From: Zygnema cylindricum
Taxonomy: Eukaryota > Streptophyta > Zygnematophyceae > Zygnematales > Zygnemataceae
NCBI GenBank assembly: GCA_037447655.1
Contig: JBBHKE010003155.1
Span: 321,333-385,332, forward strand
Direction: 5' to 3'
Length of the DNA: 64,000 bases
Shown here piece after piece: positions 1 through 64,000 of this stretch; the stretch's first letter is position 1; each line of letters starts with the position of its first letter. The notes below the pieces were generated by a model. That model made no database searches. It was given only the letters and a program-made list of their open reading frames with translations, and was not told where the DNA came from. A program made the position numbers and the translations under genes.

Positions 1-1501
1 ATTCGTAAAAATTGACTGGTAATCGAAGTACATTGAGGGGAATTCCTAGACAACTTCATCTTCAAACCTCCTCCTCGATGATAACAGTAGTATATAGCAA
101 AAACTTGCAAGACATTGTCTCTCCAAAATCAGAAAAAGAAAGAAAAGAAAAATGGAAAGAATTTTCTTTGTGAAGGTAATTGTCGATTACGTGCATTACA
201 GTTGTACCGCTATCACGTTAATTTCTCTTTTTGCCTGTTAAATTATTTTTTCTCTTGCACACGTGTCAGATTTTCATTCTGATACCACCAATCGAGAGGT
301 TTGAATTTAGCGGTCAGAAAGAACATTTTCGCTAAGAGTAATATAAGTAGTAGTTTGATGGGAAGTAAAATATATGCATATATCCACCTAAAAGAATTAG
401 GATAGGATAAAATAGAAAACATACAATTACCTCACGTCGAATTGAACCTTAAACAACAAAATAATTTGTAACAAATGTAAAACTTAGAGACCAGAATTGA
501 CAATGATTTAAAAAAACAAGCTAACAAAATGATCTCAGATTAAGAAACAGCATAATACTAAAAAACAGAAAAAAATCAAGAAGCAGCATACTAGTCATTT
601 AAAAATCAGATGTATCCCGTAAAGACAATGAGAAAATTAAATTCATCCTAATATAATAGAAATCCACATTTCCCTGCAACTTAACCCTAAAAAACCTAGA
701 AAACCTCCCAAATCCCTTTCCAAAAACCGTTTTTTTTTTCTCCTTTTCTTTTGCATCACAAAGTGAAAAGCTCACATTGCCATGACACAATCGGATCCCC
801 GGTGACAGCTGGCAGCAAGAGAAGGAGACAGCCAGCCAACCAAGTCACAAGTCCACACGTGTAAATGAGAAGCATGATAAGTCACTGTTTTTCTTGCCAA
901 ATAGGCAGATAAAGAGAAGAGAGAGGGAGAGAAACGATGAACAAAATTTATTTTGTTTTGTGAAGGAGAAGAAATGGGGAAAAGGAATCAATAATTAGAG
1001 TGGTCGATGTGAGATAAAAATCAGAAATAACCTAATCCGAAATTCAGAAGATAAACCGGTTTTAAAAACACCTAAAATTGATTTAGATGCATTACTTTTC
1101 TATACTTTTCCACAATAAACAAAAAACAGGGAGGCATATATAACTAAGTATCCAAGACAGTGGAGTATTTATGTTGAAACGGGTGAATCCACGGGAATTC
1201 AACAATAAAACCGTTTTCTAACCATCTGAAAACTCGTTTAAACAAGAGTGGAACAATTGGAATCGCTATATGTGGTGACCGCATACTATACACGTATTAA
1301 TTGTGTAGTTGGCATACAGATATATAAAGAATGCATAACTGTTCGCATACGTGAAATACCGTATGCGAGAATGTATGGGAGACCTTAAAGTTCGAACTTT
1401 TTCTCCGGTTTGCAATAGTTTCGTACAAAGCGAGTATATTTGTACGATCAATACTACAGCACAGGTAAACAAAACTGAGCGCAAAGGCCGGTACATCATG
1501 T
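1..1501. other. Gene-free AT-rich DNA
   Basis: No coding region is supported. The longest ORFs are under 80 codons and resemble no family I recognise. At about 235-320 a stretch resembles the inner part of the hairpin element at 1502-1700 (both share a 'gattttca' core followed by 'gaYacc'), so it is probably a decayed relative. Nothing else is seen. Confidence 0.5.
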
Positions 1502-1700
1502 ATCGTTATTAGGGTGAATAATTTTTTCGCCTACTTAAAACATCTTTCCGTACACACTTGTCCGATTTTCAATTTGAGACCGTCAATCAAAAGCTGAAAA
1601 TCTTAACTTTCAATCGCAACCGTCAGATTAGCTATCCGACAAGTGTGTACTGGTAAAAGATGTTTAAAGAGACTAAAAAAACATTAACACTAATAACGAT
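1502..1700. mobile_element. MITE-like hairpin element (199 bp)
   Basis: The two ends are imperfect inverted repeats of about 60 bp. The left end starts atcgttattag, and the right end is its reverse complement ctaataacgat. Inside, 'acacacttgtccgat' on the left is mirrored by 'atccgacaagtgtgt' on the right. It has no coding capacity. I cannot define a clean target duplication, so the transposon superfamily is unassigned. Confidence 0.6.
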
Positions 1701-3081
1701 TCACGGTTTACTGTACTAATCTCGATATGTACATGTAATTTGCGTTCGGGAATTGATCATCGCAGTGACTATTTTGGTTGCGCTCACTCACTTACGTCAT
1801 CTTGTCAAAGATTGTACATTTTAAGTACACATTGGTACAAGTTAAGTACCGTTGAGTTTAAGATTCGATGGTCAATCTGTTGAACAAATTTAACTGCGAA
1901 ACATTTTAACAACCGGTTTATATTTGCCGCGCTTGTGAACGTCGACCGTCATAATAAAATCATAAATTCACACGGGCCGGCTAAGGTTTACGGCAACAAA
2001 ACTGCGGCAACAACATGTAAATTAACGTGTTTACCCTTTGATATGTACATGTAACTTGCGTTCAGAAAGAATCAGTCGTAGATGTTCGTTAAAAGTCCAG
2101 ACGTCAAACAATTCAGAAATGTCGGGCGTCATGAAGCTGACATGCTGTCATCCTACGTTTCGTACTTTTGAACTTTTGCACAGCTGATTGCAATCGTAAT
2201 GTTTTTAAGTTCGAATATTTTGGTTTTATAGTTTAAACCGATGTTCGAAACGTATGAAGTGTGCATGTAACGTGCGCTGTTCGATTAGGGTTTCTGTTTC
2301 GGTCGGTATGCTTTTCAATGCGAGTCGAAATCTTGCAAAGGACAAATTAGAATCCCCGACCGCTGGTCTTGTTCAGTCCCTCATGACCTGTCATGCATTC
2401 GCAAGTGTGAAGTCAAGCGACGCTTGTACACTACTACTGTACTACTTTGTAGTGACAGCAAAGCAGCAGGAAGCCAAAAATGAAAAACATTAATTTTGAT
2501 CGAAAACATTAGGGGATTGATGTATCTACCCTAATTATATCTCATATCTGCCATATCTGCCAGACTTGAGAGATGACAAAAAAAAATTAGCGTCGTTTGT
2601 GACGCTCCACAACTCTTTCACCGTACAGATTTGCTAGCGGTTGGTCTTTTTGTTCAAACGTGTACATCCGTACGAGCGTTACAAAAATTCAAGTCCACGT
2701 TACAGATCGCATTTACGTCGCGGACGACGTCAAACATGACAGCTGGACAAGCTACAGTACTGTACTGTCCCGACGCGTTGTGGTGCAGTATCTTTCCGTA
2801 CTAATATATTCTGTGCACGAAAAGTCGGCGCACAGAAGTATTTTTGTAAATATTTTGAATGGGTTAATCCGAGTTTGGCTTCTTCTTATAAAATTCACAG
2901 ACCAGGTTGTACAACAACCGACAAATAAACTGGAATATCGATCAGCAGTCAAGATACGAATCGATATTCAGCATGTTCAGAACGTGTTCTTCTGTACCAG
3001 CATTACAAAAGTGCCGTACATGCTATCCTGTCACATTGATTAAAAGGAAGTTGGTAATAGCTCAGAAAAGACAAAAATCTA
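1701..3081. other. Gene-free DNA with a spaced direct repeat
   Basis: No recognised gene. ORFs of 79 and 127 codons (2254-2493 and 2660-3043, + strand) have no family signature. A 24-bp direct repeat with one mismatch (gatatgtacatgtaa...) lies at 1724-1747 and 2040-2063, about 316 bp apart. It may mark a decayed mobile element. Confidence 0.4.
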
Positions 3082-3886
3082 CCGCAGTGTAGTGTTGGGT
3101 ATCGAGGACCATTTACCGATATTCAATATGTATCGAATTTCAGCTACTCGATAATCAATATATCGCTTCGATATATTGAAAAGCTAAATATCGAGGCTTT
3201 AAAATGATGCCAAACTTTTGAATTTACTCCTTTGGGAACGACCTTTATCGCATCCCTAAACTGAACTACAATTTCTGATGAATTTTCCAACTCTACTATT
3301 TCCATATTCAAAAGCAGTTCAGTGTCATTATCCACTTCACCTCCCATGCTGCCTCCCATCCCTTGGGAATCCATGGAGAAAACTAAAAATGTAACCTTTC
3401 TATAATACTAGTCACTGGAAATAGATACGTAGTAATGGCTACCGATCTGCCTACAGATTGGTAGGTATTCCTGCCTGAAAGCATAGCATGAAACGAACAG
3501 TCTGCATTTTTTTTTTTTATTAGATCATACTTTGACTAAATTAAGGTGAACTTTTCGTATGTGAAGATCTCTACGTACTAAATAGGTAATTACATAAATT
3601 GCAAAATTAGTACTTTTTTGTCAGTTACATTTTGCGGCGTCTAACTTTAAGACACGGAACGAAAATCACATCATACGGCGTATCAAACAATTTGTCTTTT
3701 TCGCTAAAATAACATATATATATACATATTAAATTTAAAAAATACAACATATCGCGATATATATTGTGATAATTTATGTTGGTCCCGGTACAATGTATCG
3801 ATGAGTATGCTCGATCGATATTCGATATATCGAATATCAAAATTATCGCGATATAAATTTACTTGATACCCAACACTACCGCAGTT
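3082..3886 (-). mobile_element. Non-autonomous hAT-like transposon
   Basis: The element proper is 3090-3878 (789 bp). Its perfect 14-bp terminal inverted repeats read tagtgttgggtatc at 3090 and gatacccaacacta at 3865-3878. The flanks are an 8-bp target duplication with one mismatch, ccgcagtg at 3082-3089 and ccgcagtt at 3879-3886. An 8-bp duplication with TAGTG-type ends is the hAT signature. The subterminal regions are rich in atcgatat/tatcgcg motifs, as expected of transposase-binding ends. The interior keeps a piece of transposase N-terminus, annotated separately. Confidence 0.8.
3144..3374 (-). pseudogene. hAT transposase N-terminal fragment (start of BED zinc finger)
   Basis: This - strand ORF of 76 codons lies inside the hAT-like element. 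It starts with an acidic, glycine-rich leader. At residues 52-59 it reads SKVWHHFK, which matches the beginning of a BED-type zinc finger (S-x-V-W-x-x-F). After this the ORF runs into subterminal repeat sequence and the zinc ligands are absent. The simplest reading is an internal deletion that removed the rest of the finger and the whole catalytic domain, leaving an element that depends on a transposase supplied elsewhere. Assignment rests on one short motif plus the hAT ends. Confidence 0.5.
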
Positions 3887-3900
3887 TACACATTTGCACA

Positions 3901-4370
3901 ATTCACACTAGAAATGGATGACAGATAAGATGAGGAAATGAATGTCCTTAATTTTTGTTTGGACGTGCAACGCCCTTGACGTCACTTCACGTCAACAAAA
4001 ACGTCACGATGTGATTCATGTTGTCGTGCGATTCATTCATTCATTCATTCAATCGGGATACGACTTCATGTTTTTAATAAGTTGCATTTATGCTTTCCCA
4101 AAAGGTTTTCAAAGTCGCATTTCTTCATTCCCTAAAGGTTTTCTAGAAAAGAAGATGATTTACCACAGTTGTCAAGTTTTGACGCACTTGACCGTATGGT
4201 TTGTCTGTCGCTACGCTCCAAATCACATGTTTTGTCCGTCGCTAAGCTCCAAAAAGGTTGACAGCTGAGCGGTCGACCTGTTTGGCGCCTCTGTTTTTGT
4301 TTTTTTGCGGCCTGAATGGTACGTGATTATTCGTTTTCTCATCTCATTCATCATCCATTTCTAGGTGAAT
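3901..4370. mobile_element. TIR element, copy 1 (470 bp)
   Basis: About 41 bp at the left (attcacactagaaatggatg...) reappears as reverse complement at 4330-4370 with roughly eight differences. A sibling with the same ends is at 9089-9655. The interior holds a tcattcattcattcat run and no plausible gene. The superfamily is not assigned because no clear target duplication is visible. Confidence 0.6.
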
Positions 4371-6650
4371 CTTGAAATAATGTTAACTCGAAATTACTAC
4401 TTTTCATCATCCATTTCTAGGTGAATCTTGAAATAGTGTTAACTCGAAATTACTACTTAACTTTGTGACGATTGTATATATCAACCTTTCCCGTGACTGC
4501 TGTCAACATCTACAATCTCTATTAACGCACCATATTTTTCGAAAATTTTTGAAGCGTCGCAAGACACATCGTATTTTTTGAAACGTGCGGTTTGTAGCTT
4601 GTCTTTGCGTGACATCGTAGACCTACAGCCTTGTTCCCATGGCTGAACAACATATTTTATGTTAACCTCTCCTGTCCAGCCGCAGTGAATGAAAAATAGT
4701 ATTCTTTAGGCCCCTGCAATTTATTTTATTTTTCGAGCGTTGGTTGTATATTTTTTAATGTGACTTGCTTCCCGTATATGCAGCCTCCCTCAACATTGTG
4801 CCTTCCTCTTTCGGTGCTGCGAACTAGTGACGTATGGAGTGAAGGAGAAGCAAGGTGAGCAAGGTGAGTGCGGCGCGAGAAGCAGTGGCGCCTTCAAGAA
4901 TTTTTCACCTCTCCATGAAATAACAATGCACCCTACAAACCCTTTCAAAAAAAACCGTACGACATGCAAACGGACAAAAACGAACATCCCTCTATTTTTT
5001 TTAGTCGTCAAAAACTTTTGAAAACTTTTCACCTGGGGAATATGTTTTCCTATTTGGGTAAAAAGTTCCACTTTGCTTAAAACTCATTGCGGATGTGGTT
5101 TATGATAAGTTTGAAAATGACATGACGGTGGGTCGAAAAAACACAACATGACAAATTTTCTTACATGCTTAAGTTCAACTATGACGCAAATTGTACTCTA
5201 CAAACTTGCAATTTTCTTCGTAGAGTTTCAACTTGGGCTGTACAACGCTAAGTTTTAATGAAAAACGACAGAAAAAAAAACGAACGTAGCCACATCAGGC
5301 TCTACCTGAAGTGTCGAGGAAACCGTCACTAACGATACGGTATGACTCGTTTTGTAATTTACCATCATATAAGTATCGTAGAATGTCATGCCGCATAGTA
5401 TTGGCTGCACATGGGCAAGATGTTTTGCACGCACACACGATATTGCGCACGCGCGCGCGCGATATTTGACGCGCGCGCATGATATCATGCACGCACGCAC
5501 GATATTTTGGCACGCATGTATGATTTTCAATCGCACGTGCGATTTCGCGCCGGTTCACTTATTTGTGACGTGTACGCGATTCGCGTACATGTCTAATGGA
5601 ACATGTACTTAGAGCGACTTGTGTTGTTTTGTTCATAGGTCCGCAATTTTGGAGTATAGACGTGAATATCGTTTGGGCGATGCGTCGCGATTTCAGGAGT
5701 ATTTCGTGAAGTATGTTTCGTTTCGTGCGTACGCACGCGATTTTTGAGTTTGGACGCCAAGTATCGTTTGGCAACGAATTGCGATCCCTTGGCATATTGG
5801 CGACGCTGTGATACATTTCATTTATTTAAGTTCGATTCCATGTAGGTTCGCGCACGCATGTAGTTAAGGAGGGTTTTTACCCTCGGACGGTGGACTTTGT
5901 TATGCGTACGGCAGACGATGTTAGTCACCTATTGGCCAAACATCTTAAGTAGTTCGTTAATGTGAACTAGCCTAGTCTTAGGTTAGGGTTTGCGTAGGCG
6001 TAGCGTGGCTAATATATAGTCTATTTTCAAACTAATAATCTATAGCTTTTGGACAAGAATCTTCTCTTGGCGGCAGAGCTGTTTTCTTGCTTCCTCCTTG
6101 CCACCGATTGCCCACTATTTTTTTTCTCCTTGTTAGATAGCGATAGATGCGAGTTAGCGTACGGATTTTTCTCTCCTTGTGTTCGGCCTCGTTTTTAATC
6201 CACACGGCTTTGGCCAATTCCAAAAGGTTTCCCTCCAAATTTGTCTTTCTAGCAATTGGTGGAATAGAGGCATGAGGCGTGGCATATTGTATTGGGATGC
6301 GCCGTTCCTTGGACAGCTGAACGGTTTGTTTGACTGTATTTGTTTGTGTGGCATTTCGTTTGTCTTGTAAAAGTGCATTTTTTTACCGAATCCGAATTTC
6401 TTGGTTTCGTTGTAAGTGTTTATTTTGCTTTGTTGCTTTCCTATGAAATAACACTTGTAAGGAATACGTTGAAGACCCAAGAGCCTAGTGGCTACCTTGC
6501 GGCTAAGTATTCTTGACCAAAAGGAAAAAAAAAATCTATTAAAAATACAAATTATATTTTATATAAAAAAACATTTTGTCTTTGTTTTCCGCTATTTCTT
6601 TCTTTCAATCTTTGTCTCTTGTTGTGCTGCCGCTTTATTTCTTGGCTTCA
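4371..6650. repeat. Large direct repeat, copy 1 (~2.28 kb)
   Basis: This block is nearly identical to 9656-11933. The offset is 5,285 bp before position ~5460 and 5,283 bp after it, because a CG run is one dinucleotide pair shorter in copy 2. It starts directly after the TIR element. A ~58-bp tandem duplication (4350-4460) shows that the TIR end itself was duplicated before the block was copied. At 5430-5600 there is a cluster of CG-alternating runs and perfect palindromes such as tcgcacgtgcga. ORFs in it are short and unrecognised on both strands, so I see no gene. Confidence 0.85.
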
Positions 6651-6776
6651 AGGGAGAAGACGGAAGGGAGAAAGGAAGAAGGGAGAAGGGAGAAGACGGA
6701 AGGGAGAAGGGAAGAAGGGAGGTAGAGGGGAAAGGGAGAAGGGAGAAGGGAGAAGGATGGAGAAGGGAAGGAGGAG
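6651..6776. repeat. Polypurine tract
   Basis: An almost pure run of G and A (gggagaaggaagg-type units) begins exactly where the similarity between the two large repeat blocks stops. The apparent ORF across it is low-complexity. Confidence 0.8.
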
Positions 6777-6959
6777 GTAACTAAGGTAGTGGAAGTGGGC
6801 TTGTAGGTGGTGTTTGATGGTATAGATAAGGTTAGTCGAGGAAAATAGTTGTTTGTTTGGACCTTTAATGAGCTTTTTGGGGAATCTTTGGCATAAAGTA
6901 TGTTTTCAACAGATATTCGAGTTTGGGAGAGTTGTGCTTGGAATTTATATCTAGGAAGT

Positions 6960-7265
6960 TTTGTTTTTGTTTTTGTTTTGTTTTTGCTTTTTTTTTTTGT
7001 TTTTTTTTTTTTTTTTTTTTTTTTTTTGTTTTTTTTTTTTGTTTTTTTTTTTTTTTTTTTTGTTTTTTAATTGCTGGATCAGGTTGCTATACTGATGTTT
7101 GTCGAATTTGTGCTCTGTTTGTTTGTTTGTTTGTTTATTTTTTTCTTCATTTCTTCATTTTTCTGTTTGTCTGGTTGTCTGGTTGTTCGGTTTTCGGGTT
7201 GTGCAGTTATCTGTTTCTATGTTTGTCTGTTTATCTTTTTACGGCTGTACAGTTATATGTTTGCC
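6960..7265. repeat. Poly-T tract and TTTG microsatellite
   Basis: About 110 bp of T with scattered G (6960-7070) is followed by gtttgtttgttt and related tgtctg/tggttg runs to about 7265. Several overlapping ORFs here are artefacts of the composition. Confidence 0.8.
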
Positions 7266-8754
7266 CATCCCTCTGTTAGTCAATGTTTTGTTGGCGTTAG
7301 GCCTTCGAACCTGAAAAAGAGTTAATAACACTATCTGTAGTGTCGAGTATCAAGTAAATTGACAACCCAAAAAATATCCTGATATATTTGGTAGGAGGTG
7401 GGTGCCTGTATAATCGCAGTACGTACAATAGTACAAAGTGGAGGGGAATTTGCATACAAAGGTACAGAGATAGTTATTGACTGGATAATTTATAGCAGTT
7501 TATATTAATTTTACAGGGAAACATCAAAAATTTATCGACATATTAGTCTTCTCGGTTCTTGGACCGATCTATCGATTATCAGTAGGTTAAAAAAATCCAC
7601 AGGTTGAATGTTGAGAAGAGGCTTTGACAAAAAACTAACTACTTGTTTCTTTAGTCGAATAATTTTTTTAGCTATTCACGATGTAGTCTTCTAAAGGAGG
7701 TTTTATTTAAACGGGAGTATTTCGGGTCCTTGACCGAAAAAGAACTTTCACTTGCACCAATATAACAAAACAAATCCTCTAAATAGTTTGACAATTACCA
7801 TATTTGCGTATATTGACCAAACCGTAATTGTTTGGGATAATATTGCCATCGCTTATTCACAATTATATGGGGAAAATTAATTGGTTGGAAGGACTTAAAA
7901 GGAGGAAAGGGAGCTGGAAAGGAAGAGGGAAAGGGAGAGGGAAGGGAAGAGAGAGAGAGAAAGAGGGAGAGGGAGAAAGAGGAAAGACAAAGACGTAAGG
8001 AAGAAAGGACATTGTGAAAACAATATGTAGCATAATGGATGCAATAGAAACTATGTTTTCATGTTGACCTGTATGGCTTTCAAATCCCCTTGAAGAAAGC
8101 TTCAAGATAGGGCCATGGTCTGAGGAGCCCCACTAGTTTCCCTAAGAAGAGTCTAACAAAGACAAAAAAGTTAGGCAACGCCGTAGACCCAACAAAGTCA
8201 AAATTAATTGAAGTAATTGAAAAAAGAATGTAAAGATCGTCTTGAACCGAATTTTGTATGGCAAGGATATCATCATATTACCTAGGATAGAGTACATACG
8301 ATTAAATGTGTGAGGTCAACCACGACCACGGGTTATTTAGTTATTTTAACTGTGAAATCGACGCACCGGGGCACATTTTTAGGGCCTTGTCATTTAGCAT
8401 TCCGTGCGACCATGTATCGCCACAAACAGGTACGGAGACTAGGTTCGTTACGAGGCCCAGGAATTAAGAAAACCGTGTGTCACTGTGTCCACACCGAGAA
8501 GAGATAGTCCCACACACCGTAATCGGGTATGTCAATAGGGTCATAGGGTCTGTTTTGTGTTTTTTTATAATATAACAAAAAAAAAAGAGAAATAAAATAA
8601 CCCTAAACATGCGGTTGCGCGGAGAATACGAGGTGTGGCTCCAATCAGCGCGCTCGCGCGTGTGAAAAGTTGCAAAAAATCGCAAGGTTCGGACGAGTAA
8701 CTATCAAAAGTTCAAAACATAATCCGTTCAGAAATCGTCACGTCACGGTATCGA
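7266..8754. other. Gene-free DNA with a second purine tract
   Basis: No gene is supported. At 7890-8000 there is a G/A-rich tract. At 8398-8440 a single isolated unit resembles the 51-bp minisatellite that starts at 8755 (shared catgtatcgccac and caggtacgga). The remainder is unassigned. Confidence 0.5.
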
Positions 8755-9059
8755 TCTCAAATCGAATCCAATCATGTATATCGACGAGCAGGTACAAACA
8801 AGTCACTCTAAAACCGAATCCAGTACGTACCGCCACTAGCAGGTGTGCACGTGTCACACTATACAAAGTCCAATCATTGTACAGCCTGAACAGGTGCAGA
8901 CGAATCACACAAAACCAGATCCAATCATTTCTAGCGATGAATAAGTACGGATGAGTCACGCTAAAAACAAATGTATCCCCGTAGTCATGTACGAACAGGT
9001 TGATCTAAACTCAAGTGCAATCATATATCGCCAGAAGCTGGTACGGACGTACATGTCAC
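8755..9059. repeat. 51-bp minisatellite, six diverged units
   Basis: Units begin at 8755, 8807, 8858, 8909, 8960 and 9005. Their lengths are 52, 51, 51, 51, 45 and 55 bp. Each has the order ctaaa...gaatccaatcat...cgcc...caggtac...gtcac. Sequence identity between units is moderate but the period is held closely. A further partial unit follows at 9060. Confidence 0.75.
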
Positions 9060-9088
9060 TCTAAACCCGAGGCCACGACCTTTGCACG

Positions 9089-9655
9089 ATTCACATTAGA
9101 AATGGATGACGGATGAGATGAGGAAATGAATGTCCTTTTTTTTTGTTTGGACGTGAATCACCCTACGTCATCTCACGTCAATAAAAACGTCGCGATGTGA
9201 TTCAATGTTGCCGTACGATTAGTCGCCGATGACTCAAATCCGTCCGTACCAAACCATCGTTAAGAAGGGGGCGGACGTTTCGTCAAAGTTCCAAAGAAGT
9301 TTTAAGTTTACATTTTTTCCCGTTCTATTTTAGATGATTTTGATTGGCTATTTGTTTATGGGTTAGCATTTTAAAAAAAATAGTTACAGTACGGATCATT
9401 CATTCGGGATACGACTTCCTGTTTTTCCAAAGTCGCATTTCTGCATTCCGAAAAGGTTTTCCGCAGAAGATGATTTACCACAGTTGTCTAAGTTTTGACG
9501 CACTTGACCGTATGTTTGACCCGTCGCTACGCTCCAAAAAGTTTGACAGCCGAGCGGTCGACCTGTTTGGCGCCTCTGTTTTTGTTTTTTTGCGGCCTGA
9601 ATGGTACGGGATTGTTCGTTTCCTCATTTCATTCGTCATCTATTTCTAGGTGAAT
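9089..9655. mobile_element. TIR element, copy 2 (567 bp)
   Basis: It has the same inverted ends as the element at 3901-4370 (attcacattagaaatggatga on the left, its complement up to tgaat on the right). The interior is about 100 bp longer, with an extra segment around 9215-9370, and is visibly diverged. It stands directly before repeat block copy 2, as copy 1 stands before block copy 1. Confidence 0.6.
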
Positions 9656-11933
9656 CTTGAAATAATGTTAACTCGAAATTACTACTTTTCATCATCCATT
9701 TCTAGGTGAATCTTGAAATAGTGTTAACTCGAAATTACTACTTAACTTTGTGACGATTGTATATATCAACCTTTCCCGTGACTGCTGTCAACATCTACAA
9801 TCTCTATTAACGCACCATATTTTTCGAAAATTTTTGAAGCGTCGCAAGACACATCGTATTTTTTGAAACGTGCGGTTTGTAGCTTGTCTTTGCGTGACAT
9901 CGTAGACCTACAGCCTTGTTCCCATGGCTGAACAACATATTTTATGTTAACCTCTCCTGTCCAGCCGCAGTGAATGAAAAATAGTATTCTTTAGGCCCCT
10001 GCAATTTATTTTATTTTTCGAGCGTTGGTTGTATATTTTTTAATGTGACTTGCTTCCCGTATATGCAGCCTCCCTCAACATTGTGCCTTCCTCTTTCGGT
10101 GCTGCGAACTAGTGACGTATGGAGTGAAGGAGAAGCAAGGTGAGCAAGGTGAGTGCGGCGCGAGAAGCAGTGGCGCCTTCAAGAATTTTTCACCTCTCCA
10201 TGAAATAACAATGCACCCTACAAACCCTTTCAAAAAAAACCGTACGACATGCAAACGGACAAAAACGAACATCCCTCTATTTTTTTTAGTCGTCAAAAAC
10301 TTTTGAAAACTTTTCACCTGGGGAATATGTTTTCCTATTTGGGTAAAAAGTTCCACTTTGCTTAAAACTCATTGCGGATGTGGTTTATGATAAGTTTGAA
10401 AATGACATGACGGTGGGTCGAAAAAACACAACATGACAAATTTTCTTACATGCTTAAGTTCAACTATGACGCAAATTGTACTCTACAAACTTGCAATTTT
10501 CTTCGTAGAGTTTCAACTTGGGCTGTACAACGCTAAGTTTTAATGAAAAACGACAGAAAAAAAAACGAACGTAGCCACATCAGGCTCTACCTGAAGTGTC
10601 GAGGAAACCGTCACTAACGATACGGTATGACTCGTTTTGTAATTTACCATCATATAAGTATCGTAGAATGTCATGCCGCATAGTATTGGCTGCACATGGG
10701 CAAGATGTTTTGCACGCACACACGATATTGCGCACGCGCGCGCGATATTTGACGCGCGCGCATGATATCATGCACGCACGCACGATATTTTGGCACGCAT
10801 GTATGATTTTCAATCGCACGTGCGATTTCGCGCCGGTTCACTTATTTGTGACGTGTACGCGATTCGCGTACATGTCTAATGGAACATGTACTTAGAGCGA
10901 CTTGTGTTGTTTTGTTCATAGGTCCGCAATTTTGGAGTATAGACGTGAATATCGTTTGGGCGATGCGTCGCGATTTCAGGAGTATTTCGTGAAGTATGTT
11001 TCGTTTCGTGCGTACGCACGCGATTTTTGAGTTTGGACGCCAAGTATCGTTTGGCAACGAATTGCGATCCCTTGGCATATTGGCGACGCTGTGATACATT
11101 TCATTTATTTAAGTTCGATTCCATGTAGGTTCGCGCACGCATGTAGTTAAGGAGGGTTTTTACCCTCGGACGGTGGACTTTGTTATGCGTACGGCAGACG
11201 ATGTTAGTCACCTATTGGCCAAACATCTTAAGTAGTTCGTTAATGTGAACTAGCCTAGTCTTAGGTTAGGGTTTGCGTAGGCGTAGCGTGGCTAATATAT
11301 AGTCTATTTTCAAACTAATAATCTATAGCTTTTGGACAAGAATCTTCTCTTGGCGGCAGAGCTGTTTTCTTGCTTCCTCCTTGCCACCGATTGCCCACTA
11401 TTTTTTTTCTCCTTGTTAGATAGCGATAGATGCGAGTTAGCGTACGGATTTTTCTCTCCTTGTGTTCGGCCTCGTTTTTAATCCACACGGCTTTGGCCAA
11501 TTCCAAAAGGTTTCCCTCCAAATTTGTCTTTCTAGCAATTGGTGGAATAGAGGCATGAGGCGTGGCATATTGTATTGGGATGCGCCGTTCCTTGGACAGC
11601 TGAACGGTTTGTTTGACTGTATTTGTTTGTGTGGCATTTCGTTTGTCTTGTAAAAGTGCATTTTTTTACCGAATCCGAATTTCTTGGTTTCGTTGTAAGT
11701 GTTTATTTTGCTTTGTTGCTTTCCTATGAAATAACACTTGTAAGGAATACGTTGAAGACCCAAGAGCCTAGTGGCTACCTTGCGGCTAAGTATTCTTGAC
11801 CAAAAGGAAAAAAAAAATCTATTAAAAATACAAATTATATTTTATATAAAAAAACATTTTGTCTTTGTTTTCCGCTATTTCTTTCTTTCAATCTTTGTCT
11901 CTTGTTGTGCTGCCGCTTTATTTCTTGGCTTCA
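9656..11933. repeat. Large direct repeat, copy 2 (~2.28 kb)
   Basis: This is a near-perfect copy of 4371-6650. The only clear difference I found is two bases fewer in the CG run at about 10735-10746. Similarity ends after ttggcttca at 11933. The next bases, from 11935, begin TGTTAAAC and lead into gypsy element A, so the block may have been cut by that element's insertion. Confidence 0.85.
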
Positions 11934-11934
11934 G

Positions 11935-12190
11935 TGTTAAACCTAAATTTTGCATCGAATTTAGGGTAAATCTGCAGAATTAGGGCTTGACTGCAAAATT
12001 AGGATTTTCGCTGCAGAATTAGGGTTGCAGCAGATTTAGGGTTAATTCCTTTTTATTCTAGTCGTTAGGTCAGGTATCCTTCTATTCCTTGGCTGCAGAT
12101 TTGGAGTCTTGGCCGTCTAGAATTAGGGTTTGGCTTTGGAATTAGGATTTTTCAAGTGGAATTAGGGTTTGCTGCTAGCTTTGGATTATT
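11935..12190. repeat. Degenerate AATTAGGG repeats, possible LTR of gypsy element A
   Basis: The motif gcagaattagggttt and variants (tttagggtaaa, ggaattaggatttt) recur about nine times in 250 bp. The start TGTTAAAC and the gag gene downstream make this a candidate 5' LTR region of gypsy element A, but no matching second LTR was found. The resemblance to plant telomere TTTAGGG is partial. Confidence 0.35.
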
Positions 12191-12997
12191 GTGGTCAGAA
12201 GTTTGGCTGTATATCTGGAGTTTGAGTGGCCTCTGACTTTATTCTAACACACTTTGCCTATCTATCGCATTTGTGTTTCTCATTGATTATTTTTCTTCCA
12301 CCGAACGCTTTCTTTGTTCCCTTCCATTAGTCCCCTAACATTCCACGGCGTACATCTTCAGGGTACAAAGGGTCTCGTGGAGGGTTAATTTGGAGACGTT
12401 GTTGGGGGCAAATTTCATGGAGCAAATTTTATCCCAGGGAGCTCTACAAAACCGGACTTGCTTCAAACATGTTTGGTTCACCCTTAGTGCTCACCAGAGT
12501 ACTAAAGGTTTTTGTAGGTAGCCGATGCCTTGCGGGTGCAGGAGCGTTCCTATTTAGTGTGGACACTCGTTTAGAAGATTGGTGTGGAATGGTTCCATCA
12601 TGAACCTTTCAAAATGAGCATTTGCATTTTCCTGCTTTCCTTGCATGCTATCTGGCCCTAAGTGGCCTTGGATTTTCGTGTGACTATCTAGAGTGGGATT
12701 CCTTGCTAAATCTTACCGTGGGTGGCTTTGTGTAAACCTTTTCCGAGCTGTGTTGATATAGATCTGCACCCAAGGGTGCCTAGATAGAAATTTTCTTGTT
12801 TTTATAGATCTAGCCTGTTGGCCTTGCCAACTGTTTGCAAGATAGAGGTTTTGGTAAACCGGCTTCTTGCTACATATGACCATCGCGTCTTGATAGTGAT
12901 AGAGCGTGTTGACTGGACGGTTGGTTTGCTCTAACAAGTGCTGCATCTCAGTTAAGTCTTGCGGAAAATTTCATTGTTGTAGTCAGGGTTTCTGACT

Positions 12998-14540
12998 TTG
13001 TTCATGCCCATGGATTGGGATAACCTTCTTTATCGATGGAAGTCCACCCGAGGTGGTATATCTTATCGTCCTCCGCAGTTAGATCCTTCGGATTTTCCTG
13101 AATCGTTGACTACATCCTATCCGATTGCGGATCGCAAATCGCCGGCAGTGCGGTCTGGTCTAACATCTATGTCATCATCGTCCTCAGTATCATCTCGGTC
13201 ATCCCTAGAGGGGAACATAGAAGACTTTACGGAGGAAACCTTTCTACCTCCTCACACTCAGAGGTTCCTTGCGAGCCCAAATTTGGCACAACCGGCGCAT
13301 CCTCCCTTTTACGACATGGCTTCCTCTTCAGAGGGATCCATGGGTAAGAAGCAATTTTTCTTTTCCGGATTAAAGGACACCATGTCTTTATCGCATTTCC
13401 GGATGATATACGACACAAAAATGAGGGATCTAGCCTTTAGATATCAGGATAGGTTTGACCTCCGTGTTGCTTTTTCCCTTCTTGGTCGATACATTTGTGG
13501 TACGGCCCTCGCTCTCTACACTCGCAAATACGAGGATGTTCTTGCTATGACAGAGTATGTGGCTCCCTTTGCGGGGTTACCAAAAGTCCTCGGCCAGTTA
13601 GATATCCTAAATGAGGTTGAGAGACCGACTGTACTAGATGCTAACGGGGACGAGTTCTATCCAGCTATCCCCGAGGTTCCTTGTTAGTATACAGTGGCAG
13701 CCCGAGCAGCGGTCCCAGCTAGAGTGGAGGGAACCATTCCTTTATGTGACTCTCTCTCAGTCATGTTTGACATCTTCTAAGAGGAGTACCGGATGCAAAA
13801 TCCGTATCAAATAGTTGATGAATTTCGAGCATAGGCCAGGTGAAACTGCTCTTGCCTTGCGAGCTCGGATAGAAACACTGCAAGAGGCATTACTGGTCCT
13901 CATGTTTGATGCAGAGGCTGTCTAGAAATTTGTGGGACAATTTCTAAGTCCATGAAAGAGGTTTATCCAAAACCACCTTAGCCAGATGTATGGACTCAAA
14001 TTCACCTTTGAGCAAACGGCTCAATACGCGGTAGAGTATGAGATGTACACATTGTGGTGGGACGCCCATGAGCGGTCCAAACCTCCTCACAAGGAATCGG
14101 CTAATCTATCTGTTGTCTTTAGCCTATTTCAGCCATGGATTACTCACGGAAGACACCCACAGACTACCTCAAAAAAGCTGTGTTTCAGACAACACAGATT
14201 ACTCCAGAATAACCAAAAGCAGCTGAAACTCAACCAGTATGCATTATATCATAAACACTGTGACCTCTCAAAGTTATAGCCAAATCCACCAAGGGATTCA
14301 CAAGTTATGAGTTCCAAAGTTTCCTAAAAACAGTTGACAGCTTCTCAAACTAACCAATTAAGTCTCTCACAGAATTCTACTGAAACATCAGAACAGAATG
14401 AAACTACACAAGTTTCTATATCATAGAGCATACACACAAAGTTGCATATCCAGATATCAATCAGAGTGATCACACTGACAGGTCAAAGATGCAGAAAAAC
14501 AGTCTGTCATTACTTTGATAAATTCAGCTGATGATAATCA
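12998..14540 (+). pseudogene. gag: Gag polyprotein, gypsy element A
   Basis: The main ORF runs from 12998 to 13687 (229 codons). It has a serine-rich region (residues ~45-75) followed by a capsid-like helical region containing FRYQDRFDLRVAFSLLGRY. Reading continues in other frames after a stop at 13687, with stops near 13780 and 13830, into 13986-14279 and a glutamine/asparagine-rich tail to about 14540. Gag forms the particle that packages element RNA. The assignment rests on position, composition and the zinc knuckles and protease downstream. The annotated start is the first Met of the open frame; the true start may be upstream. Confidence 0.6.
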
Positions 14541-14544
14541 AAAG

Positions 14545-15175
14545 TATTGTAAGTCCTACAAGTTTTACTTACTCTACTGATTCCTACGCTAATCCTAGAG
14601 ATACACGTGTCACTACTTTAAGAGTGAAATACTATTTTATAATGCGCTAAACTACAAACAGATGTTTCTCAAATATTTACAAATATTTGTCCGTACAAAA
14701 AGGTGTTACCGATGCTTTGTCATTTTGTGGTCCCCGAGTGAATCACGTGCTTAAAATAGTGTGAATATTCAAGTATATCGGCGGCCGCCGTTTGCAATTC
14801 AAATGTACCATAAACCATTTTTGTCGAAGTGGAATCGTGCCACTTACATCGTGTGTGTACCAAGACTTCTTCCTTTACTATAAATGCGGTAAGTGATTTA
14901 TTGCCCACTTGCCAAATATGACGTGCCGTACTTTTTCATAAATTCGGTTTGTTTTAGTATGTCACAAATCACACACTTTGTAATGTTTCACGTCAGATCG
15001 TTTTTACGATCTGCCGTCCATTTCAAACGCTTGTTAGCGCCACTCAATTTGACCTTCACGTCACTTTAATATTATCCGTACAATTACTCCCCAAATCCGC
15101 AAATCCATTTGAACCTCCACGTTAAATCAAGTTAGTACTTAATCATTAAAACTCGCGTCAAGTACGCACGAAACT
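14545..15175. other. Non-coding DNA splitting gag from nucleocapsid
   Basis: About 630 bp separate the gag tail from the zinc-knuckle region. The sequence lacks gag-like coding character and is rich in short palindromes such as gatcgtttttacgatc (14997-15012). It looks like an insertion, but I could not define its ends or a target duplication. Confidence 0.4.
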
Positions 15176-16020
15176 ATCTTTTCAAAACAACAGTATCTCC
15201 TCCTCCACCTAAAAACCCATGGCCTCCTAATAGGCCCTAGAAGACGCCAACCATAAGAACTCCACCTGTTAGTCCCGGAAACCGAATGTGTTTCTGATGT
15301 GGAAAAATCGGGCACGATGCCCGCATGTGTCCTGACAAGGGGGCCACTTGCACTCATTGCCACCAAAAGAGACATTATGTCTATCGGTGCCACATCAAAG
15401 ACCCTAATTTCACTTATCAAAATCAGATAAAGAACGGCGAAATTCAGGCCAGTTTCGCAAAACCAGTCACTTCCCCTAAGTAGACCGAGAAGGAGGAAGC
15501 TCCTCCTTAGATCTCTAATAGAGAGAGAGAGAAGGTCGAGCTTCAAGCCACAATTGCGGCCATGATGAAAGAGCAATTTGCAGCGTTCATGGCCGAAATG
15601 AAACCCCAATTTACCGGGATAACTAAGACAGTTGTCCACATGCCGTTGTTGACCGAGCGAACCCTTCGGGATTCCGCCGTCCAACAACGAGTGGCCACAT
15701 TTGAAAATGGCTCAGCAGACCATAACTAAGTGGGCAAATTACAAAATTCTAGTGTCCCACTCTCATTTGCAAAAGAGCCTCTACCCTCCCTACGGGAAAC
15801 CGCTCTTACCATCGCGGCAGAGGCACTGACTATATTTGATGGCACTATTCATGAGGCTCATCGGGTGAAGGAGTGATTAAGTATTCTTTCAACAAAGTTG
15901 GAGGATGTACCGAAAGCCCTTCCCCTCATGGACGAGGTTGCAGCACCAGTCGCTTTAAATGCTCTACAACTTAACCGCAATCTTTCAGTGGTCCAACCGG
16001 TTAGAGCGAATGAGCGTTGT
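15176..16020 (+). pseudogene. Nucleocapsid region with two CCHC zinc knuckles, gypsy element A
   Basis: Two knuckles of pattern C-x2-C-x4-H-x4-C lie at about 15285-15390. The first has a stop codon between its first and second cysteines. The second reads CTHCHQKRHYVYRC and is intact. A proline-rich linker precedes them, and a charged segment with more stops follows (stops at ~15481 and ~15508). Such knuckles bind element RNA in the particle. A spacer of unknown role leads to the protease at 16020. Confidence 0.7.
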
Positions 16021-16440
16021 AACCTATATCTCTATATCAGTTTCCTAGATAATTCTCGGGGATCATTTTGCGTGAACGGTGTCCACCCCTTGCTTCCCCA
16101 CATGGACACTGGGGCCAAACGCGTGATCCTCGGATCCGGATTTTCCCTCAAGCTTGGTCTGACCGCAAACTAGCTTCTAGCTGCACCCACCCGACTTCTT
16201 ACTTCGGCTGGGACTACGGAGCCGGTTCTAGGAATCACAAAGGACCCGCTCATTTTTCGGTTTCAAACAGGAACCGAAAATGAGTCCGTTGAAATTTATG
16301 TTCATGCATTAGTCACTAAATGCAACGATTACGAGTGTTTAGTGGGCCAGGATGTTATATTCCGAGTCGGTGGTGGTGTGGACATGCACGACCAAACATT
16401 TTCTTATCGACCAACACACTTTTCGAAGCGCAAAATATAT
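16020..16440 (+). pseudogene. Aspartic protease (retropepsin), gypsy element A
   Basis: The active-site region reads PHMDTGAKRVILGSGFS in the frame 15898-16173, with the catalytic DTGA at about 16108. After a stop at 16171 the homologous reading continues in a shifted frame. It shows the C-terminal retropepsin element LVGQDVIFRVGGGVDM, comparable to the 'LLGmDfL...gaviD' stretch of gypsy proteases. It would cut the Gag-Pol polyprotein. It is followed by a linker of about 110 codons and then the methyltransferase domain, in place of the usual direct step to RT. Confidence 0.7.
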
Positions 16441-16769
16441 CTACCTCTAATTTCAGCCCGCCGACCTTTGCCCACTATGGCCTACTCGGCTTCGGCTCTT
16501 CACGCTTTTTCGGGGAACTCCGTTGGGGAGGAGATTTTCCACTCCTTGTGGGCTGAAGAAATCTTCCAAGATATTTCTCCCTTACCCGAGCTCTTTGCAA
16601 AGCGCGGCTTAGTTATCAATTCTCACACATTTGACAATATTTATAAGTCCTCGTTATCTATTCCATTAACAACTATCCCTCATATACGTACAGTTGCAAC
16701 CGATCCTTCGAGTTTCTTTCGTATTAGTTGGAAGCCCGTACAATTGAGTCCTCATACGGACGCGCTCGT

Positions 16770-17160
16770 TATTTTAGATCTATTCGCCGGAATCGGAACT
16801 TCACTATTGTCATGTTTACGGAATGGTCTCCTCATCCGTCACTACTATGCACTAGAAATTGATGCATTAGCTAGAAAAGCAGAATTGCACCACTGTAATC
16901 TCCTGCATTCACAGTATCCACAATTTTTTCCAAAGTGACCCTTTTTACACATGTACACTGCTCTTCCATAAGACATCTGCATCCTTGGTAATCATCATCT
17001 ACGGGATGTCAAACCGATAGACCTTGTTTTTGGGGAGTGGGAGTGTCAAGGCATGTCTCAGGCCGGCAAAGGTCTTGGTTTGGCGGATTCCCGTACAAAA
17101 TTGTTTTTTGAGCTTTTCAGGGTCCTTCATTTTCTTCAAACCATGGCCAAGCCTGTCGAA
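16770..17160 (+). pseudogene. Cytosine-5 DNA methyltransferase domain, first half, gypsy element A
   Basis: The ORF 16342-16938 carries motif I as VILDLFAGIGTS (AdoMet binding) and then ALEIDALARKAE (motif II). After a stop at 16936 and a frame change, motif IV follows as DLVFGEWECQGMSQAGKG (about 17020-17070) and the helix DSRTKLFFELFRVLHFL. The family norm for motif IV is G-x-P-C; here the proline is replaced by glutamate, next to a preserved cysteine. Motifs VI-X are absent because element P starts at about 17136. The domain lies after the protease, where RT would be expected. A host gene is unlikely because gag, knuckles and protease precede it in the same direction. Confidence 0.8.
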
Positions 17161-17828
17161 AACATTTTAGAGAAAGTCGCTGACACTACCGTCAATGGAG
17201 GAACTAAGCACTCCAAGTGGAACCCATGGTTGCAATGGTCGCACAAGAGCATGGAGGTCTCGTCGTCTGCTCGCCTGCAGATGGTACACTCCGTCGCCTC
17301 GGTGATCCGCATCCGCATTGGATCCATATCCTGTGACAAATCAGGTAAGTAGCAAGGTGCACAGTTCTTCGAATGCTCTCGCATCATCCTCGTATCCGCA
17401 CCCTGCAAACCCAACATCCCGTTAGCATCCATTTCCACCACACGAAAAATGTTTGGTGAAACATCTGTGTCCAAAGTATCGTACGACTAGCGTCGGAGGT
17501 ACACGTAATCGCTGAAACTGGAAGGATTTTTGTTGTGGCTTGTAACTGCCACTGCGCGTGGTTGCAAACCTTAAAATATCTTGATGTTGGGCAATCTGCA
17601 AATTATCAAAAGCCATGGGTATTCACGAGCAAAAACCAAAGCACGACAAGTTAGTACTTTCAAAAATATGGTGTCAGACATTAGAGGCTAAGGTAAACTT
17701 GCAGCTTTCTGAATATTCCGACCAAGCAAAGGTGCTCGACCGAAGAGAATATAGTACGGGCTGAAATAAGCCAAGCTAGCCAGTTCAGACATCCGGTAGC
17801 CTTTGGTGATACAACCCAAGGATTTGTC
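17136..17828 (-). pseudogene. Integrase C-terminus and PHD finger, gypsy element P
   Basis: The ORF 17474-17136 begins with a short conserved tail containing NCAPCYLPDL, which has a counterpart (NVAPCHL) at the integrase end of element C near 53450. A PHD finger follows: CTIC-x11-CDHC-x4-H-x2-C, at about residues 63-88, then LVPPL, as in PHD fingers of the C4HC3 class. The final Cys pair of the finger is not visible, because the sequence ends at the junction with element A near 17136. PHD fingers bind histone tails, so this could direct integration to marked chromatin, the role chromodomains play in chromoviruses. That role is inference. Confidence 0.75.
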
Positions 17829-18480
17829 CTAGACGGAGATGTGTTTCTCCAAATAATGCTTTCGGAGAGCCCGCTTCAAAATTTGGACAGCTCGTTCCGC
17901 TAAGCCATCGGCTTGTGGGTGATCACGACTTGTCCGACGATGATGAATTAAAGCTTCATCCAACATCACTTGAAATTCCCCTCGGAACTCCGTACCCTGG
18001 TCCGTGAGAACCTCTGCAGGAGCTCCATAACGCATGCTAACGTGCTCTTTAAAAGCAGCGGAGATCAATTTAGCAGTCTTGTGGGAAACAGCGACCAACT
18101 CTACCCACTTGCTAAAATTTTCAATCGTTATCATGATATATTGTTTCCCCTTTTGAGATAAGGGAAACGGTTCGCGAGATCCATGGACCAGCGATATAAT
18201 AATCCGCTGATGGGTAATGGCTGTAGGGACACCTGCCGATTACAGAAAGAGGTGCATAATCGATCGCATGTGGGGCATTTGTGGAGAATGGCCGCCACAT
18301 CCGCTGGCATTCCGGACCACCAATAGCTTGACCGTACAAGGCTCAATGTACGCATGGTCTCGTAGTGGCCCAGCTCGCTATGTATTTGCTCAATCAAGGA
18401 CAGACGCTCGGTTTGCCGAAGAACGTGCCGATGAGTATTGTCCGCTAACAATCGAACTAAAGATCCGCTGAGCCACAAAT
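17829..18480 (-). pseudogene. Integrase zinc domain and catalytic core, gypsy element P
   Basis: Two overlapping frames cover the domain. The zinc domain shows HSELGHY and later CPTCDR, giving the HHCC set. The core shows the first catalytic Asp in SMDLANRFP, the second in TDQGTEF and the Glu in GLAERAVQ, so the D,D,E triad is present. A frameshift lies between 18180 and 18130, and the IS-stop break at about 18131 separates the ORFs. Integrase inserts the element cDNA into the host genome. Confidence 0.85.
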
Positions 18481-18539
18481 AATTACTCGGTCTTCTTCCT
18501 GGGCGGTAGTACTGGGCCGAAAGGTTTGAGAGGAGAGGA

Positions 18540-20150
18540 AGAGGATTAATGGGCCGTCAGGCCACGGATCTGTGGTTGGCCGAAGGTGAGGAAGAGAGAG
18601 AGACAGTAAGTGATATAGGAACCAGCCGACATGGCCGATACCTCGTCCTCATCGAAATCTTGCCGGACGCCGTTATTGGTGGTCCGAGGTAGTGGATTCC
18701 GGGAAATCCCGTCGGCATTCAAGCTTAACAAACTAGGTTGATGGATGATCTCAACGTCATACTCTTGTAAAATTAAAGCCCATTGGGCAAGCTTCTTTGA
18801 AAGCTTATCGTTGGTCATCAACCAATAAAGGGGTTGATGGTCAGTTAGAAGCGTGAATCGCTTGCTCTAAAGATAATGTCGAAAATGAACAATACCCCAT
18901 ACCGCAGCGAGACATTCATTCTCGTAAATACTGTAATTAGATTCAGCTCCGATTAGATTCAGCTCGGTTATTGCTCCGGCTGGCGTATGCCACTACGTAT
19001 TCCTCTCCATTCAACTCTCTTTGCGCTAGAATGGCTTCAATGCCAGCCTTCCCAAAAATTGGTTTGAAGGAAAAAGGGAAGCTTGTGCTTAGGAGGTTGA
19101 AGAATGGGAGCATTGCAGAGGCCGGTTTTCGGTTTTTGAAACACTTCTACTTGGGCGGGTCCCCAAACAAAAGGTTCTTCTTTTTCGAGAAGGTCACTAA
19201 GAGGAGAAGCAATCAGACTAAAATTTAGTACAAAACGACGGTAATAATTGGCTAGTTTGAGAAAAGCCCTCAGACTAGTGAGATCGGTGGGGACCGGCAA
19301 TTTGGTGATCGCCTTTACCTTAGCTTCCAAGGGAGTGATGCGCTCAGCCAAAATAAAATGGTCGAGATAGGGTACTCACTCCGCACCGAAAGTACACTTA
19401 GCTGGGTGACACTTCAACCCGACTTTCTTTAACTCGCTGAGAACCCACTCAACATGGCGGGCGTGCTCCTGAACTGTGGCGGAAGCGATTATCAAGTCAT
19501 CGATATAGCACCTAGCAAATTTACATCCACCCAGCACCGAATCCATGACTTTTTGAAACACGACGGGTGCGTTCTTAAGACCGAAGGGCATGACTGCCCA
19601 TTCCCACCAACCATCATTACCCCAAAATGCATTTTTATGCTTATCTTTTTCCTCAATTTCAATCTGGTTAAAACCTTGACGTAAGTAAAGAATGCTAAAA
19701 AACTTTGCACCATCTACATGGTCAAATATTTCCACCGCTAAAGGCATAGGTTGGCGGTCTTGAACGGTCCGGGCATTGAGCTCTCGGTAGTCCCCACACA
19801 TTCTTCGTTTAGTATAATTTCCGTCAGAATCTTTCTTCCTAGGCATAATTGTGGGAGCGGCAAGGTGGAATCAGACCGATAAATTAGACCAGCTTCTTCC
19901 ACTTCAGCACATCTTTTGTCCACCATCTCCCATTCCATATCAGAGAGACGGTGTTTCGGATTGAAGATGGGTCAATCATCTTCATGGTCGATTGACATTT
20001 TTTAAGTAGAATGAGGTCTAAGGTCATTCATGGAGAAAGAAAAAGCATCTATATGACGGGTGACTGTGTCCTTTAATAGTGCATGTTTCGCCTTTGTGAG
20101 GCTGGAACCAAACTTCACTTGGGCGTCTTAGGACTCTTGATAGTGAAAGC
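18540..20150 (-). pseudogene. Reverse transcriptase and RNase H, gypsy element P
   Basis: The approach to RT is readable from about 20150 (LKDTVTRHIDAFSFSMNDL, then EEAGLIYRSDS). The core ORF 19846-19376 shows RRMCGDYRELNARTV, FNQIEIEE, MPFGLKNAP and the catalytic CYIDDLIIAS. The connection and RNase H start continue in 19351-19037 (LRAFLKLANYYRRFV). RNase H ends in 18821-18546 (LILQEYDVEIIHQ, LNADGISRNP). Several frameshifts and stops separate these pieces, so the gene is dead although the YIDD box is intact. It would copy element RNA to DNA and degrade the RNA strand. Confidence 0.9.
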
Positions 20151-20483
20151 TTCCGTGGCCTAAGAAAATGCGATTTGCTCATCAGCGATGAGGGAGTGGT
20201 CTAACACGTATTTAATTAGCATTTGCTACAGGCAATTCACTCAGTGGTGCTAGCTACGCGTCGGAAATGCAGCTGTCTAGTGCGGTGCTGGACCGGAAAA
20301 CGATAAAATTGTTGATTAAACGGCTGTATAGGTTGAGATTTCCCAAGACATATGACTCACATTGAGGAAAACATAGATAGAGATGTCCTTAACCGCAGGT
20401 GTGAGAGAAGGGAAGAGAAAAAACTGAAATGGATTTTCCTTGAGACTTAGAGAAGTGCGAAAGGAAACATGACGTGAAGGAGC
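20151..20483. other. Unassigned DNA between gypsy P and a copia LTR
   Basis: No motif of protease, gag or methyltransferase is recognisable upstream of the RT approach on the - strand. It may be decayed element P sequence. Confidence 0.35.
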
Positions 20484-21743
20484 TGAAACTCTGAGACCTC
20501 CATTGGCCCTTATTGGCCCTCAGAGTAGGCAGATCCAAAAGAAGCTTATCTAGATAGTGCCGACTCCTAGTTGATATAAACCCAAATGAGTGACCCCTTG
20601 ACAATCACAAACCCATTATAGCTTCACCCCTGTGAAATAAGACTTTTTGTGTGCTCAATTCCACCACAGAATACAAAGTTAGAATATGAGTTTTAGACAC
20701 ATTCACCCACTTTTACTTACCCTAAGAAATGCAGCCACCCTGGCATGCAAAAACTTTGACCGATTACACTCCTATGTAACCTGGACTCCTTTGAGTCGGC
20801 AACAAAAAGAATCACTAAATGGTCAAGCAAATTGATAGTTATGGCTGGCCAAAGTTTGCCATTTATACAAGGTGCTCTCTGGGAGAGGCAGCTACCTACC
20901 CAAAATTTTCTAAGTCCAATTCCCCCTCTAAAACTCTATCTACTGAATTATGGCACCAATTAAAATACTTTGTCGTACAAAAAAGTACAGTTGCCGGTGT
21001 ACTTTCTGTACGACAATCGTACGACATGGCCAAAATGTCGACACATGTCATATCGGGATTCGTTTCCGTAATCCCAAGAGTTGCGGCAATCCAATGTGGT
21101 TTTGCCACGTGTCATTCGATGTGGCGGTGATCAGAAACCGCCAAAATCCTATTTCGCGATCTCGTTATCCTTCGCGGCCATTCGATCAAATCCGGATTTC
21201 AATCGTAGCCGTCATAAATACTTCCGCGGTATTCTATTTGATGTCAAACAAAATGCGCGGTATTTATTTCGTAACTGTATCGTACTTCGTACTTTATATA
21301 ACTGTATCTATGCACTACGTATATATTTCTAGTTAAATGATAAAGTCTACGTGTAACTAATTAAATAATTATCAAACCTTATATGTCTTAATACTAGCGC
21401 TAGACTAAACGGTTAAAGCTACCGGCTATGATTGATTGACAGACGACAGGTACCAAGATCAATTCTTGGGTCCGTCAATTAACTTTTGGTAAGTCTACCT
21501 AATTTACCCCTTGTCTTCTCTAGAGAGCTTAGGCAGCCATGGCTCTAGCTCCCTATCCAGCCTTCAGTGACTACAACAAGTGTGGGGGCTTGGAGAGGGG
21601 AGTTAGAGGCAGACTGCCTTTGCCTTTTTCTATCCTATTACAGACCTAAAAAATACACAAAAATCAAATACACAAACTCTATTTTGTTAGCCTTTGTCTT
21701 TTTCTATCCTATTACAGACCTAGAAAACACACAAATATCAACA
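20484..21743 (-). mobile_element. Solo copia LTR, - strand (1,260 bp)
   Basis: On the - strand it starts TGTTGATATTTG at 21743 and ends GAGTTTCA at 20484, so the ends follow the TG...CA rule. It aligns along its length with the solo LTR at 40743-41980. Shared blocks include agagccatggctg, aagaattgatc-tggtacct, agtgattctttttg, gccagggtgg and tatatcaactNggagtcgg. It contains a 73-bp tandem duplication near its start (21618-21740, tttttctatcctattacag units). No matching target duplication is seen: its right flank is LTR sequence of gypsy element B, so a recombination may have removed one side. Confidence 0.75.
21401..21467 (+). promoter_or_regulatory. tRNA-like segment with Pol III A/B-box resemblance, antisense in LTR
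   Basis: On the + strand, antisense to the LTR, a tRNA-like arrangement occurs. An A-box-like stretch gactaaacggttaaagc is at 21403-21419, and a B-box-like stretch aagatcaattctt is at about 21455-21467. The equivalent place in three related LTRs holds a better match. It is too diverged for a functional tRNA. Confidence 0.3.
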
Positions 21744-22107
21744 AACCGTACGGGAAAAAAAGGGTACCAATAATCAAGGATATATCCAGGTGGGCTAAGA
21801 AGGCACACGAGCTTGACAGCTGTTGAGCGTGCCTAATGAGAAGAGATGAAAGGTCTTTCGTCCATAGTGCTGTCCAAAATGGAAGACCTGTAAAGGATCC
21901 TAGATGCAGCCGCTTCCATAGGAAATGGTCGTGCATCCCCTTATGCCCCAATCCCTCCAAGTGACATGAATGCAAACATAGGGAATCAAGGGACATTCTA
22001 AATAGATGGATGCGGGAAAAAACGAAAGGAAAAAAAAAGGAAATACCCCCCTTCCTCCCCCCCCCTTCCCCCTGAGGTTAGAGGGAAAAGGGTGGGTTGA
22101 TATCCCA
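21744..22107 (-). mobile_element. 3' LTR fragment of gypsy element B
   Basis: On the - strand it starts TGGGATATC at 22107, directly after a polypurine tract (22108-22123, seen on + as a pyrimidine run). The matching junction in element C is at 53722/53723. About 85 bp at 21744-21830 (accgtacgggaaaa...gcacacgagcttgacag) recurs at 49234-49315, at the other end of element B, as expected if both belong to its LTRs. It is truncated by the copia LTR at 21743. Confidence 0.55.
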
Positions 22108-23560
22108 ATTTCCCCCCCTCTTAGTCATCAAGACTAAGAAAATAAATATGTTACCCGCCCAATTCGTAGTTCCCGCAGAACTTAAGGGCCGAGGGTTGAG
22201 GAGGAGAGTCCTTAGAAGATGGAAGGAAGGACTCATGCAAACACTAGTCGCATTGATTGCAGACAAGTATATAGCCCGGCTAAGATGACAGGAGGCAAGC
22301 TGTTGAACACCAAATTGGGTCAGCCAAATAGGTAAGGTGGTAAGTCATCTCGTCTTCCAAACCCCGGAGGTGATAAGGAGCCACATTGATCTGATTTTCC
22401 TTGATTTTTTGACCATCTTTTTCTCTAGGGTCATAACTTCTTTATTTGAAACCTCTGCCACCTTTAAAATCACCCGCCCCGCTAAGATATCCATGGTGTA
22501 TTTCTGCTGTTTCATCCTGTACACCATATCCCCGAGAATAAATCGCCATTGCATAGGGACAAATTTTCCGCTCCGGCGTTGCGAATACCAGAGTTGATCT
22601 CGGTGTTGAGCTATTTGTAAGTTCCCTATGGCGAGAGCCATTTCACGGGGGAATACCTTCGCCTTGTCGGTGATCAATTTTCTTGACCGTACCCATGTTA
22701 TCCATTTCTGGAAGGACCACTGCTTGGGCTAAGGCTGTGCCTGGTAGGATGGGATGTCATCCCAACAAGATGAAGTAAGGACACTAGGTATGGAGGGAAG
22801 CTTGCCGACTAAATATATAACCCATGGCAATCCAAGGCACCCTTTTGTCCCACTCTCGTGAATCCTCTTCAAGAACATATTTCCAACCGCTTCATTGTCT
22901 GTACGCATTTTTCTACCAAACCATCAGCTTGCCGGTGGTCTCCGCTGGTCTGTCGGTGGTCGATAAAGCAAAATTCCAACAAATTGGAGAATTCCCTCGC
23001 GAATTCGGAGTCGTGGTCTGTCAGAACTTCGGTTAGTGCCCCAAATTGGAAAAGCACTCTTTGTAAGAATACGCCAAGAATTGCCTTTGACTCCTTCCGG
23101 GGTAGGACAACCAAATCTATCCATTTAGAAAAATGCTCTATCATCAACAATAAAAGCGGTTCCCCCGTTTGTTAGTGGGTACTGGACCTAACACATCCAA
23201 CGACCACCGATGAAACATTCCCCTGATTAGAAAGGAATGAAGTTGGGTACCTCTTTTCTTGTAGAAAGCTGCTTTCACTTGGTCACAAGAAGGACATGTC
23301 TACACAATCCGGCTGACTTGGGTCCGCAACCCGTGCCACCAGTACGATCCGGTGACCAAGGAGGTAGTCCCTTTCTACCCAAAATGGCCACATTGCTGGT
23401 GTAGGCACACAATAAGAGTTTCCCGATCTGTCGAGGGAGGAACAACTTTCCTCGTCTCGTCTACCCATTTTTGGATTAGGAGGCCCCTTTCCCACTCGTA
23501 CGCCGCCATTCGGGTCTGTACACGGGATAGTTGAGCTCTAGACAAATGGGGAAGAGGAGA
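22108..23560 (-). pseudogene. Integrase, gypsy element B
   Basis: Reading on the - strand, the zinc domain shows LHQQCGHFG and then CPSC (about 23400-23290). The core (23150-22869) shows IEHFSKWIDLV, the second Asp in TDHDSEF and the Glu in GLVEKCVQ. The C-terminal part (22677-22345) shows RDQLWYSQRRSGKF and GDMVYR, the usual end of gypsy integrase. The 3' untranslated part ends in a polypurine tract at 22123. Stops and frameshifts separate the pieces. The arrangement and wording match element C closely, so these are one family. Confidence 0.85.
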
Positions 23561-24019
23561 ACCTTGCTGGATGGACTCAAAGGAATTGGTGTCGTTCCTT
23601 ATATCGTTACGCCTGAACCGTATCAGTGTTTGCCCCTCCACATTTGCAGAGAAAGTTTCAAATTCCCCCCAGATTGTGGGAGCCAAATAAAAGGAGAAGA
23701 GGCCCGAATAAGTCCCAAACTGATTTCGTGGTCCTCGTTGTGACGGGCCCCTGTAGAATCTCGCGTGGAAGGTCACGATTTCTGCTAAGTCCGTCGCCGT
23801 TCCCATATATTTCTCCGAGCCGGTGAGTTATGCTAAAATTATATTCCTGCAATATTAAAACCTATCTAGCCAGCTTACCGGTGAGCTTATTCTTCTCCGT
23901 TATCCACTTGAGAGGCTGGTGATCGTAATCAAAGTGAAGTGAACACCGTACAGATATATGGTCGAAAATGTTAGATTGCCCAAATAGCTGCGAGTAACTC
24001 CCCGTGATAGCTGTTGTGA
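23561..24019 (-). pseudogene. RNase H C-terminal part, gypsy element B
   Basis: The - strand reading begins at the sequence gap with YHGELLAAIWAI (late RNase H). It continues to LQEYNFSITHRLGEIYGNGD and GLSRNRDL (23852 onward), the typical RNase H end, then a spacer to the integrase zinc domain (TRMAAYEWERGLL). The N-terminal part of RNase H is not here. The - strand piece at 33558-34520 ends just before the missing part. Confidence 0.8.
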
Positions 24020-24029
24020 NNNNNNNNNN
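24020..24029. other. Assembly gap (10 N)
   Basis: Ten undetermined bases interrupt the RNase H region of gypsy element B. A fixed run of 10 N usually marks a scaffold join of unknown size. Confidence 0.95.
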
Positions 24030-24211
24030 GCTCAACATGGGTGCAGATGTTGGCAGTGTAAAGTTTCAATGCTAAAACAAAAATCTGAATGCTTGTGAAG
24101 TTTGTCATAATGTCTCTTAGAAGCGATTTAGGTTTCAAGGTAAGGTTTAAAAGCCCATGTACCCGTGTGGCGGAATCAAATTCATAATGCGTTTGTTTAT
24201 TACTTCTTTGA

Positions 24212-25756
24212 GGGTATGTGCGCGGTGTGCTCGACCTGTTAAAAACGTGTTATCTCTCATGAACTACAAAAAGAGACGGGGGGTGAGCGTAATTTACTTT
24301 TTTTTTAACGTACCCAGAGTCTGGAGGTGAAAGTGAGTACCTAGGAAACCTAATTTCAAAAGGTGTGAGACAAAACCGATAGTGGGAGAGGGAGAGAGAG
24401 AGACAACGACGGGCTAAACTCTTCCAAAGGATCCATGAGTGAAAGTGGAGGTCTGAGACCCATGCAATTTTTTTTTCATTTAATGCGAGTGGGGGGCAGA
24501 GAAAAACATCAAGTACTCTCTATTGTGCAAAAATTGTCCAGCTCGTGTGGCGCGTGTATGGGAGTTTCTTCATTATTTGTTTGCGTAATACTTAAACTAA
24601 GGCGGTGTGCCCATGTACCCGAAAATTTGGAATGGAACTTTGGATTTAGCGAAGATTCTCTGTAATACTGTTTGAAGTGTTCGTAAGTCTAAAAACAAAA
24701 TCGTAACTTTGAAATGTGACGGTTGTAGACGTGGGTACAACTCGTGACAATTGACGATGACTACGAAACTTCCAAAAATCGATGGCATCTAAAAAACGGT
24801 TGTAGACGTCGAGTTATTGTAAATGTTAAAGGTTTTGTGTCATTGGGAATTTATGTTTCCTTGTGATCTCATCAGGAAGATAGCTTTCAGCCATGTCTTC
24901 CCGATTTTTTTTTTTTTTATCTTTCATCTCTTTATATGCCAACGAACTACGACCAAAGGTACTAAAAATAAAAAAAAACTCTTTCATTTCATACCATTAT
25001 TATTGTATTTCATTTAGAGAAGAGGGAGAGAGAAGATGTAGAGTGAGGAAGAGGTGGAGTACACTTTTTCAAAGGACCAATGAATGAAGGTGGAGGTTCA
25101 AAACCCTTGCAAATTTATTTATGTACACGCCTTTCATTTTTTTAAAAACATTCGTGTGACGAGCACGTAAAAATATCATGCACTCTCCCTCGTGCAAAAA
25201 TAATCGAAAATGTGTGACGCGTGCGATAACGTTTTCCTATTTGTCCATCAATTATTACTTTAAATAAAATCACCACGCGAGTCGATTTTAGTAGAAGTTT
25301 GAAGATGAGTTGGATTGACGCGAAAGTGGGTCAAAAAGATAACAACGCCAAATTAGATTACATTCAAAGTTTCAGGATGACGCAAAATGTACTTTGGTTC
25401 TCAACACGTTTTTTGTACGGCGTAAGATTTTCCGTTGCTGGTCCCATTTTGTTGGAAAACGACATAATAAAACCCATATTTTAACACATGGGCACACCAC
25501 CTAAAATCACCTCACGAGGTGAAGTTTGATAATGTTTTTTTATGAGCTAGATTCACGTGCTTGTGGGTAAAAAATTGGAAATGTCAAAAATGAGTACATA
25601 AGATGACAAACATGAAGTATTTTTAATGTATCAAGATGATGATCACTGTATCGTGGCATAAATTTTTCGAACGGTAGAATCTTTTCTTGCTTAGGAATGA
25701 ACTTTGTAAGAAAACGATATAAAAAACCTAGTACATTAGTACATGGGCACATACCC
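24212..25756. mobile_element. Possible outer PIF/Harbinger-like element (1,545 bp)
   Basis: The left end reads GGGTATGTGCGCGG, and the right end reads ...CCATGTAC...-type complement gggcacataccc, giving about 10 matching terminal bases. The flanks are tga and taa, an imperfect 3-bp duplication. It encloses the better-defined element at 24601-25501, whose right arm it also resembles further inward. No transposase ORF is seen. Confidence 0.35.
24598..25504. mobile_element. PIF/Harbinger (Tourist)-like MITE (901 bp)
   Basis: The element is 24601-25501. Its inverted ends are GGCGGTGTGCCCATGT on the left and, as complement, GGTGGTGTGCCCATGT on the right (one mismatch in 16). It is flanked on both sides by TAA (24598-24600 and 25502-25504), the 3-bp TWA duplication typical of PIF/Harbinger. 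It contains no transposase. Confidence 0.6.
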
Positions 25757-27255
25757 TAAGTGTGCTGGTGTCAAGGAGACAAAACCACGTGTGCACGTCG
25801 AGCATCTTGAAATCACACGTATGCAAGATTTGGAGGAACGATTTTACACGTGTACGACGGTGTGAATGGTGTTGAATTTGGAAATCTTTACTCAGTAGAT
25901 ATAGTTGTGAGGAGGAATTAAGAACTTAGAATATTTTGGGAAATGAAAACCTGTAATACTTACCTCAAATACTGTTACAGTAATAAAAGATTAAGAGAGT
26001 GTACTGTACGACCAACAGGACACGCGTCGGCTGGAAAAGGGTGTTGCAGATTTTACGGAGTAGCACCGATTACCAGTTACACATTTCGGGAGAATAACGA
26101 GCGGATTGACGAAATCGGACGAACGGAACACAAACCGCATATCTGGGAAATATGGTACGGTCAGCCAAGAAGGGCCGTTGATTGACATCGAATTAACGGA
26201 CGCGATTTAGAAGGGACCACAAATGACGAGCAGACTTCGACGGTATCAAGTGCTTCGTACTACACGACAACAGTCAGTCGGATGCTATGGACCACTGCTG
26301 ACTAAGCGCCTAGAACATTTAGTGTACGGTCTTCTATTTGTAAATATCTAGAAACAAGGATTTGTAGTTTAGCTAATTTAAAATAGTGTCGCACTATTCG
26401 GATTTAGAGAAATGGCAAAATTAGGTTTTGGAAGTACTCTAGGAATAGTAAGTACAGTTTTAGTACGAATAGTCATAGGAGGAGAATCCAACTTTATTAG
26501 ATAGAGAATGTCCTTGAGAAAATTGTAATTCCTACTTCTAGAATTCCATTAAAAGCTGTTTAAACCTGCTTGTTTTATTGTCTACATCTATTTCTACTCC
26601 CAACTCTAAACCCTTGTGAGCCACATAAACGACACTTCTTCCTACTGTATATTTTAGGTTTATCTACCCTATCCCTCGGCCAAGGGCTAGGGTGAGCGCC
26701 TAAAACCAATATCCCCCAAATCGTCTTCCCTCCCACCCTTTGTTCCTCCCTCTCTCCATCTGCAGTATTCTCTATCTATCGTCGGTCCTACCTTCATCAC
26801 TTTTTCCTCTTTAGACCTCCCTCCCCCAATATTTCCTTGCCTACCACCATTATACCTCTTTTTCTTTCCCGTCATATTCTCTCCCTCTCCCTCTCTCGTC
26901 TATTTCTATAAAAAAATTGAAGCAACACTTTTTAAAAACCAAATAACAACGTAATATATTTATAAGCAACAATCACTTCTTCACCATTTCATTTATTATG
27001 TGCTTTCTTTATAGTAAGCAATCTCATTATTTTCAAAGTGTGACATTCAAGATTGGTATCGAATAAGAAAGAAAAAAATGATTTGCCAAAAAAAAATCAG
27101 TCTTCCACATTAGGTTTTCTCTATAAAAACCAGGGTCGTGGTTTTACTTTTCTATGAATACTTTTTAGGTTTGCGGTTTAGGGCTTTCTGAATCTTACGA
27201 TTTTAGAGGAAGTCGGGGTTTTATGATTTTAGAATTTGGTTTTTTCGTTTTTAAA
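25757..27255. other. Unassigned DNA
   Basis: No recognised coding sequence. An 80-codon ORF at 25943-26185 has no family signature. At 26720-26900 there is a pyrimidine-rich tract on the + strand. A TATA-like ctataaaaa at about 27120 has no gene attached. Confidence 0.4.
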
Positions 27256-27321
27256 TTAAGTTAAAATTTTGCAGAGAAAATTGTGGACTTAAACTGAAAG
27301 TTGACTAAGAATTGAGGTGAG
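27256..27321 (+). mobile_element. 3' end of a further copia copy, upstream of the 5' LTR
   Basis: This stretch (ttttgcagagaaaattgtgg...) duplicates the end of the copia 1 pol gene and its polypurine tract at 32594-32658, the sequence that belongs just before a 3' LTR. Its presence to the left of the 5' LTR shows that the LTR at 27322 also served as the 3' LTR of another, now truncated, copy. Confidence 0.8.
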
Positions 27322-28248
27322 TGTTGAAAATAATTATTTAATATTCAATTCTTAATTTAAATTTATAGTAAAGAGAGGGAGAAAGTCACCATAGATGCCG
27401 CCATTGTCAAAAAAAAACAGGCAGACAAGCAGGCAATAAGACAGATTGATAGATTACCAAAATGTTGCCTTTAGCAAGATTTGAACCTGGGTCTACGGAG
27501 TACTATGTAGACATATGCCTTAACCACTTGGGCGTTAACAAAACGATACACGTATATGGTTTGGTAATTAATTAAAGTTATATGGAAACGTCACTTTGAC
27601 TTAAACAGACCAAAATTGACGAAACGGAATATATAGTCAAACAGCGCTCGCGGACACGAATCTAATCGTGTAAAATATATGATCAAACGGCCTTCGTCGC
27701 CCCCGCCAAACCCGAATGAATCTTCGGCGGCTTCTAGACAGCGCGACGCACTTTACCACTTGGTGACACATCATTGGATGCTGGGAAAGATTGGAGGAGA
27801 AGCGATGGCTCCCAAGTTGACAAGTGTAAACCAGAAGGCCATGTTGTACAATGTCCGTATAAAAAGTATAATAGGCCACTAAACCTTCTTGTACTATACA
27901 CTCTTTTGATTGGCCTAGGGTAGAGTTATAGGTAGTTATGAGTAGGAGTTAAGGGACTTAGCGTATTTGAGGCTCCTCTCTCCAAGTGACCTTTTGTATT
28001 TATAAGCCATCTTTTGCCAGCCATAACTTACTGCTCAGGGGAGAAAATTCAGTGATTCTTTTTGCGTTTGACTCAAAGGAGTATTGTCCTCACAAAGGTT
28101 ATGGTGGTTAGAATCTTTGTGTGCTTGGGCGGCATTTATTAAGTGAGAAAGAGAAAGGGGCAAATAATATCCTAGAGGCTTTACATATGCTGTTAATTTT
28201 GTGGGTTAAATGCTAATTTTGTGGGTTAAAGGAGACCACAAAATTTCA
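27322..28248 (+). mobile_element. Copia element 1, 5' LTR (927 bp)
   Basis: It starts TGTTGAAAA and ends AAATTTCA, following the TG...CA rule, and aligns throughout with the 3' LTR at 32659-33557. A near-repeat gctaattttgtgggttaa is duplicated near its end. Many differences separate the two LTRs, so the insertion is old. Confidence 0.85.
27477..27533 (-). promoter_or_regulatory. tRNA-like antisense segment in copia 1 5' LTR
   Basis: On the - strand an A-box-like gcccaagtggttaaggc (27533-27517) is followed by a B-box-like ggttcaaatct (27487-27477), a tRNA-like order and distance. Acceptor-stem pairing is lacking, so it is a derived or SINE-like remnant and not a tRNA gene. Confidence 0.45.
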
Positions 28249-28260
28249 GGTTATGGGCCC
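28249..28260 (+). promoter_or_regulatory. Primer binding site, half-tRNA initiator Met type
   Basis: The sequence ggttatgggccc follows the 5' LTR directly. It is complementary to the anticodon arm of initiator tRNA-Met (gggcccataacc), the half-tRNA primer known for Drosophila copia and yeast Ty5. The likely gag ATG (28253) lies within it. Confidence 0.75.
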
Positions 28261-29230
28261 ACCCTCAAGGGTACCCATATTTAATGGATCTGAATTTCTT
28301 TATTGGGAAATTATGATGGAGGGAGAACTTTTTGGGAAACACCTATGGGGCATAGTGTCCGGGCATACTTGATGTCCACCTCAACCTGGGTTTGGAGGAA
28401 CACCTTTTTCCGGCGTCTCCACCACCACAACCACCATCACGAACAATGATAAAGAAGGAGAGGAGATAATCATGGAAGGAAAAAAGGGAGGAGTTGCTTC
28501 TCAAGGGACTCCATTATCAAGGACGATATCGGCAGCAACACCACCAGCAATGGTGACAATGAGTCAGACCGAACAGTCAGAATATGAAAATTGGAACTTT
28601 ATGGACAAGGTGGCTAAGCTACTAATTCTCAAAATTCTAGTGAAGGGTATTGCCATTCCTCTTATGCATGTTAGATCTTCCTCTCAGATTTGGGTATCTC
28701 TTGTAAACAAATATAAAAATGGGTCATTGCAAAAGCAACAACTGGCGGAAAATAAGATTTCAGCTTATACTTACAAAGGAGGAAGTATGAATGATTATTG
28801 CAATGATTTAGGAGCATTATTTGGAGAACTAGAGAGTGCAAGTAACACATGGTCTGAGAGACAAAGAGTTAATACACTGATAATGAAACTACCAAAAGAT
28901 TATGAGAATATCATTAATCAGTTGCAGGATCTAGGTGATAGCAATTGGAATTGGTATGATACAATGGGGATGATTTTAGTGAAAGAGAGTACCAAAGAAC
29001 TTAGGAGAGGAAATCCAAGTGTTGAAGCATTGGCTGCACGATCTGATTGGCGTAAGCGTGATGAGGAAAAGGGAAAGGATCCTTATTGAAACTTTGGAGG
29101 AAGAGGACAAGAAGGTGGCAGATTTGTCGACAGGGAAGAGGAGCTCCTCGAGGTGGACTATATCACTTCTGCAAGAAACCGGGACATTATATGGCAGAGT
29201 GTGTTAAGCTTGGAGATCTCCGACTGAAAG
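28253..29230 (+). pseudogene. gag: Gag, copia element 1
   Basis: The start ATG at 28253 gives GPPSRVPIFNGSEFLYW, the usual opening of copia gag, with a stop about 38 codons later. The main preserved ORF is 28472-29089, including QIWVSLVNKYKNGS and MNDYCNDLGALFGEL (the retrotran_gag/UBN2 type helices). A zinc knuckle lies in a shifted frame near 29165 as FCKKPGHYMAEC, with its first cysteine changed to tyrosine. Gag builds the particle and binds RNA. Confidence 0.8.
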
Positions 29231-32200
29231 ATGAACAAGGTTCCTCAAGAGATGGAGGAAAGAAAAAAAGTTTTTCTAACTCTAGTTCATGAAGAGGGAC
29301 AAGATGAAGTAACGAAAGTGGAAGAGGAGCTCGAGAAGCTTCTTCTTAAACCAATAACCACTGAGAAGCATGCAGAAATTCTTCGGAGACAAAAGAGTGA
29401 TTTCGAAGGAAAGAGGTATCCACTTGAGGATGGGTGGATGATAGACTCAAGGGTCTTGATACATATGTCCTAAGAAAAGAGGTGAATTACTGCATTATGA
29501 AAGATTCCAACAGTTGAGATAGAGTATCGAGATGGTAGAGTAGAAACCACAAGTCTTGTTGGATCGGTTGATTTAAAAGTTCTAGTTGATGGAAAGGCTT
29601 CAATTGTAACACTCTTAGATGATCTTTACATTCCACAACTTAGCAAGAATCTAGTCTCTACAGCTGTTCTAGATGAATCGAAACAAGAACCAAGAAAGGA
29701 ATCTTTACAGCTAGCTTTGATAATTAGGTTTATTTCATAGCTGAAAAGGGTAGGCAAAGAATGTTCCGAATTGTACTTTGCAATGAAAAGGGTGTTCTCT
29801 ACTCATGTGGAAGTGATATGATGCTTTGGCAAAAGAGGTTAGGGCATGTGAATCTAGACAGATTAAAGAAAATGAAGAAAAAATGAATAGTGGATGGGAT
29901 TGAGTTTAGAGATGATGAGACCTCAGATGATTCTAGTGGATGTGCCCAAGGGAAGATTCATAGACTCCCATTTCCAAAGGCATCTATATTTAGAAGAGAA
30001 AAAATATTAGATCTAGTTCACACTGATGTTTGGGGACCAGCCAGGTATGCTTCACATGGGGGGAAGAGATGGATGCTAACCATTACATATGATTGGTCTA
30101 GATACACTAAGTTATATTTTCTTAGACATAAGTCAGAGGTACTAAGATGTTTCAAAGTATACAAAGTATGGAGTGAAAAATTACATGAAACCTCAATAAA
30201 AGAGATATGAAGTGATAATGGGAAAGAATACACCTCAAAAGAAGTTGAAAAATATTTTAATAAAGAAGGAGTCCATCATGAGAAAACTATTCGTTATAAT
30301 CCGGAATAAAATGGAGTAGCAAAAAGAGTGAATAGATCTTTAGGAGACATGTCCTGAAGTATGCTAACTGATAAAAGAATAGGATTATTGTTTTGGGCTG
30401 AGTCTATGAACTATGCTAACTTCATCAAAAATAGAGTGCCAACTTCGGCAAATAAAGAGGAAACTCCGTATGAAAGGTGGACGGGAAGAAAACCAGATTT
30501 GTCTAGTTTGAGAGTGTTGAGAAGTCAAGTCTATAGTTTGGATTCTGATAAGACTAAATGGAAGTTAGAGGGAAGAGGGAAACCGGGATATCTTGTAGGA
30601 TATGATGAGAGCACAAAAGGATATCGAGTATATGACTTGAAAAAGTGAGATATCATTTTGATAAAAGACATCGTTGTAATGAATGAAGTAAAGTTTATTG
30701 ATCCATTCAAAAATATCAAAGAAGTAAAAATCAGATTTGAACCGGGTCAGTTTTTTGACTTCGACTTTGGAAATGAAAAAAAGGAAGACGAGGAGAAGGA
30801 ACAATTTGCACATATACCAAAAGAGAAGGACGAAAAGACAATATCCAAAGAAACGCCACAATGCGAAGTGGAAACCGACGAGGAACTTGATCAACTACTG
30901 GAATTGGAAGATAGGGGAGTTGAAAATCTTCCTAAACGAAATCCGAGGATGCCTTCTATACTTGCGTCAGATTTTAAAGGAGGGAGAAGAAGTAGTAAAC
31001 GGCTTCAAGAAAGACAAGTAAATAACCAACTTACAAAGATGTCTCACCTAGATGAACCTAAGACATACTTAGAGGCCATAAATACCCCAGAGAGCAACCG
31101 GTGGATCACTGCAATTAATGAAGAAATGGCTTCCATCATGGAAGCCAATACATGGGAGTTAGTAGACTGTCAACTTGATCAAAAACCGATAGGATGTAAG
31201 TGGGTTTTTAAGCTTAAACTAAACCCAGATAACTCTTTTGAAAGATATAAAGCTAGGTTGGTTGCTAAAGGTTATACTGAGAAAGAAGGAATAGACTATG
31301 AAGAAACCTTTGCACCGGTAGTCAGATTTCCTTCTGTCAGAAACTTTTTAAGTATACTTGCAGTAGAGGATATGGAAATACATAAGATGGATATTAAAAC
31401 CGCCTTCTTACACGGAGAGTTAGAAGAAGAAATCTACATGAGGCAACCCGAGGATTTGTGGAAAGTTGAGAAGAAAGCTAGGTGTGCAAACTGGTGAAAT
31501 CACTTTATGGCGTTAAGGAAGCCCCGCGGCAGTGAAACATAAAATTAGATGAATTTTTGATATGTTTGGGATACATTAGAATAAGTTCAGATCAATCTAT
31601 ATATATATATATATTTGAGGATGAAAATGGAGTGATATTTATTGCTATTCATGTTGATGATTTGTTATTATTAAGCAAGTCTATAGATATGATTAACAAA
31701 CTCAAACATGTTATGAGAAGTCGGTTGCACATGAAAGATCTCGGCGAAGCAAAATATATTTTGGAGATTCAAATGGAGAGAGATAGAGGGAATAAAGTTA
31801 TAAGACTCACTCACAAACAAGCTATCAGTAATATGCTAGGAAATTTTCAGGTGGAGAAAGCAAATGGGTGTACCACTCCCATGGATCTAAAGAAAGTATC
31901 GGAGGGGAGTGAACAAGGAGGGATATTGATTTTGAATGATGAGATGGATGAGGAAGAAAAGAGGTTTATGGAAGGAATTCCTTATCGGAAAATCGTTGGC
32001 AGTTTAATTTACTTTACTATTTTTACTCGTCCGGACAAAGTTGCAATTGTAGGTGTTCTCAATAAAAGTCTAAATGAACCCAGGAAAAGAGACTGGGAAG
32101 CACCCAAAAGAGTGATGAGATATTTGGCGAGAACAAGGGAATTATGGTTGCATTTTCGAGGGGAGCACACTGACATCACCACTTGGAGTGATGCCAATTT

Positions 32201-32635
32201 TTGGGATGTGCCTTTGAGACAATGTACAACTGGATATGTGTTGCAAATTGGATCTGGTGCATGCTGTTTGAGTAGCAAACAGCAGAAAGTGGTTCCTCAA
32301 TCCACTATGGAGGCTGAGAACATGGCTTCGTGTGCTGCCACTAAAGAATTAATGTGGGGAAAATCTCTACTCGAAGAACGTGGGTTCATGAAATCTGGGA
32401 CTCAGAATGTCTTTTGTGATAATCAAGCTGCTATTTCAATTGCAGCTAATCCAAAACCCCATTTCAAAGCTAAACATATTGATATAAGACTAAGCTTTGT
32501 CAAAGAGAAGGTTGAGATTAAAATAATTAAATTGGTTCATAATAGTGATAAAGAGATGATTGCAAACATGATGACAAAACCGGTGTCTTCTCCTAAGTTA
32601 AATTTTGCAGAGAAAATTGTGGACTTAAATTAAAA
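29231..32635 (+). pseudogene. pol: Pol (protease, integrase, RT, RNase H), copia element 1
   Basis: Domain order protease-integrase-RT-RNase H identifies Ty1/copia. The protease site reads WMIDSRVLIHMS, where DSG would be expected, so it is inactive. Integrase (29890-30640) keeps HTDVWGPARYA, but a stop precedes the SDNGKEY Asp. RT is split: 31080-31495 holds PIGCKWVFKLKL and MDIKTAFLHGEL, and 31557-32633 holds IHVDDLLLLS, where the usual Tyr of YVDD is His. RNase H follows (TMEAENMASC, CDNQAAISIA) and ends in NFAEKIVDLN. At least six stops or frameshifts are present. Confidence 0.9.
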
Positions 32636-32658
32636 GTTGACTAAGAATTCAGAGGAGC

Positions 32659-33557
32659 GTTGAAAAAAAATAATTAATAATCAATTTTTAATTTAGACTC
32701 TATAGTAAAGAGAGGGAGAGAGTCACCGTAGGTGCCGCCATAGTCAGAAAGAAACACGGACAGGCAATCAGACAGATTGATAGATTACCAAAATGCTGCC
32801 TTTAGCAGGATTTGAACCTGGGTCTACAGTACTATGTAGACGTACGCCTTATCCACTTGGGCGTTAACAAAACGATACACGTATATGGTTCGGTAATTAA
32901 CTAAAGTGTTATAGAAACGTCACTATGACTTAAACAGACCAAAATTGACAAAACGGCATCTATAGTCAAACGCCGCTTGCAGACGCGAATCTAACCGTGT
33001 AAAATATATGATCGGACGGCCTTCGTCGCCCCCGCCAAACCCGAATGAATCTTCGGTGGCTTCCGGACAGCGTGGCGCGCTTTGCCACGTGGCGAAACAT
33101 CATTGAACGCCGGGAAAGATGGGAGGAGGAACGATGGCTCCCAAGTTGACAAGTGTCAACCAGAAGGCCATGTTGTACAATGGCCATACAAGAAGTACAA
33201 TCGGCCACTCTACCTTCTTGTACTATACACTTTTTTGATAGGCCTAGGGTAGAATAGTAGGTAGTTATGAGTAGGAGTTAAGGGACTTAGCGTATTTGAG
33301 GCGCCTCTCTCGAGGTGACCTTTTGTATTTATATGCCATCGTTGGCCTGCCATAAGTTACTGCTCAAGGGAGCAAATTCATTGATTCTTTTTGCGTTTGA
33401 CTCCGGGGAGTCTTGTCCTCACAAGGGTGAGGGTGGTCAGAATATTTGTGTGCATGGGCGGCACTTATTAAGTGAGAAAGTGAAACGGGCAAATATTAGC
33501 CTTGAGGCTTTACAAAGGCTGCTAATTTTGTGGGTTAATAAAGACCACAGAATTTGA
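32659..33557 (+). mobile_element. Copia element 1, 3' LTR (899 bp)
   Basis: It aligns with 27322-28248. The terminal TG is mutated to CG, and the end CA to GA. A purine tract (32651-32657) precedes it. At 33558 gypsy element B sequence resumes in the middle of its RNase H region. Confidence 0.85.
32808..32863 (-). promoter_or_regulatory. tRNA-like antisense segment in copia 1 3' LTR
   Basis: On the - strand gcccaagtggataaggc (32863-32847) resembles a Pol III A box, and ggttcaaatcc (32818-32808) is one base away from the consensus B box GGTTCGAATCC. The middle folds as gtctac...gtagac. This is the best-preserved of the four copies. Confidence 0.5.
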
Positions 33558-34520
33558 GCCTCTGATGATTGGGCATCCAGAGCACGAGGTGTTGCTTAAG
33601 GGAATCCTTCAAAACTGAAATGAATTATGTTGATTTTCAAACCACTGGCACTCTTGCACCTTCTGCAATAACTAGTTCAAAGGCTGGGTATGACTGCTAA
33701 ACTTGGGAATGAAACTCTGATAGAAGTTTGCTAGGCCTAAAAACCTGCGGAGGGCAAAAATGTCTTGTGGAGGAGGAAAGGCATCAATGGCTGCCACCTT
33801 GACCATATGGGGACCCACTTTTGCGAAGTAACTTCATGTCTGAGGTAAATAACTTTCTGCACCCCAAATATTTCCATACCCGGGTGACATTTCAAGCTCG
33901 CTGCATGGAGGGCCCGGAGGACAAGAACTATGTGATCCAAGTGTTCCTCGAAAGTCTATCAGAAGATTATAACATCGTCGACATAACACCTTGCAAAGTG
34001 AATTCCTCGGAGCGCCTCGTCCATGGCGCGTTGGAATTTTGTTGGTGCATTCTTCAGATCGAAGGGCATGAAAAGCCTTCATACAACTTGGACCCCGCCC
34101 AAAATGCTGTCCTTTCTCGGTGCTTTGACTCCATTGCGATTTGGTGAAACCCATTCTTCATATGTAGAGTGGAATAAATGGTAGCCTTCGCCAGCAAGTC
34201 AAAAATCTCTTCTGCGGTTAACATTAGGTATCGGTCCAGTATGGTTGTTGTGTTGAGCATCCGGTAGTCTCCACACATTCGAAAATCTATTATTTTCCCA
34301 AACGAGTCTTGTTGTGTGGAAGGACGGTTAGGGACGCAAACCCATGGGGTCATGTACTTTCTTGCACTAATCCTGCTTCCACCAAAGTTTGTACCTTTAC
34401 TGTGATAAATTATTTTTCCTTGAAGCTGAATGGGTACTTCTTCTGCCACAAAGTTGTCGTCTCGTCTATCAAATCGATACAAAATGTGGTACCTTTGAAA
34501 TGCCAACGTCTGTATCTGAC
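33558..34520 (-). pseudogene. Reverse transcriptase and RNase H start, gypsy element B
   Basis: On the - strand the ORF 34506-34054 carries IIDFRMCGDYRMLNTT, EIFDLLAKATIYSTLHM and NGFHQIAME. Further on, ARCYVDDVIIF (about 34000-33970) keeps the catalytic YVDD. The thumb and connection (LKCHPGMEIFGV, then FLGLANFYQSFI) run to 33558, where the copia 1 LTR interrupts. Stops follow the YVDD box. Residue wording is close to element C at 50840-51760. Confidence 0.9.
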
Positions 34521-34879
34521 CATGAGAACACCTCTTTGTTCTCCTCTAACAATTTCAAGAGCCGATCCTTCTGCTGAGGGTCTAGCTGCTCTCCCAAGGT
34601 CCAATCCATCTTCCTGGGTTCCACCGCTGCCCATGCTTCCGGAAGCCTACGTTAGAGCGAGATGTCAAATTCTAACCCTACCTATGGGCTTACTTCTCCT
34701 CCTCTTGTTAGGACGATGCTGTGGACAACTCCCGCTAGGGTGTCCCCTAACCATCCCCCGCTCCCCCCCACTGAGGAATCCCTTGATCAGGGAAAAATGT
34801 TGGGAATAGATACTTTTGATGATACAGTCTTTCTCCTTGCCTCTCTCCCCCCCTCATGCTGCAAGTTTGCCTGCACTCC
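34521..34879 (-). other. Linker between methyltransferase and RT, gypsy element B
   Basis: Degraded coding sequence with no recognised domain joins the methyltransferase end to the RT start. Fragments are proline/serine-rich. The equivalent spacer in element C is 50370-50800. Confidence 0.4.
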
Positions 34880-35622
34880 GAACAACTTGGAGCTTGAAGG
34901 TAACTATTCCTTGTCTGAGGAAACTGTAGTCTCGAAAAGGCAAGAGAATACTTCAACACCCATGTGATTGCATTCAGATCCATGCTGTGTCCGAGTAGGC
35001 CGCACCTCTAGAGATTTGAAATAACTTGTGCGGCTGTTGTTGCAGGTTGAATCCTATTGCTTGCTCTCGCTCCTCTACCGTCGGTGTTGTCCAAGCTCCA
35101 ACCTTGGTGTGGAATATCATTCGTGCCGCTCCTTACCAGTATGCATGGCTGTTGGGGAAGGAAACCACTGTTGGCTGGGCTTGCCTTTGGGCCCCTGTTT
35201 TGTTGTACTGGAAAAACGGGGGACGATCTCCTTTTGTCACTGGAGTGGCCATCCGCCCCGGCCCGAGAATCTGTTGCAGACATATGTGTGGATTTGTTTT
35301 GTGGTTCTGTAAGAGTTGGTGGAGGACTAAAAGAGCGATTAGATTAGTCCAGTAAGCTGTAACTCTGTGATCCCTTGATCCCAGTTGCGCTGTATCAAAA
35401 ACAAGTGGGGCCTGTAGAATCTGCGTAACTTGATTACAGCTGTTGGCAACCTGCTTTCTATTATCACCTCCCGAGTGAACATTCTCCAAGACGTACCCCA
35501 TCGGTGTGTCTTTAAGCTGCTACAGTTGAGAAATCAATTTAATCATTTGAAAGAAAGTTCGACTTTCGTTGTCTTGATGTCCCTCACCTTTTCCCGCCAA
35601 AGAGTATCCTTGACACGGCCAT
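34880..35622 (-). pseudogene. Cytosine-5 DNA methyltransferase, catalytic C-half, gypsy element B
   Basis: On the - strand the reading starts with WPCQGYSLAGKGEGH. The catalytic Cys codon is 35615-35613 (motif IV). A helix with TFFQMIKLISQL follows. Motif VI is YVLENVHS (ORF 35501-35133), and a late block reads APLVFDTAQLG then HRVTAYWTNLI, as at the corresponding place in DNMT3/DRM-type enzymes. Motif IX-X-like readings (ERE-AIGF type, then a conserved ISNL) continue to about 34900 across frameshifts. The missing N-half is at 42696-43000, beyond the copia 2 insertion, which ends only 12 bases before the catalytic Cys codon. Confidence 0.85.
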
Positions 35623-35627
35623 CTTGC

Positions 35628-36368
35628 TATTGTTTTTGGAAGGCTTTAAGTCTCAATAATTTAATATGACGACAGGAAGACAAATCCACAAGGACACGGG
35701 TCATCACTTAAAACACTGTTTCATGTATCTTGGTTTGACATTTACATCCACATCCTTGTCACCCATCAAGAGGAGACAACGCAGCTGCGATACAGCAACG
35801 CAGCTTCGACGCAGTGATAACAAAACAGCCGCAACAAAGTTAACACAACGCTACTGCGATTACATTTGATACGATCCGTACGGACGACGCAGCTACGGAT
35901 ATTAAAATATGATTCAATTTAGTACAAAGTAACTGTGATAGATATGAATATAGTTAGATCAGTGGTAGCTCAGTGGTAGCTTGATAGATTAGTGTTAGCT
36001 CGGCAGTTTGACGTACCTCACAAGTACACTTGTATTATCGGTACAACACATGTATAAGACTTAGGACTTAGAAAAAAAAATTGCATCCAAGCTTCCAAGT
36101 AGTAAACTGCAGACAGTTTTTGGAAAACTTTTGAGTATTATGTCTAAGGTGTTGTCAAGTCAATTGTGCTGAAACTTTGGAAGTTGTCATGTTTTCTGCT
36201 ACTCTATATTTTGATAGAATTTTTTGAGGTTTGGGTGCTTGTATAAGGTTTGATGAGCACTTGAAAACAACTGTTTTATAGGATTCGTGATAGCTTCTGA
36301 GAGTGTATCATGTCTACTTCGACTACTACTGTTGCTCCTCCAACTTTACCGCTGGTCGTAGAACGGTA
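35628..36368 (+). mobile_element. Copia element 2, 5' LTR (741 bp)
   Basis: It starts TATTGTTTTTGG, where the 3' copy has TGTTGTTTTTGG, and ends gaacggta, where the 3' copy has gaacaaca. It contains repeated gctgcgatacagcaacgcag-like units. The ggttat that follows at 36369 is the remnant of a half-tRNA-Met primer site like that of copia 1. The gag ATG is within 15 bases. Confidence 0.8.
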
Positions 36369-36378
36369 GGTTATATGC

Positions 36379-37245
36379 ATGTCATCAAGAATTCCAATAT
36401 TTTCGAGGGAAAAGTATGTTTACTGGGCGGAAATGGTGGAGATACATTTTGAGAATGTCAATCTTTTGGACATATGGGATGGTTCGCTGGATGAATCTGA
36501 TCGGTCATGGTCTAAGAAAAATACGCAAGCTCGTTCTATTTTGAAACTTTGTCTATCTGAGGATTTAGCTATGTCTCGGATAAAAATGAAAAAATAGCTG
36601 ATATTTGGAAATCTCTTAAAAATGATTATGAAAAGGCTAATGTCCAAGAAGAACTCCTATTGGCTCGAAATATTTGGTACTATAAGTACACTGGAGGTAC
36701 AATGGCTGAATAATCTATCACGTTTTGCATCCTTGTAGATGCACATGCTTGTGTAGGTGGGGAGTTCCCTCAGTTTCAACAAGCGGCATTGCTCATGATG
36801 GGTCTCCCTCGTAGTAATAAAGGAGCATCTGATATGCTCAAACAAAAAGATAAAACTAGCTGGACTTTACAGTTAGCTATCAATATTTTGCTAGAGGAGG
36901 AAGCTACATCTAATATTCTCAATGTTGAGCAGGTAGAGGCTTTTAATTCAGACTTTGAGAGGAAAAGACAGTTTAATCAGCAAAGAAATCAGTTTAATCA
37001 GCTCGGACAGTTTAATCAGGGTGGGAATAGACAATCCAACAATGCATAATTTGATTATTGTGAGAGAGGTCATGGATAAAATTTTTGTCCTAAGCTTAAA
37101 AAAGCTAACAATACAGGTTTATAGAGGTCGCGATGGCAACAAAGTCAATTTTACAAAAACTTCACGGGGCCTACATCTCGTGGAAATGCACTATGTTCAG
37201 CATCTTCATCACTCTAGGATGAGACTCTGACATTTTTTGAAGAGG
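36379..37245 (+). pseudogene. gag: Gag, copia element 2
   Basis: The ORF 36379-36597 opens SSRIPIFSREKYVYWAEMV, the normal copia gag start. It breaks at a stop at 36595 and continues in other frames through LKNDYEKANVQEE and 36789-37049 (QAALLMMGLPRSN-like, then a long Q/N-rich stretch). A degenerate zinc knuckle (DYCERGHG...NFCP) is near 37050-37085, with its first Cys lost. Confidence 0.75.
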
Positions 37246-40200
37246 ATGAAATGGATCTATTTGCTATGGCGGCAGCGATGGAGGGCGCGAAGAATCCTGG
37301 AGGGATAATGGATACGGGAGCGTCAACCCACATGTACTGGAACAAAGCCATCTTCAAAAATATGAAAACAACATCGGAGAAAAATATTTATTATGCTTGT
37401 GGAATGAGTGTTGAGACTCGTGGTGTGGGTGATGTGTCTTTGCTAGTGGATGTGGAGGGCAAAACAACTGAAATAACTCTTTACAATGCCTTATTTGTGC
37501 TTGACTTTAAGAAAGATATGTTTTCTACATCCTTGGTAGAGAGTAAGGGCTTTGAGGTTAATTTGAAAAATGGAAGGGAGGTTGTTAGCAAAAATCGCAA
37601 AGTTGCAGTTATTGGTATTAGAGATAATAGCAAGATGTACCGAAAAGATATGGCTAATACCAAGGAGAATGATGTTCTGTACTTAGGTGTTTTGCATTCA
37701 GATGAGTTGTGGCATAAAAAATTAGGCCATGTAAATTATGATAGTTTGAAAAAAATGGTCCTTGCTGGAAAAATAGATGGTGTATCAATCACATATCAGC
37801 CGGTCAAAACAAGTGATGGCTGCGCTTTGGGGAAAATCCACAGACTACCATTTCCTAAAGAGTCTGAGCATCGGTCCACAAAACCTTTACAACAAATTCA
37901 TTAGGATGTCTTTGGTCCTGCAAAGGTTCAATCTGCTAGGGGAATGAAATATATAATCACCTTCACAGATGATTTCTCCAGGTTTACAAAAGTTTACTTC
38001 ATGAAGGAGAAGAGTGAAGTGTTTGGTCACTTCAAACACTATAAATCATATGTTGAAAAACTTCATGATTTACCTATTTTGCAGCTCAGATCAGACAATG
38101 GTGGTGAATATACATCAAAAGAATTTGAAACCTTTTTACTCGAGGAAGGTATAAGTCATCTACTGACTGTTCCATATTCCCCGGAACAAAATGGGGTGTC
38201 GGAGAGATTAAATAGAACTCTCACGGAGAGCTCTAGGTCGATGCTCGCGGATAAAAATGTGGATATGAAATTCAGGGCTGAGGCTCTAAATTGTGCGGTT
38301 TATATTAAGAATATGATAGGATCAAGATTAATGATAAGATAAAGATCGGTAGACTCTACTCCTTACGAGATCTGGACAGGTAGCAAACCAGATGTTAGCC
38401 ACTTCAAAGTCTTTAGTAGTCAATGCTTTATCTTGGATACGTCTAGGACAGATGGAAAATGGAAACGAAGGGTTTACCGGGTAATTTGTTAGGATATGAT
38501 GATCACTCAAAAGGTTACAAAGTCTTTGTGTTTGAGAGGCAAAAAAAAAATATAGCAAGGAACATCAGTGTCAAAGATAGACTAGACTCGATAGACTTAT
38601 TTCACATGACAGAGCAGCAAAAGCAGCAAAAAGTACAACAGTATGTCATATTAGATTGCATGCAAGAAATTGTCCTGCAGATACAAAATTCTTGGGTGGT
38701 AACTCTGGAGTCCGACGCTCTCCGAGTTCCTCAACAATTTTAGTTCTAACAAGACCAACAGCGGTCCATCCATACGGATTGCAACGAGCGCAATCAGCGC
38801 AATGCACGGCATCGAACGATCTCAGCCTCAAAATTTCCGAGGGGGGAAAAGATTTGGCAGCCGCCTGCTAGCAAGCTCTCACTTTGCCTACTCGGCAGTC
38901 TCAGGGGAGCCCTTGACCATCCAACAGGCCTTCTCATCACCGGAGCTTTATCACTAAATCGAGGCAGCAAACGACGAAATGAAGTCGATCATGAAGGCTC
39001 AAACATGGAAATTTGTGGAACTTCCTTCGTACCGAAAAAGCGATCGGCAACAAATGGGTATTCAAGATGAAGTTAAATCTCAATAACACCATTGAACAAT
39101 ATAAGGCCAGACTTGTGGCAAAGGGTAATAATGTAAAGGAAGGAATCAATTTTGAAAAAACAATCTCTCTGGTTGTAAGATTTTCGACAGTTAGGATTTT
39201 GTTTTCCCTAGCTACTATAGAGGATATGGAAAAAAATCATATGGATGTAAAGACAACATTTTTGCATGGAGAACTAGAGGAGACCATTTGTATGCAGCAG
39301 CTTGAAAAGTATGCAAAACCAGGAAAAGAGCACTTAGTATGGAAGTTGCTTAAATCTCTGTATGGCTTAAAACAGGCCCCTAGCCAATGGAATCTGAAGC
39401 CTCATGATTTCTTGGCTAGCCAAGGATTTCAAAGGATAAAACTGATCACTCTGTCTGTGTTCTAAAAGGTGAAAATGGAATAGTGTATATAGCGGTGTAT
39501 GTAGATGATTTACTATTAATTTGCGAATCAATGGCTGAAATTAACAAAATCAAAATTGCTCTAAACTCACAACTCGAGATGAAGGATCTCGGTGAGGCAA
39601 AATATATTTGGGGTATTCAGGTAGAGAGGGACAGAAATAAGAAAGTAATAAAATCGACTCAAGAAAAGGCTGTTGGAAATATGTTAGATGAGTATGGAAT
39701 GCGGGGGTCAAAAGGATGTCTAACTCCAATGGAATTTTGGCAAAAGCTAGAGGGAGAAGAGACTGAACAAGGTGCCATTGTTAGCGAGTATTTAGAGTTA
39801 GGGGGAGAAGCATTCTATGACACAAATACCTTACAAACACATCGTGGGAAGCTTAATATATTTCATGAACAGTACCCGTCCTGACATTGCTGTAGCAATC
39901 GAGGTACAAAGCAGAAGTCTAGAGAATTCGAGAAAAATCTGATTCTGATGGAGCAATAAGAGTCTTAAGATATTTGGCAAGAACATCAGACCTCAAACTA
40001 ACACTAGGCGGAGGAGAAGTAAAGCTGCAAACATGGAGTGATGTAAGCTAGCCGACATCCCTAGACAGAAGTCCACCACGGGATTCGTTTTGCAAATTAG
40101 TAACGTAACATGTTGTTGGAGCAGCAAACTTCAAAAGGTTACAGTGCAATCGACAATGGAGTCAGAATATATGGCTGCAAGCTGGGCCCTCAAAGAACTC

Positions 40201-40484
40201 TTATGGGTAAAATCCATGATGTAAGAATTAAGATACATGTAGATTAGACCGCAGGTGATCTAGTGTGATTACCAAGCTGCCATTGCAATTGCCTCTAACC
40301 CAAGTCACCACTTCAAGAGTAAGCACATGGATGAACAATTACACTTTGTAAGAGAAAAAGTTTTTTCTAGGGATATCAAATTATGCTCTCATCCAAATGC
40401 AAGAATGGTTGTTGATTTGCTTACTAAAGCTCTTTGTGCTCCCAAGTTGAATTATTGTAGGGATACAGTAGGATTGCGTGAATA
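37246..40484 (+). pseudogene. pol: Pol (protease, integrase, RT, RNase H), copia element 2
   Basis: The protease site GIMDTGASTHMYW is intact (37251-37904). Integrase has the zinc-domain start LWHKKLGHVNYDS, with one Cys changed to Ser (SDGCALGK). It has DVFGPA after a stop, and SDNGGEYTSKEF and PEQNGVSERLNRTL (37944-38342), so the triad residues remain. RT lies in 39013-39465 (KAIGNKWVFKMKL, MDVKTTFLHGEL, LKQAPSQWN) and 39483-39884 (VYVDDLLLICES, intact YVDD). RNase H to 40484 keeps STMESEYMAAS and YQAAIAIAS, with several stops. It is less decayed than copia 1 but not functional. Confidence 0.9.
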
Positions 40485-40742
40485 GATAAGTAGCTCCACT
40501 CCGATACTGCTATACTGCGCTATGCCAAATTTATGATGTAATGGAACCAGGTGATTAGCTGCTATGGCAGCGCTACTATATTGCCATGATTCCGCTGCTA
40601 TGGCAAGGCTGCTACGCTGCAATGCTGCGCTAAGTGTGACAACGCAACTACGCTGATACATTGAATCTAAAGCTCTAAAGGAGTGTTGTTTTTGGAAAGG
40701 TTTAAGTCTAAGTAATTTCATATGACGACAGGGAGACAAATC

Positions 40743-41980
40743 TTTTGAAATTTATGTATTTTCTACGTTTGTATTGGAAAATAAAGAGTAAGTTAGCAAA
40801 GGCAACCTGCTTCTAGCTCAACTCTCTCTGGTCCCTTTTTTTGTTGCTATCATTGAAGACTAGAGAGAGAGCAAGAGCCATGGCTGTCTCAAGAGGATAG
40901 GCTAATTCGTAGTTTGTACTAAAATGGATATGCCGAAATCAAGAATTGATCCTGGTACCTACCATCCTATAATACATTAGTTTTAGCCAATAGCTTAGAG
41001 TCAACGATGGCTATGTAGGATACAATAGGTATTTATAAGTGTACAAAAACAGAATTCTAACCAACTAACAAATAACCAAAAACTGCTCTAGACCAGATTT
41101 GAACCAAGGTCTATGGTTATAGTTGTAGAGGTATGCCTTATCCAATAAGGCGTTGACAAAACGATAGAGGTATCGGGTTTAAATGGTATATAAACCTTGA
41201 CGCAAAGGCTAATTAACACCAGACTAACGATGGGGAATAATTCATGCATGTACGCGAATCTGAACCTTGTAAAATATGTTTTGATTTGACGGTCGGCATT
41301 GTAGCCGCCACGCGAAGTGAGCTTTTGGCGACATTCCGAGATAGCGTCACGTGGTGCCACGTGGCGTCATGTTTTTTGATACCACAGAAGATGGGAGGAG
41401 GAACCATGGCTCCCGATTTGACAAGTGTCACCTTGTACACCATGTCGTACAATATCCGTACAATAAGTACATCGCCCATTGTACCTTCTTGTACTATAAA
41501 ATGTTCCTATTGGAATAGGGTTTAGTAGTAGGTAGTCGTGAGTAGGCAGACCAAGACTTAGTGATATTTAGGTACCTCTCTCTAAGAGAGCTTGTAACTA
41601 TAAAGGTCATCTTTGACCAGCCATGACTTAATGCTCGGGTGAGCAAATTCAGTGATTCTTTTTGCTGCGGACTCAAGGGAGTTCAAGCTACATAGGGGTG
41701 TAGTCGGTCGGAGTCTTTGCGTGCCAGGGTGGCACTTATTCAGTGGGAAAGTCAAAGTGGGGAATATTGTCCAAAACACATATTCAAGCTTTGCATTCTG
41801 TGGTGGAACATAGCACACAGCACACCGAAGGTCTTCTCTTCATAGGGGTGAAGGTGTATTGGGGTTCAGATTGTCGAGGGATCATTCATTTCGGTTTATA
41901 TCAACTTGGAGTCGGCACTATCTAGATTAGCTTCTTTTGAATCTGCGAATTCTGTGGGCAATGGAACCCATAGAATTTCA
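40743..41980 (+). mobile_element. Solo copia LTR (1,238 bp) with perfect 5-bp target duplication
   Basis: It starts TTTTGAAATTT (TG mutated to TT) and ends GAATTTCA. Flanks are aaatc at 40738-40742 and at 41981-41985, an exact match. It aligns with the copia 1 LTRs (shared tgggaggaggaNcNatggctccc, cttcttgtactata, agtgattctttttgc) and even better with the LTR at 20484-21743. With no internal region present, it is a solo LTR left by LTR-LTR recombination. Confidence 0.9.
41095..41154 (-). promoter_or_regulatory. tRNA-like antisense segment in solo LTR
   Basis: On the - strand aacgccttattggataaggc (41154-41135) and ggttcaaatct (41105-41095) give a tRNA-like A/B-box pair at the position matching the copia 1 LTRs. 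A second, weaker one (aagaattgatcctgg, antisense) is near 40935-41010. Confidence 0.4.
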
Positions 41981-42695
41981 AAATCTACAAGGACATGGGT
42001 CATCACTTAAAGCACTGGTTCATGTATCTTGGTTTGACACTTACATCCACATCCACGTCACACATCAAGGGGAGACAACGCAGCTGCAATACATCAACGC
42101 AGCTGCGATATAGCAACTCAGCTGCGACGCAGTTATAAGAAAAGAGCAGCGACAATTTTAAGACAACGCAACTGCGATTACCTTTGATACGATCCGTACG
42201 CACAACGCTGCTACGGATATTTTAATATGATTCAATTTAGCACAGAGCAGCTGAGCAAGATATAAATCTAGTTAGATTAATGATAGCTTAGTGGTAGCCA
42301 ATGGTAGCTTGATAGATTAGTGTTAGCTCAGCAGTTTGACGTACCTCTCAGGTACACTAGTATCATCGGTACAACACTAGTATAAGACTTAGGACTCAGA
42401 ACAAAAAATGCATCTTGACTTCCAAGTAGTAAAGTGCAAAAAGTTTTTGGGAATCTTCTGAGTATTATATCTTGAGTGCTATCTAGTCAATTGTGCTGAA
42501 ACTTTAGGAGTTGTCATTGTTTATGCTACTCTATGATTTGATAGAGTTTTGTGAGGTTTGGATGGATGTATAAGGTTATGTGAGCACTTGAAAACAATTG
42601 TTTGATAGGATTTTTGATAGCTTCTGAGAGTGTATCATGTCTACTTCTACTACTAGTGCTGCTCCTCCACCTGCATTGGTGGTCGTAGAACAACA

Positions 42696-43000
42696 CCTGT
42701 TACTACCATATCTTGTCTTTTCTACATTGCTAAATGCGGCTCCAGGATATTGTCTACATTTTGGCAAAGACTTTAGTGAGCTCTGCAAATTAAGGATACA
42801 AAAAGTTGTTGGGGAAACAATTGGGGAAACAATTGGTGTAGTTGTTGTAGTCGGTGTTCACTGACGACCTGGGCCTCGGGTGAGATTTCCATGGCAACAT
42901 AAGACTCCACCTTATATCGTGCCTTCAAACAACTTGTAGGTCTGAGCTTAATCTAAAGAAAATTGATAGTATCTGGAGTTCGGGATCCGGAACTGATAAT
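42696..43000 (-). pseudogene. Cytosine-5 DNA methyltransferase, N-half, gypsy element B
   Basis: On the - strand, motif I appears as ILSIFFRLSSDLQVV (about 42980-42935). After a frameshift comes YKVESYVAMEISPEA with motif II, then HRLQQLHQLF, and finally QDMVVTG, which normally leads to the W-P-C of motif IV. At that point (42696) copia element 2 begins. Wording matches element C (VESYTTVEISPEA, HRLQQLHHLY, VDLVVAG), so domain identity is secure even though motif I glycines are lost. Confidence 0.85.
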
Positions 43001-43185
43001 TACACCACCTGTTGATTCAATTTCCGGCTTTTGGGTAGAACCTCTGAAGAATTCGAACAAGACTTGGAAGTCTTATCTATGGTAAAAACAGCTGTGATAG
43101 ATTGGTCCACTTCTAGCCGAAGTGTGGATATTTGTGATAATCTGTTCTAGTATCCCTCTTCCCACCGCTTAGAAATAGAGAAATG

Positions 43186-43695
43186 CTATATCACTTCACC
43201 GATGTTTCTGGCACTGGCGAGCAATTCTGATGGAGTGTCGGTGGCATAAACATGATAACATCCGGAAACGGAATCATTTGTTTTTCCCTGATTCCATAAA
43301 TCCAAGGGTACCACCACCTGGGTCCCATCCGGATCCTTAAAATAGCAAACTCTAACTTGCTCCTTCCACACACTTAAATCCATTTTCAACCTTGTCCCAG
43401 TGGCCATCCCCAACAAAATATCAAATTGCTTACCTTCCACCACGAAAAAGGGAAGCTGGATTCGGACTCGCTCACCCGCGTCATCAGATAACTCGATTAA
43501 CATAGCTTTGATAATATTTTGGACCGGCAGGTTCCCCACACTAACCGTACTAAGGCATATGTTACTAGGGCACATTCCCGGCCTTATTTCCTCGGGCATT
43601 TGCTGCAAAGCCAAAATAGTTATCAAGTTTGGGAGTGCTCCGGTGTCGACCTTTGTAACTTGGTATCCTCGTATCCATTTAATTTGAAATTTCAT
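43186..43695 (-). pseudogene. Aspartic protease, gypsy element B
   Basis: This open frame of 169 codons carries the catalytic VDTGALPNLITI at residues 16-27. The second conserved element is QFDILLGMATGTRLKMDL at about residues 91-108, with the usual D-I-L-L-G. It continues past the normal protease end by about 60 residues. It follows gag on the - strand, and about 190 bases further the methyltransferase begins. Its sequence differs strongly from the element A protease, which supports two separate lineages. The frame is open, but the element as a whole is broken. Confidence 0.8.
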
Positions 43696-46600
43696 GTCCT
43701 GTTGAGGATAAATGCTATGGATAACGTCTTATAATCCCTATCCGTCATAGGGGTCTTAGGGTCTGCGAACAAAAAGACTGATCTACGTTGGTCTGCCCTG
43801 TCTCATTTCTCTCCTCCCGAGTAAATTTCTTCTCCGAGGGCCTGAATTAGGATTTCTTTAGGCATGTTATGGGACAAGGCTAGTGTCTTCACATGGGTGA
43901 GGGCGTACGACATAAGTTGCATTAATAGCATAACTAATAATTTGGAGGAAAACGGTTGAGTTAATTGCAAAGAAATGGGGGAACTTGGTTCTTCCAGTTC
44001 CTTCTGCTCCCCTCCCTTTGATTCCTCACTCTCATTGTCTCATTCTGGTGAGGGTGGCGTTTCGCTTGCATTATCCTCCGAGAGTTCCGCCATATATGGT
44101 TTGAACCAATCTTGGTTGCTCTGTTTGTCTTCCTCTTGTTTCTTGGTTTTCTAATCTTCAAATTCGGGAGGAATTTTCTTCAAGGCAGAGGGAGGAGGAT
44201 TGGTGGGTTTGATTTTGAGACAGATGTCGTTGTTCTCAATCACCGCCCGAGGAGTGAAGGACGGAGGTCCCGTGACCTTTCGGTTGTGGTCCCCTTGGAT
44301 CAGTTTTTGCTTGTCCCTCCTCTGCTCCGATGTTGATTTTCAAAGCTGTCTGCGACTGACTCCCACGCCCACATTCCAAGCTCCTGACAGGAAGGTACGA
44401 GCATGATGAGCATTAGGAGGTTCCAAATCCCACCCCATGACATCGTCATCATCTCCACCCGCTATAGATCCTTATTCAAGCTCCGCTTACTTATGTACTA
44501 ATTCATGTTTCCTCCGTTTGAGTTTTTGAGCAGCCGTCAAAGCGAGAATGTTGGAGGAAGATCCTAAACGAAAGGTTGCCAATTTTGCAGCCATCGTGGC
44601 TAGTTGCTGGCTCTGTTGTTGGATGATATTCTCCGAGGTCAGTCTTGCTGGAACGAAGCGTCAATCTAGCTCTTCCATGGTGCGGCCCCAAGGGTAAAGG
44701 GAGCTTGGGGCCGAGGGTTTCGACATTTTCTCCCGCCCGTGAGCGTATTGCATCATATCCTTTGGGACCTTATTCTTTCGGAAACACTGCCCCTCCTTGT
44801 GTCTCATGAAACCGCAAGCCTCACACTTGGAGCCCTCGGTGGTGTATTTGCTCTTTAACTGGTTGGAGATTTGCGCATCATTGAATTTTGGATTCTGATT
44901 TGTCTGAACTGTGCTTGTGACATTTTGGTAGTTTAAACCCGGGCAGTTGGGCCGTAATTGTCTTTTGTCACTTATGTTTTTTCTTTGGATCCTCCTCCTT
45001 GTTTCCGTTCTTGCTGTTTATTGGTCATTTCAGCTCTCTGTTTTTCCCATTCCATTTGCTTTAGGGCCAGTTCGGGTTTGATTTTCTGGGAGCAACGTTT
45101 CCACCCATGATAGGTTTGCTGACAGATTAGACAATAGTACAAATAAACACGGTCGTTGGCCCCCATAGCTCGTTCTGATCCGCTATGGATCACGTATTTC
45201 CCCTGTAGCTTTTGCAAAGCTAGAAGTTTCGCTTATTGGTTATTGTCTAAAGGTATTTCTTCGGAAAATCCTGCAAAATTTCCCTTGGTTTTGCCTGTTA
45301 CCGCCTTTTCCCTGGCTTCACTATGAACAAAGTGGTCGTAGAGTTATATGACGACCAGCGAAATTTTTTAAGCAAAGAGATTGATATCTTGGATTGTCTG
45401 GCCTGCAACCCAATTGTTGAGTGCAGTCTGCCTCGTGGGCCCGAAAGAATTACAGACGGCGATGAAATATTTGGTAGTCATAGCCAGAAGATCGATGGTC
45501 GAAAGTTTTATTTTTTGACAGAGGCTTGACTATCGGTTATAATGGGTTTATGGTGTCTCGCTTTTTAGACACCGCAATTCCGTTAATTCCTTTATAGCTG
45601 ATTCACTCCTCTCGGTGTAGAGGAGCCTCCAAATGTTCAAAATGGTAGTGTAGGGGGTAGTGTTTGTGACCATCCTTCTAGCAACTCAGGCGGCCCAGAT
45701 AGCCTGTGGTTGATTGACATACGCTTGTCCCTGTGCTTATAATTTCATGTCCTCTATGAATGTAGCTATAACAGGGGCTTCCGTAGCCGCAGCTAGATCA
45801 GCTTCTAGTTGCAAGAAAGCCGCGTCAAGAGCCGGATATGAGATCTTGATGTTTGGGGCTATTAAAATGGGTTGCCGCTCTTTGTAGTCCGCCAAAGCCC
45901 CTCCAGAGAGGTAGTTGACCATCATTGGGAAAAAGGTAGTCTCAAAGTCATCTGGGATTGCTCCTCCTCTAAACTTCTTTATCTCGGATTGTGTGAAAGA
46001 TTTCCACAACAATTCGAAATGAGAAAATGTGATCCTCGAATTGTCCCCTATAAATATCTTTACATCCCCCTATTCTTTCTCCTCCTCCATAAGGTTGGTG
46101 AATTGGGGCGAGGAAGGCTGGTTGGGATTGACAAATTGAGCTAGTGAAATGACACCTGAATCCTTACCTTCGGGATCTAAACCGCCTCCGCCTACGGTAG
46201 AAGATCTGCCTGGAGAGAAAAAGGCCTTCTTCTCACTAAGGAAGTTTCCCCGACTGAATATATCTCTGGAGAGTTTGTGGTTCCAGCTAGTCGCACTCCG
46301 ATCCTACCTGGTTTAAGCCGTGTCCTAGAACGACGACCTGTTTTTACAGATGGAAGTTTCAATTCAGGCCTGTGCGAAGGAATACCTTGGGAAAATGAAG
46401 ATGAGGGAGAAGATGGAGGCACGTGCCGGGGATATGGTGTAAACCCTAGAGCACTGCGTTCAAATTGGGATGAAGGTGGGTTTCTAGAGCCGGATGAGGG
46501 CAAGCAACGGTGAGGAGGGGAGTAAGCAATGATGATGGGTTTAGGAAGGGTGGATTTTGGGTCTGCAGCCGGCCCCAAGGGCTGGAAAGAAGGAGGTGAT

Positions 46601-48240
46601 AGAGGAGGAGTGGCCTTTCTCAAAGAAATGTGAATCCTCTCGTCCGGCCGCAATTCCATCAACACTTCTCTCGCAAATGAGGCCTCTTTCAAGATAAAGG
46701 TGGGCGCATCTTGGGTAGAAGCAGCATGTTTAAGACAAGAATATGCACCCAAACCCTCCCTGTTAGGACCTGTAATCCCCTCCCTTCCAGTGGAATAGGA
46801 GTATCCCGATTATTCTCCGAAATAGGCATCCCTAGTTTTGTCCGCGAGATAGAAGTGGTTTCATGAACACGTTCTCCGAGTAGGGTCCTGTCTCGGGGGA
46901 AGTTGGTATCTGCCCGTTGAAAAGCCCACTGTACCTATGTCGTGCTTCCCGAATAAGATTCAACTCCTGTTCCCACAAATTTCTTCTTTCATCTCTATTG
47001 ATGCCCACTCTACGGTGACGGGTCCGGCCCCGCCATAGCTTTACCCTGTGATTCCAAAACCTTTACCAATTTTTGAGCCCTGGTGATCACCCTGGTGAAG
47101 TCTGCTATACCCAAACCAGTGACCTCTAGATCAGTAGGTCTTGTTTGCCACAATCCCTACGGAGGTCAAAAGGAAGGGGCATCTAGAGGGGACTCCTCAA
47201 GTGGGGTTGTTAAGGGAGGAGGGAACGTCTCTTCCTTAACCACCACGGTAAACCTGCCTTTGGTGTCGCGGTAATCAAATATTTTCCCTCTCCTAAGTTC
47301 TTGGGAGCTCTGCTTGCTGGTTCATTCCTGGTTAAAAGAAATAGTTCGACCTCGGGATGGCCTACTAGTGGCAGTGTCTTAGGATTGGGCGGCCTCGGGA
47401 GGTGAAGCTAGATCCCTCCTAGGTCGGTGCGGTACAGATTTAGAGGAACCACTCTCTGAAGAATTACTCAGAATCTCCACTACCCCTCCTACCGGCCTAA
47501 CGATTCGGCCTTAGTTGGTGCGGGCAACCCTTTGAACAAACTCTTTATTCACCTTCAACTCGCGTAAATTGTGAAAGGCTAGCAGCTCTTTCTGACTCGG
47601 TCGATGAGGATCTGCCAAAATCTCAGTGTTTATTGGGATCTCATCCCTAAAAACCTTAGACCTAGTATGGAACCCAACTTCGAGGAAGTGTCCCGAAAAT
47701 GGCTCCTTATGGGCCAACCCCTTCCGGCGAGCCGTAAGAGACGACTTCTTCTTTCCCTCGACTTGGGCCCCAGCAGCCTCGGCTAAAGATGGGAACTGCT
47801 CACGAGTTAAGTTAGGTGGAGGGACGAGGGAGAACATCCCTACAGGTTCTTTAGCCGGAGAATTGAAAACGGATGCCACCGGGACTGATTCCTAAGACAT
47901 TGGAGACTCAGTCTCCTGTGCTAGTACCCCGGGTCTATCCTGCTATCCGGATGCGTTATCCGGAACCCTTTTCTTTTGAACCTCTCCTCCTCCCATGAAG
48001 TAATAAGTCCCCAAAATGCAAGCGTAACTTGCAACCCTAACTCCTCTAAATAATATGAGGTTCTCGAATTTGAAGCTCCTATCTCCTCTATGCAGAAGGA
48101 GACAGGTGGTTGTTTCAGTACTGTCCTTTTCCACTGAAAGTCTAGCAAAGATTCCCTCAAAACCCAGTGTTCTAGTCTTAAAGATTTTGGTAGCAAACCC
48201 CGGCTGAAACACAACCGAAGCCCAAAAAGAACTACCAAAG
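43696..48240 (-). pseudogene. gag: Gag and nucleocapsid region, gypsy element B
   Basis: The - strand reading begins near 48240 with unclassified pieces (48238-47921, 47879-47511). A proline-rich segment follows (46752-46192, PPSSPSSSFSQGIPSHRPE). The capsid-like core is 46012-45737 (FTQSEIKKFRGGAIPDDF, ALDAAFLQLEADLA). Two CCHC knuckles follow: CLICQQTYHGWKRC (45133-45092) and CEACGFMRHKEGQC (44825-44784). Each is intact as C-x2-C-x4-H-x4-C. Glutamate/lysine-rich stretches then lead to the protease. Several stops and frameshifts break the frame. Length (~4.5 kb) is large for a gypsy gag, so the upstream part may be untranslated leader. Confidence 0.65.
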
Positions 48241-49315
48241 AGGGAACAAATGCACTTCTACGCAGAATAACAGAAAGATAAAAGAAGAATACGTTGTCTT
48301 AGAATTAACAATATCACCTTGCCTTAGAGAAATAGAGATAATGATATAATTTAGAATAATAGGAAGCGAGCTCAACATACCCCAAATGCAACGTTCACAA
48401 CAACAGGAGACGAAATCTCTCCCGAAGACACCGGAACAGGTAAAGTCCTCTTTGACTCCTCGGTTTACACGACTCGGAACCGGCAAGACCCTTCTCGGTA
48501 TCCAATAACCACAAATCCCCAAATCGCCCAAATAAGAAAGTTAGTGCCAACTACCCAACGGGACTATAATTTCCCCAAAGGACAAAGGCACACCAACATT
48601 GCGATAGGGTCACATTCACATACAAACAACAGTTCTCCAAAAGAAGTTTGTTAGTATTTTCTAAGGGTTTTCTCAAGAGGGAGTACTTAAACAGCAACCT
48701 GTGTTCTTCGGCCCCAAGTGCATTATACAACAAAGTTGGTCCAGTTTCAGATCAAAAAGGTCAACGTAATGCAAAGAGCCAATCACCGAACAACAATTGC
48801 CATGGAGCTGACATAGGACAAAATCAGGGCGTATTACACTCAGGGCAAAAAGTTATACTTTAGACTCCCGCTGAATCCGGAAATGAGACTCCAAATTGGA
48901 TCCACTAATTCTGTCAAAAGTACTTAGGTGGAGCTGAAACGCCAAATTTGGACTTAATGTAATTAAGGAACCATAAGCCGGTTGGACCTAAACTAAAGTC
49001 TGACTGACTTCTAGCATCATAATCTAGATTGCAATCCCAATAGCAAATCCACAATGTACCCTCCCCTAGGGACGTGGGAAACTGCTCCCAAATGGCGAAA
49101 CGACAATCTTGAATTCGGAATAACATGGTCGTTTGGCCTCCGTTAGGAGGCCAAACCAAATTGCGTTGGGTTCCATGTGGAAAATAAAAGAATGTGGTCG
49201 AGCCTATTACGCTTCAACAAGCGTACAGTGATGACCGTACGGGAAAATGGGGTACTGGCAATCAAAGATATATGTAGGTGACCGGGAAGGCACACGAGCT
49301 TGACAGTGGATCTGA
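48241..49315 (-). other. Leader and truncated 5' LTR of gypsy element B (tentative)
   Basis: No domain is recognised. At 49234-49315 about 80 bp match the LTR fragment at 21744-21830, on the same strand, which fits the 5' LTR of the - strand element. The match stops at 49315, where oppositely oriented element C begins, so this LTR is cut. No convincing primer site was found. Confidence 0.4.
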
Positions 49316-49395
49316 CTTTTTCAGCCTTGTTACTAAAGGAGACAGTCTCAAACCTTCGGTCGGTAGCTTCAAAAATCCTATCCGAAAACTAGAAG

Positions 49396-50400
49396 TTTAA
49401 CCCACAAGAGGTGTTATTGACAATTCTTGATTCAGGATTCCGGATTGTATCGCTATTTTTTGGAATTATTTCTGATTTGGAAGTTGTTTTTAAAAAAGGA
49501 TACAATGTTGAATCCTATACAACCGTAGAGATATCACCCGAAGCACGAGCTATCAGCAAACACCGCCTACAACAACTCCACCACCTATATCCTCAACAGC
49601 TTCTTGTGTCCGCAATTTCCAAAGCTCACCGGAGTCTCCCCGAGAATGTAGAAAACATCATGATATTTCATTTAGCAAGTGTGGGAAGGGTGGATCTGGT
49701 AGTGGCGGGGTGGCCTTGTCAGGGATACTCCCTAGCAAGACAAAGAAAAGGGCATTAGGACAGGAGGAGTATAACATTTTTTAAGTTGGTGCAGTTAATC
49801 TCATGGGTACAATAGCTCCAGAACACACTAGTCAGGTACATTTTGGAGAATATCCACCTACAGGATGATAAAAGAAGACATGTGGCCGACAGCTAAAATC
49901 AGGTTACCAAAATTTTAGGGGCTCCATTTGTCTTTGAGGCAACACAGATGGGATACCAGGCCCAACGAGTTAAGGCTTACTGGACTAATTTGATCTAGCT
50001 TCCCGTCCTCAAGAAAACTCTCGCAGAAGCTGATCCCATACCCTCAAAATCTGGTGCAAGAGATCCTTGGAAAAGGGCCAATGGCAACACGCGTGACAAA
50101 AACCGACTATTCCCCGTTCTTCCGGTGCAACAAGCCGAGATTCCCACGCGAAGCATTTCCCACCTTGGTTTCCTTCCCTCACTGCCAGGCATATCGAAAG
50201 GGAACAGCTGGCATGATCTTTGATAGTGCATGGAGAATCTGGACAACACCGACAATAGCAAAAAGAGAAAAGGCCATAGGATTCCATCCGGACACCTCTA
50301 GCGCATCAGGTATATCTAACCTCCAAAGATGCATCTTAATAGGGTAGAACATGGATTTTAATGCAATCACATTGGTCTTACAGCATGTTGTTGCCTTTTC
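49396..50400 (+). pseudogene. Cytosine-5 DNA methyltransferase, gypsy element C
   Basis: The ORF 49411-49758 shows motif I as RIVSLFFGI (residues 11-19), motif II as TVEISPEA (Glu40) and motif IV as DLVVAGWPCQGYS, with the catalytic Cys103 codon at 49717-49719. After a stop at about 49756 come motif VI (RYILENIHL) and APFVFEATQMG with RVKAYWTNLI (about 49920-49996). A late block follows in frame 50054-50347 (MATRVTKTDYSPFF, then REKAIGF and GISNLQRCILIG), which matches motif IX-X. It is the only copy here with all blocks in one piece. The lack of large inserts and the R-x-Y-W-T-N block favour a DNMT3/DRM-like origin over DNMT1 (tentative). Confidence 0.85.
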
Positions 50401-50839
50401 ATGTCTTTAGTCACCAGAGTCTCGCACTAGTTACCTTCAAGCTCCTCAATTGGTTGCAATGCAGGCAACTTTGCAGCTTGAGGGGGATAAAGAAAGGAGA
50501 AAAACTAAAATTTAGCACCCGAGAGACCCGAGGGTTTCTCTGGTGGGGGGGAGCGGCAATTCAAAAGGGGATAGCTTAGCGGAAGTTGTCAGCACTAGGG
50601 TCCTAGTCGGAAGGGGAAAAGCGGACCCACTGGTGGGACTAGAATTCGATATCACCATTGGGGGCGACCACCGATAGCATGGGCAGCACTTGAGCCCACG
50701 GAAAAGGATTGGACCATAGGGGAATGGTTGGATCCACTGCAGAAGGCCCGACTCTAAGAACAGTTGTAAAAAAATAAGCAGGTGTTCTCCTGGTGAGAAA
50801 CTAATGTTGGTATCTACAAGGGAACTCCTTTCGGAATTG

Positions 50840-51650
50840 ATCTAACGGATAAGACGGCAACTGTTTGGCAGAAGCAGTATCCCCACAACTTTAAAGGGAA
50901 GGAGTTCATCACCGCCAAATTTCAAACTTTGGTGGAAGCCGCATTGGTTCAAGAGAGTACTGGACTCAATGGGTTTGCTTATCCAACAGTTCTCCCTCCC
51001 AAGAAGGATTCGTCCGAGAAAATTGTTAATTTTCAGATGTGTGGTAACTATCAAATGATGAACGTTGCAACTATTTTCGTATGGTATCCAATGTCAACCC
51101 CGGAAGAGATTTTTGACTCTCTTGCAGGGGCCACTATTTATTCCTCCTTGGACATGAAGAATGGGTTCCATCAAATTGCCATGGAATCGAAACACTAGGA
51201 AAGAATGACATTTTGGGCAGGTTCCAGGTTGTATGACTGGATTTATATGCCATTCAGGTTGAAAAATGCACCGGCTAAATTTCAACAGGCGATGGACAAA
51301 GCGCTCTGAGGAATTCATTGCGCCCGGTGCTTCATAGATGATGTCATCTTCTTCTCCAAGACCTTTAAGGAACACTTGAAGCATTTACTGATAGTCCCCC
51401 GGGCTATTAAAGCAGCCGATTGGAAATGCCACCCTGGCAAAAGTATCTTTGGGGTGCATAAGTTTATTTACCTCGGACATGAAGTGACCCACAGGACACT
51501 GGGCCCCCATATGGTCAAGGTGGCAGACCTTGACGCATTTCCTCCACCGCAAGACATCTCGGCCCTTTGCACATTTCTAGGTCTGGCTAACTATTACTGG
51601 AGGTTCATTCTGGAATTCAACAATCACGCCTAGCCTCTAAATCAGTTACT
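50840..51650 (+). pseudogene. Reverse transcriptase, gypsy element C
   Basis: RT shows VWQKQYPHNF (about 50865), the DPxx loop region PTVLPPKKDSSEKIV, MCGNYQMMNVATI (Asp of 'GDYR' replaced by Asn), ATIYSSLDMKNGFHQI and MPFRLKNAPAKF. The catalytic RCFIDDVIFFS is in the 51300s. The thumb shows WKCHPGKSIFGVHKF and FLGLANYYWRFI (51376-51633). Stops occur at 51197 and 51308. It directly parallels the B copy at 33558-34520. Confidence 0.9.
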
Positions 51651-52239
51651 GCGGAACGACCAAGAGTGGCAGTGGGCGGAAAGACAACACATTGCCTTCT
51701 AGTTCTTGAAGGATGGGTTGAAATAGCACCCCGTACAACGGATGCCTCATCACCAGAAACCTTTCCTCCTTTACACTAATTGGAGCAGGTTTGGATTGGG
51801 GGCACTTCTGCCTCAAATTAATGAACCGGAGCTAAGTATGTTGTGGCTTACGCCAACAGGAGTAACAACAGAGCGGAGGGAAATTAGTGCAATTAGAATG
51901 GATAGCTCCTTGCACGTGTTTGGGCAATCCACCATTTTTGGCCCTATTTATTCGGGGTTCGATCACTCTTATCACGAACCATCAACCTCTCAAATGGATC
52001 ATGGAAAACAAGAAGTAAGCCGGTAAACTCGCCAGATGGGGTTTGATCCTGTAGGAATACGATTTCAGTACAATCCACCGGGCAAGTGAAATCCACGGGA
52101 ATTCCGACTAACTTAACCATAATCCCGATCCTTCCACTCTAGAATCTACCGCAGCTCGACACCATGAGGATCCGGAGATTAGTTTAGGGATTTTTCAAGC
52201 CTCTTGCGCCTTTATCTGGCTTCCTCGATCTGGGGGGGA
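51651..52239 (+). pseudogene. RNase H, gypsy element C
   Basis: After a stop the reading PLNQLLRNDQEWQWAE leads to KPFLLYTNWSRFGLGALLPQ, the RNase H start, where the expected Asp of 'TDwS' is Asn. Decayed middle (ERREISAIRMDSSLHVF) and end portions follow, with stops near 52022-52200. It would degrade the RNA of the hybrid; here it is certainly inactive. Confidence 0.75.
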
Positions 52240-53470
52240 ATTGTCGACTTATGCGGCAAACGTGGTGGGGCAGGCACCAATAGGAGCTGGAATAAAGGAT
52301 ATTTGGAATGACCCGGATTTCCTCCAATCCATTTTTCAAGGATCCCCGCTTTCCCATCAGGATGGAGTTCAATTGTCTCGTGTGCAGACCCGGATGGCCG
52401 CGTATGACTGGGATCGAGGCATTCTCCTCGGGAAATGGGCGCACAAAACAAGGAAAGTGGTTCCTCTTCCCGTAGACCAAGAAACTCTAATCACACGCCT
52501 ACATCAGCAATGCGGACAATTCGAGCAAAAAAGGGCTACCTCCATAGCTATTAGATCCTATTGGTGGCACGGGTTGTTGACCAAAGTCAACCGAATTGTA
52601 TAGACATGCTCTTCTAGTGATCGCGTCAAAGCAGCTTTCAACAAAAAGGCGAGACAGAGCTTCATTCTCTACCCATCAATGGTATGTGGATCTATGGGGA
52701 CCCCTTCCGACCTGCATCTGTTAGGACCTACCTCTTCCAACCAGCAGGCGGGGGAATCGCTTTGTGCTGGTCATGATCGAACATTTTTCCAAATGGATCA
52801 AGTTGGTGGTTTTGCCTCGGAAGGAGTCAAAGGCAATTGTTGATGCTTATTTGCAGAGGGTGTTATCACAATTTGAGGCTCCAACGGAGGTTCACCCACA
52901 AGCCAACGGTTTGGCCGAAAGGTGCATATAGAAAGTGAAGGGGTCACTACTAAAATATGCAGTTGAAGAAGATTTGGGGGAGTGGTACAAAAGGGTGCCT
53001 TGGAATGCCATGGGTTACAGGTTCAACAAGCAGGCGTCTCTCCACTCTTATAGCCATTACTTCATCTTATTTGGACGACATCCCATCCTGCCCGGAGCGG
53101 CATCGGCCCAGGTAGTGGTTCTCCCCGAGATGGATAACAAGGGGACTGTCAAAAAACTGATCGCCAAGAGAGCTAAAGTATTACACCGAGAGATACCTCA
53201 TGCCATGGGGAATTTACAAGCGGCTCATCACCGTGATCAGCTGTGATATTCTCAACGTAGGAGCGGAAATGTTCCAAGACAACGACGATTTATGCACGGG
53301 GACTTTATATATCGATGCAACAGGAAAAGGAAACGCTGGATATTTCTGTCGGGCGAGTAATTTTGAAAGTGGTGGAGGTTTCTAACAAGGGAGTTTTTAC
53401 CTTCGAGGGGAAGGATGGCCGAAAAATTAAACAGAATCAAATCAATGTAGCCCCTTGTCATCTTTGAGAT
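52240..53470 (+). pseudogene. Integrase with internal deletion, gypsy element C
   Basis: The zinc domain (52241-52603) reads TRMAAYDWDRGILLGKW and LHQQCGQFE. The second His is Gln, and the later CxxC is CSSS. The core keeps IEHFSKWIKLVVLPRKES, but the text jumps from FEAPTEV to HPQANGLAERCI (about 52880). The segment with the second catalytic Asp, present in B as TDHDSEF, is therefore deleted (about 35 codons). The C-terminal part (52935-53246 and on) shows FILFGRHPILPG and RDQL-YSQRRSG, and ends with NVAPCHL near 53455. It lacks the PHD finger found in element P. Confidence 0.85.
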
Positions 53471-53707
53471 TGGAGGACGAACTCACTTTCCACTTCACTT
53501 ACTTTGTCAATCCTCCTTCCTATTCAACAGCTTGCTATCTGTCCTTTTAGCCGTGCAACGTCTTGGTCTGCAATCAGTGAGGTCAGTGTTGGCATAAAGC
53601 CTGTCTCCCCTCCTCGTGGGAGCCACGTCCTCCACCCTCCGACTCATGGTTCTGCAAGAACTACAAATTGGGCGGTTAATTATTTTATGTCTTAGTCACG
53701 GTTTACT

Positions 53708-53999
53708 AAGAGGGAAGGAAATTGGGGACCTCAGCCTGATTGCCAATTACCCACTCCCTTTTCCTAATCAGGTGGGGAAAGGAAAGGGGAGGGGATATCT
53801 TCTCGCCTTTCCATGAACTCATTCCCATTTTTTGTCTGATTGTCTTCCCTGTTTTGCATGCATATCTACGGGAAGGATGTGTGCAGAAATGGGCATAATC
53901 ACTATTATGGGAAGTATCTGCATTTGGGGGTTATTTACAAGACTCCACTTTTTCGGGTTATGGGCCCTTCTTTTGTGTTTCTCCCTAGCACGCTCGACA
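53708..53999 (+). mobile_element. Polypurine tract and 3' LTR fragment, gypsy element C
   Basis: The purine run aagagggaaggaaa (53708-53721) is followed by TGGGGACCTC at 53723, matching the junction 22123/22107 of element B. The LTR text then parallels 22107-21830 on the - strand in order (gggg tracts, ttgcatgcat, tagcacgctc) and stops at 53999. Confidence 0.6.
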
Positions 54000-56900
54000 C
54001 TAATTCACTATCTAATCCAATTATCTATCTAATCTAATTATATATCCAATTTAATTATATGTCTTATTATTTGTCGAATTATTTGTCTGTCCAATTACCA
54101 AAAGTCATCTGTCAAATTATCTATCCAATTATCTGTCAAATTATCCGTCCAACTATGTGTCAAATTATCTGTCAAATTATCTGTCAAATTATCTAATCTA
54201 ATTATCTGTCAAAATACATATCTAATCTAACTACATAGCTAATCTAACTATTTATCTAATCTAATTATCTATCTAATCTAGTTATCTATCTAGTCTAATT
54301 ATCTATCTAATCTAATTATCTATCTAATCTAATTATCTGTCTAATTATCTGTCTAAGTATCTGTCTAATTATCCGTCTAATTATTTGTCAAATTATCTGT
54401 CAAATTATCTCTAATTATGTGTCAAAATATCTAATCTAATTATCTATCAATTTATCTGTCTAATTATCTGTCTAGTTATCTGTCTATCTATCTGTCAAAT
54501 TGTCTAATCTGATTATCTAATCTAGTTATCTAATTTAGTTATCTGTCAAATTACCTATCTATTCTATTTACCTACCTAATCCAATTATCTATCTAATTTA
54601 ATTATCTGTTTAATTATCTGTCTAATCATCTGTCAAATTATATAATCATATTTGTCAAATTATCTAATCATATTTGTCAAATTATCTAATCTAATCATCT
54701 CTCATATGTTGCATTAATAAGTTTTTTTATTTTAAGTAATAAATGCATTACTGAAATTAACCTCACCAATGGAATTCAACAAGTAGACTGAGATAGGCAA
54801 TTGTCTCGAAAAAAAATATCTCCCATCGTTTGAGTTGTCGATGGGGGTTTTGGATTTTTCTCCCTTTATCTGCCTATGTTGCCTCATGTGAAGTGGTACA
54901 ATCACAAAATGACTGGTTTGTATTTTCTTGAATTAATATATATCTCTTATGTTATCTCAAATCACATTAAACAAATAAAGCTAAATAGTCAAGGGTAAAC
55001 AAATGGTTCGGTGTTCACAAAAACCCTAAAAAACCATAAAAACCCCTCAGACCTTTTAAAGGATCGACAATTTAACCTAAATCCTCCTATTCTTTTTTTT
55101 TCAGGTTGGGGCCAAAGTTTTTGATTTATTTTCCACAGCATATTACATTCCAATTTATATTTTTCCTGCCCTACAAGAGGATAGTGAAATGATTTGTATA
55201 AAAATGGAATTCAAAGGAGAGAATAGATAGAAGATTCAAAAGAAAGTGGAAAGATATAGAAATTTTTCGAAGTTCAGAGCCTACATTCAGTTTCGGAGTG
55301 TGTAAAATAGTGAAACTTTGGAGCCATAATTGTTTTTTTTATCATAACTACTAAATGATTGTAATCAATTTTTTTTTAATGATAAATATTTTTAAGCCAA
55401 TGATACTTTCAGTGGCGATGTTATTACTCTTTATTTCACTAGAATATGACTTTCTTTTGTTTTTTACCAAATGATTTTTATCTTGTACATGTCTGTGTCT
55501 GCAATGTTATGTTGTTTTTTTTTTCTTTTGTCATGGATGATGATCACACAGCGACAAGGCATTTTCGTCGTTGGATTATAAACCATTGGAATGTTGTATT
55601 TTTTTTTAATCTTTTGTCATGGTGATGACTGATCAGCGACGAGGCATTTGCATTTTTGTCGCTGGATTATAAACTAGTTATGATTCATGTTATAGCTGAC
55701 TAATCAACTGACTCAACCGACCTACCGGCGACGTAAGTGTGTCGCCGCTGAACTGTAAATTAACAATAAGGCAACATCGCCATTTAATTAAAAAGCAGTA
55801 AGGACATTGTGTCATTGCTAAAAAATCCTTCCGCTATGAGACAATGTCATCGCTGAAAATCCCACCGGCAATGAGAAATTGTCAACGCTAATCAAATCAC
55901 AATAAAATAGTCCATGTCACTGGTGCGACAGTGATCAGCGATGGGGCGGGCTCGTCGCCTAATATCAATGACGTAAAAAACACGTTTGTGTATTAAAGGT
56001 ACAAACTAAGAATCTGTTCACCAGTTACAACATCATGTTTCCCATAGGTGAATGACAAACACACCTTAACACATTAAGCATGACAAACCATCGCTCTAAC
56101 ACATACTCATATATTGCAAAAGGAAAATCGTGTTTTATAAAATGGTATCGTTTTGGCATACTTACTTCACAATGAAGTAAATTAAAAAATTGCAAAAACA
56201 ATTACATTGTAGTAAGAGACACACTATGCGACGTAATACCCCCTATGATATTGTATGATAACTCTTATATCCTAAATCCTAACACTCCTTAGATTTTTAA
56301 AACTGGTAAGACAAGCCAAAGCAACAAAAACTACAAAACTATGTCACTCCTACACTCCAAGAACCACGAAGCATTAGCAAGGGCTTAATATTGGTCCCCT
56401 TCCGTTAATTGTTCGCCCGTAACCTTAGATTTTTGAATAGAGACGTCAACGTCCTGAGATTTTCCGAGAGACTCCCGTGCCCTTGCCAAAGGAGGTGATA
56501 TTGATAATTAGAGTAGAGTGATAATTAGATTACCCACATAATTAGATTAGGCAAATAATGAAATTAGACAGATAATTAGATCAGACAGATAATTAGATTA
56601 GAAAAACAATTAGATTAGCCAGATAATTAGATTAGCGAGACAATTAGATTAGCGAGATATTTAGATTAGCCAGATAATTAGATTAGACGGATTATTAGAT
56701 TAGACAGATAATTAGATTAGAGAGACAATTAGATTAGAGAGATAGTTAGATTATAGAGATAGTTAGGTAGGACAGATAATTAGGTTACACAGATAATAAG
56801 ATTAGCCAATTAATTACAGTAGGAAAATAATTAGATTAGAGAGATAGTTAGATTAGAGAGATAGTTAGATTAGAAAGATAGTTAGATTAGAGAGATATTC

Positions 56901-57322
56901 AGATTAGACAGATATTTAGTTTAGCCAGTTAATTACATTACGCAAATAATTAGATTAGAGAGATAGTTAGATTAGAGAGATAGTTAGGTTAGAGAGATAG
57001 TTAGATTAGAGATATAATTAAATTAGAAAGATAATTAGATTAGATAGGTAATTGGATTAGATAGAAAATTAGATTAGCCAGTTAATTACATTAGGAAAAT
57101 AATTTGATTAGAGAGATAGTTAGATTAGAGAGATAGTTAGGTTAAAGAGATAATGAGATTAGAGAGATAGTTAGATTAGAGATATAATTAGATTAGACAG
57201 ATAATTAGATTAGACAGATAATTAGATTAGGAAGATAGTTAGATTAGACAGATAGTTATATTAGACAGATAAGACAGATAATTAGACAGATAGATTGATG
57301 GATAGATAGACAGATAGGTATA
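54000..57322. mobile_element. Foldback-like element 1 (tandem-repeat arms in inverted orientation)
   Basis: The left arm (54000-54705) is a tandem array of ctaattatctgt / aattatctatctaatct units. The right arm (56500-57322) is built of the reverse complement (agattagacagataatt / agagagatagttagattag). About 1.8 kb lies between them. Inverted arms made of short tandem repeats around a loop are the hallmark of foldback elements. No transposase was found. A target duplication was not recognised. Confidence 0.6.
54706..56499. other. Loop of foldback-like element 1
   Basis: No ORF above 60 codons. At 55510-55680 two ~85-bp tandem units each contain a cagcgac...gtcgctg hairpin, and further GCGAC/GTCGC pairs continue to about 55985. 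A near-palindromic ttcacaatgaa lies near 56165. The rest is AT-rich. Confidence 0.5.
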
Positions 57323-58985
57323 GACTTAAAATACAGTCATAATTTAAAGTACACTTATGATTTAAAGTGCAATTATAATTAAAAATATGGGTATAAATAA
57401 AAGTATAAAATATATGAAACAGAAACGAAACAGAAAAAATGTTTTTTTGTTTTAAGTTATAGGTTTGGCCTTGTTATAAAAATGGTAAATGGAAAAAAAT
57501 GGTTTTTAAATGGATTAACGGAAATCAAAACTGAATCAGCAACTGAAACTGAAAACAGAATAGAAACTTAGAATATAATATTCAACTGAAAACTGAAATC
57601 AAACTGAAAAATTACAAAATTGTGTTAAAAAATAGTGTAAATTTGAAATCTCGCCTTTTTTAAAAACTCAAAACAAAGCGGGGATTTGAAAAAACTGTCG
57701 CCGAATTTTTTTACGAAAGAGTTGTGAAAAACGATGCAGGTTATTGAATGTACAGATTGATGCAGGTTATTGAATGTATAGATTTCTCTTCAGACGGTTT
57801 GTGTATTATCGTTGTTTTGCAGGCTTGACGTTTCTATGGTTTAAAAGTTGGCCACGTGTAATTGTGGTCGTCCAATAATATGTCGTGTTACGTCGATTCG
57901 TTAAGACATCTTCAAATTGCGACCCATTTAAAGTTAAACTTAACTGTAAAACATGTTCATTTTCAAGCTTCGTCGTCTGAAAGCAACTTTATTAGAGTTA
58001 AGACACCTTATTAGAGTAAATTGAATCTAATTCAACCACCAGATGCGATGGTATTAGAGTTCATAATTACCTTTTTTCGAACGAAAATCAAACAACGTAA
58101 CTGAAAGTGTCTTTTACATTCGAACTACAAGCGTAATTCATTCGTTCATAATTGTAGATTTTCAATTATGTAACTGCGCATAATTTACATGTAACCTTCG
58201 ACGGTGGTCCCGACGTAACTGCCATTGAGCGAGACAATAGTACTAACGTCATAATGACGTCAAAATATACCGACTGCCAGTTTTTGTACGTATACATAAT
58301 TTAATATTAATAATTACACCGCGGATTATTATTGCCGACATAACCCAATATATAGTATTTAAATAAATTAGCGTAAAATTCCTTTTCTAAAAAGTTCTAT
58401 CACATAAATTAGAGTAAATAACTCTAATAATTTTTTTCTCTTTTTTTACTCTCAATTTTTCATTACTCTAATTACAATTTGCGGTGTAGTGCTATGTGCC
58501 TGTATGAAACACTCTTTTAGCGTGGTCCAACGAAATGCTATTTACAAATGCTTGTCACATGAACCTGAATAATTGCAACTACTTGATCTCTTGTCGTACA
58601 ATTTCAATTCGTCCAAATATTGACGTCCGTCCTTACAAAAGGTATTGTTCCACCATGTGACGCCGATCACACAAAATCGCTGGTACCCGATATTGCCCAA
58701 AATCGTACATAAAATCAATAAAAAGAAGAGGTGGTTGTTGCTGCAGTAAAAAGGTCAAGTCCGTACACTGGCGACTCAATCGGACCTTAGCAACGTCACT
58801 TGTTACTTGTTGTCAGCGGTAACTCTGTTTTACATTCGCCCAATGATGCATTTCATTGTATTGTATAGAGAATATTGTGACAACGTTATTAGTTTGTAGG
58901 TGTTGTCACGATATTGTATTTTGCTTCCCTAGAGTTCTTCACACAAGTGGCTTTTGGAGTGGTTACTTATTGTTCGTAGAATTTT
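57323..58985. other. Gene-free DNA
   Basis: No gene is supported. A 26-bp unit gatgcaggttattgaatgta... is repeated in tandem at 57733-57783 with one change. The rest is unassigned AT-rich sequence. Confidence 0.5.
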
Positions 58986-60045
58986 TACTTTATCTTAGAT
59001 GTGATGTTTGTTTCATGTTGATGTGATATTTTCTAATGTTAATGTGATGTTTAGTTGATATTGATAATGTTGATGTAATATATATATATAATGTTTGTAT
59101 GATGTTTTTTTAATATTGATGTAATGTTTTTTTTGAAGTTTGCACAATGTTTATATAACACTCATGTATAGTTCATATACTGTTCCTATAGTGTTAATGT
59201 AACATTTATGTGATATTGTTTCATTTTTTGAAATGTTTATTTAATGTATATCCAAAGTTTATGTAATGTTTACACAAAGCTCTTACAATGTTTTTGAGAT
59301 GTTTATATAGTCTCTCTATAATGCTTTGTAATGTGGTTGTAATGTTTCTGTAATGTTTGTGTAATGTTCTTCATTTTATACCCTTTTACATAGATATTAC
59401 ATACACATCATATATGCAGTATTCACACTACTCTTCCAATACAAAAACATATGATAAAACATGTATGGTTTTTAGTTTGGACGTCAAGAGCATTGTCACG
59501 GCATCTAATATCATCAAAAGCGTGGGAAAATGATCTGATCCTCCGTGCAAATCGTTTTGGACATGACTTTATCATCGGTACGAAACCTTCTTTATACACC
59601 GTACTGCCACGCCAGCTATGTCGCTATGTTCGCGTAGGTGCTGTACGCAATCTGACACATGTAACTGCAAATATATCCGCCGCTATGCTTTAGTTATGTC
59701 GAAAACTAACAATTCAAATCGTGAGCTGTTAATACTGATCATCGCATGTTTCGTATTTTATGTCAGTTTAGTATGAATACCGCACTAAACAACACATAAG
59801 CATTATTATCTCAGCATTGTGTAATCATTACACAATATTACAAAAACATTGTATGAACATTATATAAACATTATATCAACATTATGTAAACAATACACAA
59901 TAATACAAACATTATATAATCATTTCATAAACATTGCATATATATATAAAAACATTATACAAGTATTACGCAAACACTAATACAAACATTATATCGACAT
60001 TTTACAAACATTACTCAAAACATAAACATTATTTAAACGTTCCTA
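58986..60045. mobile_element. Foldback-like element 2 (TGTAATGTTTR arms)
   Basis: The left arm (58986-59375) is a degenerate array of ~12-bp units such as tgtaatgtttat. The right arm (59815-60045) is the complement (aaacattatataaacatt). About 440 bp lie between. An 80-codon ORF in the loop (59451-59693) has no family resemblance. It has the same architecture as element 1 but a different repeat unit. Confidence 0.5.
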
Positions 60046-60944
60046 ACTAGTTGCGAGTCTGTATATCCCTATTGTTTCGAATAAAAAGATCCTCAAAATA
60101 CAAGAGATAACTATTATAAAATTGAAATTCTCACAGACAACCATCGTTATTTGAAAAAACAGAAATGCAAATAAACAAAAATGCATATTCATAAAATAAC
60201 TTTATAAAATGTGCACAAATAAGGTCGCATCGTCAACATTAATTACATCTTTGAGCTCTGTAAACGCAAATATGTTTTTATATCGGTACCTTTCTCAAGA
60301 ACAAAGGGAAATTAAATGGGTGTTTTACATACAAAAACCCAAAAATGTCCCTCTCTTCCACTCTCCTCTCCCTCCCGCTCCCTCTCCCTCGCCCTTTCCA
60401 TGTTCCTCGCTTTCCCTCTCCCTCTGTTTTTGTCCTATTCACACAATAATATACATTATTTTTCCCTCCCGTTACCCTTATCTCTCTTGGCCCCTCCCTC
60501 CCTCCCTCTTTGTCCTATCTCCCTCTCCACCTCCCTCTCCCGCCACATCTGTCACATCAGTGTCCCCCCACACCAGGGGGATGCTTTCCAACTCCGGGGG
60601 GGTGGCGCCCTGGAATAAATTAGAGGGTGAAATTAACAAAAGAATTATAGAGTAAAAGTAACTAAGTTCAAAACAAAAAAAAATGGGGGCAATTAAAATA
60701 GGAAATAGGGGCAATGCTTTCGACTGCATAGATGTCTTATGCGCATAAAATGCGTGCATGAAATGCTCAAAAAATAACGAATATGCGCATGAAACAAAAT
60801 TCAAAACGTTATATAATGCGTTGACCGACTTTGACTTTATAATATAAGAAAAAATATGAAAACATCTAATGGAGAGAGGCATAAAAAAAATACTTCTACA
60901 ATTTAAATACTTAATCAACCTTATTTTTGTTTTAGGTTAATATG
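60046..60944. other. Gene-free DNA with a polypyrimidine tract
   Basis: At 60350-60545 the + strand is C/T-rich (ctccctctccctc units). The long ORFs crossing it on both strands are compositional. No gene is supported. Confidence 0.6.
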
Positions 60945-61470
60945 TGTATTCTTTAATTAGCGTTAGTTACTCTAATTTCCACTGCATTTAAAAAACAGAT
61001 TGTACGAATTGTGTCAGTTCGTACTAAAACCAATCATTATTTCATACAGACGTACAAAATAAGTGTCAGGTAATAGCGTCGACAGGGGAAATTGAGTGCG
61101 TCGCCACGGAAAAGCATACTCAGATTTGATTCCCAGTCATAAAGACGAAGGAAAATCACGGAAACCTGTTCTCACATGTTCAAGTGTGCTCGCAGACTAT
61201 AGGTACTGTTTAATTAGCGGTAATTGCTCTAAATTCGACTTATTTAAAAATTAAATAGTGGTGTAAAAAATGAATCACATTGTACAAAAATTTCTCATTA
61301 TTTTGTACAGTCGTACAGAAATAAGTGTCAGACAAAGGCGTCGACACATGAAATTGAGTGCGTCGCCACGAAAAAGCGCACTCAGATTTGATTCCCATAG
61401 ACGAGGGAGAATCGCAAGAACCTGTTCTCACATGCTCAAGCGTCAAATATGTGAACAAAGACTATCGCAG
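60945..61470. repeat. ~255-bp tandem duplication
   Basis: Two diverged copies begin at about 60950 (ttaattagcgttagttactctaa) and 61208 (ttaattagcggtaattgctctaa). Both continue in parallel through tcgtcgacag/gcgtcgacac, gaaattgagtgcgtcgccacg and cagatttgattccca to cctgttctcacatg. A short third start (aaattagcgttag) is at about 61498. No coding sense is seen. Confidence 0.75.
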
Positions 61471-62320
61471 CTACATCCAAATTAGTGTTGGATGTATAAA
61501 TTAGCGTTAGTTTTTGACATTTTGTTGGCGTTAGGCTCTTGAACCCAAAATAGTATTTAGCTCTAAAAGCGATTCACGGTGTACGTTCAACCCTAGATTT
61601 GAATATTTCCGTACATTACATCGGTACATTTATTCCGTACGAAAAGTATACGCATTTTACGAAAGGTTCAAAATCTATAAAAAATAACTAAATTTCATAA
61701 AAATGTCAAAATCCGTACGAATGAGACATCTATGTTCGACTATAAGGAGCTACATCTTACACCACAAATAGAGTTGAGGATGTTGATTCATTCATTTTTT
61801 CTTTAACATAAAATCATAAAATCGTGTTGATAACAATCACATACTAATTAAGTGGCACGAAATAAGTTAAGAATTCCAACATTAATTTTGGTGTTTTTAA
61901 TATTAATACCACATGAAACGTTAATTCTTCACTAACTCCAATGCAAGGTGTAGTAAATCTCACAAAAAAGGGGCGTAAGATGGGATTAGATTTCAAAAAA
62001 CTTAAAAAGGGAAAACGGATTTAGTATTAAAACAAGTGAAAATAACACCAAAGTGATCAAATCTAGTATTAGAAGAGGTCCAAATAGCGAAAAAAGGAAA
62101 TAAGCAGAGTGGACGGAGAGTAGAATTAGAATACAAAGAATGAAATAAAGATAAAAACATATAAATAGAGGAAACAGGAAAAGAAGGAAACATAGAAAAG
62201 TTCTCAGTAGAATTAGCATAAAATAGGTCAAAACAATAAAAGTGTGAAACAGAATAAAAATACCGAGAATATCCAGACTCATGCCCCAAATCCTGTGTAA
62301 ATAATTTTTCAGTTTCTCAC
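61471..62320. other. Non-coding; possibly intron or 3' part of the - strand gene
   Basis: The segment gttggcgttaggctcttgaacc at 61520-61545 recurs as gttggcgttaggccttcgaacc near 7287, probably a mobile-element remnant. At 62000-62320 the + strand is A-rich. A hydrophobic - strand ORF there lies beyond a splice donor and is likely intron. Further exons may exist but I cannot identify them. Confidence 0.4.
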
Positions 62321-62626
62321 CTTTTTTCTTTGGACAAGATTTACTGTAGAAATTAATGATGTAATCGGGATCTCCTCCGAGTTCGTAAGTCATCGCCGAT
62401 TTGAGACAAGAACATTTTGCGTCGTTGGTGTATTTCCCGAAGCTTACGAAAAAACCCCATTTGTAATTCTTACAAACGATACTACATCGATTAGTGGATC
62501 CTCCGTGGGGCCACACGTCCACACTATTTGTTGCATTAGTCTTGAACGTAGGCCCAGTAGGGGGAAACCCATAGAAAAAATAGAAAAACCCGTACGGGTT
62601 CGAACTATTGTACGAAACGGCACAGC
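62321..62626 (-). CDS. Exon of a host gene: cysteine-rich, WSC-like extracellular module
   Basis: On the - strand a 306-nt exon is bounded by an acceptor (atgCAG at 62630-62627 region, exon from 62626) and a donor (GTGAGA from 62320). It encodes about 101 residues, including GCAVSYNSSNPYGFFYF, PHGGSTNRCSIVCKNYKW, KCSCL and SKSCPKKK. The pattern of paired cysteines with aromatic residues (C-x3-C ... C-x-C) resembles a WSC carbohydrate-binding domain, but the match is weak. The exon starts and ends in phase 1, like the three microexons upstream. The frame also stays open into the hydrophobic downstream stretch, which I read as intron. Product unknown; secreted or surface location is inferred. 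Confidence 0.5.
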
Positions 62627-63044
62627 CTGCATATACATAGAACATTGAGTGAATTTGAGTATGAGCCTTTAGTTTTTTTTATTTCTAGAATGGAAACGAG
62701 GAAGGAATTAGTAAGATGCTTTTGTTTTCAAGTTTTGAGGAAGGAAAAATTAAACGTGAAAGGACAAATTCGCTCGGAAACAATTTTCCTTTCAGATTAA
62801 TTGGTTAGTTTTCATGAGAAAGTACGATCTTGGTGACAAGCTGTAATAAAATGTAATGGAGTTGTAGTGTGGTTTGCTAACTCTTTTTGCGTCAAAATTG
62901 AAAAATGTTGATTTGTTGAAGGAAAAAACAAAATCTTACGAGAAAAAACACACTAACAACTTTTAAGTATTGAAGGTGAAGAAACTGTTGAGAAACTTCC
63001 AATTTTACCACCCATTTTCAGTTTCAAACTTAAATAAAACTTAC

Positions 63045-63071
63045 GCTTTGGTGCGAAGGGTGGCGGAGGTC
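63045..63071 (-). CDS. Proline-rich microexon (27 nt)
   Basis: On the - strand TTTGCAG is followed by 27 nt and the donor GTAAGT (63044-63039). In phase 1-1 it encodes PPPPFAPK. The intron to the cysteine-rich exon would be 418 nt. Confidence 0.45.
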
Positions 63072-63300
63072 CTGCAAACCATCCAAACCCCGAAGTCCAA
63101 GTTTCAAGACATAGAAAACAATAAGGAGACCCACTCTATTTCAATCACTCGCCCATGTCTTTCAGTTTCACTTCCTCAATCAACAACTAAACATCCATTC
63201 TTTCCTTTTTAGAAACTTTCAACAACTCAAGTGGACAGAATGATGTCATCACATGACGTGGCGTAGTATAAGGCAGAGGAATGGGACAAATGTCACGTAC

Positions 63301-63315
63301 GTGGTGGCGGTGGTC
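63301..63315 (-). CDS. Proline-rich microexon (15 nt)
   Basis: On the - strand TTTGCAG is followed by 15 nt and the donor GTACGT (63300-63295). In phase 1-1 it encodes PPPP. The intron to the next microexon would be 229 nt. Confidence 0.35.
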
Positions 63316-63738
63316 CTGCAAATCCCAGTACCCACACTGCCACGTCAGCGATCAATTCTGAATAATGGCTTCAATAGTTTCGAACCTTTCTAAAGTGCGA
63401 GAGTTTAGTGCGAAGGTCGTATGAAAGCATCATTCCGTGCGACACTACACCGTGTATTCGCTATTAGTGAAACTTTAATATCGATACACGGTGTACTCCA
63501 TAAATCATATTACTGAACAAAGACCCACAACATGTTTGCACGCGGTGACTTTGGTAAGAAAATGATTCATTAATACACATTTACATCACACTCCTTTACC
63601 ATCAGTCTTATGTGAGATTATTCATACTTAGATTTTTGAAATTCCTTGCAACTCTCCTACCTAACTTTTTCAATTCATTAATTTGGTGCATTAAATCAAC
63701 TTTTTGTTTTAAGCACCAAAAATGGTCGATGAGTTTAC

Positions 63739-63765
63739 CTCTCTTTTTGCGAGGAGGGGGAGGAG
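63739..63765 (-). CDS. Proline-rich microexon (27 nt)
   Basis: On the - strand TTTGCAG is followed by 27 nt and the donor GTAAAC (63738-63733). In phase 1-1 it encodes PPPPRKKR. The acceptor context (gggatgggtttgcag) resembles those of the other two microexons, as if exon and acceptor were duplicated together. The intron to the next would be 423 nt. Confidence 0.4.
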
Positions 63766-64000
63766 CTGCAAACCCATCCCAAATTCACACGTGAAAATTA
63801 TCAGAGAGCATAAAAATAAACACCCTCACCAAAAAAAAAAAAGATAGCTCCTAGAACGAACAAGTCAAAAAAATATATTTCTTACACAAATCCACACCAA
63901 GCATTGTACCGCAATGGCTTCAAAAATCTAAGCTTAATTGGCCTTAATTCAAAACCTAACCCCAAATCCCAAACATAAAATCTAAACCCAAAACCTTAAA
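63766..64000. other. Possible intron or upstream part of the - strand gene
   Basis: AT-rich with an A13 run at about 63830. No further exon is recognised before the window ends, so the 5' end of the gene, if real, is outside. Confidence 0.35.

Follow-up and report, generated by a model that had tools for sequence, protein, structure and literature searches.

The 64,000-nucleotide stretch of Zygnema cylindricum DNA analyzed here (the window) holds three decayed copies of a numerous Ty3/Gypsy-type retrotransposon family, partly recently mobile, that carries a DNMT3-type cytosine methyltransferase (DNMT) in the order gag-PR-DNMT3-RT-RNaseH-IN-PHD (PR, protease; RT, reverse transcriptase; IN, integrase). 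Copies A, B, and C belong to two subfamilies, S1 (copy A) and S2 (copies B and C). Substitution patterns among genomic copies show that the DNMT domain has been under purifying selection.

The preliminary description of this DNA reported a cytosine-5 methyltransferase within a Gypsy element, and the analysis of copy C confirms it. The domain lies at 49441–50380 on the plus strand and is DNMT3-type and decayed. Motif I, the catalytic motif IV (AGWPCQGYS), motif VI (ENI), and the YWTNLI block, all named in that description, share one frame, and this segment with motifs I–VIII (49441–50022, +, frame 49393) is interrupted by four in-frame stops. The C-terminal part containing the TRD and motifs IX–X follows in a shifted frame (about 50042–50380, +). 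Read through with X at the stops, the domain matches the Pfam DNA_methylase profile at 28.1 bits (E = 1.8e-6; cut-off 22); a lack of any such match would have refuted the preliminary description. The first DNMT ORF alone reaches 18.6 bits, which is below the cut-off, and gives no match to solved structures at E = 0.001. A tblastn comparison with the intact environmental protein P0122 covers residues 862–1055 and 1066–1171 (E = 1.6e-58). The RT (50605–51640), RNase H (51641–52084), and a frameshifted integrase consisting of H2C2 and core (52112–53464) follow on the same strand, as first noted, and a weak PHD-finger remnant (53554–53655, +; Pfam 15.1 bits, cut-off 24) comes next. In copies A and B and in the other copies read, the DNMT does sit between protease and RT as described. 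Copy C itself is different, because it has no detectable protease and lacks the 5′ part of the element.

Copy B is on the minus strand, collinear with copy C, and 66–71% identical to it in DNA sequence by tblastn of pieces and blastn self-comparison. It is broken by two nested Copia elements (35630–42691 and 27257–33538), one of which splits the DNMT within motif IV. Read in the direction of the element, copy B has an ORF with a zinc-knuckle-like stretch resembling the P0122 gag (44661–45017, −; no Pfam gag family match), a protease-like domain with the sequence DTGA (43189–43728, −; similarity to P0122, no Pfam match), an in-frame TAG at the protease/DNMT boundary whose place is conserved across S2 copies (43186–43188, −), the N-terminal part of the DNMT up to the Copia insertion inside motif IV (42695–43049, −), DNMT motifs IV–X (34930–35633, −), RT (33559–34708, −), and the end of RNase H plus integrase (22396–24018, −). 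The right LTR of the 35630–42691 Copia element, within 40743–41980, contains an apparent solo Copia LTR with matches at 41095–41772.

Copy A is more distant from B and C. Its plus-strand half consists of an A1 terminal repeat (10669–11847; 75–77% similarity to S1 loci L021 and L025), a putative gag ORF without a Pfam match (12983–13687) enclosed in a region with 84% DNA identity to L021 (12902–14111), a protease-like stretch similar to P0122 and L010 (16030–16407), and DNMT motifs I–VI with WEC as motif IV (16771–17178). Its RT-RNase H-IN-PHD half (17178–20112) is on the minus strand and meets the DNMT where the latter ends, at 17178. The same tail-to-tail arrangement of an S1 protease-DNMT and an inverted S1 RT-IN-PHD recurs at genomic locus L034, and either an inversion or two separate elements would account for it. 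DNA identity to genomic loci is 84–88% for copy A with S1 locus L021 and 70–76% for copy C with S2 locus L023. Proteases were assigned by their resemblance to P0122 and L010. Pfam itself scores the protease of P0122, P0123, and L010 below its cut-off and shows none in L019 or the window ORFs. No terminal repeats were found around copies B and C with blastn. The six frames of 1–4802, 6651–9427, and 59100–64000 gave no Pfam match, and Rfam at the gathering threshold and a tRNA scan found nothing.

The family is abundant in the host genome. A search of the 352,776,454-bp assembly (2689 contigs) returned at least 123 DNA_methylase (PF00145) places above cut-off (123 of 123 scored, from 782 candidates), a number that may include host DNMT genes. 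The S2 DNMT query gave matches for at least 125 scored candidates (1859 candidates; 126 match rows, E = 2.5e-217 to 5.5e-50). The two lists overlap and each is a lower bound. Nine RbcS places and no rbcL were found in the assembly. The one read, L047, seems to have a transit-peptide-like exon separate from the mature domain; it is closest to short-type RbcS chains and aligns with gaps to 140-residue chains that are probably from Chlamydomonas, so the RbcS is of land-plant type and the host probably a streptophyte. Twenty of the 123 PF00145 places were read; most were selected because they had long open frames, which biases the sample toward intact copies. A PR-like domain and the DNMT are present in all 20 regions (14 S1, 6 S2), RT follows on the same strand in 18, the exceptions being L034 (RT inverted) and L038, and the PHD finger is on the same strand in 15. 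Copies with gag, protease, and RT but lacking the DNMT would have contradicted the original proposal; the intact copies carry the domain, but all copies were found through their DNMT. L019 is a single open frame of 2395 codons (2394 scanned by Pfam) without any stop that encodes DNA_methylase (44.4 bits), RVT_1 (103.7 bits), RNase H, H2C2, rve (44.7 bits), and PHD (38.1 bits) domains along with a zinc knuckle at 16.6 bits, below its cut-off of 20.8. By Pfam, the DNMT of L022 and L023 is likewise part of a Gypsy polyprotein that also contains RT, RNase H, and a DDE integrase. The pairing of S1 loci with copy A and of S2 loci with copy C recurs in the DNMT and RT trees, as read with the L013 row left out, and the deeper forks are mostly unsettled.

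The ends of the element were resolved in two S1 copies, L024 and L026, both of which have the structure A1 (about 1.4 kb)-internal-B1 (190 bp)-GC-A2-B2 (190 bp). These are split direct repeats rather than two full identical LTRs. A1 and A2 are 99.64% (1388 bp) and 99.5% (1475 bp) identical in the two copies, and B1 and B2 are 99.5% identical in both. The copies have TG..CA termini and are flanked by perfect 4-bp target site duplications (TSDs), AAGG and CCCT. The split-repeat result applies to S1; the ends of two S2 copies gave no resolved repeats. PR-RT-RH-IN order, TG..CA ends, and a TSD of 4–6 bp characterize a Ty3/Gypsy LTR element; the family has this order, and two of two S1 copies have these ends and a 4-bp TSD. 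Pfam finds no tyrosine recombinase in L010, L019, L022, or L023, and rve is present, so the split-repeat pattern is combined here with a DDE integrase.

The DNMT has a linear motif order of I-IV-VI-VIII followed by IX-X; the rearranged DRM-type order was not seen. Among solved structures, DNMT3A is the closest relative of both P0122 and P0123. Motif IV separates the subfamilies. It is WPC in six of six S2 regions and contains EC in all 14 S1 loci, where twelve have WEC, L030 has SEC, and L035 has a stop before EC. To our knowledge, the Pro-Cys of motif IV is near-universal. Decay was considered as the origin of WEC in copy A and rejected, WEC being the S1 norm among genome copies. EC is common to long-framed and diverged S1 copies and is therefore a lineage trait. 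The S1 copies L021, L030, and L035 keep the catalytic Cys, the Glu of ENV, and the Arg of AHRxR.

Selection on the DNMT was measured as dN/dS by the Nei-Gojobori method with codons containing a stop skipped and pairs that were saturated or had dS ≤0.02 set aside. Values are 0.10–0.41 in S1 (median 0.16; 9 of 36 pairs usable) and 0.11–0.26 in S2 (median 0.23; 6 of 6 pairs). All 15 usable pairs of the 42 are below 1, and not every pair is below 0.2. The RT gives 0.16 and 0.17 in S1 (2 of 21 pairs usable) and 0.10–0.19 in S2 (3 of 3). The integrase gives 0.01–0.09 in S2 (3 of 6) and 0.60 and 0.64 in S1, the latter from two of 15 pairs that are close and have few changes. Between the decayed copies B and C, the ratio of third to second codon-position differences is 2.1 and 2.8 in the DNMT and 2.5 in RT and IN, compared to 1.15–1.78 in five controls taken as non-coding (four partly overlapping Copia LTR pairs and one tandem duplication). 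For the sequence downstream of IN, which contains the PHD remnant, the ratio is 1.76 and thus inside the control range.

Pfam lists no chromodomain after the integrase and places a PHD match there instead. The PHD finger scores 39.9 bits in L010, 38.1 in L019, and 35.7 in copy A, where it is truncated at the 17178 junction. In S2 loci, the scores are below the cut-off of 24 (21.5 in L022 and 17.5 in L023). Solved relatives of this domain include UHRF1, CHD4, KDM5, and PHF21A. The PHD fingers of these proteins tend to bind unmodified histone H3 tails.

An environmental protein search yielded three matches at E ≤1 among 321 candidates. P0122 (43% identity) has gag-PR-DNMT-RT in a single ORF, and P0123 (40% identity) has PR and DNMT in an ORF that ends after the DNMT. 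In P0124 (32% identity), the DNMT is downstream of RT-RNase H, not upstream of RT, and by this domain order P0124 is a different architecture. In three environmental sequences the DNMT follows a PR-like domain, and in two of these an RT is encoded either by that ORF or by the next one in frame. Scanning prokaryote genome contigs with the P0122/P0123 domain produced one relative, L010 (CADCWO010000201.1). This contig of 9285 bp is deposited as part of a cyanobacterial MAG and is probably of eukaryotic origin, contaminating a publicly available prokaryote genome. A perfect 127-bp overlap between its ends suggests a circle, and it encodes gag-PR-DNMT, one in-frame TAG, and then RT-RH-IN-PHD. A few tRNA primer-site patterns were looked for in L010 and not found. 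The scan of viral contigs returned only loci taken for phage (L001 as examined, L002–L009 as listed), and tblastn against phage records gave no match.

The in-frame TAG between PR and DNMT is found at one conserved place in all 10 distinct S2-type loci. This set includes the diverged C412/C1100 type and copy B, counts the two loci each of C633 and C1374 once, and omits L017, which has no subfamily assigned, and copy C, which does not have the stretch. The hexamer following the stop is CAATTC in seven loci and CAATTG, TAATTC, and CATTTC in one each. CARYYA after UAG is a described readthrough motif (PMC3542737), and the prevalent CAAUUC (7 of 10) is one base off it. L010 has TAG CAATCA, a full fit to the motif, and its UAG sits after the DNMT, whereas the S2 UAG sits before it. 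The string TAGCARYYA occurs in the window at chance frequency (3 found, 3.6 expected). The S2 gag has no Pfam identification (no match for the L023 ORF), so a gag-PR product upstream of the stop is only inferred in S2.

This kind of element is already known. The attribution to the retroelement-borne methyltransferases described by de Mendoza et al. (2018, PMC5890265) is supported by the resemblance to KnitGypsy-Dnmt3 of Klebsormidium nitens, judged from its description rather than from K. nitens sequence. KnitGypsy-Dnmt3 is likewise reported as DNMT3-type, non-rearranged, intronless, located in a Gypsy Pol polyprotein, and under purifying selection, and its repeats are arranged as in DIRS elements (PMC5890265, Fig. 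4 legend), as they are in two of two S1 copies. The reported Ka/Ks is <0.2 (PMC5890265), compared to medians of 0.16 (S1) and 0.23 (S2) here. K. nitens is reported to have fewer copies than Symbiodinium (PMC5890265). The features of the present family that are absent from the main text of that paper are the PHD finger after the integrase, the UAG gate, the protease position, the EC subfamily, and the TSDs. The main text has no hits for PHD, protease, Gag, split direct repeat, or target site duplication, and its sole mention of a stop codon concerns LINEs. The copy number seen here is likewise not in the text of PMC5890265. A 2025 study also describes DNMT3 members embedded in streptophyte and dinoflagellate retroelements (PMC12344493). 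No report of a PHD finger, UAG readthrough, or split repeats in a DNMT-bearing element was found in the literature searched, in which subscription papers are under-covered.

SymbioDIRS-Dnmt3 and SymbioLINE-Dnmt share the retroelement-borne DNMT, and SymbioDIRS-Dnmt3 has DIRS-like repeats, but these elements use a tyrosine recombinase or are LINEs, whereas the present family has a DDE integrase (rve) and a 4-bp TSD. Chromoviruses are Gypsy elements that also have a histone-reading domain at the integrase C terminus, but the domain is a chromodomain in place of a PHD finger accompanied by a DNMT. Split repeats in a green alga are familiar from the TOC1/REM1-type elements of Chlamydomonas, of which REM1 is Gypsy-type; we know of no DNMT in these elements. 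PAT-type elements are described with split repeats arranged as they are at the S1 ends (PMC4157794).

We propose an account, with a probability of about 0.6, in which a gag/PR-UAG-DNMT polyprotein supports particle-borne self-methylation and PHD-guided integration. In S2, most ribosomes would stop at the UAG and yield the upstream gag/protease product, and a smaller share would continue through it into DNMT-RT-RH-IN-PHD. The protease would free the enzymes within the particle, and the DNMT, with the canonical WPC of S2, would methylate the newly made double-stranded cDNA at CG sites, either ahead of integration or while it takes place. The PHD finger attached to the integrase may help direct it to nucleosomes whose H3K4 is unmodified. 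The new copy would then arrive bearing the host's own silent-DNA mark. Of the functions that can be inferred for the DNMT, methylation of the element's own cDNA is the likeliest, and the model follows de Mendoza et al. One mechanism may not fit both subfamilies because S1, with EC in place of PC, may not methylate at all.

Alternatively, and for S1 at least, the domain may now serve the particle chiefly by binding nucleic acids or modifying RNA. The EC of all 14 S1 loci and copy A, together with dN/dS <1 in the nine usable S1 pairs, favors such a role, as does the finding that the one KnitGypsy-Dnmt3 domain assayed gave no methylation in yeast, a result its authors deem inconclusive; SymbioDIRS-Dnmt3 domains produced CG methylation in yeast (PMC5890265). 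The retention of the catalytic Cys, ENV Glu, and AHRxR Arg by L021, L030, and L035 and of WPC by S2 argues against it, and we consider a binding or RNA-modifying role unlikely, though with a real share of the probability. It is more doubtful still that the enzyme targets the host genome or host silencing rather than its own cDNA. Well over a hundred copies would be a large dose if expressed, and such an effect is discussed for Symbiodinium by de Mendoza et al. (PMC5890265), but the fusion of the domain with RT and IN in one polyprotein points to a role inside the particle, and the flanks at 0–3.9 kb and 57.3–64 kb are not CpG-depleted (observed/expected 1.23 and 1.07). A host DNMT gene or another transposon sitting by chance inside a Gypsy copy is conceivable in a window filled with nested Copia insertions. 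This nesting artefact has a negligible probability and is rejected, as is a chance match: the DNMT has the same position in three window copies and 20 of 20 fetched regions, environmental sequences share the PR-like-then-DNMT order, and nesting is refuted by the long uninterrupted frames that span DNMT to PHD.

CpG depletion was considered as a footprint of the preferred self-methylation and rejected as non-specific. The Gypsy and Copia stretches of the window have CpG observed/expected ratios of 0.55–0.86. Copy C (0.60) is depleted to the same degree as the Copia elements without a DNMT (0.60–0.63), and the 3.9–11.95 kb region with its S1-like terminal repeats is undepleted (1.23), so there is no DNMT-specific footprint.

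A more tentative idea, to which we give somewhat less than even odds, is that one family with a methyl writer and a histone reader has split into two strategies. S2 would have a gated canonical DNMT3, and S1 an ungated Glu-Cys pseudo-methyltransferase or an enzyme with altered chemistry, kept under selection. In L010, from another host, the gate is positioned behind the DNMT, so on this idea the DNMT dose per particle would be an evolved variable. Plant transposons are kept in check mainly by cytosine methylation. Here, a genome parasite with well over a hundred copies bears parts of the machinery by which it is normally silenced, a histone-reading finger and a de novo enzyme that it keeps under selection. 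Gated canonical and ungated EC versions, together with Copia elements lacking a DNMT, form a natural experiment in one nucleus in which the question of why an element would methylate DNA becomes directly testable.

The window has two further repeat features. A 2.5-kb direct duplication (4106–6650 and 9424–11933) is 97.9% identical with its two parts 5.3 kb apart, and both parts include an S1-like terminal repeat beginning TGTCATGCCGC. Downstream of copy C, 54000–54700 and 56400–57300 contain tandem arrays of 12-bp and 17-bp units that are partly reverse-complementary to one another.
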